Shown here one piece after another: positions 1-64,000 of a stretch of 64,000 nt of DNA; position 1 is the stretch's first letter, and every line of letters begins with the position of its first letter. The DNA lies in the NCBI RefSeq assembly GCF_008000815.1, contig NZ_CP042806.1:4712001-4776000 (forward strand). Direction: 5' to 3'. The translations under genes were made by a program, and so were the position numbers. This DNA comes from Terriglobus albidus. GTDB lineage: Bacteria > Acidobacteriota > Terriglobia > Terriglobales > Acidobacteriaceae. Under the pieces are notes generated by a model. That model saw nothing but the letters and a program-made list of their open reading frames with translations. It made no database searches and was not told where the DNA came from.

Positions 1-953
1 TGAAGATCTTCCGCTCCATTGCCGAGGTTCCGGAGAACTTCGGACCTTCGATCATTAGCATCGGCAACTTTGACGGAGTCCATCGTGGCCATCGCTGGGT
101 GATCTCGGAGATTATTGCGCGCGCCCGGGAATCCGGCACGAAGTCGATTGCAGTCACCTTCGATCCTCATCCCGTGCGCATCCTGCGTCCCGACTCGCCG
201 ACGAAGATGATCTCGCCGACAGAAGAAAAGCTTCGTTTGCTCGCCGCCACAGGCTTGGATGCGACCCTCGTTCTGCCGTTTACGCAGGAGCTGGCCCAGA
301 CCTCTGCCGAAGACTTTATCTCTAAGATCATCTGCGACTGTCTGGGTGCGACCGAAGTTCATGTTGGCAGCAACTTCCGCTTCGGTTATCAGGCACAGGC
401 CGACGTCATGCGCCTGGCAGAGTTGGGGAACAAACTCGACTTCTCGGCAAGGATCTACGAACCGGTGCCTCTGCGTGGCGGCATTATTTCCTCAAGCCGC
501 ATTCGCCAGCTCATCCTTGCAGGGAACCTCTCCTCCGCGCGCGTGCTTCTGGGAAGGCCTTACAGCATCTGCAGCACACCGGCCAGGGGCCGCGGATATG
601 GCACGAAGTATGCCGTACCGACCATCAACCTGGCGCCATACAGCGAGTTGCTCCCCGCCAACGGCGTATATGTCACAACGCTGCAGATCGGCGACGATGG
701 TCCAATCTTCGAAGGCGTAACCAACGCCGGCAACCGCCCAACCTTTGGCCCGGACAGCTATGCGGTCGAGACCCATCTCTTCAACTTCCATCCCGTGGAC
801 ATGACGGAAGAGACACCATTGCGGCTTACCTTCCTGACGCATCTTCGGCCTGAGATGAAGTGGGATTCCCCCGAAGCCCTGAAGGCTCAGATCGGCAAAG
901 ACATCGCCCGCGCGCAGCGCTTTTTGCGCGGCTATCGGCGATTGATTCAGTAG
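1..953 (+). CDS. ribF: Bifunctional riboflavin kinase / FAD synthetase (5' end cut by window edge)
   Basis: Makes FMN from riboflavin and then FAD in the cytoplasm. The reading frame is open from base 3, and the first two bases (TG) fit a start codon missing only its first base, giving about 317 residues, the normal RibF length. The FAD-synthetase nucleotide-binding motif GNFDGVHRGH is encoded at about bases 63-92. The later GTG at base 99 is therefore too far downstream to be the start. The C-terminal riboflavin-kinase half carries GRGYGTKYAVPTINL and the GVTNAGNRPTFG segment. A hairpin that could terminate transcription lies about 80 bases beyond the stop. Confidence 0.95.
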   Translation, partial: KIFRSIAEVPENFGPSIISIGNFDGVHRGHRWVISEIIARARESGTKSIAVTFDPHPVRILRPDSPTKMISPTEEKLRLLAATGLDATLVLPFTQELAQTSAEDFISKIICDCLGATEVHVGSNFRFGYQAQADVMRLAELGNKLDFSARIYEPVPLRGGIISSSRIRQLILAGNLSSARVLLGRPYSICSTPARGRGYGTKYAVPTINLAPYSELLPANGVYVTTLQIGDDGPIFEGVTNAGNRPTFGPDSYAVETHLFNFHPVDMTEETPLRLTFLTHLRPEMKWDSPEALKAQIGKDIARAQRFLRGYRRLIQ

Positions 954-980
954 TACCGGTATCCCAATTCACTCAACGTT

Positions 981-1063
981 GTCATCCTGAGTATCCGGGC
1001 TCCCCGGCGAACTTGTTCGCTGGGGGGTGGTTAGCAAAGGACCTGCTTTATGCAGGTCCTTTG
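981..1063. repeat. Intergenic hairpin repeat, copy A (CCCCAGCGAAC family)
   Basis: Starts with GTCATCCTGA, then a near-palindrome with GCGAAC and GTTCGC arms (1001-1025), then a segment beginning AAAGGACCTGC. The same order of modules occurs at 12197-12265, and the hairpin alone occurs at 51854-51878. It is an intergenic repeat with no coding signal. Confidence 0.75.
1035..1063 (+). terminator. Probable terminator hairpin after ribF
   Basis: A 12-bp perfect stem (CAAAGGACCTGC / GCAGGTCCTTTG) with a 5-base loop is followed by TTTGTC. The poor T tract makes this a weak intrinsic-terminator candidate. The hairpin is built from the repeat described at the same place. Confidence 0.45.
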
Positions 1064-1181
1064 TTTGTCATCCCGTAGGGATCTGCTTCTCGTCCCCAGA
1101 TTACCGTCTCACTTCAGGGGTGCATTCCACCCGTCTGTTTGGATGTATAGGCGGTGAGGGGGCGTGGGCGGAAATGCAACA

Positions 1182-1257
1182 GGGTTCTCCTGGAGATTAC
1201 GCTGCTGAGACTGGCTGTATCGAGCAGCCGGCTCAGAAATCCCAAACAGGAGAACCC
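1182..1257 (+). ncRNA. Structured leader of the IS110 element; candidate bridge RNA region
   Basis: GGGTTCTCCTG (1182-1192) is exactly complementary to CAGGAGAACCC (1247-1257). Inside are nested stems CTGAG/CTCAG (1205-1209 with 1232-1236) and GGCTG/CAGCC (1213-1217 with 1225-1229). The outer stem contains the transposase ribosome binding site (AGGAG), so the structure should hide it. In IS110-group elements the left end encodes the bridge RNA that selects donor and target DNA. That this leader is such an RNA is inference. Confidence 0.5.
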
Positions 1258-1258
1258 C

Positions 1259-2341
1259 ATGGATGTCCTTCACTATATCGGATTAGATGTGCACAAGAGG
1301 AGCATCAGCTACTGCATCAAGACGGTAGCTGGGCAGATCGTGCAAGAAGGCAAGCTACAGGCAAGCCGGCAGGAGCTGCGACGTTGGGCAGAGGAACTCC
1401 AGAGATGGAGCGGAGCGATGGAAGCGACGCTGTTCAGTGCCTGGATCTACGATACGTTGAAGCCGTACGCGGAGCGGCTGGTGATGGGACATCCTGCGAA
1501 AATGCGAGCCGTCACTGCTGGCAAGAAGAAGAGCGATACGATCGATGCGCGAACGATCGCCGATCTGTTGCGATGCGATCTGTTACCGGAGTGCTATGTG
1601 ATGCCGCCGCAGATGCGCGATCTGAGACGGCTGCTGCGTTATCGCAGCATGGTGGTCCAGCAATCGGTGCGGATGCAGAACAAGATGGCTGGGCTGCTGA
1701 TGGAAAGCGGGACTGTCTTCCACAAGGAAAAGCTGCACGGCAAGAAATACTTCTCCGCTCTGATCGAGACACTGGAAGAAGTGCCGGAGTCAGTGAAGGA
1801 TCTGCTGCGGATGAGCCGCAGTTCGATGGAGCTGTTCCAGTCGGCACAGAAGCAGATCGCCCAGAGGCTGTTATCGGAGCCGGCCTTAGAGCAGCGGATC
1901 GAGCGTCTGATGAGCATCCCCGGAGTGGGTCCGATCACGGCGTTGACCTGGGCCTTGGAGGTTGGCGATCCGTATCGCTTCTCCTCCATCGGGGACGCGG
2001 TGAGTTACTGCGGTCTGACGGCTGCGTTCCGGTCCTCTGCCGGCAAGCAGCAACGAGGACCCATTTCCAAACAGCGCAATGCGTGGCTGCAGACGGTGCT
2101 GATCGAAGCAGCCAAACTGGCGCCACGCTGGAACCCGCAACTGGCGGCGCTGCATGCCAAACAACTGGAGCTCGGACATCGCAATCGGGCCACGCTGCAA
2201 CTAGCACGCAAGCTGGTGGCTTATCTGCTGGCGGTGGACAAGAGCGGCCAGCCCTTCCGGATCGTGACTTCGCCACCGGAAACAAAAGACGCCATGAAGA
2301 CAAAAACGAAAAAGCAGCCTCTGCTCACTCAAGCTGCCTAA
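1259..2341 (+). CDS. IS110-family transposase (DEDD recombinase)
   Basis: A 360-residue transposase of normal family length. The N-terminal RuvC-like DEDD domain starts IGLDVHKRSISYC (first Asp), continues with a Glu in GAMEATLF, and has the Asp pair in KKKSDTIDARTIADLLR. The C-terminal Transposase_20 domain has MSIPGVGPITALTWALEVG, followed by a serine-rich FRSSAG region where the catalytic serine of the family lies. The start at 1259 has AGGAG upstream; an upstream extension in the same frame to 1154 would run through the structured leader and is not favoured. The frame is intact, so the element may be active. Confidence 0.93.
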   Translation: MDVLHYIGLDVHKRSISYCIKTVAGQIVQEGKLQASRQELRRWAEELQRWSGAMEATLFSAWIYDTLKPYAERLVMGHPAKMRAVTAGKKKSDTIDARTIADLLRCDLLPECYVMPPQMRDLRRLLRYRSMVVQQSVRMQNKMAGLLMESGTVFHKEKLHGKKYFSALIETLEEVPESVKDLLRMSRSSMELFQSAQKQIAQRLLSEPALEQRIERLMSIPGVGPITALTWALEVGDPYRFSSIGDAVSYCGLTAAFRSSAGKQQRGPISKQRNAWLQTVLIEAAKLAPRWNPQLAALHAKQLELGHRNRATLQLARKLVAYLLAVDKSGQPFRIVTSPPETKDAMKTKTKKQPLLTQAA

Positions 2342-2690
2342 TACCAGTTCGACCTGTCAGCGATCCACCGGCCGGTCCTTGCTCGCTTGGGGACTGTGCA
2401 ACGGAGCAGCAGCTCCGGATACACTTTACCGTCTGTTTCGAGGCCGGCCGGTCAACTCTCACTCAATCTTCGCCGACGCCGTTCCACCAATGGTGTTCCC
2501 GCAAATGGATGTCTGGCCACGCTGCCTATGCGTTGGTCTTATCTAAGGATCGAGAACAGTTCGACTTCACTCATAACCAAGCGCCGGGAGAATACCTTCC
2601 GCCTCGCCATGGGAAATCTCCGTTTTCCCTTGACTCTTACCTATCATGGATGTCCCCAGGTTTCCGCTGTGGACGGTGGACTGGTAGGCC
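2342..2690. other. Non-coding stretch after the transposase
   Basis: Holds the presumed right end of the IS (to about 2438) and about 250 bases of leader before the next gene. Two similar GGCCGGTC segments occur near 2372 and 2447. I see no gene, no clear promoter and no terminator. A long frame running through the transposase into this stretch (1027-2694) is out of frame and has no protein-like features. Confidence 0.5.
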
Positions 2691-3614
2691 ATGAAAAACT
2701 ACTTGATGATCGCATCCATGGGCGGCATACTCGTATTCTCCTGCCTAGCATCGGCACAGTCTGGCGACCTCTATCCACCCCCGATTCAGGAATTTCATCC
2801 TGGGCACATTACTTCGACAACCGCACGATGGAAGGACCGCCGAATCCGCGTACTCGGAAGCTCCAGGTTGTTGAAACTCGAGATTAAGAGCAACACGAAG
2901 AGAACAACTGTCCCTCTTCCAGAGGAGCTTGCTGAAGTAGACGAACTCGCGGTATCTCCTCAAGGCAGGGTTCTTGTTCGCGGTATGTTGGATGGAGCAT
3001 CTTCCATGGTTGTCATCGTGGATGCGGTCACCGGTAAGGTCGTTGATAGCATCTGGTGCTATCTCCCGGCCATATCCCCGGACGCCAATAACATAGCTTT
3101 TATCAAGTTCTACCCAACCCACGGAGCTGCCGCCACAGACCGCTACATGCTCTATCGGGTGGATCAGAGCCCTTCAGAGAATCGCTCCCCTGATGTTCCT
3201 CGTACAGATTCAGTCAATGTCGGCAGGGCCATCCTTCCGCTCAACGGCATGAGCCGACCTTACGATAACCTTGGTAAGTTCGATGTTACTGGCAAGATAG
3301 AATCTCGATCAAGGCTCTTATGGTCAAAGGACAGCCACGAACTGGCGTTCGCCGTGAGTGTCGACAATGCCCTGTTGATGGAGAGGTTCACCCTGCCAGG
3401 GAGAGGCACCGGGCGTCATCGGGTAGCCTCTCTGGATACACATGATGTTTGCGCTGAAGGGGAATTGGACACAAAGGGAACATGCCCTGTCCTGATCACG
3501 GATCTCGCCTGGAGTCCTACTGGCTTGGCTCTTCGCTTGACTCAGGTCGGCAGAGCGACGAAAACGCTCACTCTCACCGACAATCAGTTTCTCCTTCTCG
3601 AGAAGGAGAAATAG
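2691..3614 (+). CDS. Secreted hypothetical protein with beta-propeller-like character
   Basis: 307 residues. A hydrophobic N-terminus (about residues 4-20) ending SCLASAQS looks like a signal peptide, so export is likely. The body contains WD40/TolB-like segments such as ELAVSPQGRVLV, LPAISPDANNIAF, LLWSKDSHELAFAV and DLAWSPTGLALRL, where a Ser-Pro or Ser-Lys turn precedes a beta strand. This suggests a partial propeller. I do not recognise the family. It sits alone after the IS element and is convergent with the penicillin-binding protein gene. The last codons lie inside a perfect 24-bp palindrome. Confidence 0.75.
   Translation: MKNYLMIASMGGILVFSCLASAQSGDLYPPPIQEFHPGHITSTTARWKDRRIRVLGSSRLLKLEIKSNTKRTTVPLPEELAEVDELAVSPQGRVLVRGMLDGASSMVVIVDAVTGKVVDSIWCYLPAISPDANNIAFIKFYPTHGAAATDRYMLYRVDQSPSENRSPDVPRTDSVNVGRAILPLNGMSRPYDNLGKFDVTGKIESRSRLLWSKDSHELAFAVSVDNALLMERFTLPGRGTGRHRVASLDTHDVCAEGELDTKGTCPVLITDLAWSPTGLALRLTQVGRATKTLTLTDNQFLLLEKEK
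3588..3611. repeat. Perfect 24-bp palindrome across the 3' end of the preceding gene
   Basis: TTTCTCCTTCTC is followed immediately by its exact reverse complement, with no spacer, and encodes the C-terminal residues QFLLLEKEK up to the stop codon. It could form a terminator-like hairpin at a convergent gene end, although it has no T tract. Confidence 0.6.
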
Positions 3615-3801
3615 TAGTCGACGTCCGAATCTCCCGTTTGCAGATTTGCGACTCTATCCGACAGAGAAACTATCCGAGAATGCATTTGTCGGTGAAGACG
3701 CAGCGAAACCTTGGAGGCGGAGATGAGTCTCCCACGTGGGAGCAAAAACGAAGATACTGCTCGTGCAACGTGGTTAGACAAAGGCGCATGAATCAAAAAT
3801 C

Positions 3802-6327
3802 TCACGGCTCCGCAGGCTTCGCCGGAGCAGGCGCCGCAGGAACTGCTGACGGCGATTGCGACGGCGTGCCCGGGACCGGAACCGGTTTCGGCACATTGTT
3901 CTGTGCCGGTGGATTCGGCGAAGCAGGCTGCTGCTGGTTCGGCGTCTCAGCCGGCTTCTCCGCTGGCTTCTGTGCCGGTGGCGGAGACAGAATCTTCGGA
4001 GCCGGCGCACGATCCACAGGCTTGATCGTCTCCGAGGTCCGGTCCTCGTCGCTGTCTTCGTCCGCTTCTTTCTTCTTCTGCTCCTCGGTCACCGAGCGGG
4101 CGTCGGAGTTCACCGTCACCTCAAGCTGCTTCTTCTCGCCGCCGGTGGCGAACTGTTCGTCCGGTTTGCCGGCGATGGCCAGCTTCATGAACTCCATCCA
4201 GATGGGCAGCGCTGCACGGGCTCCAGTCTCTTTTTCGCCGAGCGACTGGCGATCGTCGTATCCGATCCACACGCCGCAGGTCACCGACGGAGAGAAGCCG
4301 ATGAACCAGGCGTCCGTATAGTTGTTCGTTGTGCCGGTCTTGCCGCCGAGAGCGTGATGCAGTTGTGAAGCCGCGGCTCCCGTACCGGAGATGGTGACCT
4401 GTCTGAGTAGCGTCATCATGGTGCGAGCTGTCTCCACCGAGGTGACCTCGCTCACCTTTGGCGCGGGATCGTCCATCGGCAGACCATCGGAAGCCGTAAC
4501 CCGGCGAATGTAGTGTGGCTCAACGCGGATGCCATCATTCGGAAAGACGGCGTAGGCGCCCACCTGGTCAAAGAGCTTCATATCCGCCGCGCCGATCGCA
4601 ACCGGGAGAAACGCCGGGATCTTCGAGGTGACGCCGAAACGCTGGGCAACATCGATGACCTTCTGGATGCCAACCTGGTGCGCCAGCCGGAGCGCCGGAA
4701 TATTACGGCTCTCCGCAAAGGCCTCCAACACGGTCATTGAGCCTTTGTAGTCAGGCTCGTAGTTGTGCGGGGTATACGGTCCGCTGGGAGTGGAGAAGGT
4801 TGTCGGCACATCCAGAACATGGTCCGTTGGCTTGGTGCCGGCTTCCACCGCTGCGGTATAGACATACGGCTTGAACGAAGAACCCACCTGGCGCTCCGCC
4901 TGAGTCGCGCGATTGAACTGCGACAAGGAGAAGTCGCGGCCGCCAACCATGGCAAGCACCTCGCCGTTCGAGTTGTCCATCGCCATCAGCGAAGCCTGTG
5001 CTCCTGAATCCTGTTCCAGCGCAGCGTGGATTCCCTTCTCTCCCTCAGTCGCCAGGATGCGGACATAAGCGATATCCCCCTTCTTCAGCAGAGCGTCGCC
5101 GGTCTTCAGCTGCGTCCATGCCCAGTCCGCCGGCTCGATATAGGCTTCACGCTGGCCGATCCGTACCCGGATCTCCTTCTCGCTCACATCCGTTACCAAA
5201 GCATGGAAGTACGTGTCCTTCTCGATGGGCATGGTCCAGTCAGGATGCACATAGGTTGCAGGATCCTGGCCGGCAAGAATGATGTTCTGTACGCGGTTCT
5301 TCCAACCGTGGCGTCGTTCGTAGGAAGCCGCACCGTTCAGCACGGCGTGATTCGCCGCCACCTGCAGGTCATAATCGAGCGTCGTGTAGACACGCAGGCC
5401 GGCTCCATGCACTTCTTCCGCTCCGAACTGCTGTTCGAGCTGGCGGCGGACCTCTTCCACAAAGTATGGAGCGACGGAGTTTGCGGGAGGCTCAATCTTC
5501 AGACCCAGCGGAGCATCTTTGGCCCTGGCCTCTTCGGCCTCGGTAATCCATCCATCCTGCTGCATCTCGCTCAGCACCAGGTTGCGGCGTTTCAGTGCTC
5601 GGTCAGGATGCCGCACCGGCGAGTAATACTCCGGCCCCTTAGGTAGAGCCGCGAGCAACGCTGCCTCGGACAGGGTGAGCTCATGGACGTGTTTGGAGAA
5701 GTAGTACTGCGCGCCCGCCTCGAATCCATAGGTACCGCGGCCGAGATAAATCTGATTCGCATACAGCGCGAAGATCTGTTCCTTGGTAAAGTGGCGCTCG
5801 ATCTGCAGCGTCAGGAGAACCTCCTGCGCTTTACGGCTGAAGGTCTTCTCCGGCGAGAGGAAGAGGTTACGCGCCAGTTGCATGGTCAGCGTACTTGCGC
5901 CCTGTGCGCGGCCCTTGCTATGAAGGTCGCGGTAGGCGGCGCCGATGGCACGGAACAGGTTCACGCCCCAATTGCGCTCGAAGCTCTTATCTTCGATCGA
6001 GAGAATCGCCTTACGCAGGATAGGCGGGAATTCGCTGTACGGCACAACTACACGCCGCTCCAGCGAAAAGGAGCCAAACTGCTTGCCGTGAATATCGTAG
6101 AGCTCCGTCGTCGTGTTGGGACGATACCGCTCGAGGTCCTGCATCTGCGGCAGATCTACGGAGTAGACCAGCATCAGACCGCAAAGAGATCCGAACAGGG
6201 CGGAGATGCCCAATAGACCGATAAAGGCGCCGCGCCGCATAACAGCACGCGTGCGCGCGGCGACACGGCGCGTCCGCAGGTTCGGACGGTGTGTCTGCCG
6301 CGGATCTTCAGTAAAGATGGAGTTCAC
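3802..6327 (-). CDS. Class A penicillin-binding protein (PBP1A type)
   Basis: Bifunctional peptidoglycan glycosyltransferase/transpeptidase anchored in the inner membrane. Order: cytoplasmic Arg-rich N-terminus, one membrane helix (about 33-57), GT51 domain with IEDKSFERNWG (catalytic Glu112) and QGASTLTMQLARNLF, then a transpeptidase with SxxK at GSSFKP (Ser483, Lys486), SRN at 540-542 and KTGT at 663-666. Residues from about 755 form a charged, then Pro/Ala/Lys-rich periplasmic tail. The start codon at 6327 is GTG with no clear ribosome binding site; Met30 would remove only part of the basic N-terminus. Essential for side-wall peptidoglycan synthesis in related bacteria. Confidence 0.95.
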   Translation of the reverse strand: MNSIFTEDPRQTHRPNLRTRRVAARTRAVMRRGAFIGLLGISALFGSLCGLMLVYSVDLPQMQDLERYRPNTTTELYDIHGKQFGSFSLERRVVVPYSEFPPILRKAILSIEDKSFERNWGVNLFRAIGAAYRDLHSKGRAQGASTLTMQLARNLFLSPEKTFSRKAQEVLLTLQIERHFTKEQIFALYANQIYLGRGTYGFEAGAQYYFSKHVHELTLSEAALLAALPKGPEYYSPVRHPDRALKRRNLVLSEMQQDGWITEAEEARAKDAPLGLKIEPPANSVAPYFVEEVRRQLEQQFGAEEVHGAGLRVYTTLDYDLQVAANHAVLNGAASYERRHGWKNRVQNIILAGQDPATYVHPDWTMPIEKDTYFHALVTDVSEKEIRVRIGQREAYIEPADWAWTQLKTGDALLKKGDIAYVRILATEGEKGIHAALEQDSGAQASLMAMDNSNGEVLAMVGGRDFSLSQFNRATQAERQVGSSFKPYVYTAAVEAGTKPTDHVLDVPTTFSTPSGPYTPHNYEPDYKGSMTVLEAFAESRNIPALRLAHQVGIQKVIDVAQRFGVTSKIPAFLPVAIGAADMKLFDQVGAYAVFPNDGIRVEPHYIRRVTASDGLPMDDPAPKVSEVTSVETARTMMTLLRQVTISGTGAAASQLHHALGGKTGTTNNYTDAWFIGFSPSVTCGVWIGYDDRQSLGEKETGARAALPIWMEFMKLAIAGKPDEQFATGGEKKQLEVTVNSDARSVTEEQKKKEADEDSDEDRTSETIKPVDRAPAPKILSPPPAQKPAEKPAETPNQQQPASPNPPAQNNVPKPVPVPGTPSQSPSAVPAAPAPAKPAEP

Positions 6328-6419
6328 GGACGTAGCACTGCCTATGGAAGATCATCCCACAGAATTGGGATGCGGCCCGTGATACCAGGCACTCATCTAA
6401 GCGGCTTTATTCTTCCCGC

Positions 6420-7622
6420 CTAGGCTGCTTTGTTCTTAAGGATCTCCAACGCCTTCGAGAGCTGATCGTCCACCTGGTCCTTACGTGCCGGAGCCGCGGC
6501 ATTGTCGTCGTCACCATCATCGATGGCTCCGGCAACCAGGACACCGGGAACCACCCCGTCATCCTCAATCTTCTTACCCGCAGGCGTGGCGTACTTGGCT
6601 ACGGAGAGGATGAGAGCGCCGCCATCCGGCAGGTCAAAGGTCTTCTGCTGACTGCCGATACCGAAAGTCTTCTCACCGACAACCTCAGCACGCTTGTTGT
6701 CCTGCAGCGCCGCCGTTACCAGCTCGGCCGCACCAGCAGTACCGCGGTTGACCAGAAGCACTACAGGCGCCTTCTCGGCGACAGTCTTCGAAGGATCCGC
6801 CGTCACAGTCTGCTTGGCGAACTTCTGCCCTTCCAGCACGCTGATGGTTCCGGACTTCAACAACATATTCGCCAGGCGCTGCGCCTCGACCATGTCGCCG
6901 TCGGCAACGTTGCGCAAATCCAGGAGCAGCTTCTTGTTGCCACCCTTGTTCAGTCCCTTCAGCTTGCCCTCGATCTGCGAGACATGATCGTGGTCCAGGA
7001 TGCCGGGCTTGAGGTACAGAATCGTCGAGTTCTCGTAGAGAGTCTCCGCGACCGGAGCCAGCGGCGTGATGGCGCGGGTCAGATCAATCTTGTCCGGAGC
7101 CGCCTTACGAGGACGGACGACAGCGATGGTCACGGTCGTGCCAGGCTCACCACGCAACATCATCTCGATGGAAGCCAGGGAGAGGTCGTGGGTCGACTTG
7201 TCGCTAATGGACTCGATAATGTCGCCGTCGTTCAGATTGGCCTTGTCCGCCGGGCTGTTCGGCACCACGCTGACGATGGTGGCATAACCGTAGCGCTTGG
7301 AGACGTTGATCCCAACCTGGGCCTTGCCTCCTTTTAATGTCTTGTAGGACTTGTTCTCCTCCGGCGAGAGGTAGCCGGACTCCGAGTCGAGCGACTCCGC
7401 CAGTCCACGCAGCGCGCCGTTGGTCACCGACGGAATGTTCGGCTCTTCCACATAGTCGGACTGAATATGGCTCAAGACTTCGCTGTAAACATTGATCTGC
7501 CGGTAAGCGTTCTCCTGCGGATCGCTGGCCGCGCTTACGCCGGTGGCGTTAGCACCCAGGAAAACAGTCAGCACCAGTGCGACTGAAGCAAGGAGGAGCA
7601 AAATCTTAGGGATACGGGGCAT
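6420..7622 (-). CDS. S41-family (C-terminal processing) peptidase homologue, catalytic residues replaced
   Basis: 400 residues: a signal peptide or membrane anchor (about 6-31), the CtpA N-terminal helical segment with GALRGLAESLDSESGYLSPEE, a PDZ domain (about 100-172, GINVSKRYGYATIVSVVPNS), then the tail-specific protease core. In active CtpA/Prc proteins the nucleophile is the Ser in G-[ST]-A-S-A-S-E; here the segment is GTAGAAE (294-300), with Gly297 at that place. The general-base Lys of the following TFGKG motif is Ile322 (TFGIG). Fold and context fit a periplasmic PDZ protein, but proteolysis by the known Ser/Lys dyad should not be possible. It lies 92 bases upstream of the penicillin-binding protein on the same strand. 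Confidence 0.88.
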   Translation of the reverse strand: MPRIPKILLLLASVALVLTVFLGANATGVSAASDPQENAYRQINVYSEVLSHIQSDYVEEPNIPSVTNGALRGLAESLDSESGYLSPEENKSYKTLKGGKAQVGINVSKRYGYATIVSVVPNSPADKANLNDGDIIESISDKSTHDLSLASIEMMLRGEPGTTVTIAVVRPRKAAPDKIDLTRAITPLAPVAETLYENSTILYLKPGILDHDHVSQIEGKLKGLNKGGNKKLLLDLRNVADGDMVEAQRLANMLLKSGTISVLEGQKFAKQTVTADPSKTVAEKAPVVLLVNRGTAGAAELVTAALQDNKRAEVVGEKTFGIGSQQKTFDLPDGGALILSVAKYATPAGKKIEDDGVVPGVLVAGAIDDGDDDNAAAPARKDQVDDQLSKALEILKNKAA

Positions 7623-8001
7623 TTGGGAACCATCTCCGGCAAAAAACGATACGAGCTGACCGCGCGCTTGGCTGTTAGACGCGGCGGGGTAGAAATAGCA
7701 TACTCCCGCTTGATGGCCGCGTGGAAACCAGAATTTTGTCCATTCGATCTGCTGAATGGTTTAAGCCTCACTACGCAAGTGACTGGAAATAATAGGCTTG
7801 CGATTCTCGAAGCCCCGAAATGGAACCAACAATATTATTGTGCCGGTTTCACCGAAGCCGGAAGGTGATCGCTTTCACCCTCAGCAACTCATTGTCGTTC
7901 TCACTGGCAGCTTCAGCCGTAAACGAACCCACATTCCGAGAAACACACACAGGACACGGTGTGCGCGATCCATTGGTCCTCTCAAATTAATCGATTACGC
8001 T
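7623..8001. other. Intergenic region upstream of the S41 homologue
   Basis: About 380 bases separate the S41 homologue start from the next small gene on the same strand. It should hold the S41 promoter. Open frames on the plus strand here lack ribosome binding sites and protein-like composition. I see no RNA gene. Confidence 0.4.
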
Positions 8002-8178
8002 TTAAGCTTCGCGCCAGATGCGAACGGCCTTTACATCTTTCATCTCGCGGTGAAGCCGGGCGAGGTCCCGCAGGCACTCCGCCTCTTCCTCGCTGGAAGA
8101 AAAGCTTTCCGCCTCGGCTTCAAGCAGTGAGGCAATATATTCCCCCACCGTCATTCGTATCTCGTACCCAGCCGCCAT
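8002..8178 (-). CDS. Small acidic hypothetical protein
   Basis: About 58 residues, predicted helical and Glu-rich (SLLEAEAESFSSSEEEAE, then DLARLHREMKDVKAVRIW). The composition is protein-like with a regular amphipathic pattern, but no family is recognised. The start is uncertain: TTG at 8202, ATG at 8178, or ATG at 8154 (preceded by GAGA). The last leaves a 50-residue protein starting MTVGEYIASLL. Confidence 0.45.
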   Translation of the reverse strand: MAAGYEIRMTVGEYIASLLEAEAESFSSSEEEAECLRDLARLHREMKDVKAVRIWREA

Positions 8179-8316
8179 CCACGTAAGGTAAATGCAGTCC
8201 AAAAAAGTACAAAACGTTTTTCACGGTCAAATTACCGTTAACGTTTACCTACTAGATGCGGATTTACCTGACTAGCGGATTTTTCCTATTGCTGGATATT
8301 CCGGAGGGCGTGCAGC

Positions 8317-8340
8317 GGCGTTTTCATTGCGGAAAACGCC
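8317..8340. other. Hairpin in AT-rich intergenic DNA
   Basis: GGCGTTTTC and GAAAACGCC form a 9-bp stem around 6 bases. It lies in the 200-base gap between two small minus-strand genes, downstream of the zinc-ribbon gene, and may act as a terminator for that operon. The rest of the gap (8203-8399) is AT-rich with no gene visible. Confidence 0.4.
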
Positions 8341-8399
8341 CATAGAATGCGGAAACCCTACATCACACCCACAGGAAAAATGCTCTAACCAGGAATTCA

Positions 8400-8600
8400 T
8401 CAGGCATTATCGAGAGGTAGTCGCAAGGACGCCGGCAGTGAGGCCGCAGTGAGCACCTCACCATGAGGAGTCCACATCTCTACATGGTCAAATCGCTGAT
8501 GGCAGTGAGGGCACTCCTTCGGCATGCTGCCGGCACTGTAACCGCACTCACATGTAAGCACCTGAACGGAGCCTGCGAATTCGATTGTCAGTTTCGCCAT
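8400..8600 (-). CDS. Small zinc-ribbon protein
   Basis: 66 residues starting MAKLTIEFAGSVQVLTCECG. Cys-x-Cys (TCECGY) and Cys-x2-Cys (ECPHCHQ) pairs, with a His nearby, make a likely zinc ribbon. The start at 8600 is chosen because GGAGGT stands 7 bases upstream; the longer frame to 8717 has no such site. It is the last gene of the sugar operon 1 direction, about 130 bases after rhaM. Function unknown. Confidence 0.75.
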   Translation of the reverse strand: MAKLTIEFAGSVQVLTCECGYSAGSMPKECPHCHQRFDHVEMWTPHGEVLTAASLPASLRLPLDNA

Positions 8601-8728
8601 GGGGCCTACCTCCATCGGGTTCTTTATTATGCACCCCGAGGACCAAACAATGTTGAATTTATGTGAAAAGGATAAGCTTCCGTAAGTAAGTACGGGCGAT
8701 TCGCTTCCCTTCTCCACTGGTGAGATAA

Positions 8729-9043
8729 CTAATCGAGATGGAAGATTTCCACAAGGGGGCGCATCGCGTCGTCCGCCTTGCCATCTGACTCAAAGAACGG
8801 CAGCATCTCAACCTGCCAGCGTTCATTCACCTCAAAGGCCTTCATCCCTTCTACGGCCTTTCCGAAGTCTTCGACTTCAACGTAGCCGATCAGGGTTGCT
8901 CCCGGTCCAAGGAAGAGTGAGTAATTCTTCCATCCCGTTGCGCGCAGAGCATCCTGCATCTCCGGCCAGACATGCTTGTGCCGCTCAACATACTCGTCCA
9001 ACCTATCGGCGCGAAGCTTCAGTGTGAAACAGACTCGCTGCAT
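8729..9043 (-). CDS. rhaM: L-rhamnose mutarotase
   Basis: 104 residues, the usual length of RhaM. It interconverts alpha and beta anomers of L-rhamnose in the cytoplasm. Seen motifs: RHKHVWPEMQDALRATGWKNYSLF and GYVEVEDFG, including the family's conserved His-x-x-x-Trp-Pro region. It lies downstream of a clan GH-A glycosidase and a sugar isomerase homologue on the same strand, which suggests that locus 1 handles a deoxy-sugar such as rhamnose. Confidence 0.9.
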   Translation of the reverse strand: MQRVCFTLKLRADRLDEYVERHKHVWPEMQDALRATGWKNYSLFLGPGATLIGYVEVEDFGKAVEGMKAFEVNERWQVEMLPFFESDGKADDAMRPLVEIFHLD

Positions 9044-9149
9044 TTACTTAGGTCACCTTCTCGTGATCGTCAGTGCTCAAGGCACCTGACGAGGCAAATT
9101 GTATCTTGTGGGCGGCTACTCCCTGGCAGAGGCAGCCGCCCGAAATGCC

Positions 9150-10646
9150 CTACTGCACGGTGATAACCGCAACCTCGAAGGGCTCTAGAGAAACCGCATT
9201 CCCTTGCGGCCTTCCCGTCGCAGCTGCATGATCGCCGGTTGACGGAGCTGTGTAGGTGATCGCCTGCGCTGTCGTTCCTGCTGGAAGTTCGACAGTTGTT
9301 GCCTTCTGACGCTTATTGACCAACAGGATCTTTTTGCCGATCGACGTCTGAATCGCCTGAATGGCAATATCGCTGTTCCCTCCAGAGGTCGCTACAAAGC
9401 GGTCGCCGGGACCGAAGTTATCTTTGAGCAGCTTGAGTGTCCAGAAACGGGCATTTGGTTCCGAGGTGTTGTAGTTCATCATCGAAACACTCGGAAACTG
9501 CGTCGGATACCCTACCAGTTGAGATTCCCCAACAACATCAACACCTAACTGGACTGCCTCGATGTAAAGGTAGGCATACATCGCGCTTGTCAGGTTCCAA
9601 TACAACGCCGGCTCCTCCGGTGTCTTCTTGCCATGATTACTGTCATCATCTTCCGGCAAAATGGCCCCCAGTTCGTCCCAATCTGTCTTGGTGCCGGGCG
9701 ACAGCTCGTGCTTGATCTGCTCCACATACCTCGCGGTATTCAAAAAACCGTCGGCCTGGTCAAAGAAGGTGTACTGCATCGCTTCGAAAGGTTCCCCTTT
9801 GGACGGTGAGGCATAAAAGTGATAGCTCAGGAAATCGATCGGTGTTCCCGGCGCGTGGTTCTTCGGATCGAGAAAGTAGCGAAACATCTCTCCGTGCTTC
9901 GCCGGAATAGCCGACGCACACGCGACAAACTTCAGATCAGGATCCACCTTCCGCATCGCAGTGGTTACGACATCAAAGAAACGCGTGTACTCCTGCGGTG
10001 TCCAGTGATGCTCAAAGTCGATCTCATTGAGCAATTCCCAATACTCGAACTTATAGTGATGGTCGCTCTTGTGGAACTTTCCGTTCTCATCGGTAAAGCC
10101 ACCCTTCTCATACCAGGAGAGCAGACGCACATAATAGTCAGCGGCTTCTTTATAGGTGGGGTCCTTGATGTCAGTGCCCCGCGTATACGTCCAGTAGACC
10201 TGATTCGGATCGGCAGGATATGTCACCGGCTTCTCTGTCTTCCATAGCCAGGCCGGCATGGTACTGAAGTTCATGATGACCGAATGTCCGGCCGTCGCTT
10301 TCATCAGGTCTTCCACCATCGGATCGATCAGGGAGAAATCCCAAGAGGTCTTCTCTGGCGTCGGCGGCTCAAGCTCCGCGACAGCAAGCTTCGGATACGG
10401 CAGCCACGGGACATAGCGGACGTAATCCGCACCGATCGTAGCAATTGCTTTGAAACTGCCATCGTGCATCTTCGCCCCTCGCTCCAGCATGGGGTTCACC
10501 ACAACCTGATACGCAGGCGTGGCGTTCGATGTGACATCAGTCTTTGTCCAGTCAACTTTAATGCCGGAGACCGCAGCCTGTTGCGCGTGCAGCAGGCCAC
10601 AGCCAAAGGCAGTTGTCAGGGCGGCGGCCGCAAGAGCGTTCTTCAT
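9150..10646 (-). CDS. Secreted clan GH-A glycoside hydrolase (GH39-like)
   Basis: 498 residues with a signal peptide ending GLLHAQQA. A TIM-barrel glycosidase pattern is visible: VRYVPWLPYPKLAVAEL, HSVIMNFSTMPAWLW, and YWELLNEIDFEHHW, where Asn-Glu is the clan GH-A acid/base site. A small beta domain at the C-terminus (LLVNKRQKATTVELPAG, PFEVAVITV) is common in GH39, GH30 and GH51 enzymes. The nearest family by pattern is GH39, but the substrate cannot be read from sequence. It follows the isomerase homologue after 76 bases and precedes rhaM. Confidence 0.75.
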   Translation of the reverse strand: MKNALAAAALTTAFGCGLLHAQQAAVSGIKVDWTKTDVTSNATPAYQVVVNPMLERGAKMHDGSFKAIATIGADYVRYVPWLPYPKLAVAELEPPTPEKTSWDFSLIDPMVEDLMKATAGHSVIMNFSTMPAWLWKTEKPVTYPADPNQVYWTYTRGTDIKDPTYKEAADYYVRLLSWYEKGGFTDENGKFHKSDHHYKFEYWELLNEIDFEHHWTPQEYTRFFDVVTTAMRKVDPDLKFVACASAIPAKHGEMFRYFLDPKNHAPGTPIDFLSYHFYASPSKGEPFEAMQYTFFDQADGFLNTARYVEQIKHELSPGTKTDWDELGAILPEDDDSNHGKKTPEEPALYWNLTSAMYAYLYIEAVQLGVDVVGESQLVGYPTQFPSVSMMNYNTSEPNARFWTLKLLKDNFGPGDRFVATSGGNSDIAIQAIQTSIGKKILLVNKRQKATTVELPAGTTAQAITYTAPSTGDHAAATGRPQGNAVSLEPFEVAVITVQ

Positions 10647-10722
10647 GATTCCTCCTGTTCGTGACTCTCGTTATTAAGGAAGTGCCAGGGCGTGTCATCA
10701 AACTCCTGACGTCTGGCACGCC

Positions 10723-12159
10723 CTAGCAGACCTGATGAAAACCAAGGTTCATCAGGGCTGCAAGTTTTCGAAGTTGATTTCCTAAATTGCCGATACCGAT
10801 CGCGCAGTGATGTGCAGGTCCCTGGGCATTCCACGCCTCAGAGAATCCACGGGCGCCAATCGGGAATCGGTAGCGGCTGTTGGTATTGCCGATCTCGAGA
10901 ATGGGACCGGGCACACTCTCGCCTTCCGCAACCAGAAGGCGAAAGCCATGCTGCTTGTCCTCCACGATAGAGAGCAGCGTGACCGGCCCGTGCTTCACCG
11001 CCATCTCTACAGAGAGACCGCGTCCCACCTTGCCGTGGTACACAGGCAACGGACGCACGCGGATCTTTTCCTGGGCGATGCGCGGATGTCCGGGGCCATC
11101 ATGCCCCATCAGAACAAGATCGTCCGTGAAGTCCATGGCATAGTACTCGGTAAACGATCCTCCGGCGCCAAGCTCATCCAGGATCTTCATGGCGAGGACA
11201 TTCTTCACCTCGTACTCACCGGCAACCGGCACCCCCCTGCCCGTCAACATGGACGTGCCGAGGATGATAGAGCTCATGGTGTTCTCGTTTTCGGGTATTC
11301 CGGAACCGCTGTAGTAGTACGCCAGCATGTCGATTCCCTTGCGGCGCACAAGCTGATCCAGTGCGGCAGCGGTGGTTGCGGCGCGGGTCAACTCCTCCGG
11401 GGGACACTCGTCGTCAAGTGCGAAGAAGTCATGGAAATCACTGAGCTTCTTCTCAACCTCCGGTGGTGTTACTGCACGACGGATCGCGCTTAGCTCATCG
11501 ACCTCGAAGATATGAATCAGTGTCCCAAACCGGCCGCTCACCTGCACCAGGTCCGTTGCGATGTCGAGCATACCGCTGTAATAGTGCCCCATCAGTCCCA
11601 GGCGGCAATGATTCATGGTCTTCACCACGTCGGCTGCCTTCAACCATCCTTCAAGATCGGCCCAACACTGCGGATCGTTCTCGAGCATGCCTGTTACCTG
11701 CTGAAACGGAATATCGAGGCGACGCAGGACATTGGCTATCTCAGGCACGGGACAGGCCGAACAAAAGGCCAGCCACTCCCCGGTCATCGCTGTGCGATCA
11801 CCAAGGCGGTTGAACTTTACATAGTCAATCGCCGCCGCGGGAACAAGGTTGAGCAGAATAACGGGAACCTTCGCCCGCTGGATGACCGGCAACACCGTCG
11901 AAGACAGCGCGTACGTGGTGACATAGACCAGCAGGATGTCGATATCTTCTGTCCTGCAGGCATGGCCCGCGTCCACTGCCTTCTCCGGTGTATCGACCAG
12001 GCCCATCAAAATCGACCTGCGGCCGCTCTCCTCTACCTTTCTGGAAACCAGCTCAAGATAACCTTCCAGGCGTTGCTTCAGACCTTCGAATTGCGGCCAG
12101 TAGCTTTCCAGGCCAAGACCGATCAAGCCGACGCGAAGCTGAGTATCAAAACGCTGCAA
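10723..12159 (-). CDS. L-fucose/L-arabinose isomerase family protein
   Basis: 478 residues. N-terminal Rossmann-like segment RVGLIGLGLESYWPQF and C-terminal parts GHDGPGHPRIAQEKIRVRPL and ALMNLGFHQ match the FucI/AraA fold, whose members interconvert aldoses and ketoses with a divalent metal. Sugar specificity is unknown. I place the start at the TTG at 12159 because GGAGG lies 7 bases upstream. The longer frame to 12282 would translate the intergenic repeat copy B as protein (SEPVRWGPRTFRMTLL) and should be discarded. It is the first enzyme gene after TonB receptor 1. Confidence 0.8.
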   Translation of the reverse strand: MQRFDTQLRVGLIGLGLESYWPQFEGLKQRLEGYLELVSRKVEESGRRSILMGLVDTPEKAVDAGHACRTEDIDILLVYVTTYALSSTVLPVIQRAKVPVILLNLVPAAAIDYVKFNRLGDRTAMTGEWLAFCSACPVPEIANVLRRLDIPFQQVTGMLENDPQCWADLEGWLKAADVVKTMNHCRLGLMGHYYSGMLDIATDLVQVSGRFGTLIHIFEVDELSAIRRAVTPPEVEKKLSDFHDFFALDDECPPEELTRAATTAAALDQLVRRKGIDMLAYYYSGSGIPENENTMSSIILGTSMLTGRGVPVAGEYEVKNVLAMKILDELGAGGSFTEYYAMDFTDDLVLMGHDGPGHPRIAQEKIRVRPLPVYHGKVGRGLSVEMAVKHGPVTLLSIVEDKQHGFRLLVAEGESVPGPILEIGNTNSRYRFPIGARGFSEAWNAQGPAHHCAIGIGNLGNQLRKLAALMNLGFHQVC

Positions 12160-12196
12160 TGTGTGCCCTCCAGGCTTCGGAAAAAATATCAAAAGT

Positions 12197-12265
12197 GTCA
12201 TCCTGAACGTTCGGGGTCCCCAGCGAACTGGTTCGCTGGGGTGATAAGTGAAGGACCTGCTTTTC
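12197..12265. repeat. Intergenic hairpin repeat, copy B
   Basis: GTCATCCTGA (12197-12206), a CCCCAGCGAAC / GTTCGCTGGGG hairpin, then AAGGACCTGCTTTTC (12251-12265). Same module order as copy A near 981. It lies between TonB receptor 1 and the isomerase homologue and may weaken or process the transcript between them. Confidence 0.75.
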
Positions 12266-12322
12266 AATGCTTCGGCTGACACTACCCTTCATGATTTATG
12301 CGCGAACTTTAGACACAGGCAA

Positions 12323-15300
12323 CTAGAACACAAGCCGCCCTCCGATTTGTACGATCCGCGCCGCTCGTGTGGACGTAATCGCTCCGAATCCTGGCCCGAG
12401 CGAGGTGTTGGCGTGCCCAAACTGAGTGTGGTTGAAGACGTTGAAGGCTTCCATACGAAGCTGGAAGTTGGCGCGCTCGCCCAGCGGAAGCGATTTGAAG
12501 AGGCTCGCATCCCAGTTCTGATAGCCAGGCTGCTCCAGTGAGTTTCTACCCGCATTGCCGGGAGTGCCGTAACTCGGCTTTGCAAAAGCCGCGGCGTTGA
12601 ACCACTGCGTAGGCGCATGTCTGCCGGCGCGGACATCGCCCACAATATCCGGGCGAGATTGGCTGAAGTCACCAATGTTCAGGTTGTCACCGGCCAGCGT
12701 GGGCGTATTGTACTGGCCGGAGCTGAATGTTGTGATGCCGTTCAATTGCCAACCGCCAATCAGATACTCCACGCCGAGTGGCGCGCTGCTGAAAACGCGC
12801 TGACCGCGGCCGAACGGCAGTTGATAGGTATAGCTGGCGACCAGGCGATGCGGTACGTGATAGTCCGAAACGCCGCGATCATAACGGAAGAAGTCGCGCG
12901 ACAGCGACGAGAAGTCATCGGTGATGCCGATATCAATAGCTTTGGAGTAGGTATACGCCACCAGGAACGAATTGCCATGGCTCATACGCTTCTCAAGCTT
13001 GGCGGTAAGGGCGTTGTAGTTTGAGCGGCCATAGTTGCTGCTCACCAGGATGAAGCCATACTGAGGAAACGGTTTGCGCGAGGCGAGCGGAATGCTTCCT
13101 GTCGTGTCGATCGCCCCGATGTTCGCATTCTTGCGTTGCGCCAACTTCTGACCGCTGGAACCCGCATATTCAAGCTCCAGCAGATAGTCCGAAGCGAATG
13201 CCTGTTGGATATCAAGACCCCACTGGTTGATATAGGGGGTCCGATTATCCTGGTCCAGCGTAAAGATATTCGCGTGCGCAGGTGGGAATGTCGTCGAGGT
13301 GCCGGCGAAGGGATTGAAGATCGACACCGGCGTCGTCGTGCTCGGTGTGTTGCTGCGCGAGGTGTAGAAGGGACTTCCCTGATTCTTGAACTGTTCTTCG
13401 TTGAAGTTGTCCGTCGCATAGTATGTCCCCACACCTCCGCGGATTACGGTGTTGGGAAGGAGGGACGGTCTCCAGGCGAAGCCGATACGCGGAGCGAAGT
13501 TATTGAAGTCCGGCTTGACGATAGACCGCCGGATCGAAGACCCCGCATAGGCAAACTGGCCGGTAGCCGTATCAAAAAACTGGCTGCGGTTGCGCGACTC
13601 AATCGGCGAGCCGGCGTACTCATAGCGCAGCCCGAGATTGACTGTCAGCGAAGGCAGAACCTTCCAGTTGTTCTGCGAGTAAAAGCCATAGTAGGAACTG
13701 TGCAGATACTGGGTCGAGTCACCACTGGCGGCTGTGACCTCGTACGGAAGACCAAGCAGAAAGTCACTCAGGCCGATGCTGCTGACACGCTGCCCTGCCG
13801 CGTTCCGCGTGGAGTACCCGTTGCTGTAGGAGAGCGTTGGGTTCGATGCAAAATCGGTGATCTGCGTAAAGTTCTCATGGATATACTGCAGACCGTTCAT
13901 CGAAGTCAGCTTGCCATGTGTCCAGGTCAGGTTGTCAGAGACCTGGTAGTACTTATCGTCCGCTCCAATCACCTCCGCGATAGAACCCACGGACCCGAAC
14001 CCGGCGATGCCGAAGACAGGAACGCCATAGGTTGCCGGATTGCCATTGTTGGCATACGGAAGCCCGAACAGCACACCCGCATAGTTTGGCCCGTAGGCTC
14101 CTTCCGAGTTACGGAAGGTCGCGGAATCATTCACTCCGAAGCGAAACTCGTTCACCAGCGTCGGTCTGAAGGTATGCAGATAGGCAGCTGTCCACAGATG
14201 ATCGTTCAGCGGAACAGCGTTGCCACCCAGAGGATTGATCGTGGCGTTGAACAGATTGTCGTTGCTGTTAGACCATGTGGCATAAACACTGTCGCGATCT
14301 GAAAAGCGATGGTCGAGCCGAGCGTTGTACTGATTGATCGTCTGCGTGTTCCGCGGTGATGCAACCGTGTTATAGCTGGGGAAGGCCACGCCACCGCCCG
14401 CATTAAGGTTTGGCTTGGGGATGAACGGCAAGGCCTTCATCGCAGTGCCATCCAGTTGATTGGATGGAATGACATTCCCGGCGAACGGCTGGCCCGTTTG
14501 AGGGTTGATGATATTCACACATTTGCCGGAGCCTGGGTTAGCCGAACAGAACGTTGACGACGTCGGGAAGAGTCCGGTGCCCGCACTGTCGTCCGCCAGA
14601 TTGCCTTGAAGTTGCGCGACGGAAGGATAGAGCCCTGTCAGCGTTTGCCCCTGAATGAGACGGAAACCTTCGAAGTTGAACATAAAGAACGTGCGGTTCC
14701 GTCCGTTATAAAGCTTAGGAATCCATACTGGCCCGCTGAAGGTTGCGCCGAAGTTATTTTGATTCAACGCTGGCTGTGAGATCCCTCCCTGCTTCGCGAA
14801 GTACGTGTTCGCAGCATAGGCACGATTACGATTGAGCGCGAACACCACCAGATGAAATGGATTCGCGCCTGCCAGCAGCTCCGTATTCACGATGGAGGCT
14901 GCATGGCCGAACTCCGCGCCGAAGGTCGTGCGCTGCACGCGAAACTCCTGGATCGCATCTACGGATGGCCGAATGCCCGTGTTGCCGAAACGCGAGTTAC
15001 GCGTCTCGATGCCGTTCACCAGAAAGCTGGTGTCGCTCTCCCTCAGACCAGCAATGGAGATCGTCGTATCGCTGCGGCCGGTCCACGTCGTGGCAGGTGA
15101 ATTGCCGTTGCCAATCGGCGCCGCTCCGGTAGTGAGCTGCGTGAGCTGAACGAAGTTGCGGCCATTCAACGGCAATGTCTGAATGCTGTTCTGATTGATG
15201 ACCTGTCCAACAGCGGCGCTCTCTGAATTGAGCATCGCAGCCTGGCTCGCTGATACAGTGACGGACTCAGTATTGTCGCCAACCTGCATATGGACTTCCA

Positions 15301-15679
15301 GATTGGCGCGCTGCCCAATCACAACCGTGATGCCGTTCAGCTCTGCCCTGCGGAAGCCGTCGCGGCTGGCGACAAGCTTGTAGTTGCCGGGCCTCAACGA
15401 ACTAAAGACAGCGAGCCCATTCGCATCCGTCTTCAGGACCGTCTGCTGGCCCGTTTCCAACTGGGTAAGCACAAGGCTGGCGTCGGGAACCATCGCACTA
15501 GATGGATCCATGACCGACGCGATGATGTCACCTGTCGTCGACTGAGCAACACACGGCACCGCCAGCGACAGTGTCAGAAGGAATATAGAAAGGCAAGTCC
15601 CCATACGGCACCGGCGTACGAAACTTACGCGTCTCCATGGCCTGAAGATCTTGTGGCAAAGCTGATTTTTCTGAAACAT
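12323..15679 (-). CDS. Oar-like TonB-dependent receptor 1
   Basis: 1118 residues; outer-membrane transporter for a carbohydrate or other large nutrient. A signal region with LSIFLLTLSLAVPCVAQ is followed by a carboxypeptidase-regulatory-like beta-sandwich (STTGDIIASVMDPSSAMVPD), a plug with TLPLNGRNFVQLTQL and the VNGIETRN segment, then a long beta barrel ending in Phe (QIGGRLVF). The start at 15679 has GGAGG 5 bases upstream; the frame continues to 15742 without support. It is divergent from reg1 with a candidate operator between them, and it heads locus 1 (isomerase homologue, glycosidase, rhaM). Confidence 0.93.
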   Translation of the reverse strand: MFQKNQLCHKIFRPWRRVSFVRRCRMGTCLSIFLLTLSLAVPCVAQSTTGDIIASVMDPSSAMVPDASLVLTQLETGQQTVLKTDANGLAVFSSLRPGNYKLVASRDGFRRAELNGITVVIGQRANLEVHMQVGDNTESVTVSASQAAMLNSESAAVGQVINQNSIQTLPLNGRNFVQLTQLTTGAAPIGNGNSPATTWTGRSDTTISIAGLRESDTSFLVNGIETRNSRFGNTGIRPSVDAIQEFRVQRTTFGAEFGHAASIVNTELLAGANPFHLVVFALNRNRAYAANTYFAKQGGISQPALNQNNFGATFSGPVWIPKLYNGRNRTFFMFNFEGFRLIQGQTLTGLYPSVAQLQGNLADDSAGTGLFPTSSTFCSANPGSGKCVNIINPQTGQPFAGNVIPSNQLDGTAMKALPFIPKPNLNAGGGVAFPSYNTVASPRNTQTINQYNARLDHRFSDRDSVYATWSNSNDNLFNATINPLGGNAVPLNDHLWTAAYLHTFRPTLVNEFRFGVNDSATFRNSEGAYGPNYAGVLFGLPYANNGNPATYGVPVFGIAGFGSVGSIAEVIGADDKYYQVSDNLTWTHGKLTSMNGLQYIHENFTQITDFASNPTLSYSNGYSTRNAAGQRVSSIGLSDFLLGLPYEVTAASGDSTQYLHSSYYGFYSQNNWKVLPSLTVNLGLRYEYAGSPIESRNRSQFFDTATGQFAYAGSSIRRSIVKPDFNNFAPRIGFAWRPSLLPNTVIRGGVGTYYATDNFNEEQFKNQGSPFYTSRSNTPSTTTPVSIFNPFAGTSTTFPPAHANIFTLDQDNRTPYINQWGLDIQQAFASDYLLELEYAGSSGQKLAQRKNANIGAIDTTGSIPLASRKPFPQYGFILVSSNYGRSNYNALTAKLEKRMSHGNSFLVAYTYSKAIDIGITDDFSSLSRDFFRYDRGVSDYHVPHRLVASYTYQLPFGRGQRVFSSAPLGVEYLIGGWQLNGITTFSSGQYNTPTLAGDNLNIGDFSQSRPDIVGDVRAGRHAPTQWFNAAAFAKPSYGTPGNAGRNSLEQPGYQNWDASLFKSLPLGERANFQLRMEAFNVFNHTQFGHANTSLGPGFGAITSTRAARIVQIGGRLVF

Positions 15680-15784
15680 GTTCGCCTCCGGACTCAGGCA
15701 TGGACATGCGGTAGACCTGAGAATGGCGAACATCCTAGACACGCGAATCGCCGACTCTCCAAAGGAAAGTCCGGCGAGTGATAA

Positions 15785-15801
15785 ATTTCACTGTGCGAAA
15801 T
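15785..15801. promoter_or_regulatory. Candidate operator of the IclR/PBP regulator 1
   Basis: ATTTCA-CTGTG-CGAAAT, a 6-5-6 dyad in the divergent region between TonB receptor 1 and reg1. The architecture equals the ATTCCG-N5-CGGAAT sites of locus 2, with TTT-C/G-AAA arms. Position fits control of both divergent genes. Binding is inferred. Confidence 0.55.
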
Positions 15802-15882
15802 CTTCAATACTCGAAATTGGCAAATTCCCATTGATTTTCTGAAACAGAACCTCGCACTGGAGGTTTCCTTTCGCAGCATGAT

Positions 15883-15899
15883 ATTTTGCAGTGCGGAAG
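15883..15899. promoter_or_regulatory. Weak second operator candidate before reg1
   Basis: ATTTTG-CAGTG-CGGAAG, 6-5-6 spacing with imperfect arms, just before the chosen start of reg1. It shares the GTG spacer end and CGGAA half with the other sites. If used, it argues for the start at 15908 rather than 15878, because it would lie at the promoter or leader. Confidence 0.3.
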
Positions 15900-15907
15900 A
15901 ATCTCCC

Positions 15908-17068
15908 ATGTCCCCTAAACGTGAACCCACCACGCGCAACGGCACTGTGCAATCAGTCATACGCGCCTGCGAGATCCTGAAATACCTTCAACAATCGTCG
16001 GGAGACGTGAGCCTCGACGCCGTCTGCAGGAATACGTTTCTCCCGAGGCCAAGCGCTTACCGCCTACTGTCCACGCTGGTTGGGTGCGGCATGATCGAGC
16101 GTATCTCCAAAAACAGCTATCGCACTGTCGTCCTCGCAGGCGTCAAGAAGCCTCGTATCGGCTATGCGTCACAGACAGAGGAGTTTTCGTTTTCCCGGCT
16201 GGTTTGTGACAGCATTCGAAGCAGCGCTTACCATGCGGGGATCGAGCTTCTGGTGCTGGACAATCACTATTCCCCGAAGGCGGCGCTGCGCAATGCGGAT
16301 ACCTTTGTACGGGAGAATCTGGACCTCGTGATCGAGTTCCAGACGAATCATCAGAGCGCCTCACTCGTAGCCGCGAAGATTCTCCAGGCCGAGATTCCTA
16401 TGATTGCGATCGAGGTGCCGCATCCCGGCGCTACCTACTACGGAGCGGACAATTACAGGGCCGGCATTCTGGGTGGACGCGCTTTGGGCAAGGCGTGTCT
16501 GCAGCAATGGCAAGGCATTGTCGACGAGGTTGTATTGATGGAGCTGCCGGTTGCCGGACCGCTGCCACGGTCGAGAATGACCGCCACTCTCGCCGGCCTA
16601 CGCGAGATTCTTCCACGGTTTCCGGAAGAGAAAGCAGTATTTCTCGATGGGAACGGCCGCTTCGAAGGTAGCCTCGCAGCCATGAGGAAACATCTGCGGC
16701 GGAGCCGTGCCAAAAAGATACTGCTGGCGGGCTTAAACGATCCAAGCTGTCTCGGTGCACTCCAGGCACTGGAAGAGAGCGGCCGCTCACAAGACTGCCT
16801 GGCGGTGGGCCACAACGCCAGCATTGAAGCACGACGAGAGATGCGGCGTCCGCGTTCGCGGCTCATCGGTTCTGTCGGTTATTTTCCCGAAAAGTACGGA
16901 GAGGCCGTGATCCAACTAGCTATGGATATGATCCAGCGCCGGGAGGTACCAGCCGCTACTTTCGTAAAGCATCGGTTGATCCATCCCGGCAACGTGGATA
17001 CTGCATATCCGAACGATCATGAAATCAGCATGGCCAACTCCGATTCCCTCCTCTATAGCAAACGTTGA
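15908..17068 (+). CDS. Chimeric regulator 1: IclR-type winged helix plus periplasmic-binding-protein sensor
   Basis: 386 residues. The first about 75 form an IclR-type winged helix (VQSVIRACEILKYLQQ, then FLPRPSAYRLLSTLVGCGMI). IclR proteins normally continue with a GAF-like domain. Here the rest is a type I periplasmic-binding fold as in LacI: LLVLDNHYSPKAALRNADTF, IPMIAIEVPHPGATYYGADN, VDEVVLMELPVAGPL, KILLAGLNDPSCLGALQALE. It probably senses a sugar and controls locus 1. The ATG at 15908 is preferred over 15878, since the intervening bases hold an operator-like dyad. Its paralogue is at 21516-22694. Confidence 0.88.
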   Translation: MSPKREPTTRNGTVQSVIRACEILKYLQQSSGDVSLDAVCRNTFLPRPSAYRLLSTLVGCGMIERISKNSYRTVVLAGVKKPRIGYASQTEEFSFSRLVCDSIRSSAYHAGIELLVLDNHYSPKAALRNADTFVRENLDLVIEFQTNHQSASLVAAKILQAEIPMIAIEVPHPGATYYGADNYRAGILGGRALGKACLQQWQGIVDEVVLMELPVAGPLPRSRMTATLAGLREILPRFPEEKAVFLDGNGRFEGSLAAMRKHLRRSRAKKILLAGLNDPSCLGALQALEESGRSQDCLAVGHNASIEARREMRRPRSRLIGSVGYFPEKYGEAVIQLAMDMIQRREVPAATFVKHRLIHPGNVDTAYPNDHEISMANSDSLLYSKR

Positions 17069-17088
17069 TGTTTGTCGCCAGAGCAACA

Positions 17089-17463
17089 TCACTGCAAGGT
17101 GGCAATCTCCTCCAAAAGTTGTCTTGGATGCAGCGGCTTTGGCAGCAATTGGAAACTGTACCCCTGTGCGCGGGCATCGTTCATCAGGTCGCTCGTTGCT
17201 GCCTGCCCGGAGAAGAGAAGAATTTTGCAATCGGGATATCTCTCTGCCACCCGGATCGCAAGTTCAATTCCGGAGATCTCGGGCATCATGACATCGCTGA
17301 TGAGGAGATCCGGCGGAGTTATTTTCATCTGCTCCAGAGCTTCCAATGGATTCGTAAAGTACGACGCATCATAGCCTTCACGGCGAAGGATGATGGCGAG
17401 CGATTGGGAGATAACCTGTTCATCATCCACGACGAAAACGACAGAGACATGCTCATGAGACAT
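17089..17463 (-). CDS. Single-domain response regulator
   Basis: 124 residues, one receiver domain and no output domain. Acidic pair DD at 13-14, phospho-acceptor Asp57 in LLISDVMMPE, Ser85 in LLFSGQ at the switch position and Lys109 in LLPKPL. GGAGG is 5 bases before the ATG at 17463, so the in-frame extension to 17739 is not real. There is no histidine kinase nearby, so its partner is elsewhere. It is convergent with reg1 with a 20-base gap. Confidence 0.9.
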   Translation of the reverse strand: MSHEHVSVVFVVDDEQVISQSLAIILRREGYDASYFTNPLEALEQMKITPPDLLISDVMMPEISGIELAIRVAERYPDCKILLFSGQAATSDLMNDARAQGYSFQLLPKPLHPRQLLEEIATLQ

Positions 17464-17780
17464 AACACCTCCGTCTTTTGGCGGGAGAAGCGAGTAAAAA
17501 ATTCGTGCCAAAAGAACTTCCTTTCGTCCTACGCCGCGCATTTTCTGTGGTTTATCAGCGCGGTCTACGTATGGTTGAGCAATTAGCTTGCCAATACGTC
17601 CGCATAACGAATCCTCAGAAGGCCCTCCAACTGACTCCACTAAACGCCCGCAAACAAGGCACTTAGCGAACACACGAATCCAGTGCCTCCGTTTCCGGAC
17701 CGATTTTCCAAAGGAAATGCCGGGTACCTGGATATACAACGAGGTGAGACAGCCTATTGGCGCCCTCCCCCATCTAACGC
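17464..17780. other. Intergenic region between response regulator and small gene
   Basis: About 320 bases that should hold divergent promoters. It includes the dyad TTTCCAAAGGAAA at 17705-17717; its core TCCAAAGGAAA also occurs at 15758-15768. No gene seen. Confidence 0.4.
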
Positions 17781-18002
17781 GTGGAAGTGGCGTCTTTATC
17801 TCCAGGTCTCATAGAAATCCTCCGCTCTACGCTTGCCCGGGTAGAGCAGAAGCTAGGTCTTTCGCCCCATGACAATGCGGTGGTAGAGCTCCGGCATTCC
17901 ATCGTGCGAATGATTACGGAACTGGAGATCGCAAAGGCTCGTGAGGCCGAGAAAGAGCAGAACTCGGAACCCGAAGAACACAAACGGGAACCAGCAGCCT
18001 GA
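17781..18002 (+). CDS. Small helical hypothetical protein
   Basis: 73 residues with a GTG start. Amphipathic helices ILRSTLARVEQKLGLSP and VVELRHSIVRMITELEIAKARE are followed by a Glu/Lys-rich tail, giving a likely coiled coil. No family recognised. It ends 33 bases before a strong terminator hairpin, which supports real transcription. No clear ribosome binding site. Confidence 0.55.
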   Translation: MEVASLSPGLIEILRSTLARVEQKLGLSPHDNAVVELRHSIVRMITELEIAKAREAEKEQNSEPEEHKREPAA

Positions 18003-18034
18003 CCTGCCCTCCATGACGACCCTGCACTCCATCT

Positions 18035-18082
18035 GCAGAAATAAAGAAGGCGCCCCCTGCGGCGCGCCTTCTTTATTTCTGC
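18035..18082. terminator. Strong bidirectional terminator
   Basis: A long, almost perfect stem: GCAGAAATAAAGAAGGCGC on the left pairs with GCGCCTTCTTTATTTCTGC on the right around a short GC-rich loop. A/T-rich arms give a T tract on both strands. It separates the small gene and the TonB receptor 2 gene, which converge here. Confidence 0.85.
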
Positions 18083-18088
18083 AACAGA

Positions 18089-21000
18089 CTAGAACGCCAA
18101 CTTCAAGGAAAGCTGTCCGATACGCGGATCGTTGGCTGTCGTAATCCGTCCAAAGGTCGATGCATTGCTTAGGTTGTTCGAAGGCGTGTTGAAGTTGGTG
18201 CGATTGAAAAGGTTGAAGTACTCGGCACGGAACTGCAGGTCCGTATGCTCCGTGATATTAAAGTGGCGCGTAAGCGAGGTATCGAAGGTCACGAAGTTTG
18301 GCCCGGTAAAGGTATTCTTGCGGACGTTGCCGAAGGTTCCCTTCGCAGGTGTGGTGAAGGCTGAGAAGTTCAGCCAGTTCTTACAGGATGTCGTGACGCC
18401 ACTGCACGCGTTCCCTCCATAGGCATTTCCAGAAAGGATGGGTGTGTCGCGATTGATGCCCGTGAGCGATACGTCCTGGCCCAACGCAAGCGTAATGGGA
18501 TCGCCCGTCCGAGCACTCACCAGCCCCGAAGACTGCCATCCGTTCAGGATGGCACGAAACGGCGCCCAACCATTTGTCATCTCCGGGAAGACCCACACAT
18601 ACTTCGCCGTAACGACGTTGCGGTGATCGAAATCCGAGGGACCGACATCAAGCCGTTTATAGTTCGGCAGATAAACCGGAAGGACGAAGCTCTGTCCGGC
18701 TCCGGCACTCGTCGTCGCCGCACCATTGGGTACATTGTCCAGTGACTTCGACCAGGTGTAGTTGAGCGTAACGCTCAGCCCGTGAGAGAGCCGCTCATCC
18801 AGCGTTGCCTGCATCGAGTGATACGACGAGTTGCCTCCCATGTCGGTGAGGCTGATCGTCGAGAAGCCCTGGTAGAGACGGCGCGCATTCGTGTTCGATG
18901 TGGTGGCGGTGCCGGTGTAAACCGCCGGATTGATCTCCGGCGAGGTAAAGATATGGCTGCCATGTCCGCCTACATAAGCCAACTGCATACTCAGGCTGTT
19001 GGTGAGCTGCTGGGCGAACGCAAGGTTCCACGCATAGGTCAGCGGCACCTTGAAGTTGCCGGAAGGATCAAAGGTGATAACCGGAATCGTTCCAATGAAC
19101 GCTCCGTTCGGATTTGAGACCGGGAATGGATTCGTGGTTGAACCATAGGGATTGGAGAAGTGCGTTCCCGCAGGGTTCAGACTGACAGTCGTCACAAATG
19201 GAGCACTGCCGATCCAGCCATTGTTGAAGAGGCCGTTTGAGCGCGTGTCATAGAACATACCGGCTCCGCCGCGGATGCTGCTCTTCCCATTGCCGAAAAG
19301 GTCATAAGCAAAACCGACACGCGGCATCAGATTGGTATAGACAGGGCGAATGCCATCGACAGGAACACCGGCGTCGCCGGCAAACAGCAGACCGGCGGGA
19401 GCGTTGGGAAACTTTGTCGATCGCCGGCCGGCGGCATACGCAGCGGGATTGAACTGCCCCATGCGCAGTCCGCGCTCATGCAGCGGCAGGTAGGGCTCAT
19501 AGCGAACACCGAAGTTCAAGGTAAGGCGCCGGTTAAGCTTCCAGCTATCCTGCGCATACACGCCAATGAACTTCGCGCGGTTCTGCTGGAACTGGCCGGA
19601 GCTCTGCGAGAACGTATTCAGATAACCAAACAGGAAGTTCGCCAGGGCTGTATTGCCGTTTGTCGCGGTGAAGCCATAGGTGCCGGGCTGGCCGTTCTGG
19701 TTCACCACATCGACCTTTGCCACCTCACCATGGAAGCCGAACGCCATGGTGTGATTCCCCTTCACCCAGCGCACATCGTCAGCAAGCGTCATGTTCGAGC
19801 GCAGAAAGTCCGCATGCGGATTGTCGCCCATGGAAAAGTAACTCGCCACGCTGATGCTCTGGATCGACTTGAAGGCGGGCTGCCAGATATTCACGCCGAG
19901 GTCGTTCATATTGATGCCGCCGGAGAGGGGCCCACGGGTGGCATACCCGCGCTGATAGCTGAGGATGAAGTTGTTCAGCAGATTATCGGTGAAGGTGTGC
20001 GTCTCAGAGATCAGCGCGTTCTGATAGTCGATGTTGGAACCGTCAGAGTAGGTGGGAAGGTTGCTGAGATTCAACACTCCGGCATTGGAGAACTTATCCA
20101 GGAAGTAGCGCGCGGTAAAGCGGTCCTTCTTGCCAAGGTTGTGGTCATAACGGGCAACGTATTCGAGGAAGTCCTGCGCGACCGGGCGGATGAAGTTCAG
20201 AGTAACTGGTGCGGTGCTGGTCGTATTGGCCACAGCAACGTGCGAAAGAAGGGCCAGCGATGCAGGATCGAAGTTTGACGGGTTCACAAACGCCGCACCC
20301 GTAGCAGGATTCACCGGGTAGAAGGTGTTATTGAATGGATTAGTAACGCCGGCCTGGCCGCTCAACACCGGCAGATTACCCGCAACATTCGCGGTCGTTG
20401 GTACGGTAGACGAGCTGGGCGCGTTCTGCGTGTGCACTGTCGTGCGCTGAATCCCAAAGAAGAAGAAAGACGACTTACTCTGCCAAAGTCCGGGCAAGCC
20501 TACAGGGCCACCCACCGTGCCGCCAAACTGATTGCGCTTCAGCGGATCGACGGCGGTTTGAAAGTAGTTGCGCGCATTGAAGACGCGATTGCGGACATAC
20601 TCAAAGAGGTTGCCGTGAAACTTGTTACTGCCGCCCTTGGTGATGACGTTCACCACAGCGCCGGCGTTTTGACCGTACTCCGCCGTGTAGTTGCTGGTCT
20701 GCACGCTGAACTCCTGCAGTGCATCCGGAAACGGAAACGGCGCATTGACGTTGGTGTACTCGTCCACGTTGTTGCCGCCATCCAGCAGATAGCTCGTCTG
20801 GTTGGCGCGGGTGCCGTTAGCAGAGATCGTCACAGCAGCGGGAAAGGTCTTGGTGTTGCCCTGGTCGGCTGCGCCGCTGGGTGCGGCCACGACACCAGGC
20901 GTCAGCGTTGTGAGCTGTGCGGCGTTACGGCCATTCAGAGGAAGCTCATTCACCTGCCGCTCATTCACGACCTGAGAGATGGTGCCTGTGCTGGTATCAA

Positions 21001-21403
21001 CCTGCGGCGCGGCAGAGCTTACCTCGATCGTCTCCGATGTCTGACCGATAGAGAGCTCCGCATTCAGAGTGACGGTCTGGTCCGCAAGCAGCGTGACCGA
21101 GCTGTTTGTGTAGGTCGAAAAGCCTGCGGCCTCCACACTGATCTTGTAGGTAGCTGGCGGCAGAGACGGGAAGACGAATCCTCCATCGCTGTTGGTCACG
21201 GTCTCTGTCTGCGTATTCGTCGTGACCTGCGTTGCTTTAACACGTGCACCCGGTACTGCCGCGGAGTCCCTATCCGTGACAAGGCCGACGATACGGCCCA
21301 GACCTTGTGCGAGTGAGCACGTTGATGTCAGAACGAACAGCATCAACAGTAAGGACGCGCTCCGAAACCGGCGTTCGCGGGGAGAAGCTTGCATGATCTT
21401 CAT
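18089..21403 (-). CDS. Oar-like TonB-dependent receptor 2
   Basis: 1104 residues. A signal segment (LLLMLFVLTSTCSLAQ), carboxypeptidase-regulatory-like domain (GRIVGLVTDRDSAAVPGARV to PPATYKISVEAAGFSTY), plug with NELPLNGRNAAQLTTL and SYLLDGGNNVDEY, and a barrel with the terminal Phe (IGQLSLKLAF). The ATG at 21403 has no Shine-Dalgarno; Met4 is an alternative. It lies just downstream of reg2 on the same strand but has its own 112-base leader with TGCAT-type dyads. Substrate unknown. Confidence 0.92.
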   Translation of the reverse strand: MKIMQASPRERRFRSASLLLMLFVLTSTCSLAQGLGRIVGLVTDRDSAAVPGARVKATQVTTNTQTETVTNSDGGFVFPSLPPATYKISVEAAGFSTYTNSSVTLLADQTVTLNAELSIGQTSETIEVSSAAPQVDTSTGTISQVVNERQVNELPLNGRNAAQLTTLTPGVVAAPSGAADQGNTKTFPAAVTISANGTRANQTSYLLDGGNNVDEYTNVNAPFPFPDALQEFSVQTSNYTAEYGQNAGAVVNVITKGGSNKFHGNLFEYVRNRVFNARNYFQTAVDPLKRNQFGGTVGGPVGLPGLWQSKSSFFFFGIQRTTVHTQNAPSSSTVPTTANVAGNLPVLSGQAGVTNPFNNTFYPVNPATGAAFVNPSNFDPASLALLSHVAVANTTSTAPVTLNFIRPVAQDFLEYVARYDHNLGKKDRFTARYFLDKFSNAGVLNLSNLPTYSDGSNIDYQNALISETHTFTDNLLNNFILSYQRGYATRGPLSGGINMNDLGVNIWQPAFKSIQSISVASYFSMGDNPHADFLRSNMTLADDVRWVKGNHTMAFGFHGEVAKVDVVNQNGQPGTYGFTATNGNTALANFLFGYLNTFSQSSGQFQQNRAKFIGVYAQDSWKLNRRLTLNFGVRYEPYLPLHERGLRMGQFNPAAYAAGRRSTKFPNAPAGLLFAGDAGVPVDGIRPVYTNLMPRVGFAYDLFGNGKSSIRGGAGMFYDTRSNGLFNNGWIGSAPFVTTVSLNPAGTHFSNPYGSTTNPFPVSNPNGAFIGTIPVITFDPSGNFKVPLTYAWNLAFAQQLTNSLSMQLAYVGGHGSHIFTSPEINPAVYTGTATTSNTNARRLYQGFSTISLTDMGGNSSYHSMQATLDERLSHGLSVTLNYTWSKSLDNVPNGAATTSAGAGQSFVLPVYLPNYKRLDVGPSDFDHRNVVTAKYVWVFPEMTNGWAPFRAILNGWQSSGLVSARTGDPITLALGQDVSLTGINRDTPILSGNAYGGNACSGVTTSCKNWLNFSAFTTPAKGTFGNVRKNTFTGPNFVTFDTSLTRHFNITEHTDLQFRAEYFNLFNRTNFNTPSNNLSNASTFGRITTANDPRIGQLSLKLAF

Positions 21404-21451
21404 AACGGAGGTGAATGCTAAGGAGTGACCTCAGTACCTGTCAACTGTTTC

Positions 21452-21476
21452 TTGCATTCATGCATATTTATGCAAT
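21452..21476. promoter_or_regulatory. TGCAT-rich dyad upstream of TonB receptor 2
   Basis: TTGCAT at the left end and ATGCAA near the right end flank a central ATGCAT, giving three phased half-sites; a further CATGCAA follows about 15 bases on. It lies about 50-75 bases before the receptor start. It differs from the ATTCCG operators, so another regulator is likely. Confidence 0.45.
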
Positions 21477-21515
21477 CGCTGACATGCAAAGTCTCTACAC
21501 AAAACGCATTTCACT

Positions 21516-22694
21516 CTACGCATTCAATCGAGGGCGCCTGAGCTTCGCTCCGGTGTCCAGCGGATAGACCAGATCGACATTCTTCGGGGTCAAAAACTGG
21601 TGCTTTACGAACACTGCCGGAGCAACCGGTTTATTCCGAAGAAGATTCAGCGCCAGAGGAATGACGTAGTTGCCATACCTCTCTGGGAAGTACGCGACCG
21701 AACCAATGAGCCGCGTTCCCAGACGACGGAGTTCAGCCCGCGCCTCAGGCGTGGCGTTCTGGCTGGCAACGGCACAGGTCTTCTCAGCACCAAACTCTTC
21801 CCATACGCGAACAGCCGCCAGGGCGCAGATGTCGTTGACGGTGCCGACGAGTGTACGTTTCGCACGGGCTCTACGCAGATACTTCCGCAGCATCTCTTGC
21901 ACCTGTTCAAAATCTCCACGGCCATTCAGATGAACAACAGATGCAGAGGCGATCTCCGGGAGTTCGGACTGAAGGCCATGCAGAAAGCCGGTACCGCGCA
22001 ACTCAAGCAGCGAACCGGCAATGGGAAGCTCCATCAAAACGACGCGGTCCACGCGGCCATTCCAGTTATCGTTGGCCCAGCGTCCCAGGGCCTTTCCGGC
22101 GATGACACCAGCCTTGTAGTTATTGGCGCCAAAGTAGGTAGCTCCAGGGTGCGGAACCTCGATGGCAATGACCGGCGTCTTTGCTTCCAGAAACTTGGAA
22201 GCGATAGCCGGAGCCACGCGCTCATAGGTCTGGAACTCCAGGACAAGGTCTACACCTTCGCGGATCAGAAAGTCGGCATTGCGCAGCGCTTCGCGCGCGG
22301 AGTAGCGGTTGTCTACCGTGATGAGGTCTACATTCTCCCTCGCTGCGACAGTCTCAATACTGCGCAACACTTCTTGAGAGAACTCGGTTACTCCCTGCGT
22401 GGCAAACCCAATTCGATATCTGCGTCCTGTAACGGGGCCGAAGCGATTGCGATAGACGCCGGCGCCGACGCGCTCCAGCAAGCCCCCATGGATCAGAGTA
22501 CGCAGCAACCGGAAGGCCGTGGTCTTGGGAAGTTGGGCGCGTTCCATCACCTCCAGAAGCGTGAGCTCTTCTCCAAGACTCTTGAATGCCTTCAGTACCT
22601 CACATGCACGAAGGACGGTCTGTGACTCGTTGCGATCACTGCGGCGGCTCGTCTGCATATTTGATCGACGCTCCACCTGCTTCAACGGACCCAT
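21516..22694 (-). CDS. Chimeric regulator 2: IclR-type winged helix plus periplasmic-binding-protein sensor
   Basis: 392 residues, paralogue of reg1. Winged helix SQTVLRACEVLKAFKSL and QLPKTTAFRLLRTLIHGGLL (about residues 22-75), then a LacI-type sensor: LITVDNRYSAREALRNADF, TPVIAIEVPHPGATYFGANN, VDRVVLMELPIAGSLLEL, RTLVGTVNDICALAAV, TRLIGSVAYFPERYG. The AIEVPHPGATY(Y/F)GA block is shared with reg1. GGAG lies 7 bases before the ATG. A perfect ATTCCG-N5-CGGAAT dyad stands 31 bases upstream, suggesting autoregulation. Likely controls locus 2. Confidence 0.9.
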   Translation of the reverse strand: MGPLKQVERRSNMQTSRRSDRNESQTVLRACEVLKAFKSLGEELTLLEVMERAQLPKTTAFRLLRTLIHGGLLERVGAGVYRNRFGPVTGRRYRIGFATQGVTEFSQEVLRSIETVAARENVDLITVDNRYSAREALRNADFLIREGVDLVLEFQTYERVAPAIASKFLEAKTPVIAIEVPHPGATYFGANNYKAGVIAGKALGRWANDNWNGRVDRVVLMELPIAGSLLELRGTGFLHGLQSELPEIASASVVHLNGRGDFEQVQEMLRKYLRRARAKRTLVGTVNDICALAAVRVWEEFGAEKTCAVASQNATPEARAELRRLGTRLIGSVAYFPERYGNYVIPLALNLLRNKPVAPAVFVKHQFLTPKNVDLVYPLDTGAKLRRPRLNA

Positions 22695-22724
22695 GACTCC
22701 ACTCCCTCAACGCCGGATTCCTGT

Positions 22725-22741
22725 ATTCCGGATTTCGGAAT
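22725..22741. promoter_or_regulatory. Candidate operator, reg2/FG-GAP region, site 1
   Basis: ATTCCG-GATTT-CGGAAT, perfect 6-bp arms with a 5-base spacer, 31 bases upstream of the reg2 start. Confidence 0.7.
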
Positions 22742-22808
22742 GCGCTCCAGCACACTCGGCAGAGTACGAGGATCAGAAGCGGCGCGGCAAGGATGGATTG
22801 GTGTGGAA

Positions 22809-22825
22809 ATTCCGAATTGCGGAAT
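22809..22825. promoter_or_regulatory. Candidate operator, reg2/FG-GAP region, site 2
   Basis: ATTCCG-AATTG-CGGAAT, perfect 6-bp arms, 84 bases from site 1 (8 helical turns) and about 90 bases upstream of the FG-GAP gene. The spacing would allow looping or joint control of both divergent genes. Confidence 0.7.
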
Positions 22826-22916
22826 CACGTCGGGCAGCAGCAAAGACCTGCCACCTTGCGAAAGACCAGATGATCGTATGTACTGGCCTCATTCCAAATC
22901 GCTCTACGGAGGCGAC

Positions 22917-24137
22917 ATGACTAAGCCTGTTCTTCGCCGATACTTCAACGTTATGAAGGTAGGCTCGCCAGGTTGGGTGATGTTCGCAGCGGTTCTGTTG
23001 GCCCAAACGCAACCGGCGGCACGCCCGGTCCTGCGTTCTTTCGATCGCGTTCTACTGCTTGAAGAGAAGGGCGAAACCTCCGCCGGCGTCAGTGTGGGCG
23101 ACCTCAACGGAGACGGCCTACCGGATATCGTTCTTGGCAAAGGGCGGCATTGGCCACTCTTCAATCGGGTCCTATTGAACGATGGCCATAGCGGCTTTAT
23201 CGCCAATAACCTGGGAACTGCGCCCGACCGCACCTATTCCGCGGCGCTGGCCGATGTCGATGGCGACGGCCACCTGGACATCATAGTCAGCAACGACGCA
23301 CCCGATCGCAAACTTGTCTACCTGAATGACGGCAAAGGAGACTTCACCGAGGCCGGTACATTTGGCAGCCCCAACTGGGCGACGCGTTACGTGACCCTGG
23401 CCGACCTGAACGGCGACGGCTACCCGGACATCGTGGCCGCCAACCGCGGCGACTATCCGGACCTGGTGGACGGGAAACCCGGAAAAGGCCCACAGAATCC
23501 CACTCCGAGTTACGTCTGCCTCAACGACGGCAAAGGCCATTTTCCCGCATGCGAAGCGCTTCCGACAGAATCGGCAACATCCATCGTTGCGGCGGATCTT
23601 GACGGCGATGGAGCAATCGATCTCTTCGTACCTCATCGTGACGGCGGCCAAAGCATCGTACTTTGGAACGACGGCAAGGGACACTTCCCGGTCTCGAGCA
23701 AAGTCGGCGCCACTAACGCCTGGATTCGCATGGGCGCAGCCGGCGATCTCAACGGCGATGGGCGGTTGGATCTGGCGATCATCGATGAACACCTGAAGGC
23801 TTCCTTCATTCTTTTCAATCGCGGCAAACGCCAGTTCGGAGAACCTGTCAGGCTTCCCGGCCCCGATCGGCCGCCGTACTGCCTGGCAATCGCCGACCTG
23901 AATCGCGACAAACGACCGGACATCATCGTCGGCTACGTGGAGCTTCCCGGATCAGTATTCTTCAACACCGGAAAGGGCCGCACCTTCCACGAGGTTCCCT
24001 GGAACGACGGCAAAGGCACCGTGTATGGCCTGGCCTTCGCCGACTTTGATGGAGACGGCTGGCCCGAGATCGTGGCGGCGCGTTCCGATGCTCCCAATGG
24101 CATCTGGTTCAACACGAAGCCGATTGGTGGGCGTTGA
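22917..24137 (+). CDS. FG-GAP/VCBS repeat protein
   Basis: 406 residues, probably exported (hydrophobic stretch WVMFAAVLLAQTQPAA). Seven calcium-binding-type loops mark the blades of a beta propeller: DLNGDGLPD, DVDGDGHLD, DLNGDGYPD, DLDGDGAID, DLNGDGRLD, DLNRDKRPD and DFDGDGWPE, most followed by an LNDGKGxF strand. Such proteins usually bind ligands or glycans at the surface; no catalytic site is seen. GGAGG precedes the ATG at 22917; the longer frame to 22740 crosses both operators. It is divergent from reg2 and ends 5 bases from the convergent kinase gene. Confidence 0.85.
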   Translation: MTKPVLRRYFNVMKVGSPGWVMFAAVLLAQTQPAARPVLRSFDRVLLLEEKGETSAGVSVGDLNGDGLPDIVLGKGRHWPLFNRVLLNDGHSGFIANNLGTAPDRTYSAALADVDGDGHLDIIVSNDAPDRKLVYLNDGKGDFTEAGTFGSPNWATRYVTLADLNGDGYPDIVAANRGDYPDLVDGKPGKGPQNPTPSYVCLNDGKGHFPACEALPTESATSIVAADLDGDGAIDLFVPHRDGGQSIVLWNDGKGHFPVSSKVGATNAWIRMGAAGDLNGDGRLDLAIIDEHLKASFILFNRGKRQFGEPVRLPGPDRPPYCLAIADLNRDKRPDIIVGYVELPGSVFFNTGKGRTFHEVPWNDGKGTVYGLAFADFDGDGWPEIVAARSDAPNGIWFNTKPIGGR

Positions 24138-24142
24138 CGCGC

Positions 24143-25429
24143 TTATGCGTCACGCACGACCTGGAAGAAATCGTCATCACCCATCTGTCCGCCCTTGAGC
24201 GCAAGTTCAATGTCGAGTGCGCCATGCGTGCGGCAAAGAGGAACGCCGATATGAAGATTCGCCTGCCAGGTAAGCGCCCTGAGTCCAAGCTGCCGAACCG
24301 CGTGCGAGCTGGTATCGCCACCGCAGAGGAGAACGCGTGAGATGTTAGTGGCCTGCGCAATCTGGCGCATCATGATGCCGAGGAGCTCGCCGAGGCTTGA
24401 GCCCGATGCCGGCCCACTGACCGCCCCCATCGCGCTATAGAGCACCGTGTCCCTGCCTTGTCGTATGGATTGAATGGCCTGGGCAACGATGACGTGCTGA
24501 CGATTTGTATCTTCTAGAAGCTCCTCTGGATGGAGTGCAATGCCGACGAAGTCATGTGCGAGTGCCCATCGCAGTTGCCGTTCTGTAGCGACAGAGCAGG
24601 AGCCGCTCAAAACCAGGAGAGGTCTCCGCGTTTTCGGTGGTAAAAGTGTGTCTGATCTAAGAGCGGAATCCAGCCCCATATCGCGCCACGCCTCGACCAA
24701 CGCAGCAGTCAGACCCGAGCTTCCAACGGCAAACCTCTGCCGTTGCCTCGCGACTTGCCAGAGAAGCCTGCCTATCGCACTCAACTCGGGTGAGCGCACC
24801 GTATCAAAGAGAACGGCATCCGCACCTGCAGCTTCAGCTTTCGCAAAGGCGGTGAAGTCATCTCCTCTGCGAATGTTTCGGTAGTCCACATGGTCTATCC
24901 GCAGCGTCGTCTGTGCACAGAGATGTCTCCGCAAGTCCGCTTCACACATTGGAGTCACAGGGTGCCGGCTCATTGGGTGCCGATCGATGCGCAAGACCCT
25001 GCCGTCGGGTCCGGCAGCATACAAGCGCCTTCGCCACACATAACGGCGAAGATGAGGAGCACCCACAACGATGGGGACCATGTGTCCTTGAAAGATCTCT
25101 CGACCGATCTCCATCGCACAACCGATACTCCCGATCTGCGGTGACGAATCGAAGGTGGAGCAAACCTTATAGTGCGTGATGGGAGCGCCCGCCGCCTGCA
25201 ACGAACGGAAGACCGTGGGAAGGTTTTGCTTCATCCACTCCGGTGATTGAGAACGGCTCTCTCCGGCGATTCCATAAGCGCGGAGCCCCGGCACCAATGC
25301 CAGATCCTCGACCGTCGGCGGAGCCAAAAACAACGCAGAGGGAATGCCGCCGCGAGCAAGCTGCTCCAGCACATCGGTTGAGCCGGTGAAGTCGTCGCCG
25401 TAATAGGTATAGAGCAGCGGGTCGCGCAT
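24143..25429 (-). CDS. Four-carbon acid sugar kinase family (DUF1537), OiaK-like
   Basis: 428 residues. ATP-dependent kinase of acid sugars. N-terminal substrate domain with YYGDDFTGSTDVLEQL; C-terminal nucleotide-binding domain with LLVLSGSCSVATERQL, LLCGGDTSSHAVRQLG and LALKGGQMGDDDFF, all family signatures. Known members phosphorylate threonate, erythronate or 3-oxo-isoapionate. The ATG follows the RuBisCO-like stop by 5 bases, so the two are almost certainly co-translated. The RLP/DUF1537 pair is the arrangement described for OiaX/OiaK in D-apionate catabolism; specificity here is inference. Confidence 0.88.
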   Translation of the reverse strand: MRDPLLYTYYGDDFTGSTDVLEQLARGGIPSALFLAPPTVEDLALVPGLRAYGIAGESRSQSPEWMKQNLPTVFRSLQAAGAPITHYKVCSTFDSSPQIGSIGCAMEIGREIFQGHMVPIVVGAPHLRRYVWRRRLYAAGPDGRVLRIDRHPMSRHPVTPMCEADLRRHLCAQTTLRIDHVDYRNIRRGDDFTAFAKAEAAGADAVLFDTVRSPELSAIGRLLWQVARQRQRFAVGSSGLTAALVEAWRDMGLDSALRSDTLLPPKTRRPLLVLSGSCSVATERQLRWALAHDFVGIALHPEELLEDTNRQHVIVAQAIQSIRQGRDTVLYSAMGAVSGPASGSSLGELLGIMMRQIAQATNISRVLLCGGDTSSHAVRQLGLRALTWQANLHIGVPLCRTHGALDIELALKGGQMGDDDFFQVVRDA

Positions 25430-25434
25430 TCAGC

Positions 25435-26706
25435 TCAGGCTCCGAAGAGCTCAAGCGCCTGTGCCAACTCCTGATGGCGGCTCGCGAATTCGGCCAGAGG
25501 GATACCTTTAACAGCAGCCTGCCAGGCCTGTTGCAGACTGCACACACCCGCAGCCGGACCTCCGGGATGCCCCATGATGCCTCCGCCGCAGGCATAGATC
25601 AGATCAGTGCATCCAAGCGCTTTGTAGGTATCGGGCGCCTGGCGCGCGCTCTGTCCCGACGAGAAGACGGGCATAACCTCGCAGCCGGACAAAGGCTCCG
25701 GAAACATCGGCGTAAGGCATGAGCGAGCAGATGCAATCACCGACTCGTCGCTCTCGCAGAATTTATTGCGAAGCCCATTCACATGCGTGTGATCGATGCC
25801 GGCAAGCCGCCACAGCTTGCTGAAAGCGACGAAGCTCATCCCCAGGGCAGGCGACCGGCCGAGCATCCCCCAGCCATTGCGATGACCGTGGATCGGCACC
25901 TGTGAGTGCGCACGCAGAACCTTCATCGCCGGCAGGCCGATAGAGTTCATGCTCACCATGACACATAGTCCGCCTTCAGCGACGACGTGGTCGTGACGCC
26001 GCAGCATCTCGTCGATCTCACCGGTCAGATTCGGCGCGTACATCACGTTCTTCCCTGTCCGCTCCGCGAACTCCCGCAAGACGTGCATCACCGCCGAGAC
26101 GCGAGCCATAAACGAACAGTGTGCACCATCAGTCTGCAGTTCATCATCCTTGATGAAATCGATGCCTGCTTCCGCCAGCACACGTACCTGCGCCGCCGTG
26201 GCCTGCGGATCCATGCCGATGCTGGGTTTAATGATGGTGCCGATCAGCGGCCGCTCATACACGCCTGACAGAGCCCGCGTACCGCTGACACCAAACTGCG
26301 GCCCCCGATACCGCGAAAGAAATTCAGCCGGCAGTTCCAGATCCAGAAGCTTCAACCCGGAGAACGCCTTCAACTCCGAAAGATTGCCGGCAACAGTAGA
26401 TAGAAGATTGGGCAGTGAGGGGCCAATATTCTCAAGCGGCCATGAGAGCGTGACCTCGGCCGTGCGTCGAACCCCATCCCAGTTCTTTGGTGTTCCGGCG
26501 CCTGGCAGCGACGGAGCAGCAACCGGTTCTCCCTCAGCGATGAGTTCGACCTGTGCGGCGAAGCGCTCGCGCAATGCCTGCGTCTCTCCAGGAACACGAA
26601 GAAACGTTCCCGTGGACTGCTCACCGGCCATGGTCTCCGCTGCCTGCTCCGGCGGAAAGGCTGTTTCGATGAAGTAACGCGCACAGATGCGCGGATGAGT
26701 GCTCAC
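25435..26706 (-). CDS. RuBisCO-like protein (form IV), OiaX/OiaT-like
   Basis: 423 residues of the RuBisCO large-subunit superfamily. Retained: first active-site Lys (Lys160 in GTIIKPSIG), the metal ligands Lys186, Asp188 and Glu189 in DFIKDDE, His275-Arg276 in GHRNGWG, His308 in HTHVNG, Ser350 in VFSSGQ, and the phosphate loop GGG 374-376. The second Lys of the KPK motif (Lys177 of plant RuBisCO) is Ser162, and loop 6 differs, so CO2 fixation is not expected. Other RLPs decarboxylate or isomerise acid-sugar phosphates. GTG start with GGAG 8 bases upstream; 12 bases after the GH127 stop. Confidence 0.92.
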   Translation of the reverse strand: MSTHPRICARYFIETAFPPEQAAETMAGEQSTGTFLRVPGETQALRERFAAQVELIAEGEPVAAPSLPGAGTPKNWDGVRRTAEVTLSWPLENIGPSLPNLLSTVAGNLSELKAFSGLKLLDLELPAEFLSRYRGPQFGVSGTRALSGVYERPLIGTIIKPSIGMDPQATAAQVRVLAEAGIDFIKDDELQTDGAHCSFMARVSAVMHVLREFAERTGKNVMYAPNLTGEIDEMLRRHDHVVAEGGLCVMVSMNSIGLPAMKVLRAHSQVPIHGHRNGWGMLGRSPALGMSFVAFSKLWRLAGIDHTHVNGLRNKFCESDESVIASARSCLTPMFPEPLSGCEVMPVFSSGQSARQAPDTYKALGCTDLIYACGGGIMGHPGGPAAGVCSLQQAWQAAVKGIPLAEFASRHQELAQALELFGA

Positions 26707-26718
26707 TCCGACGTCTCC

Positions 26719-28515
26719 TCAACCGCGATAAAAATAGCTCGTATAGCGTTCATTGTCGATACGGTAAAGCGGTACAAAGACCGCATCCCGGCCCGCGTAC
26801 CGTTCGGTATAGGCCTGCGGACCCGCCGCCTTCAGATTGGATGGCAGCGGCAGCTTTGCGTGTGCCTCGACTGCGGGAATATTCAGCGCAACATACTGCA
26901 CCGGTCCGCGCATCAAAGCGACCACATCCGGGTTCCGGTCATCGATGCTTTCGGTGCGGAACTCCTGCGGAAGCATCAGCTCCACGCGATCCCCTGCTTT
27001 CCACCGGCGACGCAGCGCATAGAACGTTCCGGCGGAAGCATTGGCCGTCTCCACCTTTCCGTTCACGCGGATGGTTGCGGGACGCTGCAACCAGCCGGGA
27101 ATGCGAAGGTGTAATGCAAAGGTCGCCTCCCGGGAAGGATTCACGATGAGCATCACGTGATCGTCAACCGGATACTGCGTCTCCTGGGTCAAAACAACAG
27201 CAACATCCTTTATCTGAGTCTGTACGCGCGACGGCGTATACAACGTGACATATAAGCCGTCGTCGGCACCGAAGTAGATGTTGAGCGGATAGTCCGCCAC
27301 GGTCTGCACCAGCGTGCCGGAGCAGCAGGGCCACTTCTGCTTGTAGTAGACCTTGTCCGTGTAGGGCGAGTAGGTGGAGTAATACGGATAGCGGCCCTCT
27401 GAGTCCGGCCGCTTCACACCAAGGATGGTATTGAAGAGAACACGCTCCAGGTTGTCAGCATACGCCGTGTCTTGCGGAACTCCGGTCCGCAGCAGATATC
27501 GCGCCAGCTTGGTTGCGGCATAAGCGCCACAGGGAGTCTCAAAGTGATCGACCGTAGTGCTGAGTGATGCATACAACTCACCACGATGGGGCGTGATGAA
27601 GGTCTCGTTTGGTCCCCAGCCGCCGCTGGAGAACTGCTGCGTCATCGTCAACAGCCGAAAAGCATGGCGCATGGCATCGCGATACTTAACATCTCCGAGC
27701 GAGAGATACGCCTTACCTCCGGACGAGAGGGCAATTGCGTGCGAGTACGCATGCTGGCCGGGGAATGGATCTTCCTTGCGGGCGAGCCGGTCAAAGAACT
27801 CGCGGTCCAGCAGATACCGCACGGCGTACTCGCGGAACGCGGGATTCCCCGTAGCTTCCGATGCAGCGAACAGGTTCTCCGGCATGATGTATGTCTCGTC
27901 GTATGGCGGATCCTTCTTGCCGATGCGATCGCGTCCCTGTGCAGGCAGTAGAGACTTCGCCCCTTCGAAGACACGGTTTAAGAGGTCCGTCGTGCCTGGG
28001 ACCTTGGACAGAGTTCCCGCATCCAGCAAACCCACCAGGTGCTTATCGACGGTGTAACAGGTCCAGAGATTCGTCTCCGGCCGAAGGATACTGACGTTCT
28101 GCGCTCCAAGCGTCGCCGCAAACCCCTCGACCAGATCATGGGCTTTAATATGGCAGGCATCGTCTCCCGTGGTCGCTCCCATGCGGGCCATACCGGAGAT
28201 GTACTGCCCAAGCCCGTGTCCCGGAACGAAGCCATCGCGGTCATACCATCCGCCCATATCGTCACCGGGAGCAGGCAGACCGGCGCGCTGCCGATAGACC
28301 TTCACCAAGCGATCGTTCGAGAGGGAGAGGTAGTGTGCCTTGAGAGCGAAGTACTGCTCGGCAAAAGGACCGCCCGTCAATTGCACTTCGCTGTACTGCA
28401 ACTGGCGCAGCGGAGCACGATCAGCACTCTGACCCACCGCATCTTCAGCGCCCATCGCTGTTGCAACGACGGTCATCGCGGAGGTCTTCAGAAATTCTCG
28501 ACGGGTAAAGCTCAC
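26719..28515 (-). CDS. GH127-family glycoside hydrolase with Tat signal
   Basis: 598 residues. Twin-arginine signal FTRREFLKTSAMTVV, then the (alpha/alpha)6 barrel of the DUF1680/GH127 family: DDMGGWYDRDGFVPGHGLGQY, a region with Glu in NLFAASEATGNPAFREYA, and WPCCSGTLVQTVADYPLNIYF, where the Cys pair matches the zinc-bound nucleophile Cys of GH127. C-terminal beta domain HLRIPGWLQRPATIRVNGK. Family members are beta-L-arabinofuranosidases; one acts on aceric acid of rhamnogalacturonan-II. The GTG at 28515 gives a normal Tat n-region; the frame extends to 28557 (also GTG). A candidate operator is at 28599-28615. Confidence 0.87.
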   Translation of the reverse strand: MSFTRREFLKTSAMTVVATAMGAEDAVGQSADRAPLRQLQYSEVQLTGGPFAEQYFALKAHYLSLSNDRLVKVYRQRAGLPAPGDDMGGWYDRDGFVPGHGLGQYISGMARMGATTGDDACHIKAHDLVEGFAATLGAQNVSILRPETNLWTCYTVDKHLVGLLDAGTLSKVPGTTDLLNRVFEGAKSLLPAQGRDRIGKKDPPYDETYIMPENLFAASEATGNPAFREYAVRYLLDREFFDRLARKEDPFPGQHAYSHAIALSSGGKAYLSLGDVKYRDAMRHAFRLLTMTQQFSSGGWGPNETFITPHRGELYASLSTTVDHFETPCGAYAATKLARYLLRTGVPQDTAYADNLERVLFNTILGVKRPDSEGRYPYYSTYSPYTDKVYYKQKWPCCSGTLVQTVADYPLNIYFGADDGLYVTLYTPSRVQTQIKDVAVVLTQETQYPVDDHVMLIVNPSREATFALHLRIPGWLQRPATIRVNGKVETANASAGTFYALRRRWKAGDRVELMLPQEFRTESIDDRNPDVVALMRGPVQYVALNIPAVEAHAKLPLPSNLKAAGPQAYTERYAGRDAVFVPLYRIDNERYTSYFYRG

Positions 28516-28598
28516 GGTCTCTCTCGTTTCCTGCGGTGCAACGGAAGGATAAAACACGCTGAAGATGATTTGCCGCGCGTGCCGGCATTCAGAACAGG

Positions 28599-28615
28599 AT
28601 TCCGGAATGCGGAAC
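28599..28615. promoter_or_regulatory. Candidate operator upstream of GH127-RLP-kinase genes
   Basis: ATTCCG-GAATG-CGGAAC, five of six arm pairs match the consensus. It lies between the MFS gene end (28623) and the GH127 start, so it would control an internal promoter of the operon. Confidence 0.62.
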
Positions 28616-28622
28616 GTTGGTT

Positions 28623-29894
28623 TTATCCCAGATCTTCAGCCGTTTCCAGACCGCGTGTGCAATCCACACGGGCAAAGATCACTGCAGCCAGCAGGATCAT
28701 CACCGCAATCATCCGCACCGGAAGATCGTAGTTCCCGGCAAACTTTACGACGTAACCGAAGACGATGGTGCACACCCAGCCACCGAGGTTTCCGGCAGTA
28801 TTCATTACGCCGGACGCTGTGCCGCCGAAGTTGCCGCCAAGCCCCATTGCCATGGCCCACGCCGAGGGCAACATCAGGTCCATCACACCAAAACCCGCTG
28901 TCGCCAGGACGATAATGCCCGTGTGCGTCTGGACCGCGGTCATGCCATACAACAAGCATGCCGCAACGCTAAGGCAGATTGCCGTAACCCAGCGGTAAGC
29001 TCTTCGACGGCCAAAGCGTATGACCAGCCACTCCGACAGCACTCCACCTGCGAGGTTACCGGCCAGTCCCATCAGGAAAGGCAGCGACGCCCAGATACCC
29101 ATCTCCGCAACGGTGAAGTGGGCGCTGCGCACCAGCCAGGTGGTGAACCATCCGAAGAAGAACCAACTCCCCCACGCATAGCAGAAGTAAGCCAATGACA
29201 GCAGCCATAGATCCGGCAGCCGGAAGAGCCGCGACCACGGAACCCTCTCTTGCAGCTCTGATGCCTGGTAGCCCGATGAGGTGACCGTTGGGGAACCGAT
29301 CTCAATCAACTCCTCAATGTCGATGTCGGGCGTAGCCTCCGGGCTTTCTCGAAACAGAAGCAGCCATAGAGCAACCCAAACGAATCCGATAGCGCCCATG
29401 CACCAGAAGATTCCACGCCAGCCCACCGATCGGGCTAATGGCACAAGCAGCAACGGGGCCAACGATCCACCAAGCCTGCTGGCGCCCCACACGAAACCCT
29501 GCGCGCGCGCATGTTCTTTTTTAGGGAACCAGCGGCTGATCACACCGGCGGCATTCGGATACGCTCCGGCGGCTCCCATGCCGAAGAGGAAGCGTGATGC
29601 CGCAATCTGCAGAAAGCTGCGGCACCATCCTGTCATTGCTGTAAAGAAGCTCCACCAGGTGACGATGCGTGCGAGCTCTTTGCGCCGTCCGTGCCGGTCC
29701 CCGAGGGCTCCCGAAGGAATCTCAAAGATGGCATTTGCGAGGATGTAGGCTCCGAGCACCCATCCCCACTGCTCTTCCGAGAGATGAAGATCGCTGCGGA
29801 TGCCGCTCTCGGCAACCGGCAGAGCCAGCCGGTCCAGAAACGTAATGATGCTGAGGGCGCACAACAGCATCAGCACCGTGTGGCGCTTCTTCAA
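28623..29894 (-). CDS. MFS transporter, anion:cation symporter (ACS) type
   Basis: 423 residues with about 12 membrane helices. Motifs: ITFLDRLALPVAESGI in helix 1, GALGDRHGRRKELA in the loop 2-3 signature, and GVISRWFPKKEHARAQG typical of ACS (hexuronate, galactonate, tartrate) transporters. An acid-sugar substrate would suit the acid-sugar kinase and RLP downstream. The TTG at 29894 is chosen as start: GGAGG lies 7 bases upstream and it overlaps the racemase stop (TTGA). Frame extension to 29933 would overlap the racemase gene without a ribosome binding site. Confidence 0.88.
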   Translation of the reverse strand: MKKRHTVLMLLCALSIITFLDRLALPVAESGIRSDLHLSEEQWGWVLGAYILANAIFEIPSGALGDRHGRRKELARIVTWWSFFTAMTGWCRSFLQIAASRFLFGMGAAGAYPNAAGVISRWFPKKEHARAQGFVWGASRLGGSLAPLLLVPLARSVGWRGIFWCMGAIGFVWVALWLLLFRESPEATPDIDIEELIEIGSPTVTSSGYQASELQERVPWSRLFRLPDLWLLSLAYFCYAWGSWFFFGWFTTWLVRSAHFTVAEMGIWASLPFLMGLAGNLAGGVLSEWLVIRFGRRRAYRWVTAICLSVAACLLYGMTAVQTHTGIIVLATAGFGVMDLMLPSAWAMAMGLGGNFGGTASGVMNTAGNLGGWVCTIVFGYVVKFAGNYDLPVRMIAVMILLAAVIFARVDCTRGLETAEDLG

Positions 29895-30592
29895 ACAGCA
29901 GCCTCCACCGGCTTGCCCAGCAACACGTCGCAAGCGTGCAGCACATCGCGAGCACGCAACACGGCAAGCTCAGGCGAGCTCAGTACAGGCATGGGCAAAG
30001 CATCCTGTCCCATGGCCTGCACCACCCGCGCCATGCTGGCTTGCGCCAGTACCACAACATCCACGTCCTTCATCTCCTCCAGCAACGCCTTCGACAGAAT
30101 ACGATCATGGGTCGCGGTATCGCCGGCGAGCATTGCTTCGAAGGCTCCATCACAGAGCGACGACACCAACTCCACGCTCTTCCCTGCTGCATCCGCCTTA
30201 TCGCGCAGCAGCGCCAGGGTCGGTTCCAACGTGGTACGCAGCGTCGCCATCACGCCGATACGGCTCCCCCGCTGCACGGCCTCTTCGGCCATGGCATCGT
30301 CTACGCGGATCACCGGAATATCCATCACCTGCTGCCCAATGCGAACACCAGCTCCAATGGAAGAGCAGGTCACCATCACAGCATCCGCGCCGGCGTCCTG
30401 TGCGGACTGCAACATCGCCAATAGCCGCCGGATCGTCACCCGCCGCAGAGCACCGTGACGGATGGTGTCTTTGATCAGACTCTCGTCCACCATATGAAAG
30501 ACGTTCACCCCGCTCAGATGCTGGGAACACAGCGCGCCGAAGATGGGCGTAAGCGTAGGGCTGGTATGAATCAGAGCGAGCGTCTGTGACAC
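29891..30592 (-). CDS. Asp/Glu racemase superfamily protein
   Basis: 233 residues. Two-domain racemase fold with TLALIHTSPTLTPIF at the N-terminus, first catalytic-type Cys in VMVTCSSIGAGVRIG, and the second-domain strand VVVLAQASMARVV. In true racemases a second Cys stands in this strand; here it is Ala/Ser, so the classical two-Cys mechanism is unlikely. It could be an isomerase, decarboxylase or epimerase of an acid sugar. GTG start at 30592 with AAGGAG 7 bases upstream. First gene of the leftward operon; its stop overlaps the MFS start. Confidence 0.82.
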   Translation of the reverse strand: MSQTLALIHTSPTLTPIFGALCSQHLSGVNVFHMVDESLIKDTIRHGALRRVTIRRLLAMLQSAQDAGADAVMVTCSSIGAGVRIGQQVMDIPVIRVDDAMAEEAVQRGSRIGVMATLRTTLEPTLALLRDKADAAGKSVELVSSLCDGAFEAMLAGDTATHDRILSKALLEEMKDVDVVVLAQASMARVVQAMGQDALPMPVLSSPELAVLRARDVLHACDVLLGKPVEAAV

Positions 30593-30699
30593 AGGAAGAC
30601 TCCTTGCAGAAGGTAGGTCTGGTTCTATATTGCCCTTCCTCCGATGTAAAGCGTGCACTGCAGAAATCCCGCAATCGTTCCGCTATGATTCACTCCGGA

Positions 30700-30716
30700 A
30701 TTCCATTTCGCGGAAC
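30700..30716. promoter_or_regulatory. Candidate operator between racemase and propeller glycosidase genes
   Basis: ATTCCA-TTTCG-CGGAAC, 6-5-6 dyad with 4-5 matches per arm to the consensus, in a 233-base divergent region. It is placed to act on both the leftward racemase-MFS genes and the rightward glycosidase pair. Confidence 0.55.
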
Positions 30717-30825
30717 CGCGCTGCCCAGGGACAGGCAAAAGCTCTACCGCTTTGAGGGAGATCATCGTCACACTTGCCACTCGGAGCACCCCACGTGTAC
30801 TTCTACTGTCAACTGTGGAGACGCA

Positions 30826-31986
30826 ATGATTCGCACCAACCGCCGCGAGTTTCTCGCCATGGCAACCGCTGCCGCACTTGCCCCGGCGGCAATGGCACAG
30901 GATGATCCGGTCGCCCCGTTTCGGACACCATACAAATATCCAAAGCTTGTCCTCGCTCCGGCCAATTCGTCCATTCCAAGTAATGCTCCCGCCGGTAGTG
31001 AGGTCTTCGACTCGCGCGGAGTCGATGACCCGATCGTCTTTCGTGCCGACGGTATCTTCTACATGCTGTACATCGGCTTCGACGGAATCGGATACCAGAC
31101 CGGCCTCGCCAGCAGCCACGATCTGGTGACCTGGAAGCGCGAAGGAAACGTCGGACCGCGCGACCCAAACTCGAAGTACACACGGTTCAATCTCGCGGTC
31201 AGTACCATCCTGCGCGACAAGAACCTTCACGGACGCGGCGACGCTATCAAGGTCGATGGCCAGTATCTCGCCGCCTGGCATGCCTATCCCGCAGCCGGAT
31301 ATGAGTCCGGTCCGGCTGTCATCGGCCTGGCGCGCTCTCGCGACCTTCGACACTGGACACTTACGGAACCGATCCTCCGTCCTGAAGAAGGAGAGGCGTG
31401 GGAACGTGGCGGCCTGTACCGTCCGGACCTCTTCGTCGAAAAGTATCAGGGTAAGCGGACCTATTTTCTCTACTACAACGCGAAGACAGAGACCCTGCCG
31501 AAGGATGAGGGAGGAGGTTGGCAGGAGCGAAGCGGCGTCGCCATCAGCACAGACCTGGTGCACTGGACGCGATCGCCACTCAACCCTCTTTTGGAAAATG
31601 GCCCAAGAGGCGCCGCGACCTATCCCGCGGAGAGTCCCCTCGCTGCAAACGCTCCCTCTGCCGACACGCGTGATAGCCGCTTTGCCTCAAACCCCTACGT
31701 CATGAAGTGGCATTCGAGCTATGCGATGTACTACTTCGGCTTCAACTACGAACGCCCGGGCCGCGCCCGTGAGCTGCTTGCTCTAGGCCGCGATCCGTTT
31801 CACTTTCAGAAGGTGCCGGAAGTCCTGATAGATACCGGCGCGCCTGGCTCCATCGACGAGACCTTCGCTCACAAACCATCGCTGATCTATCACGATGATG
31901 CGCTTTATCACTTCTACTGCGCCGTCTCGGGCAAATATCCTAATGAGATTCGCGGCGTCGCCGTCGCACGGTCCAAGCCATGGTGA
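30826..31986 (+). CDS. Five-bladed beta-propeller glycosidase (GH43/GH32/GH130-like) with Tat signal
   Basis: 386 residues. Tat signal TNRREFLAMATAAALAPAAMA. Propeller strands of clan GH-F/GH-J type: GVDDPIVFRADGIFYMLYIG, GLASSHDLVTWKREGN, IGLARSRDLRHWTLTEPIL, GVAISTDLVHWTRSPLN and HKPSLIYHDDALYHFYCAV. The Asp in VDDPIVF stands where the GH43 catalytic base lies. Family cannot be fixed by eye. The GTGGAG ribosome site precedes ATG 30826; the in-frame extension to 30586 runs through the operator. Its stop overlaps the GH29 start by 7 bases, so the two are coupled. Confidence 0.8.
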   Translation: MIRTNRREFLAMATAAALAPAAMAQDDPVAPFRTPYKYPKLVLAPANSSIPSNAPAGSEVFDSRGVDDPIVFRADGIFYMLYIGFDGIGYQTGLASSHDLVTWKREGNVGPRDPNSKYTRFNLAVSTILRDKNLHGRGDAIKVDGQYLAAWHAYPAAGYESGPAVIGLARSRDLRHWTLTEPILRPEEGEAWERGGLYRPDLFVEKYQGKRTYFLYYNAKTETLPKDEGGGWQERSGVAISTDLVHWTRSPLNPLLENGPRGAATYPAESPLAANAPSADTRDSRFASNPYVMKWHSSYAMYYFGFNYERPGRARELLALGRDPFHFQKVPEVLIDTGAPGSIDETFAHKPSLIYHDDALYHFYCAVSGKYPNEIRGVAVARSKPW

Positions 31987-33641
31987 GATTCCCGCGTTTA
32001 AAGAACACGGCCATTGCTGGTTTAGCAGCCTGGCCATTCATCGCCCTCTCAGTCGCTGCTCAGACACAGGCGGCACACGACAAAGCAGTTACAGCACAGG
32101 TCAGCCGAGTGCAGCAATACACAACAGCGGCAAGGCCATTCGCTGCGAACTGGGACTCGCTTGCGGCTTATCACACGCCTGCATGGTTTCAGGATGCGAA
32201 GTTCGGCATCTTCATTCACTGGGGCGTGTACTCCGTTCCTGCGTTTGCCAACGAATGGTATTCGCGGAACATGTACGTCCCGGGCAATAAAGCGTACGAA
32301 CATCACATCGCGACCTACGGACCGCAAAGCAAGTTCGGCTACAAAGACTTCATCCCGATGTTTCGTGCGGAGCACTTCGATGCCAGCGCCTGGGTTGACC
32401 TCTTCCAGAAAGCTGGAGCACGTTATGTTGTTCCCGTAGGCGAACACTGCGATGGCTTCGCCATGTATGCCTCCGATGTAACGCCGTGGAATGCCAAAGC
32501 GATGGGACCGCATCGCGACATCGTCGGCGAACTCGCGACCGCGACACGGGCACATGGCCTGCGCTTCGGTGTCTCCTCGCACACAGCTGAGCACTGGTGG
32601 TGGTACGTCCTTGGCCGCACCTTCGATTCCGACGTGCGTGCCATGAGTTCCACTGCGACGAACGAACTCCCACCAACCTCCCTGCTGTACGGTCCGGCAT
32701 CACCGCGGAATCTGCCTGCGGCAGATGGCATAGTGGACGATCACAAAGAGCCAAATCCCGATCACCTGGAACGTTGGGTGCCTCCCAGCCAGAACTTCCT
32801 GAACGAGTGGTTGGCAAAATCAACCGAAGTCGTCGATAAGTACCACCCAGACTTCATGTACTTCGACTGGTGGATCGGTCAGCCCGCGTTCAAGCCCGCA
32901 CTGCAGCAGTTCGCTGCTTACTACTACGACCGCGGCGCCGAGCAGCACGAGCAACCGGTGCTCACCTACAAGCAGGAGTCCATGCCCGCCAACGCCGCCA
33001 CCCTGGACATCGAACGCGGCAAGCTCGATACGCTCCGCTTGCTGCCCTGGCAGACAGATACATCGGTTTCCATCCACTCCTGGGGATACGCTGAGCACGA
33101 TGAGTACCGCACGGCGAGATCGCTCGTGCATCAACTGGTCGACACCGTCTCCAAGAACGGCAACCTATTGCTGAACGTAGGACCGAAGGCGGATGGCGCC
33201 ATTCCCGAAGAAGCCAGAACCGCTCTGCTGCAGATCGGTGACTGGCTAAGAGTGAACGGCGAGAGTATCTACGGCACCCGCCCCTTCACCGTCTTTGGGG
33301 AAGGCCCCACCAAAGCACCAAAGAACGCAACCGAGAAGAACAGCGACATCCAGAACTACACGGCTCAGGACATCCGCTTCACGGTCTCGCACGGAACAAA
33401 AGAACCGCTGCTCTACGCGACTCTTCTGGGATGGCCCTCGCAATCTGAAACGGTTATCCACACGCTCTTCGCCGGAAATCCATACCTTCCTGGTGCAGTG
33501 TGCGCTGTCGATCTGGTCGGAGGCAAATCGAACCTGTCCTTTCAACAGCGGCCAGATGGAATGCATGTGACCATGCCGTCCTCCCCTGAGGGCCTCGGCG
33601 ATATCGCCTACGTGTTGCGTATTCACACACACTGCAAGTAG
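31980..33641 (+). CDS. Alpha-L-fucosidase, GH29
   Basis: 553 residues, with an N-terminal export signal (IAGLAAWPFIALSVAAQ). The TIM barrel carries GH29 signatures WFQDAKFGIFIHWGVYSVPA, KAGARYVVPVGEHCDGFAMY, and the nucleophile Asp in FMYFDWWIGQ, then NGNLLLNVGPKADGAIP and WLRVNGESIYGT. Releases L-fucose from glycans in the periplasm. Overlaps the propeller glycosidase stop by 7 bases. Fucose occurs in rhamnogalacturonan-II and xyloglucan, which fits a plant cell-wall locus. Confidence 0.93.
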   Translation: MVRFPRLKNTAIAGLAAWPFIALSVAAQTQAAHDKAVTAQVSRVQQYTTAARPFAANWDSLAAYHTPAWFQDAKFGIFIHWGVYSVPAFANEWYSRNMYVPGNKAYEHHIATYGPQSKFGYKDFIPMFRAEHFDASAWVDLFQKAGARYVVPVGEHCDGFAMYASDVTPWNAKAMGPHRDIVGELATATRAHGLRFGVSSHTAEHWWWYVLGRTFDSDVRAMSSTATNELPPTSLLYGPASPRNLPAADGIVDDHKEPNPDHLERWVPPSQNFLNEWLAKSTEVVDKYHPDFMYFDWWIGQPAFKPALQQFAAYYYDRGAEQHEQPVLTYKQESMPANAATLDIERGKLDTLRLLPWQTDTSVSIHSWGYAEHDEYRTARSLVHQLVDTVSKNGNLLLNVGPKADGAIPEEARTALLQIGDWLRVNGESIYGTRPFTVFGEGPTKAPKNATEKNSDIQNYTAQDIRFTVSHGTKEPLLYATLLGWPSQSETVIHTLFAGNPYLPGAVCAVDLVGGKSNLSFQQRPDGMHVTMPSSPEGLGDIAYVLRIHTHCK

Positions 33642-33677
33642 GAAGCTAATCCCAAAGTTTCTTCCTCGGCGCATCTG

Positions 33678-33726
33678 TTCGCACCGCAGGTGCGAATGCC
33701 TTGCTTAAGCGCACGGCTTCAGCTGT
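33678..33726. repeat. Composite inverted repeat, left arm
   Basis: Begins TTCGCACCGCAGGTGCGAAT and continues with CTTGCTTAAG and a CGGCTTCAGC stem. The reverse complement of 34117-34164 matches this with a few changes, so the arms form a pair about 390 bases apart, each with its own hairpins. Confidence 0.65.
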
Positions 33727-33948
33727 TAAGTCTCCAGACATCCTTTACAGTCGATTTGCTCGCAATTCCCTATAAAGAGCGGTCGTAGTGGCTAGGGAAA
33801 GTGGGAAAAGGCCTTTCTTTTTCCAAGGTTGCGCAGCAACCGCCTTTTCCTGGCCTCTGTTGACCTCACAGGACTTCCGGCACAAAAGTGTAAAGGATGT
33901 CATGGAACTGAACAGCTTCAGCCGTGCGATAACCAGCCGCAAATGGAA

Positions 33949-33969
33949 GCGGCTTTAGCCGCTGAGGGC
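33949..33969. repeat. Second inverted repeat, left arm
   Basis: Contains GCGGCTTTAGCCGC followed by TGAGGGC. The reverse complement of 34076-34096 (GCGGTTTTAACCGC then TGAGGGC) is the same with three changes. Confidence 0.6.
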
Positions 33970-34075
33970 AATGTAGTGGAGAAGAGGGATTCTCCGCTCA
34001 GCTTCATCCCGACACACTACGAAATGACGAAACAAAAGATGCGGACAAGATGTTGCGTAGGGCAGTGGACGCTTT

Positions 34076-34096
34076 GCCCTCAGCGGTTAAAACCGC
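34076..34096. repeat. Second inverted repeat, right arm
   Basis: Reads GCCCTCA then GCGGTTAAAACCGC, the inverted partner of 33949-33969. Confidence 0.6.
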
Positions 34097-34116
34097 CTTT
34101 TCGCTCAATTTACGGG

Positions 34117-34164
34117 ACGGCTGGAGCCGTCCCCTTAACAAGACATTCGCACCTACGGTGCGAA
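34117..34164. repeat. Composite inverted repeat, right arm
   Basis: Runs from ACGGCTGGAGCCGT through CATTCGCACC to GGTGCGAA, the inverted partner of 33678-33726. Confidence 0.65.
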
Positions 34165-34221
34165 ACGGTTGCGCTTGCGCAATGTTTGTTGAGGAATGCG
34201 GGGAGTTCGCACCAACTTCCA

Positions 34222-34238
34222 GTTCCGCAATGCGGCCT
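34222..34238. promoter_or_regulatory. Operator-like dyad upstream of TonB receptor 3, distal
   Basis: GTTCCG-CAATG-CGGCCT, 6-5-6 spacing; TTCCG and CGG halves match the locus 2 consensus, and the spacer resembles the 28599 site (GAATG). Confidence 0.4.
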
Positions 34239-34298
34239 ACATACTAATCATCTCTGCAAAATCCTTTCGGGAATCCAATAGCAACATCTGATTTCATC

Positions 34299-34315
34299 GT
34301 TCCGCTTAGCGGACT
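34299..34315. promoter_or_regulatory. Operator-like dyad upstream of TonB receptor 3, proximal
   Basis: GTTCCG-CTTAG-CGGACT, 6-5-6 spacing with TTCCG/CGGA halves. Seventy-seven bases from the distal site, about 220 bases before the receptor start. Confidence 0.42.
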
Positions 34316-34533
34316 CAAACATTGAATCGCGCGCGACTACACGAACAAGCTCTCTGCCCCTGGACTGCTTGCGCCGCTGAAAGAGCTTTATTCTCGCAAT
34401 CATTCTTTACGCGTGAAGCGCCCAGGAGTCCATCTACAACTCTCGACGACGTTGACATCCGCAAAAGCCGGTCGCTAGCGTATCGCCCATTCGCATACAA
34501 GACCATGTTTTCAGCGAACCGGAGAGCATCATC

Positions 34534-37500
34534 ATGTTCAGGAAAGTAATCGTTTTCTTCCTGCTCGTCATTACCGCAGGCATCGCCAGTGCGCAAGAAG
34601 ACCGCGGACGCATCAGCGGTCTGGTCATCGATCCTTCAGGAGCAGTTATCCCCAATGCGGCCGTTACCCTCCACAGCGAGGCTACCGGCGTTGTCCAAAC
34701 CAAGACCAGCGACTCCTCTGGAGCCTATCTCTTCGACCTGCTGGTTCCCGGTCTCTACACCGTGCAGGTCTCGGCGCCCGGCTTCAAGAGCTTCGAAGCG
34801 CAGCATGTCCGCGTGGAAGTCGCCGATCGTGTGGGCGTAAACGCAACCCTCGAGATCGGTGCAAGCACTGACACCGTCACCGTGCAGGAATCAGGTGGGG
34901 CGCGCCTGAAGACCGAAGACGCCACACTCGGCTACACCGTCGAAGCGCGGTCCATGATGGATCTGCCCATCCTCTACAGCAATCCGTTCGATCTGCAGCT
35001 TCTCGCGCCGGGTGTCTCCAGCACAACTCTCAACATTAGCCATACCTATGAAGGCGGCACGGAGAGCGCTTCGGTCAATGGCGCCCAGACCGGACGCACT
35101 GAGTTCACGCTCGATGGAGCTCCCAATACCCGCAACGCCGGTCCGGAGACTTCAGCCTATACGCCATCGCGCGACTTCGTCGGTGAGTTCCGCCTGATCA
35201 CTTCTCCCTATGACGCGACGCTCTCGCACACGGCGGGCGGCTCCATCGACGCCAGCCTGAAGTCCGGTGGCCGCCAGTTCCACGGCGGAGCCCAGCTCTT
35301 CGAGCAGTTCCCCAATGTGAACGCGCCCCAGTTCTCGCAGGGGCCTAGCGTCGCTCCCGCCGCGAAGTTCAATCGCGAGAGCGTGGAAGTTGACGGCCCC
35401 ATCATTCCGCGCAAGCTCTTCTTCTTTGCGGGATATGAGAAGCAGTACAACAAGCAGGCAGCCAGCACCACGCTGCAAACCGTTCCCACCGTCGCCGAGC
35501 GCGATCTCGGCGACTACTCTGCACTGCTGGCCGCCGGCACCACGACGACGACGCAGTATACCTGCCCCACCAACGGCGCAAAGCTAACAACCAAGCCGTA
35601 CAACACCTTCCAGATCTTCAATCCGTACTCCACGCGCGTCGATCCGGCATGCCCCGCGCTGACGCTGCGGGATCCCGTACCGGGCAACATCATCACCAAC
35701 TCGCGCAGCCTTGACCCTGTGGCGCAGCGCATTCTGAAGTACTACCCCGACCCGACGCCGGGTCTCGGCAACAACGTCGGACAGAACAACTTCACGTCGG
35801 TTGCGGCAAACGTTGACTACTACTGGAGCGCGGCCACCCGTATCGACTACACACTCTCAGAGAAGCAGAAGCTCTTCGGGCACTACATCATCAGCAACCG
35901 CAACCAGCCCGGCAAGAACCTCTTCTTCCCCGGAGCCAGCGGAAAGACGAACATCATCCGCAACAAGGCCGCCGTTCTGGATTACGTCAACATGCTGACG
36001 CCGACCTTCCTGATCAACCTGCGCTATTCGCTCACACGCAATGTCGCAACAAGCAGCATCGATGCCAGAACCACGGCGACCGATCTCGGCGTAAACGCCA
36101 ACGCCTTAGCGCTCGCAAATCCCCGAGGCCTTGGCTTCCCCTATGTCGCACCGAGCGGTTTTGCCACGCTGGGCAACGCCGATCCCAGCTTCGAGTACGA
36201 CACCATCCACGATGGCCAGGTAAACCTCACCAAAACCCTCAGCCGGCACAACGTCCGGTTCGGTGCGGAGTGGAGACTCTACCAGACCAACCAGGCCGAC
36301 CTGACCTCGGAGAAGCTGTTCATCTCATCGAGCGGCTTGTACACCCGCGGACCATCCAGCGCCCTCACCGCAATCCCGATGGGGCAGAGCCTGGCATCCA
36401 TGCAGTTCGGCATCGCCGAAACCACCAACGTCCGCGTGAATGCCGCGACCGCAAACACAACGACCTACTGGTCCGGCTACTTCCAGGATGACTGGAAGGC
36501 GATGCCGTCGCTGACCGTGAACATAGGTCTTCGCTATGAGTACGGCAGCCCCATCCGGGAACGGAACGGCAAGAGCATTACGTACTTCGATAACAGCGTT
36601 GCCAGTCCCATCAACGGAGCCGCACAGGCAAAGTACATCGCAACCTCCACACCGACCGAGCAGCGCCTGGTTGCTCCGAACAGCTTCGCGGCCAACGGAG
36701 GCGTGCGCTTCGCTCAACCGGGCCAGGACGACTGGAACTCTCAGACCATGAACTTCTCTCCTCGCATCGGCTTTGCGTGGAATCCCATCCAGAAGCTGGT
36801 GGTGCGCGGCGGATTCGGCATCTTCTACCAGCACTATGGACAACTGGTGCAGTACAGCAACCCGCTCGGCTTTACGCAGAGCACCAGCACCGTTGCATCG
36901 CCCGACAACGGCATTACCTACACCGGCACGCTGCAGAACCCCTTCCCGTCGGGAGTGGTTGCACCGTCGGGCAGTTCTCTTGGCCTGCTGCAGAACGTTG
37001 GACAGACGATCAGCACCTTCTTCCCACGCAACGCGAAGACGCCCTATAGCGAGCGCTATTCCCTCGGTATCCAGTACCAGCTTCCCGGCGAGATCATCCT
37101 CGAGGCGGACTATGTTGGCAGCGTCGGCCGTCATCTGATGATCACCCGCGACTACAACGGAGTTCCCAATAGCTGGCTCGTTCCCGGAACAGTCCGCACG
37201 CAGGCGATGAACGACAACAACACCCTGCTGACCGGCAACTATCCCAATCCCTTTTCCGGCCTGACGGTTCCAGGCTGCGCTCTCTGCGCGCAGTCGACGA
37301 TCTCTGGTTCACAGCTGGTGAAGCCGTACCCGCAGTTCACCGGGCTTACCAACAACAAAGACACCTCAGGCATGAGCAACTACAACGCCGCGCAGGTCTC
37401 GCTGCAGAAGCGTTTCTCGCACGGCTACAACATGAGCGTCTCGTACACCTTCTCGCGTCTGTTGGATGCGGTGAACTTCCTCAACGCCGGCGACGCCGCA

Positions 37501-38127
37501 CCCTGGTACGGCGTCTCCAATACCGACTACCCACACGTACTGACAACCGCGGCGATCTACGAACTTCCCTTCGGACATGGAAAGGCCTTCCTCGGCACCG
37601 CACCGGGATGGATGCATCAGATTGTCAGCGGCTTCCAGATCCAGGGAACCTACCGCATCACCAGCGGCCAGCCGCTCAGCTTCAACGGCTCCGGCACCAC
37701 CCTGACTCCGGGATTCACTTATGCCGACATCGGCGGGTCATCGCGCCACAACGCCGTACAGTGGTTCAACAGCAACGCCATCCGCAATGCGCGCGATCCG
37801 AAGTCCGATCCCACGCTGCCGGAGAGCAACGGAAGCTCCACTTACGCCAATCAGTACGCTCTTGTCTCCAACCTTCGGGTCTTTCCGTTCCGGTTCAACA
37901 ACGTCCGCCAGGACTACCAGAACATCCTGAACGTCGGTGCCAGCAAGAAGTTCTTCGTCTACAAAGAACGCGTCCAGGTGAACCTGCGGGCGGAAGCCGT
38001 GAATGCGCTGAACCATCAGGTCTTCACCAATCCAACCACCGATCCGTCGAGCACGGCCTTCGGCAAGATCACCGGCCCGGCTAACCAGGCACGCATTCTG
38101 CAGTTCGCGGCCGAGGTCCACTTCTAA
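34534..38127 (+). CDS. Oar-like TonB-dependent receptor 3
   Basis: 1197 residues. Signal peptide VIVFFLLVITAGIASAQ, carboxypeptidase-regulatory-like domain (GRISGLVIDPSGAVIPNAAV to LLVPGLYTVQVSAPGFKSF), plug region with YSNPFDLQLLAPGVSS and TEFTLDGAPNTRNAG, and a barrel ending in Phe (ILQFAAEVHF). GGAG lies about 10 bases before the ATG. Downstream of the GH29 gene on the same strand and behind operator-like dyads, so it is the likely importer of locus 2 oligosaccharides. A clear terminator follows. Confidence 0.93.
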   Translation: MFRKVIVFFLLVITAGIASAQEDRGRISGLVIDPSGAVIPNAAVTLHSEATGVVQTKTSDSSGAYLFDLLVPGLYTVQVSAPGFKSFEAQHVRVEVADRVGVNATLEIGASTDTVTVQESGGARLKTEDATLGYTVEARSMMDLPILYSNPFDLQLLAPGVSSTTLNISHTYEGGTESASVNGAQTGRTEFTLDGAPNTRNAGPETSAYTPSRDFVGEFRLITSPYDATLSHTAGGSIDASLKSGGRQFHGGAQLFEQFPNVNAPQFSQGPSVAPAAKFNRESVEVDGPIIPRKLFFFAGYEKQYNKQAASTTLQTVPTVAERDLGDYSALLAAGTTTTTQYTCPTNGAKLTTKPYNTFQIFNPYSTRVDPACPALTLRDPVPGNIITNSRSLDPVAQRILKYYPDPTPGLGNNVGQNNFTSVAANVDYYWSAATRIDYTLSEKQKLFGHYIISNRNQPGKNLFFPGASGKTNIIRNKAAVLDYVNMLTPTFLINLRYSLTRNVATSSIDARTTATDLGVNANALALANPRGLGFPYVAPSGFATLGNADPSFEYDTIHDGQVNLTKTLSRHNVRFGAEWRLYQTNQADLTSEKLFISSSGLYTRGPSSALTAIPMGQSLASMQFGIAETTNVRVNAATANTTTYWSGYFQDDWKAMPSLTVNIGLRYEYGSPIRERNGKSITYFDNSVASPINGAAQAKYIATSTPTEQRLVAPNSFAANGGVRFAQPGQDDWNSQTMNFSPRIGFAWNPIQKLVVRGGFGIFYQHYGQLVQYSNPLGFTQSTSTVASPDNGITYTGTLQNPFPSGVVAPSGSSLGLLQNVGQTISTFFPRNAKTPYSERYSLGIQYQLPGEIILEADYVGSVGRHLMITRDYNGVPNSWLVPGTVRTQAMNDNNTLLTGNYPNPFSGLTVPGCALCAQSTISGSQLVKPYPQFTGLTNNKDTSGMSNYNAAQVSLQKRFSHGYNMSVSYTFSRLLDAVNFLNAGDAAPWYGVSNTDYPHVLTTAAIYELPFGHGKAFLGTAPGWMHQIVSGFQIQGTYRITSGQPLSFNGSGTTLTPGFTYADIGGSSRHNAVQWFNSNAIRNARDPKSDPTLPESNGSSTYANQYALVSNLRVFPFRFNNVRQDYQNILNVGASKKFFVYKERVQVNLRAEAVNALNHQVFTNPTTDPSSTAFGKITGPANQARILQFAAEVHF

Positions 38128-38151
38128 CAAGTTGCACGTCACTTACTCCAC

Positions 38152-38187
38152 CCTCTTCGCGCCGAGTCGCGAAGAGGTTCTTTTTTG
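38152..38187 (+). terminator. Intrinsic terminator after TonB receptor 3
   Basis: Stem CCTCTTCGCG / CGCGAAGAGG with a 6-base loop, followed by TTCTTTTTT. A textbook rho-independent signal 25 bases after the receptor stop. Confidence 0.9.
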
Positions 38188-38218
38188 CCATGGAATAAGC
38201 TCCTGATCGTGTATGGAC

Positions 38219-38277
38219 GGGTGCCCCATATCTGGCGGCTTCATCGCTGCAAACCCACATCTCGGCGTAGCCGAGAT
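38219..38277. repeat. GGGTGCCCC hairpin repeat, left part, interrupted by the IS1111-type element
   Basis: Starts GGGTGCCCCATATCT and ends CTCGGCGTAGCCGAGAT. The missing right end, GGGGCACCC, lies at 39658-39666, directly after the element. The same family, uninterrupted, is at 46027-46160. Confidence 0.6.
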
Positions 38278-38285
38278 ATTGATGG

Positions 38286-38298
38286 GATAAGGAAGAAG
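38286..38298 (+). repeat. Left inverted repeat of the IS1111-type element
   Basis: GATAAGGAAGAAG; exact reverse complement at 39643-39655. Confidence 0.85.
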
Positions 38299-38369
38299 GC
38301 TTCAGCGAAGATCGAGATAGGTAAGGGTTAGAGGACTGACCTATCGGGAAGATCAGGAGAAGCCTTCTT

Positions 38370-39422
38370 ATGCAGATTGTAGGTTGTGATTTCCATCCGC
38401 GGTGGCAGCAGGTTTCATTTTTAGATCAGGAGACTGGCGAGTACCGGGAAGCGAAGCTGGTCAACGGAGACGGCGAGGCGGAGCGGTTCTACCGGTCGTT
38501 GTCTCCAGGAGCGCTTGTAGGGATCGAGTCGTGCGGCAACGCGCAGTGGTTTATTGATCTGCTGAGCAGTCTGGGTCACACGGTGTGGGTCGGAGATGCG
38601 GCGAAGATCCGAGCCAGCTATGTACGGAAGCAGAAGACGGACCGCCGGGATGCGGACCATATCCTGAAGCTTCTGGTGGAGGACCGGTTTCCACGGTTGT
38701 GGACGCCCTCGGCCGAGCAGCGGGATCTTCGTCAGCTGCTGATCCACCGTCACAAGCTGGTAGAGATCCGGACCCGAGTGAAGAACGGGCTGCAGCACCT
38801 GGCGATGAACCGTGGCGTACAGAAGCAGTCGCGGTTGTGGAGCGTTCGGGGGAGGGCTGAGTTGGAAAAGCTTCCTCTGGAGGGCTGGAGTGCCCGGCGA
38901 CGGGAAGATCTGCTGGAGCTGATGAAGGGTCTGGACCGGCAGATCAAGGAGCTGGATGAGGCAGTCGTGCAGGCGGCCAGGGAGGATGCGAAGGCGGAGC
39001 TGTTGATGAGCCAGCCGGGAGTCGGTCCGATCACGGCGATGGCCTTCGTACTGACCATCGGCGATGTGAGCCGGTTCGAGTACAGCGGGAAGGTCGCCAG
39101 CTATCTGGGCCTGATCCCCAGCGAATACACCTCGGGCGGCAAGCGCAAACTGGGAGCCACCAGCAAGCAGGGCAACCGGTTCATGCGCCAGTTGCTGGTC
39201 GAAGCAGCTCAGACGGCCTGCCGGCTGGATGAAGGATTTCGAAAGCAGTATCAGGCTCGCTGCCACCACAAGCCGAAAGCAGTGGCCAAGGTGGCGGCAG
39301 CAAGGAGGTTAGCAGTGCGGCTCTACTGGATGCTCAGGCTGAACAAACGCTATCCAGAGATCGCCCATATCGAGAGCAGCTCGGGGGTGCCCCTGGCCAT
39401 CCATGGTCGTGACGTTGAGTGA
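38370..39422 (+). CDS. IS110/IS1111-family transposase
   Basis: 350 residues. DEDD domain: Asp7 in IVGCDFHPRW, Glu in LVGIESCGNAQWF, Asp pair in KQKTDRRDADHILKLL. C-terminal domain: SQPGVGPITAMAFVLTIGD and YLGLIPSEYTSGGKRKLG, followed by SKQGNRFMRQLLVEAAQ. AGGAG lies about 10 bases before the ATG. Only distantly similar to the transposase at 1259. Intact, so possibly active. Confidence 0.94.
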   Translation: MQIVGCDFHPRWQQVSFLDQETGEYREAKLVNGDGEAERFYRSLSPGALVGIESCGNAQWFIDLLSSLGHTVWVGDAAKIRASYVRKQKTDRRDADHILKLLVEDRFPRLWTPSAEQRDLRQLLIHRHKLVEIRTRVKNGLQHLAMNRGVQKQSRLWSVRGRAELEKLPLEGWSARRREDLLELMKGLDRQIKELDEAVVQAAREDAKAELLMSQPGVGPITAMAFVLTIGDVSRFEYSGKVASYLGLIPSEYTSGGKRKLGATSKQGNRFMRQLLVEAAQTACRLDEGFRKQYQARCHHKPKAVAKVAAARRLAVRLYWMLRLNKRYPEIAHIESSSGVPLAIHGRDVE

Positions 39423-39431
39423 GCGCTTTCG

Positions 39432-39642
39432 CATCCAGCACAGGCTGGATGTCCGCATAGAAGCATCATGGCCTGTTGTATACGGTCGAATCGATGGTTG
39501 GTGGGGCTAGGCCCCACAGAGATGTGATGCAGCGTTGAGTTACCCCAGAAGACACCGGTCCTCTAACCCCTTGCCTCTGGACTCTCAAACGGTGCTCCCG
39601 CATCGAATAATGACGTACGCTCTTTTTACCCCTTGACACAGT
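39432..39642 (+). ncRNA. Candidate guide (seek/bridge) RNA in the IS1111 right end
   Basis: Non-coding and highly structured: an 8-bp stem CATCCAGC/GCTGGATG at 39432-39451, a 7-bp stem GTGGGGC/GCCCCAC at 39501-39517, and GTCCTCTAACCC at 39558-39569, complementary to a left-end segment at 38325-38336. IS1111-group elements encode their target-recognising RNA in this position. RNA limits are not determined. Confidence 0.5.
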
Positions 39643-39655
39643 CTTCTTCCTTATC
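39643..39655 (-). repeat. Right inverted repeat of the IS1111-type element
   Basis: CTTCTTCCTTATC, exact inverse of 38286-38298, 3 bases from GGGGCACCC of the interrupted host repeat. Confidence 0.85.
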
Positions 39656-39733
39656 GAGGGGCACCCTGGTGTTCAGGGACGAATTGACGTGGATCGCCCC
39701 GATCCTCTGGCCCTACGCATAAATTTTGGTGAT

Positions 39734-39810
39734 TGGTGGCGGTGGACAGAATCGAACTGTCGACCTACGGGTTATGAGTCCGTCGCTCTAACCATCTGAG
39801 CTACACCGCC
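39734..39810 (-). tRNA. tRNA-Met (anticodon CAU)
   Basis: Reads 5'-GGCGGTGTAGCTCAG on the minus strand; 7-bp acceptor stem GGCGGTG/CACCGCC, D-loop with AGATGGTTAGAGC, anticodon loop CTCATAA, T-loop GTTCGATTC, and an encoded CCA end. The G1-C72 pair argues against an initiator tRNA. A CAU anticodon could also be tRNA-Ile2 with lysidine; elongator Met is more likely. Confidence 0.9.
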
Positions 39811-39900
39811 GGCGCTTGGAAGGAACTGACGCACCAAGGTGGCGCAACCAGCTAAACTTCATTTTACGGCAAAACGCCGCGAACGGAAACCTGCATCCCG

Positions 39901-40641
39901 ATGTCCACGAAACCACACGTCCTTGGCGTCATTCCTGCGCGCCTTGCATCCACACGGCTCCCACGTAAAGTTCTGCTCCCTATCGCCGGCAGGCCCATGC
40001 TGGCCTGGGTATACGAGGCCGCAAAGGCCTGCCCCGGGCTCGACGACCTGATCGTCGCTACCGACGCCGAAGAGGTCGCCGCCCTCTGCCGCGAGAACGG
40101 ATGGCCCGTTGCCATGACCCCCTCCGACCTGCCCAGCGGCACCGACCGCGTTCGCGAGGTAGCCCGGCATCACTCCGCCGATATCTACGTCAATATCCAG
40201 GGCGATGAACCGTTGCTCAAGCCTGAGCACATCGATGCCCTCCTGGCGCCCTTCAACAAGCCCGACGTCGATGTCACCACGATCAAGACGCTGTGCACGC
40301 CAGAGAATATCCACAACCCCAACGCCGTAAAGGTGGTCACCGCTCTCGACGGCCGCGCGCTCTACTTCTCACGCGCCACCATCCCCTATCATCGCGATCG
40401 CATCGGAGACGTGCCCTACTGGAAGCACATCGGGCTCTATGCATACCGGCGGCAGACCCTGGAGCGTTTTACCGAGCTAGGCCCTTCCGCGCTGGAACAG
40501 ACTGAACGCCTGGAGCAGCTACGCCTGCTCGAAAATGGCTTTGCGCTCTACGTGGAGCCGGTCCACTTCGACACCATCGGAGTCGATACGGAGACCGACC
40601 TGAAGGCCGCCGAGGCTGTCCTGCTGAAGCGCCACAGTTAA
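39901..40641 (+). CDS. kdsB: 3-deoxy-manno-octulosonate cytidylyltransferase
   Basis: 246 residues, normal length. Activates KDO as CMP-KDO for lipopolysaccharide synthesis in the cytoplasm. Nucleotide-binding motif VIPARLASTRLPRKVL, then LPSGTDRVREV, YVNIQGDEPLL and HIGLYAYRRQTLERF. Presence of kdsB shows a Gram-negative envelope. It stands alone, downstream of a divergent tRNA and convergent with frr. Confidence 0.96.
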   Translation: MSTKPHVLGVIPARLASTRLPRKVLLPIAGRPMLAWVYEAAKACPGLDDLIVATDAEEVAALCRENGWPVAMTPSDLPSGTDRVREVARHHSADIYVNIQGDEPLLKPEHIDALLAPFNKPDVDVTTIKTLCTPENIHNPNAVKVVTALDGRALYFSRATIPYHRDRIGDVPYWKHIGLYAYRRQTLERFTELGPSALEQTERLEQLRLLENGFALYVEPVHFDTIGVDTETDLKAAEAVLLKRHS

Positions 40642-40662
40642 ATCCAAGTGGCAAAATACGAA

Positions 40663-40683
40663 CGGGGACCCCATGGGTCCCCG
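40663..40683. terminator. Terminator between convergent kdsB and frr
   Basis: Perfect 9-bp stem CGGGGACCC/GGGTCCCCG around CAT. Short T-poor tail; may serve both directions. Confidence 0.65.
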
Positions 40684-40708
40684 CTCTCTATGACAGGCTT
40701 GCGCCAGA

Positions 40709-41293
40709 TCAGATGGTGAGAATCTCTTTTTCCTTCGCCTTGAAGAGCTCATCGATGCGCTTGATCTCAGCATCAGTCAACTGCTGCACCTCTTCGGTTG
40801 CGCGCTTCTCATCGTCAGCCGAGATAGCCTTGTCCTTGCCGGCCTTCTTGATCTGATCGTTACCATCGCGGCGGATGTTACGGATGGCGGTCTTGTGGTC
40901 TTCAACCGTGGAGGAGAGCTGCTTGACCGCCTCTTTGCGGCGGTCTTCGGTCATCGGAGGAATCGGCACGCGGATGATCTTGCCGTCGTGCATCGGGTTG
41001 AATCCCTGACCACCCATGCGGATGGCCTTTTCGATCAGACCAACAACGCCGAGATCGAACGGCTGCACCACAATGAGCTGCGGCTCCGGCGTGTTGATCT
41101 GCGCAAGCTGATTGATGGGCATCTCGCTGCCGTAGTAATCCACGCGGATGTTGTCCAGCATGTGCACGCTGGCCCGTCCGGTGCGAACGCCAAGGAGATG
41201 GGCGCGGAATTCCTCCACCGACTTCTCCATGCGTCGCTTGAGATCCTGATGCAGATCCTTGAGCGCGGGAATATTTGCCATTACCGATGCCAT
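40709..41293 (-). CDS. frr: Ribosome recycling factor
   Basis: 194 residues, three-helix bundle of RRF that splits the post-termination ribosome with EF-G. Motifs: VRTGRASVHMLDNIRVDYYG, MPINQLAQINTPEPQLIVV, IRVPIPPMTEDRRKE, AIRNIRRDGNDQIKK. The ATG at 41293 follows GAGGAAG; the open extension to 41491 is Pro/Arg-rich and unlike RRF. Met5 is an alternative start. Confidence 0.96.
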   Translation of the reverse strand: MASVMANIPALKDLHQDLKRRMEKSVEEFRAHLLGVRTGRASVHMLDNIRVDYYGSEMPINQLAQINTPEPQLIVVQPFDLGVVGLIEKAIRMGGQGFNPMHDGKIIRVPIPPMTEDRRKEAVKQLSSTVEDHKTAIRNIRRDGNDQIKKAGKDKAISADDEKRATEEVQQLTDAEIKRIDELFKAKEKEILTI

Positions 41294-41510
41294 ACAGTCT
41301 TCCTCAATGCGCGGGTGCGCAAATGTTGATTCTAGAGGATTGGCCTGATTTTGTGGGGGCGTCAATCGATTCCGGGTATTTTTGTTGGGTCCAGGGCGTG
41401 TCGGCCTCGTCTGAACAAATTTGCACGCCGACGACAGGAACTTGATGGCACACCCGGTGTCCATACGACGAAGATCTGCGGAGCAGAGCATCCCCCTGAT
41501 GGAGATCGAT

Positions 41511-41819
41511 ATGACGTCTGTCCCCCTCTCAGAGGAGGTTGAGAACAGAATTCAGGCCACGTTCTCAGGTGAAGTAGCTCGCGAGTCGGCGCGCAGCATG
41601 TTGCTGGAGTATCCGACCGAACCGTGGCACGGCGAGGTAAAACGCGTCAGGATCGGGATTTTACGAATCTGCCAGGGCAACCTGGAACGGATGCGGCGCC
41701 TGGTCGACATCGCCCAAAAGGACTATCGGGATCTACTGATGCTTGCCGAATATCTGCCGGCCGACAGCAGCAAACCACTCAGCCTGAGAAACGCACGCAG
41801 AAAGACTCCCGACGAGTAA
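41511..41819 (+). CDS. Conserved-looking hypothetical protein
   Basis: 102 residues, starting MTSVPLSEEVENRIQATF. Mainly helical with EPWHGEVKRVRIGILRICQ and GNLERMRRLVDIAQKDYRDLL, ending in a basic tail. No family recognised. GGAG stands 6 bases before the ATG at 41511. It is divergent from frr and ends 3 bases from the convergent lipA stop. Confidence 0.7.
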   Translation: MTSVPLSEEVENRIQATFSGEVARESARSMLLEYPTEPWHGEVKRVRIGILRICQGNLERMRRLVDIAQKDYRDLLMLAEYLPADSSKPLSLRNARRKTPDE

Positions 41820-41822
41820 TCC

Positions 41823-42740
41823 TTACGCCAGGCCGGTGGACTGCGCCTGCTCATGCGCGTGGTAGCTGGAGCGTACCAGCGGACCGCTCTCCACATGCCG
41901 GAAGCCCATACGCAGCGCCTCTTCCTTCAGGAAGGCGAACTCCTGCGGCGTGTAGTAGCGCTTCATCGGGATATGGTCTTTGCTGGGCCGGAGATACTGT
42001 CCGATGGTCAGAATGTCCACTTTGATCGCCGCCAGATCACGGAAGACCGCGAGCAACTCGTGCGTCTCCTCGCCCATGCCGACAATGATGCCGGTCTTGG
42101 TCACCTGGTTCGGGTTCAGCTCCTTCGCCAGGCGGAGATAGCCGATGGAACGCTCATAGCGGCCGCCCGACTTGGCCACCCGATAGAGCCGCGGGACGGT
42201 CTCGATATTGTGATTCAGCACCTCAGGCCCCTCAGCGACCACCATGCGGATGGCCTCTTCCGTGCCTTGAAAGTCGGGAGTCAGCACCTCAACCTGGCAC
42301 TCCGGCGCCAGCGCACGGATCTGGCGAATAACCTCGACAAACGCCTGGGCAGCTCCGACGTTGTCATCGTCACGATTCACGCTGGTGATGACGGCATGCT
42401 TCAGGCCGAGCGTAGCCACAGCCTCTGCCACGCGTCGCGGTTCCTCATGGTCAATGGGCTCGGGCTTTCCGCTTGGCACCGCGCAGAATCCGCAGCGGCG
42501 GGTGCAGCTATTGCCCAGCATCATGAAAGTGGCTGTCTTATGGTTCCAGCACTCGCCGATATTCGGGCAGTGCGCGCTCTCACAGACGGTGTGCAGCCCA
42601 AGCTCGCGCGTAAGCTTCTTCAGCGCATGAAAGGTCTCGCCCATGGGCGCCCGCGCCTTCAGCCACTCCGGCTTGGGAGCAGGCTTACGCGGAGAGAGAT
42701 CGATTTGAACCAGGTCTGACGCGGCAACAGGAGCCATCAC
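41823..42740 (-). CDS. lipA: Lipoyl synthase
   Basis: 305 residues. Radical-SAM enzyme inserting two sulfurs into protein-bound octanoyl groups. Auxiliary cluster CESAHCPNIGEC, SAM cluster CTRRCGFC, and the C-terminal RSSYHA segment with the Ser ligand of LipA. The first codon is GTG; the ATG one codon later (42737) is equally possible. A gap of about 20 bases separates it from an upstream membrane-protein gene on the same strand. Confidence 0.96.
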   Translation of the reverse strand: MMAPVAASDLVQIDLSPRKPAPKPEWLKARAPMGETFHALKKLTRELGLHTVCESAHCPNIGECWNHKTATFMMLGNSCTRRCGFCAVPSGKPEPIDHEEPRRVAEAVATLGLKHAVITSVNRDDDNVGAAQAFVEVIRQIRALAPECQVEVLTPDFQGTEEAIRMVVAEGPEVLNHNIETVPRLYRVAKSGGRYERSIGYLRLAKELNPNQVTKTGIIVGMGEETHELLAVFRDLAAIKVDILTIGQYLRPSKDHIPMKRYYTPQEFAFLKEEALRMGFRHVESGPLVRSSYHAHEQAQSTGLA

Positions 42741-42763
42741 CCTCTATTGTAGTACTGCGACTG

Positions 42764-43132
42764 CTAATGGACGCGGTCGCGGACCTCTGTCCGGATCAGG
42801 TACAGGAAAAACACCATGCCGAATCCAGCCATCACAATCAGCCGAAAATCGCGGGTGGTCGTGAAACCGAACAGGTAGCCGAGAGACAGCAGCAACGAAC
42901 CGGCGGTCACAATGGCCCAGCCCCAGCGGCGTAGACGCAACAGCCCAAAGACGCCGACAACCAGCAGGGTGGCCACCGGCAGTACAACGTACCTGCCCTG
43001 CTGGTTCCACACTCCGTTGATCGCACCAAAGACGCCGAACAGCGCCACCACCAGCATGAAGATGCTGATCATCGCCATACCAGGCAGCATGCCCGAGGCG
43101 CGAGGAGCAGGTTTTTGAGGAACGTCACTCAT
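42764..43132 (-). CDS. Small integral membrane protein
   Basis: 122 residues with about four hydrophobic helices: MISIFMLVVALFGVFGAI, YVVLPVATLLVVGVFGLL, WAIVTAGSLLLSLGYLF and LIVMAGFGMVFFLYLI. No family recognised. The start overlaps the cytochrome c gene stop by 4 bases, so they are translationally coupled. Confidence 0.75.
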   Translation of the reverse strand: MSDVPQKPAPRASGMLPGMAMISIFMLVVALFGVFGAINGVWNQQGRYVVLPVATLLVVGVFGLLRLRRWGWAIVTAGSLLLSLGYLFGFTTTRDFRLIVMAGFGMVFFLYLIRTEVRDRVH

Positions 43133-43488
43133 AGGGTGTGCAGATAGGCCAGCAGGTCGGCCATGTCCTTATCATTTACGCTTCCGCCCATCGCGGGCAT
43201 CATGTTACGGCCATGCAGTACGGTGGACTGCACGCGCTCGTCGGTCGCCGCCGCCCCGCTGGGCAGATACTTCTTCTGATAGATCCCCATGAGAGCAGGG
43301 CCCTGCAGAGGTTTGTCTTCGCGATCGTTGTGACACTGACGGCAGCTTGTCTGAAAGACCCAGTACCCTCGGGTCTGCTGGTCATTCAGCTTCTGCAACG
43401 AAGTCGGCGGGCCAAGGTGACGGCACCCCAGTAACACGGTCGCGACAACAGCGGCCGTCAAAACAATGGATGTCTTCTGCAGCGGCAT
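43129..43488 (-). CDS. c-type cytochrome, probable lipoprotein
   Basis: 119 residues. Lipobox-like LLGC after a hydrophobic signal (SIVLTAAVVATV), so membrane anchoring through a lipidated Cys22 is likely. Haem site CRQCH, axial-ligand candidate Met in MMPAMGG, typical of small class I cytochromes (ALMGIYQKKYLPSG, DMADLLAYLHTL). Sits between mutY and a membrane protein on the same strand. Electron-transfer partner not evident. Confidence 0.88.
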   Translation of the reverse strand: MPLQKTSIVLTAAVVATVLLGCRHLGPPTSLQKLNDQQTRGYWVFQTSCRQCHNDREDKPLQGPALMGIYQKKYLPSGAAATDERVQSTVLHGRNMMPAMGGSVNDKDMADLLAYLHTL

Positions 43489-43494
43489 GCCTCT

Positions 43495-44583
43495 CTATTG
43501 TCGCATCATCGTTTCGGGTTGCGGCATGCGCACACCGGGCGACGCAATCAGGTGCAGCCGCCGCAGCACCTTGCGCGCCAGCCCCGTCAGCGGAAGATCA
43601 GCGAGTTGCCCCAGACGGCACCACTCATACTCGCGGATCGACAATGGCAGCGCCCTGAGCAGCGTCTTGTCTGCCGTGAAGACCTCGACGTAGTAGTTCG
43701 TATTCGTGATCGAGTGCCGCACACGTAGCGTCGGCGTATACTCCTCAACTCCATCCATAGGGAGCTCCGGCAGCTCATACATTCCCGGCATCAGGGAAGC
43801 ATCCGTGGGGCGGCGATGCAGCATGACCTCGATGGCGGAACCGCGCTTGCGCTGATGCAGCAGATACGCCACCCGCCGGCTGCGCATCTTTTCACGAGCT
43901 TCGGTCTTATGCTCACCGCGGGTGCGGCAGAAATCATAGACCGGACACTGCAGGCACAGCGGCCCTCTGGGCAGGCAGATCGTAGCTCCAAGCTCCATCA
44001 TGGCCTGGTTGTGGTCTCCGGGAGCGTTGGTTCCCGATCTCCTCTGCGGCACCACGGCGGCAGCCTGATCGGCGACGAACCGCTTGCTTTCAGAGGTAGC
44101 CTGCTCCGGCCTGCCGGTCAGGCGAAGCAGGACACGCTCTACGTTGCCATCCACCACGGCGATGCTTTCGCCAAAGGCAATGCTGGCGATGGCCGCCGAG
44201 GTGTACTCTCCAATGCCGGGTAACTTGCGTAGCTCAGCCGAGGTTGAAGGCAACACTCCGTCCAGCTCCGCGGTGATGAACTGCGCCGCCTTGTGCAGCA
44301 TGCGCGCGCGCCGGTAGTAACCCAGACCGCTCCACACCGCCAGCACATCCGCCTCCGGCGCAAGCGCCAGAGAGACAATCGTGGGAAACTTTCTCAGGAA
44401 ACGCGCATAATGCTCCAGCACGGCGTTGACCCGCGTCTGCTGCAGCATGACCTCACTGACCCATATGCGATATGGATCGCGGGTCTCGCGCCATGGCAGT
44501 GGGCGCGCATGCTGCTTGTACCACCTGGCGAGCACCCGCCGGAAGTCGGCAGCCTGCTCGGAAGGTAAATCCGTATTCGGCAT
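43495..44583 (-). CDS. mutY: A/G-specific adenine glycosylase
   Basis: 362 residues. Removes adenine mispaired with 8-oxoguanine. Catalytic Glu in EVMLQQTRV, helix-hairpin-helix LPGIGEYTSAAIASI, catalytic Asp in VVDGNVERVLLR, and the 4Fe-4S ligands Cys-x6-Cys-x2-Cys-x5-Cys in CLPRGPLCLQCPVYDFC. The C-terminal NUDIX-like domain recognises 8-oxoG (GMYELPELPM). Start at Met 44583; a TTG at 44628 also leaves an open frame. Confidence 0.95.
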   Translation of the reverse strand: MPNTDLPSEQAADFRRVLARWYKQHARPLPWRETRDPYRIWVSEVMLQQTRVNAVLEHYARFLRKFPTIVSLALAPEADVLAVWSGLGYYRRARMLHKAAQFITAELDGVLPSTSAELRKLPGIGEYTSAAIASIAFGESIAVVDGNVERVLLRLTGRPEQATSESKRFVADQAAAVVPQRRSGTNAPGDHNQAMMELGATICLPRGPLCLQCPVYDFCRTRGEHKTEAREKMRSRRVAYLLHQRKRGSAIEVMLHRRPTDASLMPGMYELPELPMDGVEEYTPTLRVRHSITNTNYYVEVFTADKTLLRALPLSIREYEWCRLGQLADLPLTGLARKVLRRLHLIASPGVRMPQPETMMRQ

Positions 44584-44723
44584 AACAACCGATTTTAGAG
44601 CTTCCACATCGATGGAAGCTTTTACCAAACAAGATATTGTTTCCTATATGAAAAGAGGCGGCGGTCCCACGCCCTGTTCTCCTGCACCTGAGAGCGACAG
44701 GCGCATGCGGGATGCCTCGTTCC

Positions 44724-44756
44724 AACTGGCAACCGGCAACTGTTAACTGGCAACTG
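44724..44756. repeat. Heptameric tandem repeat
   Basis: Units AACTGGC, AACCGGC, AACTGTT, AACTGGC and a partial AACTG, end to end, in the gap between mutY and the next gene. Related units occur inverted at 45956-45983. Confidence 0.7.
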
Positions 44757-44761
44757 TTTTT

Positions 44762-45382
44762 CTAGCAGTTCTGATACTTCCAGTTTCTCTGCTTGCCTTC
44801 GGCGATCCAGGTCACGGCCTGCTCGATCCGCGTAGTACGAGTAGCATCACGTTTGGCCTCGTTGATCCACTCCAGGTATTCGCGTTTGCAGGAGGGGCTG
44901 AACGCCTCGTAGACCTTGGTCGCGGCTTTGTCCTTTTTCAGAGCCGCGGCAAACTCCGGATGGATCTCCGGCAGAGCCTTCGGCGCGGCCTTCTTTCGCT
45001 TCATCAGGCTTTCGCCGCCCTCAACCGCCACAGCAGCCTCTTTGATCAGCTTGAGCAGCATCCTGTCGGCGGGAAGGTCCTTCACCGAGGTGATCCGTCC
45101 TAGAGTCCCCATCGATCCATCGGACTCGAAGCCTGCCTCTTTCAACTGAGTACGAACGCTCGAAGCCCAGAGACCGAAGCTGCAATGCGCCTTGAACGCC
45201 GCCATGTTGGCGACGATCTTGCCGCCGGGCGTCGTAAAGAACGGCATGCTCCACTTGATGGTTTCCTGCACCTCGGGCAGCGCCCGGTGCATAGTCTCGC
45301 GGATATGGTTCAGAATCGGCTGGGCAAAGGGCTGTGCCTTTGCAATGTAGGCATCGACGCGCGCGTCCATGCGCACCATCAT
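44762..45382 (-). CDS. YdeI/OmpD-associated family protein with DUF1801
   Basis: 206 residues. N-terminal DUF1801 domain (VDAYIAKAQPFAQPILNHIRE, WSMPFFTTPGGKIVANMAAF, CSFGLWA) followed by a C-terminal YdeI-type helical segment (HPEFAAALKKDKAATKVYEAF, CKREYLEWINEAKRDATR, IEQAVTWIAEGKQRNWKY). Biochemical role not established for the family. The ATG at 45382 is preceded distantly by GGAG; Met5 is an alternative start. Confidence 0.85.
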   Translation of the reverse strand: MMVRMDARVDAYIAKAQPFAQPILNHIRETMHRALPEVQETIKWSMPFFTTPGGKIVANMAAFKAHCSFGLWASSVRTQLKEAGFESDGSMGTLGRITSVKDLPADRMLLKLIKEAAVAVEGGESLMKRKKAAPKALPEIHPEFAAALKKDKAATKVYEAFSPSCKREYLEWINEAKRDATRTTRIEQAVTWIAEGKQRNWKYQNC

Positions 45383-45475
45383 ACGGTCGAAGCTCCGGAA
45401 CGGTTACCTAATTTCTGTCGCTACAGACTCATGCGTCCGGCGATCTGTTTCCTTCGTCTGAAATAATGTCAGAAC

Positions 45476-45955
45476 GTGGAGAAGAAGCCGCCAAGCCGCC
45501 GTAGCGAGTCGATCGATAACTATCTGAAAGCCATCTTCTCTCTGGGTGGCGGAGATGATCATCTGGTGGGCTCCAAGCAGATCGCCGATCGCCTGGGCAT
45601 CGCTCCCGCATCCGTGACCAACATGCTGCAACGTCTTGCCGGGCAGGTACGTCCGATGGTGCGCTATGAGCGCCATCGCGGGGTCAAACTCACCGCGGTA
45701 GGACGGAAACGTGCGCTCGAAATCTTACGCCATCACCGGCTGCTCGAGACCTTTCTCTTTGAAGTACTCGGCTACCCGATCGAGGAACTTCACGACGAAG
45801 CGGAGCGCCTGGAGCACTTCATCTCAGAGCGTTTCGAAGAGCGCGTCGCCTCAAGGCTCGGTAATCCAACACAAGACCCACACGGACACTGCATCCCCGC
45901 ACTCGACGGCTCCATGCCCCCGCAACACCGCGCCGGCTGCCGCTGTTATGTCTAG
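45476..45955 (+). CDS. DtxR/MntR-family metal-dependent regulator
   Basis: 159 residues. Winged helix SIDNYLKAIFSLGG, LGIAPASVTNMLQRLAGQ and YERHRGVKLTAVGRKRAL, then the dimerisation/metal-binding domain (HHRLLETFLFEVLGYPIEELHDEAERLEHFIS, DPHGHCIP). It stops after this domain and lacks an FeoA/SH3-like C-terminus, giving the short MntR-like form. GTG start. Expected to repress iron or manganese uptake genes; no such gene lies next to it. Confidence 0.88.
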   Translation: MEKKPPSRRSESIDNYLKAIFSLGGGDDHLVGSKQIADRLGIAPASVTNMLQRLAGQVRPMVRYERHRGVKLTAVGRKRALEILRHHRLLETFLFEVLGYPIEELHDEAERLEHFISERFEERVASRLGNPTQDPHGHCIPALDGSMPPQHRAGCRCYV

Positions 45956-45983
45956 TTGCTGGTTGCTGGTTCCTGGTTGCTAG
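45956..45983. repeat. Heptameric tandem repeat, inverted relative to 44724
   Basis: Units TTGCTGG, TTGCTGG, TTCCTGG, TTGCTAG. Begins directly after the regulator stop codon. The reverse complement is an AACCAGC-type unit, resembling the AACTGGC units near 44.7 kb. Confidence 0.7.
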
Positions 45984-46026
45984 TTTTCCTGGGGCGTATC
46001 GATAGATTCCGGATAACCCATGCACT

Positions 46027-46160
46027 GGGTGCCCCACATACGCGAAGCTTATGTGGGTGTATCGAGCGCAAGCTCGATCCGTCTTGTTGCTTTCTCAGAG
46101 TAGAGAAAAGCGGTCGCGCGTAGCGCGATGCCCACATAAGCTTCGCGTATGTGGGCACCC
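46027..46160. repeat. Long inverted repeat, GGGTGCCCC family
   Basis: Left arm (46027-46064) begins GGGTGCCCCACATACGCG; right arm (46126-46160) ends with CGCGTATGTGGGCACCC. The arms of about 35 bp match with only a few changes around a loop of about 60 bases that has its own small stems (TCGAGC/GCTCGA). Same family as the interrupted copy at 38219. Confidence 0.8.
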
Positions 46161-46176
46161 GGCTCCGACAATCCCG

Positions 46177-46845
46177 CTACGACTTCACCGACGGAAAGGT
46201 CAGCGTCAGTCCATCCTCCGACGCCGTGAACTGCACTTCATCCAATGACGGCACAATCCAGTCCGCCTGCGCCAGCTCTTCCTCGGTATGAGTTCCCAAC
46301 ACCGCCAGAACACGAGCTCCGGCAGCCTTGCCTGCACCCACGCCGGCAGGAGCGTCCTCAATCACGATGCACTCCTCCGGAGCAACACCCAGAAGCGCAG
46401 CACCGCGCTGATAAGGTTCCGGATGGGGCTTACCGTTGGTCACCATGTCGCCGGCAACCAGTTTCTCCGGCCAGGGCAGGCCGGCCGCTTCCAGACGAAC
46501 CTCCAGCAGGCGACTGGTGCACGAAGTGACAATGGCCCAGCGCTCCGGCGGCAGTGTCGTCAGCAGACGTCTTACACCGGGCAGCACCTCGATATCGTCC
46601 GTGTCGGCCATCTCCAGGTCTTCAATCACCCTCAGACCCTCTTCCGGATCGATGTCTGGGCGAAGATTCTTCACCGTATCGATGGCGCGCGCACCGTGGG
46701 GAACGTTGTAGTTCTCGGCGTCAGGAACGCCGTACATCTTCGCCCACTGGCGCCAACAGCGGTTCACGCTGCCGATGGAACTGATCAGAACTCCGTCATT
46801 GTCGAACAACAGGCCCTTTGCGGAAACAGTGATGCGTTCAGCCAT
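46177..46845 (-). CDS. HAD-superfamily sugar phosphatase (subfamily IA)
   Basis: 222 residues. Motif I LLFDNDGVLISS (nucleophile Asp, second Asp after Asn), motif II IVTSCTS, motif III Lys in NGKPHPEPYQ, motif IV VIEDAPAGVGAGKAAG. Resembles YfbT/GPP-type phosphosugar phosphatases. The ATG at 46845 overlaps the phosphomannomutase stop by 8 bases, which links it to the GDP-mannose operon. Confidence 0.88.
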   Translation of the reverse strand: MAERITVSAKGLLFDNDGVLISSIGSVNRCWRQWAKMYGVPDAENYNVPHGARAIDTVKNLRPDIDPEEGLRVIEDLEMADTDDIEVLPGVRRLLTTLPPERWAIVTSCTSRLLEVRLEAAGLPWPEKLVAGDMVTNGKPHPEPYQRGAALLGVAPEECIVIEDAPAGVGAGKAAGARVLAVLGTHTEEELAQADWIVPSLDEVQFTASEDGLTLTFPSVKS

Positions 46846-48271
46846 GCAACACAAACTCCCGCGCAGACTCCAGAACTTTGTTCACCGACTCCACCGAGCA
46901 CGACTCACAGTAGACACGCAACAACGGTTCCGTTCCGCTGGCACGCAGCAGCAGCCAGGTCTCGGCGGCATTCGGCTTCGTCGAGGCCTCAGGATTGTCC
47001 AGGAAGAACTTGATACCGTCCATCGTCTCCACCCGCAGCACCTTCATGCCGGCGAAGGCATCCACGCCTGCCTTGGCGCGGTTGATAGCGCTCTGCTTCA
47101 GGCTGTCGTCGATGTGCATGTCGATGCGGCCATACTGGTGCTCGCCATACTCTGCCTGCAGTGAAGCCACAAGTTCGCCCAGCGTCTTCTTCTCATCAGC
47201 CATGATGTTGGCCAGCAGCAGGCTGTTCAGCAGGCCATCGCGCTCCGGCAGATGCTTGGAGATGCCCATACCACCGGACTCTTCCCCGCCGATCAGGATC
47301 TCCTTCTCCAGCATCAGGTCGCAGACGTACTTGAAGCCGATACCGTGCTCATTCAGCTTTCTGCCATGCTTCGCGCAGATGCGATCGATCATCTTGGTGG
47401 TGTTGAAGGCACGCGTCACCTCTCCTGGCCACTGCTTGCGTTCGATGAGCCACTTCAGCAGAACACAGAAGATCTTGTGCGCATCCACCACGTTGCCGTG
47501 CTCATCAACGGCGCCGATGCGGTCTGCATCTCCGTCGGTGACCAGGCCGGCATCGCATTTCTCTGCGACCACCACCTTCTGTGTCAGCGCGATATGCGGA
47601 AGAATCGGCTCGGGGTTGATACCCGGGAAGCTTGGATTGACCTCGCTGCGCATCTCCACATTGGGGATACCCGCTTCGTCAAAGATGCCCTTAATCACAC
47701 CGCGACCGGCGCCAAACATGGTGTCGATCAGGAAACGATAGCCGGAGGCCTTGATCGCGCCCAGGTCCACAAACTTCTTGATGGCCGCAATGTACTCCGG
47801 ATTGAAATCGACCTCTTCAATCGCAGCCGGCCTCTCTGCTGCTGGAAGCGGAGCCAGCAGATAGCTCTCAATCGCTGTCATGATGGAGGGCTTACCGCTG
47901 CCGCCGTAGCTGGCCTTGTACTTCACGCCATTCCACTCCGGCGGATTATGGCTGGAGGTGATCATCACCCCACCCGCCGCCTTACGGCCACGCACAGCGT
48001 AAGAGAGCGCAGGCGTCGGCGTAATGCCATTTGCCAGAAAGACCGGGATTCCGGCAGAAGCCAATACCTCGGCCGCTACTTTGGCAAAGCTCTTCGAACC
48101 GAAACGAGTGTCATACCCAATGCAAACGCCGGCTGCCGGATCTTCGTGTTTCAGCACGTAGTGCGCAATCGCGCTGACAGCGACTCGGACATTGGCATAA
48201 GTAAAATCATCGGCGATGACGCCGCGCCAGCCATCCGTCCCAAACTTAACAACGGTCTTCGCTTCGCTCAT
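46838..48271 (-). CDS. Phosphoglucomutase/phosphomannomutase
   Basis: 477 residues. Alpha-D-phosphohexomutase: FGTDGWRGVIADDF, phosphoserine loop GGVMITSSHNPPEWNG, metal site VTDGDADRIGA, sugar-binding GGEESGGMG, phosphate loop RASGTEPLLRVYCE. Directly follows manC (its ATG abuts the TAA stop), so it most likely makes mannose-1-phosphate for GDP-mannose. Discrimination between PGM and PMM activity cannot be made from sequence alone. Confidence 0.92.
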   Translation of the reverse strand: MSEAKTVVKFGTDGWRGVIADDFTYANVRVAVSAIAHYVLKHEDPAAGVCIGYDTRFGSKSFAKVAAEVLASAGIPVFLANGITPTPALSYAVRGRKAAGGVMITSSHNPPEWNGVKYKASYGGSGKPSIMTAIESYLLAPLPAAERPAAIEEVDFNPEYIAAIKKFVDLGAIKASGYRFLIDTMFGAGRGVIKGIFDEAGIPNVEMRSEVNPSFPGINPEPILPHIALTQKVVVAEKCDAGLVTDGDADRIGAVDEHGNVVDAHKIFCVLLKWLIERKQWPGEVTRAFNTTKMIDRICAKHGRKLNEHGIGFKYVCDLMLEKEILIGGEESGGMGISKHLPERDGLLNSLLLANIMADEKKTLGELVASLQAEYGEHQYGRIDMHIDDSLKQSAINRAKAGVDAFAGMKVLRVETMDGIKFFLDNPEASTKPNAAETWLLLRASGTEPLLRVYCESCSVESVNKVLESAREFVLHG

Positions 48272-49420
48272 TTAAATCAGCTCTTTTCTGCCGAGTTCCT
48301 GCAGTGCCTTGACTACCTTGCCTACATCCTGGGAGTGCTCGCGTGTGGTCACCAGCAGAGCGTCTTCCGTCTCAACCACCACAAGGTCGTTGACACCTAC
48401 CAGCGCCACAGTGCGCTCCTTGGCATAGACGTAATTGCCTTTGGAGTTCAGAGCGATCACGCCCTGGCCGTCGACGACATTACCGTGCTGATCGCATCCG
48501 GGCGCGGCTATCGACCGCTGATGCTCATGCAGGGCAGCCCACGAACCAAGATCATTCCATCCGAACTCCGCCGGGATGCAATAGATACCTGAGCTCTGCT
48601 CGCCCTTACCCGACCGCGGCTCCAGTACGGCATAGTCGATGGAAATGTTCTCGCACTCCGGATAAAGACGCGCAAAGACCTCTTCAAACTCAGGTGTGCC
48701 ATAGGACTGCGCGATCTCGGTCAGCTTCACCGCAACCTGCGGCACGTGCTCGCGCAACGCATTCGCCAGCGTGCGCGCCGTCCACAGGAAGATACCGCTG
48801 TTCCACGAATAGCGCCCGGTCGCGACAAACTCAATCGCCGTGGGCTTATCCGGTTTCTCCGTGAAGCGATGGACATGGCGCACAGGCAGCAGCAGGCCCG
48901 GCGCGGGCATGGCGACATCACCCTGCTCGATATAGCCATAACCTGTCTCTGGCCGGGTCGGCGGAACACCCATGACAACAATGTTGTCTCCCGCTGCGGC
49001 GACTGCAATCCCGGCGCGCAACGCGGCAGCGAAACGGCCGGCGTCTTTCACGACATGATCAGATGGAAAGATACCGATGACCGTGTCCGGCTCATCGCGC
49101 TCCATCAGAAATGCAGCAAGACCGCAAGCCGGCGCCGTATTACGGGCTGCCGGCTCACACAGGATGTGCCCCACCGGTACATCCGGCAACTGTGCACCGA
49201 TCTTCTCCGCGAGGACCGAGTTCGTGATCACCCAGATATTCTTGCGTTCTGTGGTCAGCGCCAGGCGGTCCACAGTCTGCTGAATCATCGTCCGTTCGCC
49301 GTCAAGCGCCAGGATCTGTTTTGCTGTGGCCTTCCGGCTGCGAGGCCAAAAGCGCGTACCACTGCCGCCTGCCAGAATGACAGGCACAAAATTGGGGGCT
49401 TTCGAAGATGTCTGTTCCAT
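48272..49420 (-). CDS. manC: Mannose-1-phosphate guanylyltransferase
   Basis: 382 residues, the single-domain form without the isomerase half. Nucleotide-binding VPVILAGGSGTRFWPRSRK, then CEPAARNTAPACGLAAF, IGIFPSDHVV, GYGYIEQGDV and FTEKPDKPTA. Makes GDP-mannose for glycans. First gene of a manC-phosphomannomutase-HAD run with zero or negative spacing. Confidence 0.94.
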   Translation of the reverse strand: MEQTSSKAPNFVPVILAGGSGTRFWPRSRKATAKQILALDGERTMIQQTVDRLALTTERKNIWVITNSVLAEKIGAQLPDVPVGHILCEPAARNTAPACGLAAFLMERDEPDTVIGIFPSDHVVKDAGRFAAALRAGIAVAAAGDNIVVMGVPPTRPETGYGYIEQGDVAMPAPGLLLPVRHVHRFTEKPDKPTAIEFVATGRYSWNSGIFLWTARTLANALREHVPQVAVKLTEIAQSYGTPEFEEVFARLYPECENISIDYAVLEPRSGKGEQSSGIYCIPAEFGWNDLGSWAALHEHQRSIAAPGCDQHGNVVDGQGVIALNSKGNYVYAKERTVALVGVNDLVVVETEDALLVTTREHSQDVGKVVKALQELGRKELI

Positions 49421-49448
49421 CAGTCTCCGCTGGTGATTTTGCCTACGG

Positions 49449-50651
49449 CTACGACAATTTCGCGAAGAATTCCTTCATGCGGGCAACACCCTTGTCAATG
49501 ACGTCCTCTGACACAGCGTAGGAGAGACGTACATGCTCGGTGGTACCGAACGGCTCCCCAGGTACCGTAACCACATGCGCTTCGCTTAACAACTTAGATG
49601 CAACATCCGCCGCTGAGTTGAGTCCGCCCTTACCGAGAAATGCCTTGATATTGGGATACACATAGAAAGCACCCTCGGGCACGGTGCAGGTCAGGCCCGG
49701 GATAGACTTGAAGCCTTCCAGCACACGGTCACGCAGACGGATGTAGTCCGCACGCATCTCCGCAATGCACTCCTGGCTCGCCGTCAGCGCCGCAATCGAA
49801 GCATATTGCACAGGCGTGGAGACGTTCGACGTGCTCTGGCTCTGCAGCTTGCTCATCGCAGCGATCAAGGCCTTCGGTCCAAGCGCATAACCCGCGCGCC
49901 AGCCGGTCATGGCATAAGTCTTCGACAGCGAACCGAGCACGAGAACGTGCTCCTTGCAGTCGGTAAACGATCCGCCGCTGATGCAGGCGCCAGTGAAGTT
50001 CAGATACGCGTAGCACTCATCCAGCAGGACGTAGATGCCTTTCGCATGCGCCAGGCGGACAATCGACTCCAGATCAGACGGAGCGATGATTGCACCCGAC
50101 GGATTCGACGGCGTGTTCAGAATGATGACCTTGGTCTTTGGCGTGACGACCGCTTCGATCATCTTTGCGGTGATGCGGAAGTTCTCCGACTCGCTGCTCT
50201 CGACGTATACGGGAATGCCGCCCGCGTACTGAATGATGTCCTTGAAGCTGACCCAGTACGGCACCGGCAGCACAACTTCGTCGCCATGGTCGACCAGCAC
50301 CTGGATCGCGTTGAAGAGCGCATGCTTGCCGCCAACGGAGAAGACGCACTCCTCTACGGCATAGTTGGTGCCGAAGTCTGCCTTGTGGCGCTCGACGATC
50401 GCCTTGCGCACCTCGGGGATACCGGCAACAGCCGTATAACGCGTGTGGTTATCTTCGATCGCTTTGATCGCCGCATCTTTGATGTGACGCGGAGTCGCAA
50501 AATGCGGCTCACCTGCGCCGAAGTCTGCCAGGTCAATCCCCTGCGACTTCATCTTCAGAGCCTCAGCGGTAATCGCCATGGTCGCTGAAACTTCGATGCG
50601 GTTAATGCGGTCGGTCAGAACCTTCTTCTGCGTTGCTGTTGCGGTGGTCAT
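49449..50651 (-). CDS. Aspartate aminotransferase (class I)
   Basis: 400 residues. PLP-dependent fold type I: DFGAGEPHFATPRHI, HTRYTAVAGIPEVRKAI, NTPSNPSGAI, DECYAYLNF and the Schiff-base Lys in GSLSKTYAMTGWRAGYALG; Arg for the substrate carboxylate in VRLSYAVSE. Similar to the Ib-type AspC of thermophiles and acidobacteria. Separate start 28 bases upstream of manC; may share its transcript. Confidence 0.92.
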   Translation of the reverse strand: MTTATATQKKVLTDRINRIEVSATMAITAEALKMKSQGIDLADFGAGEPHFATPRHIKDAAIKAIEDNHTRYTAVAGIPEVRKAIVERHKADFGTNYAVEECVFSVGGKHALFNAIQVLVDHGDEVVLPVPYWVSFKDIIQYAGGIPVYVESSESENFRITAKMIEAVVTPKTKVIILNTPSNPSGAIIAPSDLESIVRLAHAKGIYVLLDECYAYLNFTGACISGGSFTDCKEHVLVLGSLSKTYAMTGWRAGYALGPKALIAAMSKLQSQSTSNVSTPVQYASIAALTASQECIAEMRADYIRLRDRVLEGFKSIPGLTCTVPEGAFYVYPNIKAFLGKGGLNSAADVASKLLSEAHVVTVPGEPFGTTEHVRLSYAVSEDVIDKGVARMKEFFAKLS

Positions 50652-50699
50652 AGTACCAGTGTCGCAGATTCGACCGTTAGAGCGAAACCCCTAGCTTCG

Positions 50700-51182
50700 C
50701 TACACTTTCGCCCGCAGGCGATCCATGACAAGCGCCGGCACCAGGCTGCTGACGTCCCCGCCCAGTTGAAACACGCCCTTAATGAGTCGCGAGCTCACAT
50801 AGGTGTACTTTTCATGAGGCAGCATAAAGATGGTCTCTAGCTCGGGATCGAGCTTCCGGTTCATCATGGCCATCTGGAACTCATACTCGTAGTCGCTGAT
50901 AGCCCTGATGCCACGCAGCACCGCTACTGCCCCCTGCTGCCGGGCAAAATCCACCAGTAGACCGTCAAATGTCTGGACGGAGACATTCGGGAAGCCCTCA
51001 GCAGCTTCGCGGATCATCTCCAGCCGCTCTTCCACCGTGAATAGTGGTGTCCCCTTGTTCACATTGCGCAGAATGGCCACTACCAGGTGGTCCACGATCT
51101 TGGAGCCGCGTGCGATCAGGTCAAGGTGGCCGTTGGTCAACGGATCGAAGGTGCCGGGATAGATGGCTCGTACGGGCTGCAT
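50700..51182 (-). CDS. coaD: Phosphopantetheine adenylyltransferase
   Basis: 160 residues, normal length. Penultimate step of CoA synthesis. Nucleotidyltransferase motif YPGTFDPLTNGHLDLI and C-terminal VSSRLIKGVFQLGGD; middle VAVLRGIRAISDYEYEFQMA. The true start is Met at 51182; upstream in-frame codons to 51272 lie in the divergent gene's leader. Confidence 0.96.
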   Translation of the reverse strand: MQPVRAIYPGTFDPLTNGHLDLIARGSKIVDHLVVAILRNVNKGTPLFTVEERLEMIREAAEGFPNVSVQTFDGLLVDFARQQGAVAVLRGIRAISDYEYEFQMAMMNRKLDPELETIFMLPHEKYTYVSSRLIKGVFQLGGDVSSLVPALVMDRLRAKV

Positions 51183-51217
51183 CGCACATGCAGCATACAC
51201 GCTTATGCTGGAGATGT

Positions 51218-51799
51218 ATGACGAACGGCTTCCTTTGCTCGGTCTGCGGGCAGATTCATCCTCCAGCTCCAACCAGCTACAGCATCAAGGCGCCGGATGC
51301 CTTTATCGCCATCCCGGATGAGGAACGAGCCACCCGCGCCCAGATCTCAGCCGAGCAATGCATCCTCGACGAACGGCAGTTCTTCCTTCGCGGACGCATC
51401 GTTCTGCCCATCCTGGACCAGCAGAACCAACCCGCACCGGAGCTTCTGGACCCACGCTCAGGCCCGGCTCCGGAGATCAGAATCGAAGCTCCCTACTTTG
51501 CCTACGGCTGCTGGGTGGAAGTGAGCCCGAAGAACTTCTTCCGGACCCATGAACTCTGGAAGACACCCGGCCGAGAGGACGAGCCACCGTTCCCGGGCTA
51601 TCTTGCCAACGAACTGCATCACTATCCCCGCACGCTCGGCCTTGAAGTACTGGTCGCCACACAACCGGTAGGAAGGCGCCCCCACCTGACCGTGCTCGAT
51701 CAGACACATCCTTTGGCACAGGAACAGATGACAGGGCTCAGCACCGAGCGTATCCAGCAGATCGCGGAACAGATCCTGCATCACCCGGAGCCAAGATAG
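51218..51799 (+). CDS. DUF2199-domain protein
   Basis: 193 residues. N-terminal zinc-finger-like CSVCGQIHP, then SIKAPDAFIAIPDEER, CILDERQFFLRGRIVLPI and YGCWVEVSPKNFF typical of DUF2199. Function not known for the family. GGAG lies 5 bases before the ATG. Divergent from coaD with a 35-base gap, so the promoters must overlap. Confidence 0.85.
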   Translation: MTNGFLCSVCGQIHPPAPTSYSIKAPDAFIAIPDEERATRAQISAEQCILDERQFFLRGRIVLPILDQQNQPAPELLDPRSGPAPEIRIEAPYFAYGCWVEVSPKNFFRTHELWKTPGREDEPPFPGYLANELHHYPRTLGLEVLVATQPVGRRPHLTVLDQTHPLAQEQMTGLSTERIQQIAEQILHHPEPR

Positions 51800-51853
51800 A
51801 GTTGACTGCTCACCCCTCCATTTCACTAACCGGGGTACCCCACCCTTCGGGGT

Positions 51854-51878
51854 CCCCAGCGAACGTTGTTCGCTGGGG
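51854..51878. repeat. Intergenic hairpin repeat, copy C
   Basis: CCCCAGCGAAC and GTTCGCTGGGG around 3 bases, same palindrome as copies A and B but without the GTCATCCTGA and AAGGACCTGC modules. Flanked by CCCACCC/GGGTGGG arms near 51841 and 51895. Confidence 0.7.
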
Positions 51879-51965
51879 TGAACGCTCACAACGTTAGGGT
51901 GGGCAAGGAAGCCACAGATACCCACCCTAGCGGTCGTAACAGAACGATTCGAGCTCCGCTCGAAC

Positions 51966-51992
51966 GTCCCATGTCCCCAAGGGACATGGGAC
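51966..51992. repeat. Perfect 12-bp hairpin downstream of copy C
   Basis: GTCCCATGTCCC and GGGACATGGGAC around CAA. Lies in the gap between the DUF2199 gene and recA. No T tract, so it is more likely a repeat than a terminator. Confidence 0.6.
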
Positions 51993-52022
51993 ACCCGGTG
52001 TATTGCGACTCAAGGCTTTAAC

Positions 52023-52056
52023 GCAACAACGCCGCCCTTTCGGGCGGCGTTGTTGC
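52023..52056 (-). terminator. Terminator of recA
   Basis: A 15-bp perfect stem, GCAACAACGCCGCCC with its complement around 4 bases, 12 bases past the recA stop. Confidence 0.75.
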
Positions 52057-52068
52057 ACACACGACCAA

Positions 52069-53136
52069 TTACTTGCGTCCGCGGACGACCTCCTGAGCCG
52101 CCGCCTCGCCGTTCTCCGGCACCGCTGGAATATCTGCTGCTGCGGCACCGATCTTCAGCTTGGCGCGCAGTTCACTGTTGATCCGCTCAAAGGTGTCCTT
52201 GTTCTCTTTCAGGAAGCCGCGCACATTCTCACGTCCCTGACCGATGCGCTCGCCCGAGTAGCTGTACCAGGCGCCGCTCTTCTCCACGATGTTGTTGGCC
52301 ACAGCCAGATCGAGCACATCGCCCTCGCGGGAGATACCTTCGCCGTACAGGATGTCGAACTCAGCCTCGCGGAATGGAGCCGCAACCTTGTTCTTTACCA
52401 CCTTGGCCTTGGTGCGCGATCCGGTGACAACCTCGCCTTCCTTCACCGCGCCGATACGGCGGATATCGATACGAACCGAAGAGTAGAACTTCAGCGCACG
52501 TCCACCGGTGGTGGTCTCGGGGTTACCGAACATAACTCCGATCTTCTCGCGGATCTGGTTGATGAAGATCAGGCTGGTGCGGGACTTGGCAACCGTTCCG
52601 GTCAGCTTACGCAGCGCCTGCGACATCAGGCGGGCCTGCAGACCAACGTGCGAGTCACCCATCTCACCATCGAGTTCGGCCTTCGGTACCAGCGCTGCTA
52701 CTGAGTCGACAACCAGCACATCGATGGCGCCGGTACGAACCAGAGCCTCCGTGATCTCCAGTGCCTGTTCACCGTAGTCCGGCTGGCTGACCAGAAGGTT
52801 GTCGACATCAACGCCAAGCTTGCGGGCATAGATCGGATCCAGGGCATGTTCGGCGTCGACAAACGCCGCCAGGCCGCCGGCCTTCTGCGCCTCCGCGATG
52901 ATCTGCAGGGTGATGGTGGTCTTACCCGAAGACTCAGGACCATAGATCTCGATCACACGGCCGCGGGGCACGCCGCCCACCCCAAGGGCCGCATCGAAAG
53001 AGATGGACCCGGTCGAAATCACCGAGATCGGAACGATGGCCTCACGCGCGCCCAGGCGCATGATCGATCCCTTGCCAAACTGTTTCTCAATGCCGGCCAT
53101 TGCCAGCTCTACTGCCCTTAAACGGTCATCCGCCAC
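52069..53136 (-). CDS. recA: Recombinase RecA
   Basis: 355 residues. Strand exchange and SOS co-protease. Walker [10 protein letters not shown], Walker B-type [13 protein letters not shown]1/L2 regions with [20 protein letters not shown] and [22 protein letters not shown], and a Glu/Ala-rich C-terminus. No recX follows. Divergent from nth with a 163-base gap. Confidence 0.98.
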
Positions 53137-53299
53137 GTTGCGTGTCTCCTCAGTCGGTCCCGCATCCCTCTTGCCTGCTGCAGGAAATCAGAGTCTAGCA
53201 GCAAAGCGGCGGCACAAGCAAAGAAAAAGCGAAAGTATTTTTGCCCCTCCCAGTGGAAAACCGGTACAAAACCAGCCGCGCTATGATTCGGAAACGACC

Positions 53300-54052
53300 A
53301 TGGCCACCAAGTCCGTCAAGCCAGCCACTGCACCTGCTAAAAAACCTTCCGCCCTGAAAAAGGTCGCCGCGAAAAAGAGTCCCTCAAAAAAGGGCTCGCA
53401 CAATCCGCTTGCCCCGGAACGGATCGCCGCCATCCTGGATGCCCTGCGCAAGGCGTATCCCAACGCGGTCTGCGCGCTGCACCACAACTCTGCCTGGGAG
53501 CTGGTCGTCGCGACGGCCCTCTCCGCCCAGTGCACTGACGTCCGCGTCAACATGGTCACGCCAGAGCTCTTCCGCACCTTCCCCACCCCCAAGGCCCTGG
53601 CCGAGGCGCCCCTGCCCGCCATTGAGGAGATCATCCGCACCACCGGCTTCTTCCGCGCCAAGGCGAAGAACATCCAGGGAGCCGCGAAAGCCGTCGTTGA
53701 GAAGTTCGGGAACAAGGTCCCGCAGACCCTGGAGGAGCTGATCACGCTTCCCGGCGTCGCACGCAAGACCGCCAACGTCGTTCTCGGCTCATGGTTCGGT
53801 ATCGCCGTCGGAGTGGTGGTGGATACCCATGTACTTCGGATCTCACGCCGGCTTGAACTGACCAAGCATACGGACGCCGTGAAGGTGGAACGGGACCTGA
53901 TCAAGATCCTTCCCAAGGACGAATGGATCAACTACTCGCACCGGATCATCTACCACGGCCGCCAGGTCTGCATCGCCCGCAAACCCCGCTGCGCCGAATG
54001 CACCCTCGAGAGGCTCTGCAACTCCAGCGACAAAACCTGGAGCTCACACTAA
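53300..54052 (+). CDS. nth: Endonuclease III
   Basis: 250 residues, longer than the usual about 210 because of a Lys/Ala/Pro-rich N-terminal tail (residues 5-33). Base-excision repair glycosylase/AP lyase: TALSAQCTDVRVN, helix-hairpin-helix with catalytic Lys in LPGVARKTANVVL, catalytic Asp in VVVDTHVLRIS, and the 4Fe-4S ligands in CIARKPRCAECTLERLC. The ATG at 53300 is the first in-frame start clear of the divergent recA leader. Confidence 0.95.
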   Translation: MATKSVKPATAPAKKPSALKKVAAKKSPSKKGSHNPLAPERIAAILDALRKAYPNAVCALHHNSAWELVVATALSAQCTDVRVNMVTPELFRTFPTPKALAEAPLPAIEEIIRTTGFFRAKAKNIQGAAKAVVEKFGNKVPQTLEELITLPGVARKTANVVLGSWFGIAVGVVVDTHVLRISRRLELTKHTDAVKVERDLIKILPKDEWINYSHRIIYHGRQVCIARKPRCAECTLERLCNSSDKTWSSH

Positions 54053-54153
54053 AACGAAACCCATACCGTCAAGCCGGATAACCCCACAACAACACTAACA
54101 AAATCAATATATTACAAGAAATATAGAAACTTTTTCTTTAGCTAATTTCAGTT

Positions 54154-54573
54154 TCAAGCGAACGCCAGAATAACTGCACCTGCCGTAATCAGCAAGCCAC
54201 CCAATACCTTCAGTGGTGTCAGCGCTTCTCCCAGAAACATCCACGCAAAGACGATCACCAACGCCACACTCAGCTTGTCGATCGGGGCCACACGAGACGC
54301 CTGTCCAAGCTGCAGAGCACGGAAGTAGCACAGCCAGGAGAGCCCCGTCGCCAGACCGGATAACGCAAGAAAGATCCACGACCGGGTATTGATATGGCGC
54401 AGCTCGCCGTGCTTCCCCAGGCTCAGCGCGATCCCCCAGGCGAAGACGAAGATCACGGTAGTACGCACCGCCGTCGCCAGGTTGGAGTCAATGTTCGCTA
54501 CACCGATCTTGGCAAGGATGGCTGTGGCCGCCGCGAAGACAGCCGAGAGCAGCGCCCATACCAGCCAGCTCAT
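54154..54573 (-). CDS. EamA-domain membrane transporter (single-repeat)
   Basis: 139 residues with about five helices, one EamA repeat: WALLSAVFAAATAILAKIG at the start and VAPIDKLSVALVIVFAWMFLGE before the end. Such half-size proteins work as dimers in drug/metabolite export. The ATG overlaps the hemD stop by 4 bases, so it ends the haem operon. Confidence 0.88.
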   Translation of the reverse strand: MSWLVWALLSAVFAAATAILAKIGVANIDSNLATAVRTTVIFVFAWGIALSLGKHGELRHINTRSWIFLALSGLATGLSWLCYFRALQLGQASRVAPIDKLSVALVIVFAWMFLGEALTPLKVLGGLLITAGAVILAFA

Positions 54574-55322
54574 ACGACCTGCTCCAGAGCAGACGCAATC
54601 GCCTTCGCGAGCGAGATCACATTGGCCTCCTTCGCTTCGACAGTCGGCAGGTAGCCCGCATCACGCAGCGTAGCAGAGGTAATGGGGCCGATGGTCGCCA
54701 GGATGGTCGACTCAGGCAGCCGCAGGCCACCCGCCTCCAACACCTGCAACAGATGATGCACCGACGAAGACGAGGTAAAGGCAATGGCAGCGGGCGGAGC
54801 TGGGCCGGCGAAAAGCTCCCGCAACACGCCAGGAGCTGAGGCTGGGATTACGGTTCTGTAGGCCTCCGCAATCTCCACTTTCGCTCCGGCCTCCTCAAGT
54901 GTCGCGGGAAGAACATCTCGCGCAACCGCGGCACGCACCAGCAGCATACGTGCCCCGGGGGCACGAGGCAGCAGCGCCTCGGCCAGACCTTCGCCGGTCG
55001 CCTTCTCAGGCTGCAGCGCGATCTCGAAGCCGGCTTTCTGCGCCGCCCGCGCCGTAATACTTCCAATCACCGCCAGGCGTAATGTGGGCGGCAACTCTCC
55101 GCGGAAGCGCTGGCGAAAGACCTCAACCGCATTAGCGCTGGTAAACAACAGCCAATCGAACGTGGAAAGACGTGCAATGGCATCCTCCAGTCCAGCAAAG
55201 CTCTGCGGCGGAGCAATCTCAAGCACCGGCACGATCACAGGCTCCAAGCCAGCCTGCTGAAGCGCATCGGCCAGCTCGGAACTCTGATGAAGAGCGCGGA
55301 TGACAAGGACTCGATGAGTCAT
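54570..55322 (-). CDS. hemD: Uroporphyrinogen-III synthase
   Basis: 250 residues. Closes and inverts the linear tetrapyrrole made by HemC. Two-lobed fold: RVLVIRALHQSSELADALQ, FDWLLFTSANAVEVFRQRF, GARMLLVRAAVARDVLPATL, AIAFTSSSSVHHLL and ATIGPITSATLRDAG. ATG at 55322, 17 bases after hemC; the longer frame overlaps hemC. Confidence 0.93.
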   Translation of the reverse strand: MTHRVLVIRALHQSSELADALQQAGLEPVIVPVLEIAPPQSFAGLEDAIARLSTFDWLLFTSANAVEVFRQRFRGELPPTLRLAVIGSITARAAQKAGFEIALQPEKATGEGLAEALLPRAPGARMLLVRAAVARDVLPATLEEAGAKVEIAEAYRTVIPASAPGVLRELFAGPAPPAAIAFTSSSSVHHLLQVLEAGGLRLPESTILATIGPITSATLRDAGYLPTVEAKEANVISLAKAIASALEQVV

Positions 55323-55339
55323 CACGAAACGAGTGAACC

Positions 55340-56278
55340 TTAAACCGTTGGATGAAGAAGTTCGTTGGCTCCGCGGCGTTCCAACTCCCCGGCGACAAAC
55401 TCGCCAAAGCTCTGCGGCGTGTCCTCCTCTTCGGGAGTACGCGAGATCTGCACCATCCGATCGCCATCCTCGGCAACGACGCAGGCCAGCATACGGCGGA
55501 ACTTCCCTTCTCCGGCACAGTGCGCTCCGATGGGCACGCTGCAGCCTCCGCCCAGCGCCGCCAACACCGCACGCTCCGCATCCACACACCAGGCGGTCGT
55601 CTCGCAGTGCAGCAGGCGGACAGCCTCACCCACAGCAGCATCCCCCGACCGGATCTCGATCGCCAGAGCCCCCTGCCCCGGAGAAGGACAGATATCCTCT
55701 GGATCGAAACGCTGACGAACCCAATCCGGCGGCATGTTCAGCTTCTCCGGCCCCAGGCGGTCGAGCCCGGCGGCAGCCAGGACCAGCGCATCACACTGCC
55801 CTTCCCGCAGCTTGCGCAGGCGGGTATCGATATTGCCGCGGATCGGCACAAACTGAAAGTCCGGCCGATGCGCCAGCAACTGCGCCCGGCGGCGAGGACT
55901 CGTAGTTCCGATACGAGCGCCGATCGGCAGCGTGTGCATCAGCAGCCACTCCGGGCAGATCAGCGCATCGCGTGAGTCCGCACGCTCCGGAATCGCTCCC
56001 AGCTCGAAGGCCGGGTTCAACTCGGTCGGCAGATCCTTGAGCGAGTGCACGGCGAGATCGACCCTGCCGGCGGCAAGCGCCTCTTCGATCTCCTTGGTGA
56101 AGATTCCCTTGCCGTCCACGCCCGCAGGCACAACGAAGCCTGGTTCCTGCATCCGGTCGCCGGTGGTCTTGATGATCTCAATGGAGACCTCGTGGCCGTG
56201 CGCGCGCAGCAGGCAGGCAACATGCTCAGCCTGCCAGAGCGCCAACGCCGATCCACGGGAGCCGATACGAAGGTTCAC
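55340..56278 (-). CDS. hemC: Hydroxymethylbilane synthase (porphobilinogen deaminase)
   Basis: 312 residues. Polymerises four porphobilinogens. IGSRGSALALWQAEH, the Asp in GVDGKGIFTKEIEEAL, RRRAQLLAHRPDFQ, GNIDTRLRKL and the dipyrromethane-cofactor Cys in LGGGCSVPIGAHC. The ATG overlaps the hemA stop by 4 bases (ATGA). Confidence 0.96.
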   Translation of the reverse strand: MNLRIGSRGSALALWQAEHVACLLRAHGHEVSIEIIKTTGDRMQEPGFVVPAGVDGKGIFTKEIEEALAAGRVDLAVHSLKDLPTELNPAFELGAIPERADSRDALICPEWLLMHTLPIGARIGTTSPRRRAQLLAHRPDFQFVPIRGNIDTRLRKLREGQCDALVLAAAGLDRLGPEKLNMPPDWVRQRFDPEDICPSPGQGALAIEIRSGDAAVGEAVRLLHCETTAWCVDAERAVLAALGGGCSVPIGAHCAGEGKFRRMLACVVAEDGDRMVQISRTPEEEDTPQSFGEFVAGELERRGANELLHPTV

Positions 56279-57540
56279 TTGGACTCTCCTTCCTGTTGGG
56301 GAGCGAAAGCGCGGCGCAGCGCATCCAGAGTCTCGGCATCGCCATCGCGTGCCGCTTCGCGCACTCCGGCCATCGGCCCATGGAGAAACTTGTTCACCAG
56401 GCCGCGGGTCAATGCCTCCACAGCCTGCTGTTGTTCTTCGGTCAGCCCGGCCAGCCTGGACTGCGCACGGCGCAGCTCCGCCTCGCGCATGGCTTCAGCA
56501 GTTACCTGCATGGCGCGGATGGTGGGCACCGCATCCAGGGTCTGCAACCGCTGCTCGTAACGATCCACTTCGCGGGCTACGATGCGCTCGGCAGCCTGCG
56601 CTTCTTTGCTACGCTCGGCCAGGTTGGCTGCGGCAACCTGTTGCAGGTCGTCGATGTCATAGACAAAGGCTCCGTCGACCTGGTTCATCGCCGGCTCCAC
56701 GTCGCGTGGCACAGCAATGTCGATGAAGAACATCGGACGGCCTTTGCGGCGTGAAAGCAGATCGCGACCCATCTTCACGGTGAAGACGGCCTCCTGTGAT
56801 CCGGTCGAGGTCACGACGATATCGGCCAGGTGTGCCTGTGCCGCGAGAGCATCGAAGTCCATGACCGAGCCCTGAAACTCTTCTGCGATCCTTTGAGCAC
56901 GCGAGCGAGTGCGGTTGGCAACGTAAAGCGTTCCCGCGCCCTGCGCGATCAGATGCCTGGCCGCGAGCTCCGACATCTTGCCGGCGCCCACCAGAAGTAT
57001 TGTCTTGCCCCTCAGCGAGCCGAAGATCTTCTGCGCCAGGTCAACAGCAATGGAAGCAATGGACACCGAGGTCGAGCCGATCTGGGTCTCGCGACGCACC
57101 TTGCGCGCAACCGTAAACGCGCGCTGCAACAGCGGCTCCAGCGTCGACTGCACCGCACCCACCTCGCGGGCAACGGTATAGCTCTCCTTCACCTGGCCGA
57201 GGATCTGCGGCTCGCCGACCACCATGGAATCCAGCGAAGAGGCGACACGGAAAAGGTGACGCACAGCCTCGCGCTCCGAGTATTCGTAGAGATGCGGCTC
57301 GATCTCTTGCTTGGAGATGGCGAAGTACTCGGCAAGAAAACGGCGGAGGTCGGTGTTGTCTTCGTGACAGGTCACCAGCTCCACACGATTGCACGTGGAA
57401 AGGATCATGCTCTCGCGCACACCCGGCTGATGCAGCAGCGACCGTGTCGCGTCGGCCAGACGGCCGGACGGAATCGCCAGGCGCTCGCGTACCTCGATCG
57501 GAGCCGTATTGTGGTTCACTCCCAGGAGCGCGATCTTCAT
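56275..57540 (-). CDS. hemA: Glutamyl-tRNA reductase
   Basis: 421 residues. First committed step of C5-pathway haem synthesis. Catalytic Cys in LSTCNRVEL, SLDSMVVGEPQILGQVK, NADPH-binding LLVGAGKMSELAARHL and C-terminal dimerisation helices. The start at 57540 overlaps the preceding gene stop by 4 bases; the frame upstream to 57849 belongs to that gene's territory. Confidence 0.96.
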   Translation of the reverse strand: MKIALLGVNHNTAPIEVRERLAIPSGRLADATRSLLHQPGVRESMILSTCNRVELVTCHEDNTDLRRFLAEYFAISKQEIEPHLYEYSEREAVRHLFRVASSLDSMVVGEPQILGQVKESYTVAREVGAVQSTLEPLLQRAFTVARKVRRETQIGSTSVSIASIAVDLAQKIFGSLRGKTILLVGAGKMSELAARHLIAQGAGTLYVANRTRSRAQRIAEEFQGSVMDFDALAAQAHLADIVVTSTGSQEAVFTVKMGRDLLSRRKGRPMFFIDIAVPRDVEPAMNQVDGAFVYDIDDLQQVAAANLAERSKEAQAAERIVAREVDRYEQRLQTLDAVPTIRAMQVTAEAMREAELRRAQSRLAGLTEEQQQAVEALTRGLVNKFLHGPMAGVREAARDGDAETLDALRRAFAPQQEGESK

Positions 57541-58349
57541 GAAGTGAACCTGTGCACGTTCGAGAACTGGTTGGCCACCCAGGCGGCGATCATCACAAGG
57601 AAGACAAAGCTTGAAAGGTATACGGCACGCCTGCCACGCAGACCCGAACTGCGCCGGATCTGGATCATCAGGATGTACGCGACCCACATGCCGAAGCTGA
57701 GCAGCACCTTCGGATCGGCGAAGTAAGCCGGGCCAACCGTCTCCTGCGCGACCACGGAACCGATCAGCAGGCCACCGGTCATGCAGGGCAGACCGAAGAG
57801 CAGCGACTTCAGCGCGATCTGGTCCATCGTCTCGAGCGGCGGCAGCCATCCGGCCAGAGAACCAAGGCCCTTGGTCTTCAGGCGGCGCTCCTGGACGAGA
57901 TACAGCACACTCGCCAGCAGGGAGAGCATCATCGCCGCATAGGCTGCGAGGAGAAGCGCCACGTGCAGCCAGATCCAGCCGCTGCGCACCAGGGCGGATT
58001 CCGCAAAGTGCTGCCCGGGCACAAATGCCGCCACCAACGCCAAAGTGAATGCGATAGGCAGCGCAAAGACGCCAAGCTGCAGCGTGCGGTAGCGCCAGTA
58101 CACCAATAGAAACGCTCCGGCAATCAACATAGCCATCAGCGCCTGCACCTCGCGCGCCTCAACGGGCACACGATGGTGAGCAGCGTTCATCGTCTCGGAC
58201 AGCGCAACGAATTGAAACACAACGCCCATGACGGCGGCAGGCAGAGCGATGTGGCGCCAGCGTGGGCGCTCATATAGCGCCGCCGGCAAAACCGCGAGGC
58301 TGGCAACCCCATACAGCAGAACCGCGACCCTGAGCCAGAGCAAAGACAT
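57537..58349 (-). CDS. CcsA/HemX-type cytochrome c assembly membrane protein
   Basis: 270 residues with about eight helices. Family features: WLRVAVLLYGVASLAVL at the N-terminus, FQFVALSETMNAAHHRVPVE, LLVYWRYRTLQLGVFALP, SGWIWLHVALLLAAYAAMML with the haem-type Trp/His region and VLSFGMWVAYILMIQIR. HemX proteins sit before hemA in many genomes and affect glutamyl-tRNA reductase levels; CcsA handles haem for cytochrome c. Start at Met 58349; extension to 58412 is possible (TTG). Confidence 0.85.
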   Translation of the reverse strand: MSLLWLRVAVLLYGVASLAVLPAALYERPRWRHIALPAAVMGVVFQFVALSETMNAAHHRVPVEAREVQALMAMLIAGAFLLVYWRYRTLQLGVFALPIAFTLALVAAFVPGQHFAESALVRSGWIWLHVALLLAAYAAMMLSLLASVLYLVQERRLKTKGLGSLAGWLPPLETMDQIALKSLLFGLPCMTGGLLIGSVVAQETVGPAYFADPKVLLSFGMWVAYILMIQIRRSSGLRGRRAVYLSSFVFLVMIAAWVANQFSNVHRFTS

Positions 58350-58492
58350 GGCGAACTTCCAGTATATAAGGTCGCGGCCATCAGCTTTTACTTTCACCAC
58401 CTTAGCCACCAAAATTCGAGTCAGATCCCCGATTTAGCCATACGTTCACATGGACGATGATGGGACCGGCGCAAAGCCGATAAAATCGCCGG

Positions 58493-59866
58493 ATGCGCAG
58501 TTGGAAACAGGACCTGTGGTCGATGGTGAAGCTGGCGACGCCGGTCGTCCTGGCGGAGCTTGGCTGGATGCTGCAGGGCATCGTCGACGTCATCATGGTG
58601 GGCCGCCTCGGCCCGATCGGCATTGGAGCCGTTGCCCTGGGCAACGCTCTCTACTACGCGCCTTCCCTCTTCGGCATCGGTCTGATCCTCGGTCTCGACA
58701 CCATGGTCTCGCAGGCCTATGGCCGCAAGGATTACGATGCCTGCCACCGCTGGCTGGCGCAGGGAGTTTATATCGCACTGCTCGCGACCCCTCCGCTCAT
58801 GTTGCTCGTCTGGTCGCTCGGGCAGATGGTGGGTCACTTCGGCGTCGCATCTGCCCTGGTGGAACCTACCTCGCATTACGTCAGCACCCTGGTCTGGGGA
58901 ACCCTGCCGCTGCTGCTCTACGCGGCATCCCGCCGATATCTGCAGGCAGTGGGTCAGAGCCGCATGGTGACCATCACCTTCGTCGCTGCCAATATCGTGA
59001 ACTGGGCCGGCAACTGGGTCCTCATCTACGGCCACTTCGGCATGCCCGCGATGGGTGTGCGAGGCTCAGCTCTGTCGACCGTGCTCTCGCGCGTGATGAT
59101 GGCCGTCATGCTGCTCGGCTTCGCCTGGAGATATGAGCGCCGCCGCGGCCATCCACTCTTTGCTCATTGGGCTGGACCGCACTGGCATCAGATCCGGCAT
59201 CTCGCCCGGATCGGCCTGCCAGCGGCGCTGCAGATCATCCTGGAGATAGGCGCCTTCGGCTTCTCCACCGTGCTTGCCGGAAAGGTCTCTCCCATCGCCC
59301 TGGCCGCCCACCAGATCGCGCTGAACTACGCAGCACTGGCGTACATGGTGCCCCTCGGCATCTCTGCCGCGGCCTCGGTCGCCGTTGGCCATGCGGTAGG
59401 AGCCGGAGACCCCGAACGTGCCCGCAGCGACGGGTGGCTGGCAATGATTCTCGGTGTAAGCTTCATGGCCGTAGTGGCTGTGTTCTTCGTCGCACTTCCC
59501 AGACCGTTGATCGCGCTCTATACGACCGATATCGCGGTGTTGACGGAAGGTGCACGACTATTGTGGCTGGCGGCAGCCTTCGCCGTCTTCGACGGCGTCC
59601 AGACCATCGGTACAGGAGCGCTGCGCGGACTTGGCCTGACGCGCGTCCCGATGCTGAGCAACCTCTTCGGCTACTGGGCTTTTGGATTGCCGGTGGGCAT
59701 CGCGCTCTGCTTCTGGAAGGGATGGGGCGTCGAAGGGATCTGGATCGGTTTAACAGCGGCACTGATCGTCATTGCCTCAGCTTTGTTCTTCTACTGGCGC
59801 AGCCGCTCGGCGGCATTGGTAAACGGCGAGTTTGCCGCGCATCCAGCTCCGGCGGAGAGCCTCTGA
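58493..59866 (+). CDS. MATE-family multidrug efflux transporter
   Basis: 457 residues, 12 helices in two six-helix repeats. LATPVVLAELGWMLQGIVDVIMVGRLG at the start, GLDTMVSQAYGRKDY, then in repeat two GLPAALQIILEIGAFGFSTVLAG and GISAAASVAVGHAVGAGD. NorM-like cation-coupled export. Divergent from the CcsA gene; mutS follows after 47 bases. Confidence 0.93.
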   Translation: MRSWKQDLWSMVKLATPVVLAELGWMLQGIVDVIMVGRLGPIGIGAVALGNALYYAPSLFGIGLILGLDTMVSQAYGRKDYDACHRWLAQGVYIALLATPPLMLLVWSLGQMVGHFGVASALVEPTSHYVSTLVWGTLPLLLYAASRRYLQAVGQSRMVTITFVAANIVNWAGNWVLIYGHFGMPAMGVRGSALSTVLSRVMMAVMLLGFAWRYERRRGHPLFAHWAGPHWHQIRHLARIGLPAALQIILEIGAFGFSTVLAGKVSPIALAAHQIALNYAALAYMVPLGISAAASVAVGHAVGAGDPERARSDGWLAMILGVSFMAVVAVFFVALPRPLIALYTTDIAVLTEGARLLWLAAAFAVFDGVQTIGTGALRGLGLTRVPMLSNLFGYWAFGLPVGIALCFWKGWGVEGIWIGLTAALIVIASALFFYWRSRSAALVNGEFAAHPAPAESL

Positions 59867-59913
59867 TTCCGGCCCCTGAAATACACAGGGCCGGACAAGT
59901 ATTCTGAAGTCCC

Positions 59914-62565
59914 GTGTCAGAGATTTCACAGCCAGCCATGACGCCGTTTATGCGCCAGTACACTGCGGCGCAACAGGCCCACCCGGACTGCCTGATCTTC
60001 TTCCGCATGGGCGACTTTTATGAGCTGTTCTACGACGATGCCGTCAAGGTCTCGCGCGAGCTGCAGCTCACACTGACCGCCCGCGATAAGCAGAAGTCCG
60101 TCCCGATGTGCGGCGTTCCCTACCACGCCGCCGAAACCTACATCCAGCGCCTGCTGCGCAAGGGCTATCGCATCGCGATGTGCGAGCAGATGGAAGACCC
60201 GAAGACGGTGAAGACCATCGTGCGCCGCGAGGTCGTCCGCGTGCTCACGCCCGGCACAGCCATCGATCCATCGCTCGGCTCCGACGAGAATAACTTTCTC
60301 GCCAGCCTTGCGCCCGTCGGAAAAGATGCCTTCGGCGTCGCCGTGCTCGACCTCTCCACTGGCGACTTCCGCGCCACAGAGTTCCGCGGAACCGATGCTT
60401 TCTCTCTCGCTCTCGATGAGCTTGGCCGCCTGCGGCCCGTGGAACTTGTCCTCCCAGAAAGCTTTCATCCCGGCAAAGCCGGCTTGCTGGCGGACGACGA
60501 GGTTGAGCTGCCGGGACTGGAAGTTCGCACACGCACTCCAGTCGAAGACTGGGTCTTCACCGCCGACTATGCTCTTCCTCTCCTGCAGGGCCACTTCCAT
60601 ACCCACTCGCTCGATGGCTTCGGCCTTGCCGGCCATACCGCCGCCGCGGTCGCCGCGGGCGCGCTGGTGCATTATGTGCGCAGCACCAAGCAGGGAGAAC
60701 TGCAACATCTCGATGGACTGAAGTACTACCAACGCGGCGGCTCCCTGGAACTGGACGCTGTCTCAGTACGCAACCTCGAGCTGGTCGAGCCGCTGTGGAC
60801 GCAGGAAGGCGTAGAGAGCACCCTCTTTCACGCTCTGGACACCTGTTGCACGCCGATGGGCAAACGTCTTCTGCGCTCTGCGCTGTTGCGCCCGATGGCC
60901 GATGCGGCCTGCATCAACCGCCGTCTCGATGCAGTCGACGAAGCAGTCGGCTCGCTGCGTCTGCGTGAACAACTGCGACGCGCCCTTGATAATGTTCTCG
61001 ATTTAGAGCGTCTGCTGGCGCGTGTCTCCATGGACTCCGCCGGCCCACGTGATGTGCTGGCTCTGGGCCGAACTCTGGGCGCCTTGCCGACCGTACTGGC
61101 AGAGGCAGCGGCGTTCAAGGCCGAGGGCTGGCAGATGCTGACCTCGGGCTTCGATGCCCTCACCGATGCCTATGCAGCCATCATCAACACCATCGCGGAG
61201 GAGCCTCCAGTCACGCTTGCCGATGGCGGCTTCATACAGCCGGGACGCGATGCCGAACTCGATGAGCTACGTACACTCTCGCAGTCCGGCCGCCAATCGA
61301 TCGCCGCCATCGAAGAACGTGAGCGCGAACGCACCGGTATCTCTTCGTTGAAGGTTCGCTATAACTCCGTCTTCGGCTATTACATCGAGATCACCAAGGC
61401 CAATCTCAACTCCGTTCCCGCTGATTACGAGCGCAAGCAGACCCTGGTCAACGCCGAGCGTTTCACCACGCCGGAGCTGAAGGAGTACGAGACCAAGATC
61501 CTCACAGCGCATGAGCGCTCGGTCGAGATCGAGAAGCGTATCTTCGCGGAGCTGCGCACCACTGTACTTGCTGCTGCCCATCGCCTGAAGGAGACCGCCC
61601 GCCGTGTCGCCGAGATGGATCTGATGGCCGGCTTCGCGCACCTGGCAGCATTGCGCAACTACATCCGTCCTCAGATCGAGCTCGAAGGCTGCATCTATGA
61701 GGTCGTGAACGGCCGTCATCCCGTGGTCGAGCGCCGGCTGGAGCTCGCCGCTAGCGGCCGCTTCCATCCCAACTCCATGCATCTGGATGGCGTGGAAGGC
61801 CCTTCGCTGCTGCTGATCACCGGACCCAACATGGGCGGTAAGTCCACCTATCTGCGGCAGGCCGCACTGCTGGTCATCATGGCGCAGATGGGCTGCTTCG
61901 TTCCCGCCGAGCGCATGCGACTTTCTCTGGTCGACCGCGTCTACACCCGCATCGGAGCCACCGACAACGTCTCGCGCGGCCGCTCCACCTTCATGGTGGA
62001 GATGACCGAGACCGCCGCCATCCTGAACACCGCCACCGAACGTTCGCTCGTCCTGCTGGACGAGATGGGCCGCGGTACCGCAACCTACGATGGCCTCTCG
62101 CTCGCCTGGGCGACGGTCGAGCACCTCCACAACCGCATCGGCGCACGCACACTCTTCGCCACGCACTACCATGAGCTCACATTGTTGAGCGATCAGCTAT
62201 CGAAGCTCGAGAACCTGAGGGTCGCCTGCAAGGAAACCTCTACCGGCATCGTCTTTCTCCACGCCGTGGAACGCGGCCCGGCAAACAAGAGCTACGGTAT
62301 CGACGTTGCCCGGCTCGCCGGTCTGCCGCAGACAGTCATCGATCGCGCGCGTGATGTGCTGCGCCTGCACGAGAAGGCAGAGAACGCCTCGGTTCGCGGA
62401 GCCATTCCGGCTCCGCCGCAGCCTGCACTGCAGATGACCATCTTCACGCCGCTCTCGCAGAAGATCGTGGACCGCCTGCAGGAGACCGATATCAACTCAC
62501 TTACGCCGATGCAGGCACTTCAACTTCTGGACGAGCTGAAGCGCGAGCTGGAGGGACAGGCATGA
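59914..62565 (+). CDS. mutS: DNA mismatch repair protein MutS
   Basis: 883 residues, full length. Mismatch-reading motif FFRMGDFYELFYDDA, connector and lever domains, Walker A in GPNMGGKSTYLRQAA, Walker B LVLLDEMGRGTATYDG, FATHYHELTLL, and a C-terminal tetramer segment. Start GTG at 59914; ATG at 59938 is an alternative. Overlaps anmK by 4 bases (ATGA). Confidence 0.97.
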   Translation: MSEISQPAMTPFMRQYTAAQQAHPDCLIFFRMGDFYELFYDDAVKVSRELQLTLTARDKQKSVPMCGVPYHAAETYIQRLLRKGYRIAMCEQMEDPKTVKTIVRREVVRVLTPGTAIDPSLGSDENNFLASLAPVGKDAFGVAVLDLSTGDFRATEFRGTDAFSLALDELGRLRPVELVLPESFHPGKAGLLADDEVELPGLEVRTRTPVEDWVFTADYALPLLQGHFHTHSLDGFGLAGHTAAAVAAGALVHYVRSTKQGELQHLDGLKYYQRGGSLELDAVSVRNLELVEPLWTQEGVESTLFHALDTCCTPMGKRLLRSALLRPMADAACINRRLDAVDEAVGSLRLREQLRRALDNVLDLERLLARVSMDSAGPRDVLALGRTLGALPTVLAEAAAFKAEGWQMLTSGFDALTDAYAAIINTIAEEPPVTLADGGFIQPGRDAELDELRTLSQSGRQSIAAIEERERERTGISSLKVRYNSVFGYYIEITKANLNSVPADYERKQTLVNAERFTTPELKEYETKILTAHERSVEIEKRIFAELRTTVLAAAHRLKETARRVAEMDLMAGFAHLAALRNYIRPQIELEGCIYEVVNGRHPVVERRLELAASGRFHPNSMHLDGVEGPSLLLITGPNMGGKSTYLRQAALLVIMAQMGCFVPAERMRLSLVDRVYTRIGATDNVSRGRSTFMVEMTETAAILNTATERSLVLLDEMGRGTATYDGLSLAWATVEHLHNRIGARTLFATHYHELTLLSDQLSKLENLRVACKETSTGIVFLHAVERGPANKSYGIDVARLAGLPQTVIDRARDVLRLHEKAENASVRGAIPAPPQPALQMTIFTPLSQKIVDRLQETDINSLTPMQALQLLDELKRELEGQA

Positions 62566-63764
62566 GCAAGCAGCAGCCCGGACGTGAGCCTGCGGCGATG
62601 ACCATCGCCGGAGTGATGTCTGGCACCTCCGCCGACGGCGTCGATGTTGCCATCGTTCGCATCGCTCCCGGCAAGCACGTACCGAAGCTGAAGCTGCTGG
62701 AACACCGTGCCTTCTCGTATCCCAAGGCGCTGCGTAATGTTGTATTGGCAGCAATGGATGCGCAATCGATCTCCGCGGCGGAGATGGCGCGACTGCACTG
62801 GCGGCTTGGTGAGGTCTATGCCGACTGCATTGCACAGACGCTCGCCGCCTCTAAACTCAGGGCATCGCTGGTTGGTGTTCACGGACAGACGATCTATCAC
62901 CAGGGTGCGGCATCACCCTATCTTGGTAAACCGCTGAAGTGCACCTGGCAGTTAGGAGAAGCAAGCTGCATCGCTGAGCGTCTTCGCATTCCGGTCATCA
63001 GCGACTTCCGCCCCGCTGACATGGCCGCCGGCGGACACGCGGCTCCTCTGGTGCCGATGCTGGACTACACCGTCTTCGCGCACGCCAAACGCAATCGCGT
63101 GCTGCAGAACCTTGGCGGCATCGCCAACCTCTCCGCGATTCCCGCCAACACGAGCGCAGACAAGCTGCTCGCCTTCGACACCGGTCCGGCAAACATGGTG
63201 GTCGATGCACTGATGCAGCGTTTCTTTCAAAAGCCGTATGACCGCAATGGCGCCACGGCAAAACGCGGCATTGTTCTTCAGCCGGTGTTAGACACGCTGA
63301 TGCGCGATCCCTACTTTGTCGCAGCTCCACCGAAATCTACCGGGCGCGAGCAATACGGCGCAGCCTTCGTCGACAAGCTGCTGAAGCTCTGCGGTAAAGC
63401 GCGCGGCGAAGACATCATCGCCACTGCTACGGCGCTTACCGCTGAAAGCATCGCTCACGCCTACCGCACATTTGTCTGGCCGCATCTCGGAATGAACGCT
63501 CCCCTGGCTGCAGCTACGGACTTCATTCCAGCAGGCGGCGGAGCGAAGAACGCCACGCTGATGCGAATGCTGCGGGAACGTCTCGAGCCCTTAGGCATTA
63601 CGTTCGTCCCCATTGAGACCTTCGGCTTACCTGCCGAGGCCAAGGAGGCCGCAGCCTTTGCTCTGCTGGCGTGGCTCACATGGCACGGCCTGCCGGGAAA
63701 TGTTCCTTCCGCCACCGGAGCCTCGCGGCCTGTCGTCCTTGGAAGGATCACGGATGCGCGTTAG
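62562..63764 (+). CDS. anmK: Anhydro-N-acetylmuramic acid kinase
   Basis: 400 residues. Phosphorylates and opens 1,6-anhydro-MurNAc during cell-wall recycling. ATP-binding GVMSGTSADGVDVAIV, VHGQTIYHQG, NLGGIANLSAIP, FDTGPANMVVDALM and GGAKNATLM. Start overlaps mutS by 4 bases and the next gene's start lies inside its end, so this is a compact operon. Confidence 0.95.
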   Translation: MSKQQPGREPAAMTIAGVMSGTSADGVDVAIVRIAPGKHVPKLKLLEHRAFSYPKALRNVVLAAMDAQSISAAEMARLHWRLGEVYADCIAQTLAASKLRASLVGVHGQTIYHQGAASPYLGKPLKCTWQLGEASCIAERLRIPVISDFRPADMAAGGHAAPLVPMLDYTVFAHAKRNRVLQNLGGIANLSAIPANTSADKLLAFDTGPANMVVDALMQRFFQKPYDRNGATAKRGIVLQPVLDTLMRDPYFVAAPPKSTGREQYGAAFVDKLLKLCGKARGEDIIATATALTAESIAHAYRTFVWPHLGMNAPLAAATDFIPAGGGAKNATLMRMLRERLEPLGITFVPIETFGLPAEAKEAAAFALLAWLTWHGLPGNVPSATGASRPVVLGRITDAR

Positions 63765-64000
63765 ACGACTCGCCGCCTTACCTCTCCTCTTACTTGGGCT
63801 CGCCACAGGCTGCCGTACAAAGCCCGAAGGCAACATGGTGGTGATGGTCATTGAGTCGAGCCCGAACAACCTCGACCTCCGTATTGGCACCGACGCGCAA
63901 TCAGAGCGTATCGGTGGCCTGATCTTCGATCCCCTGGTCCATAAGGACGAGCATTACAACCCGCAGCCATGGATCGCGGAACGCTGGGAGCAGCCTGAGC
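63754..64000 (+). CDS. Extracellular solute-binding lipoprotein, peptide ABC type (3' end cut)
   Basis: 82 residues visible before the window ends. Signal LAALPLLLLGLATGC with a lipobox Cys20, then NMVVMVIESSPNNLDLRIG, GGLIFDPLVHKD and PWIAERWEQ, matching the start of family 5 (oligopeptide/dipeptide) binding proteins. Begins 11 bases before the anmK stop. With anmK, a murein-peptide or anhydro-muropeptide uptake role is plausible but unproven. Confidence 0.85.
   Translation, partial: MRVRRLAALPLLLLGLATGCRTKPEGNMVVMVIESSPNNLDLRIGTDAQSERIGGLIFDPLVHKDEHYNPQPWIAERWEQPE

Follow-up and report, generated by a model that had tools for sequence, protein, structure and literature searches.

A five-gene operon of Terriglobus albidus with a RuBisCO-like protein and a DUF1537 kinase: a predicted route for aceric acid catabolism

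The 64,000-nucleotide stretch of the Terriglobus albidus genome analysed here (the window; contig NZ_CP042806.1, positions 4,712,001 to 4,776,000) encodes a RuBisCO-like protein (RLP) beside a DUF1537-family kinase, and the question raised by this pair is which compound it serves to degrade. A preliminary description took the two genes as an acid-sugar module and, more narrowly, as the core of 3-oxo-isoapionate catabolism. We judge the first of these statements to be right. The second was compared with a different reading, in which the substrate would be aceric acid, a rare pectic sugar characteristic of rhamnogalacturonan-II (RG-II). An enzyme that releases aceric acid is known; a description of a bacterial route for consuming it was not found in the portions of the open-licence literature available to us.

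The operon and its RLP-kinase pair

The features of the window that bear on this question are as follows.

18089..21403, minus strand: TonB-dependent-type outer membrane protein (OMP_b-brl_4, 667 bits)
21516..22694, minus strand: likely regulator joining an IclR helix-turn-helix to a periplasmic-binding-protein domain
24143..25429, minus strand: DUF1537 four-carbon acid sugar kinase family protein, 428 aa (Pfam SBD_N 160 bits, NBD_C 101 bits), proposed keto acid kinase
25435..26706, minus strand: RLP, 423 aa (Pfam RuBisCO_large 215 bits, RuBisCO_large_N 35 bits), proposed lyase of a phosphorylated branched keto acid
26719..28557, minus strand: GH127-type glycoside hydrolase with TAT-like leader (Pfam GH127 domains), putative periplasmic enzyme freeing aceric acid
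28623..29933, minus strand: MFS transporter, proposed acid-sugar importer
29891..30592, minus strand: Asp/Glu racemase-family protein (RAC; Pfam Asp_Glu_race), leading gene of the operon, with a likely GTG start codon at 30592
30826..31986, plus strand: GH137-like protein (GH43-like in Pfam), oriented away from the operon, ATG at 30826 by reading of the sequence
31980..33641, plus strand: GH29 alpha-L-fucosidase (Pfam, 346 bits), on the same strand as the GH137-like gene

The five genes from 30592 to 24143 form an operon on the minus strand in the order RAC, MFS transporter, GH127-type hydrolase, RLP, and kinase, the RLP-kinase pair being last; the racemase-family protein and MFS transporter noticed earlier are thus on the same strand, just upstream of the RLP side. 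The RLP and kinase are real and single-copy; the complete genome (6.4 Mb) gave one RLP match, and the SBD_N and NBD_C domains of the kinase exceed their Pfam cut-offs (25 and 28.3 bits). The details first reported for the pair were borne out: five bases (25430-25434) lie between the RLP stop and the kinase ATG, the metal ligands K186, D188, and E189 are kept, and Ser162 replaces the second lysine of the KPK motif. The RLP therefore lacks the K177-equivalent lysine of a bona fide RuBisCO. Among 117 aligned RLPs, K160, K186, D188, and E189 were invariant and residue 162 was S or N, while one further OiaX (L166) has A at this position. An assignment to MtnW was rejected on the cut-off of TIGR03332 (149 bits versus 513.6). 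On the RLP tree, the window protein branches in a separate clade, next to clades from apiose contexts, Ancylobacter among them.

The best NCBIfam match of the MFS transporter is a D-galactonate transporter subfamily, below the cut-off (201 of 395 bits). Homologues of the transporter, the IclR-fusion regulator, and the GH29 protein were present in 17, 14, and 9, respectively, of the 19 acidobacterial loci fetched. Judged from its position only, the outer membrane protein is possibly an oligosaccharide importer. Scans of composition and tRNAs gave nothing bearing on the substrate.

Comparison with apionate catabolism

If the locus served 3-oxo-isoapionate catabolism, the kinase would be OiaK and the RLP either OiaX or the related transcarboxylase/hydrolase OiaT, their substrate being made from apionate by a non-homologous enzyme upstream. 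OiaX and OiaK are indeed the best NCBIfam matches of the pair, but both scores are below the cut-offs of 700 bits (448 bits for the RLP against OiaX, NF042437; 387 bits for the kinase against OiaK, NF042436), though a pair from Labrenzia misses them as well. The likeness to OiaX and OiaK extends to an RLP adjoining a DUF1537 kinase and to retention of the K175, K201, D203, E204, and K334 equivalents with loss of K177; identity to OiaX, however, is ~45%, and at the three positions equivalent to E60, N123, and H327 of RuBisCO, the window RLP has E, N, and H, whereas three annotated OiaX (L027, L166, L167), from which this signature was derived in the present analysis, have D, G, and Q. With the cut-offs missed and the OiaX active-site changes absent, an OiaX/OiaK assignment was rejected.

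The preliminary description had also remarked that the usual upstream enzymes are not in the window, and this held: tblastn found no homologue of ApsD, ApnL, or ApnO in positions 12001-42000, the interval to which the ApsD search was confined because its Gfo/Idh/MocA family is too widespread for a genome-wide match to be informative. We also considered whether ApnL and ApnO are encoded elsewhere in the genome. Neither ApnL nor the ApnO domain was found in any of 20 acidobacterial genomes with the RLP, including the complete genome of the window, while the comparison genomes or records were all positive (6/6 for ApnL, 8/8 for ApnO). Moreover, RAC and apiose genes are nearly exclusive of one another among 80 named loci: apionate genes occur in 3 of the 22 with RAC versus 45 of the 58 without it, and GH127 in 16/22 versus 3/58. 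Three RAC loci (L081, L082, L088) do carry ApnO together with RAC and an MFS gene; two of their genomes gave no GH127-type match and all three no GH137-like match.

RLPs of the same family that are not OiaX do occur in apiose loci, e.g., L024 (ApnL, 925 bits), L051, and L057. Those of Labrenzia (L024) and Ancylobacter (L085, L086, L091) are 53-63% identical to the window RLP and likewise adjoin a DUF1537 kinase, and the active-site residues of L024 and L086 are identical to those of the window protein. Their loci, however, carry ApnO with ApnL and/or ApsD where the window has RAC and a GH127-type gene. By exclusion only, these RLPs would be OiaT-like, the comparison having covered proteins other than the OiaT of Xanthobacter itself. 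Apiose, like aceric acid, is found in side chain B of RG-II (PMC8218411). Nevertheless, the partner that co-occurs with the module is the aceric acid hydrolase described below, and we give 3-oxo-isoapionate catabolism only a slight chance. The conserved partners of the operon, namely RAC, an acid transporter, and a GH127-type hydrolase, instead point to aceric acid, which also fits the earlier suggestion that the pathway might involve a new step or begin with an acid sugar.

Aceric acid hydrolase and RG-II enzymes around the module

The GH127-type protein of the window matches PF07944 and PF20736 above cut-off (121 and 88 bits). It shares with aceric acid hydrolase (BT1003; NF049879) the GH127 fold and residues E340, C343, C411, and C412, which do not vary when the protein is aligned with five hydrolases of the curated type and which we take to be the zinc and nucleophile residues of GH127 enzymes. 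It differs in reaching only 105 bits against the cut-off of 950 and in being 20-23% identical to those five proteins. The fold nearest to its model (pLDDT 77) is that of a GH146 enzyme (8qf8, Z 37.2, versus 33.6 for BT_1003, 5mqo), and the fold comparison gave no separation of aceric acid hydrolase from arabinofuranosidase. BT1003 is described as an aceric acid hydrolase (PMC10850190, PMC5698469) and GH127 enzymes as acting on other substrates as well (PMC5698469). The window enzyme may release aceric acid.

In other phyla, the gene set is linked to the curated hydrolase. Within RLP loci, the 950-bit cut-off was exceeded in Bacteroidota (L140, 1168; L144, 1152; L125, 1145) and Chloroflexota (L121, 997; L104, 1020); four of these five loci also hold the kinase and RAC, the exception being L125, whose locus has neither and whose genome encodes a RAC (48%) elsewhere. 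A Rufibacter hydrolase of 1189 bits lies on the same plasmid as the RLP. These are the 6 of 44 genomes or records that passed, compared with none of 18 of the apiose-type or other group (best, 942.5) and none of 17 of the window's clade. In L121, L125, L144, L157, L158, L162, and L165, the gene immediately upstream of the RLP encodes a curated-type hydrolase.

Co-occurrence was also assessed in 250 genomes of a single order, the one to which Mucilaginibacter G660, the genome supplying the queries, belongs. The hydrolase exceeded the cut-off in 86 genomes, and RLP and RAC were found in 31 and 30. All 30 genomes with RAC had both RLP and hydrolase (Fisher P = 2.4e-16, uncorrected for kinship), and the one RLP genome lacking RAC had no hydrolase match at 1e-150 and an ApsD-RLP-KIN-ApnO-ApnL locus. 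Each of the 17 RAC loci fetched from the 30 was ordered RLP-KIN-RAC-symporter or RAC-symporter-RLP-KIN. The hydrolase is directly upstream in 4 of these 17 and adjacent by coordinates in 6 of the 30; in most RAC genomes it lies apart from the RLP. Hydrolase without RLP and RAC was found in 56 of the 86 genomes; therefore, another aceric acid route must exist in those. Conversely, one metagenome-assembled genome (G930, L077) has GH127, RLP, and kinase with no RAC match.

RG-II-type enzymes accompany the operon. The GH137-like protein (30826-31986) matches NF049877 with 104 bits over profile positions 29-350, the cut-off of 1800 applying to the whole protein, and its best PDB matches are 5mt2 and 5mui, labelled beta-galactosidase there, which we take to be BT0996. 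It thus corresponds to the GH137 part of that profile alone and, unlike BT0996, is a single-domain protein with no GH2 part. It is likely a beta-L-arabinofuranosidase of RG-II side chain B. GH137-domain matches were found in 17/19 RAC/GH127 genomes versus 2/12 of the apiose type. An alpha-galacturonidase-like protein, presumably GH138, is encoded at L036:16408-19086 (749 of 1300 bits). The GH137 of BT0996 acts on chain B (PMC9843283), and the structure of aceric acid and its position within chain B are described in PMC8218411.

In the window's clade of Acidobacteria and sphingomonads, the GH127-type enzyme might instead free another sugar, and the operon might degrade a pectin sugar other than aceric acid, either branched or acidic. 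The distance of the window GH127 from the curated hydrolase, its nearest fold being GH146, the failure of all 17 genomes or records of the clade to pass the hydrolase cut-off, and the separation of the window RLP clade from that of Bacteroidota on the tree are consistent with this. On the other hand, RAC, kinase, and RLP are homologous between the two groups, several loci of each have a GH127-type gene immediately upstream of the RLP, and genes for GH137-like or alpha-galacturonidase-like proteins lie close by. We consider a different pectin sugar to have a small chance, somewhat above that of 3-oxo-isoapionate.

A candidate pathway

We think it rather probable, from the gene content and its comparison, that the five-gene operon catabolizes aceric acid (3-C-carboxy-5-deoxy-L-xylose), which is the branched acid sugar found in side chain B. 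Each reaction that follows is a prediction. The GH127-type enzyme would free aceric acid in the periplasm and the MFS carrier would take up the anion. RAC would then shift the carbonyl from C1 to C2, giving HOCH2-CO-C(OH)(COOH)-CHOH-CH3, i.e., 3-oxo-isoapionate with CHOH-CH3 replacing CH2OH. After phosphorylation of the primary hydroxyl by the DUF1537 kinase, the RLP would run the late half-reaction of RuBisCO (carboxylate shift, hydration, and C-C cleavage), the products probably being 3-phosphoglycerate and lactate, and L-lactate by stereochemical reading alone. No redox step would be needed, which would explain an operon with no dehydrogenase, lactonase, or oxidoisomerase.

With the same substrate, the RLP could only decarboxylate, giving 5-deoxypentulose 1-phosphate, which an aldolase encoded elsewhere would split into dihydroxyacetone phosphate and acetaldehyde. 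The nearest named family, OiaX, carries the name of a decarboxylase, and the RLP would be acting on a beta-keto acid. However, inspection of gene content recognised no aldolase among the genes of the conserved module, the window RLP retains the N123 and E60 equivalents that OiaX has lost, and related RLPs adjoin pyk (L025, L053, L064) and, in L064, also eno, neighbours that suggest 3-phosphoglycerate as the product. Decarboxylation alone is unlikely, with a small chance slightly above that of a different pectin sugar.

Much less probable, with a very slight chance, is a hamamelose/hamamelonate pathway in which the RLP is the final enzyme and yields 3-phosphoglycerate and glycolate. Hamamelose breakdown would require dehydrogenases; SDR, TRAP, and lactonase genes are absent among the five of the operon, and the link to aceric acid hydrolase would be left unexplained. 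Same-family RLPs do co-occur with TRAP and SDR-type genes, and such an RLP has been reported for Ochrobactrum anthropi, as cited in PMC8914248 and PMC10176493.

The aceric acid reading would give RAC a reaction new to its fold. The AlphaFold model (pLDDT 92.4) has the Asp/Glu racemase fold (Foldseek TMq 0.52-0.77 among the 50 matches listed), shared with hydantoin racemases and arylmalonate decarboxylase. RAC also has in common with these enzymes a cysteine (TCSS), presumably the first catalytic Cys of the racemase family. It differs from them in its 13-21% identity and in having AQASMAR where the second Cys is expected; AQ.SMAR is conserved, and TCSS holds the only conserved cysteine, in place of the two catalytic cysteines of Asp/Glu racemases. 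We know of no aldose-ketose isomerase of this fold, and we propose RAC as a putative aceric acid aldose-ketose isomerase. The window also encodes an AraA-like isomerase (10723-12282), which was set aside as the module's isomerase, since a tblastn search of the other loci gave no match to it.

Taken as a whole, we tentatively suggest, at a little less than an even chance, a previously unreported, redox-free aceric acid pathway consisting of a RAC-fold isomerase, a DUF1537 kinase, and RLP cleavage to 3-phosphoglycerate and L-lactate, with the module present in Acidobacteriota, Pseudomonadota, Bacteroidota, and Chloroflexota, and with RLPs having switched, on four or more occasions, between partners for aceric acid and partners for apiose. 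On the RLP tree, there are at least four gains or losses of the RAC/GH127 label; these changes may include losses, and repeated assembly is therefore not proven. Such a pathway would turn the gap in aceric acid consumption into a set of testable enzymes, add a predicted substrate for form IV RuBisCO homologues, and keep genes of this kind from being named OiaX or OiaK. RAC relatives of ~45% identity also occur in unrelated contexts, as viewed on two Rhizobium plasmids.

Operon layout and conservation

The preliminary description placed a RuBisCO-like protein (RLP) gene beside a DUF1537 kinase gene, and the window sequence confirmed that the two adjoin with 5 bases between them. As it had also proposed, the RLP retains the metal ligands K186/D188/E189, and its KPK motif reads KPS, i.e., the second lysine is lost. 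Both genes belong to a tightly spaced, single-strand operon in the order Asp/Glu racemase-family protein (RAC), MFS transporter, GH127-type hydrolase, RLP, and kinase; the RAC and MFS reading frames overlap, and the subsequent gaps are 65, 12, and 5 bases. Two genes, for a GH137-like protein and a GH29 fucosidase, are divergent from the operon.

probable GTG start at 30592, minus strand: RAC, first gene of the operon
25435-26706, minus strand: RLP
24143-25429, minus strand: DUF1537 kinase

The gene for an FG-GAP/VCBS repeat protein (22740-24137) converges with that of the kinase across a 5-base gap, and an IS110-family transposase (38370-39422) is followed by a tRNA-Met gene (39734-39810) on the opposite strand. 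The stretch 9150-17068, possibly a sister sugar-use locus, encodes a GH39-like protein and a sugar isomerase of the AraA/SftI type (PF11762), which scores 48 bits against L-arabinose isomerase; a second IclR-PBP regulator and a large protein resembling TonB receptors complete the set.

The complete 6.4 Mb acidobacterial genome gave a single RLP match. At E 1e-60, matches occurred in 20 of 298 genomes sampled from the order, every one in a single family, and in 10 of 396 sampled from the phylum, three of them from other families. All 19 fetched acidobacterial loci contained RLP and kinase, while GH127, RAC, and MFS were each present in 17 and the GH137-like gene in 12, some of these stretches stopping at contig edges. 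Apionate oxidoisomerase (ApnO), apionate lactonase (ApnL), and apiose dehydrogenase (ApsD) were found in none of the 19.

The apionate reading

The preliminary description took the RLP for the 3-oxo-isoapionate-4-phosphate decarboxylase OiaX and the kinase for OiaK, an assignment that was not supported. The two proteins scored 448 and 387 bits against cut-offs of 700, and both the residues and the missing ApnL and ApnO also stand against it. The missed cut-offs say little by themselves, since a Labrenzia pair scored 416 and 426 bits on the same profiles, yet lies beside a lactonase above its own cut-off. At positions that we take to be equivalent to E60, N123, and H327 (presumed RuBisCO numbering), three annotated OiaX proteins (L027, L166, L167) carry D, G, and Q, whereas the window RLP and nine compared non-OiaX proteins carry E, N, and H. 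Among 117 RLPs, only L027 and L049 deviate at the E and N positions. L049, from another acidobacterial family (genome G392), has Leu/Gly there and adjoins OiaX in the tree.

Neither ApnL nor the ApnO domain (PF16896) was found in the 20 acidobacterial RLP genomes, while the comparison genomes/records were positive in 6/6 cases for ApnL (four above its cut-off) and 8/8 for ApnO; the known route to 3-oxo-isoapionate is therefore missing. At four apiose-type loci (L024, L051, L055, L057), the records name neither OiaX nor OiaK: the RLP is entered simply as a RuBisCO-family protein and its partner as a four-carbon acid sugar kinase.

Partner genes and the proposed link to aceric acid

We instead read the operon as probably catabolizing aceric acid. 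Five RLP loci (L140, L144, L125, L121, L104) contain a GH127 protein above the cut-off of the curated aceric acid hydrolase NF049879 (997-1168 vs. 950 bits). Across 44 genomes/records, these five and a Rufibacter plasmid (1189) exceeded it, and the remaining 38 (17 of the window's clade, 3 with RAC and ApnO, 18 apiose-type or other) did not. The GH127 of the window type shares 20-23% identity with five hydrolases of the curated type, and structurally it matches GH146 best. An apiose-type RLP locus of Verrucomicrobiota (L138, genome G677) has a GH127 elsewhere in its genome at 942.5 bits, just below 950.

The strongest test of the aceric acid link is co-occurrence in one set of 250 genomes from the order of Mucilaginibacter G660 (Sphingobacteriales, judged from its family), in which 86 had the hydrolase, 31 RLP, and 30 RAC. 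All 30 RAC genomes, G660 being among them by construction, had both RLP and hydrolase (Fisher P = 2.4e-16, kinship ignored). The sole RLP genome lacking RAC, G887, has the locus order ApsD-RLP-kinase-ApnO-ApnL and no hydrolase match at 1e-150. RLP and RAC were both absent from 56 of the 86 hydrolase-bearing genomes. All 17 loci fetched from the 30 RAC genomes combined RLP and RAC with the kinase and a sodium symporter, in two gene orders; the hydrolase was directly upstream in 4 of these 17 and, by coordinates, adjoined RLP in 6 of the 30.

Named genomes contained at least 566 confirmed relatives, of which we compared the 80 best loci. RAC occurred in 22 loci, of which 16 had GH127 and 3 an apionate gene; the 58 RAC-less loci had these in 3 and 45 cases, respectively (Fisher P = 2e-9 and 2e-7; the loci vary in length, and related ones are not independent). 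MFS was found in 18/25 RAC/GH127 vs. 1/45 apiose loci, and any of six GH markers in 16/25 vs. 0/45, a comparison biased because the markers were mostly picked from RAC loci. RAC and apiose genes thus almost exclude each other, with the exception of three acidobacterial loci (L081, L082, L088) that have RAC and MFS alongside RLP, kinase, and ApnO. Two of these three genomes had no GH127-type match. All three bacteria might consume both acids; alternatively, RAC could serve a different purpose in them. In L026, L062, and L063, which form their own clade, VOC-family protein and TRAP transporter genes precede the RLP-kinase pair, a further context.

On a 117-row RLP tree built by a quick method, the RAC/GH127 label required five changes, whether gains or losses, at least four of them forced by well-supported branches. 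Labeled rows comprised 32 of 33 in a clade of Acidobacteriota and Pseudomonadota, a four-row Bacteroidota clade, two Chloroflexota amid apiose rows, and L081/L082/L088. The partner set switches in its entirety, which speaks for a functional link and not for an idle neighbor.

RAC was also sought genome-wide in eight RAC/GH127-type genomes/records, seven picked for having no RAC near RLP (one, L076, typed by clade only). It was present at ≥48% identity in seven of the eight, own genome counted, and was not found in genome G930; none of 14 other genomes exceeded 37%, with weak relatives in four. A Croceibacterium plasmid carries a RAC-MFS pair apart from its GH127-RLP-kinase genes, and two Rhizobium plasmids that we viewed have RAC relatives in other gene settings.

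Matches restricted to the GH137 part of NF049877, selected by hand via profile position, were found, among those listed, in 17/19 RAC/GH127 vs. 2/12 apiose-type genomes, 0/3 RAC+ApnO genomes, and 0/1 other. A relative's locus (L036) encodes a near full-length alpha-galacturonidase-like protein (749/1300 bits), presumably GH138. Passages of the literature describe side chain B of rhamnogalacturonan-II as the target of the GH137 enzyme BT0996 (PMC9843283) and as containing rhamnose, 2-O-methylfucose, arabinose, galactose, aceric acid, and apiose (PMC8218411). Since 2-O-methylfucose is reportedly not accepted by GH29 enzymes, according to a passage of PMC12282258, it would not account for the window GH29.

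Proposed chemistry

Titles and passages of the open-licence literature yielded no description of aceric acid catabolism. The sugar is given in a passage of PMC8218411 as 3-C-carboxy-5-deoxy-L-xylose. A shift of its carbonyl from C1 to C2 would place a ketone next to the carbon bearing OH and COOH, a core shared with 3-oxo-isoapionate and with RuBisCO's carboxylated intermediate. RAC would perform this isomerization, since no other module enzyme remains for the step; its predicted racemase fold contains a single conserved cysteine, an arrangement that would fit a proton shuttle relying on one base. The kinase would then phosphorylate the CH2OH of the ketose, and the RLP would cleave the phosphorylated keto acid.

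For the parent 3-oxo-isoapionate-type reaction, a passage of PMC6302742 gives two RLP outcomes, decarboxylation and transcarboxylation/hydration. We favor the latter as the probable outcome here because the RLP retains residues lost in OiaX, no aldolase was recognized among the module genes (without a family-level search), and pyk or eno adjoin related RLPs. Pyruvate kinase genes lie beside RLP/kinase, with SDR-type and TRAP genes, at L053:12044-13459 and L064:11734-14783, the latter locus also having enolase, hinting that these two RLPs make 3-phosphoglycerate, possibly from hamamelonate.
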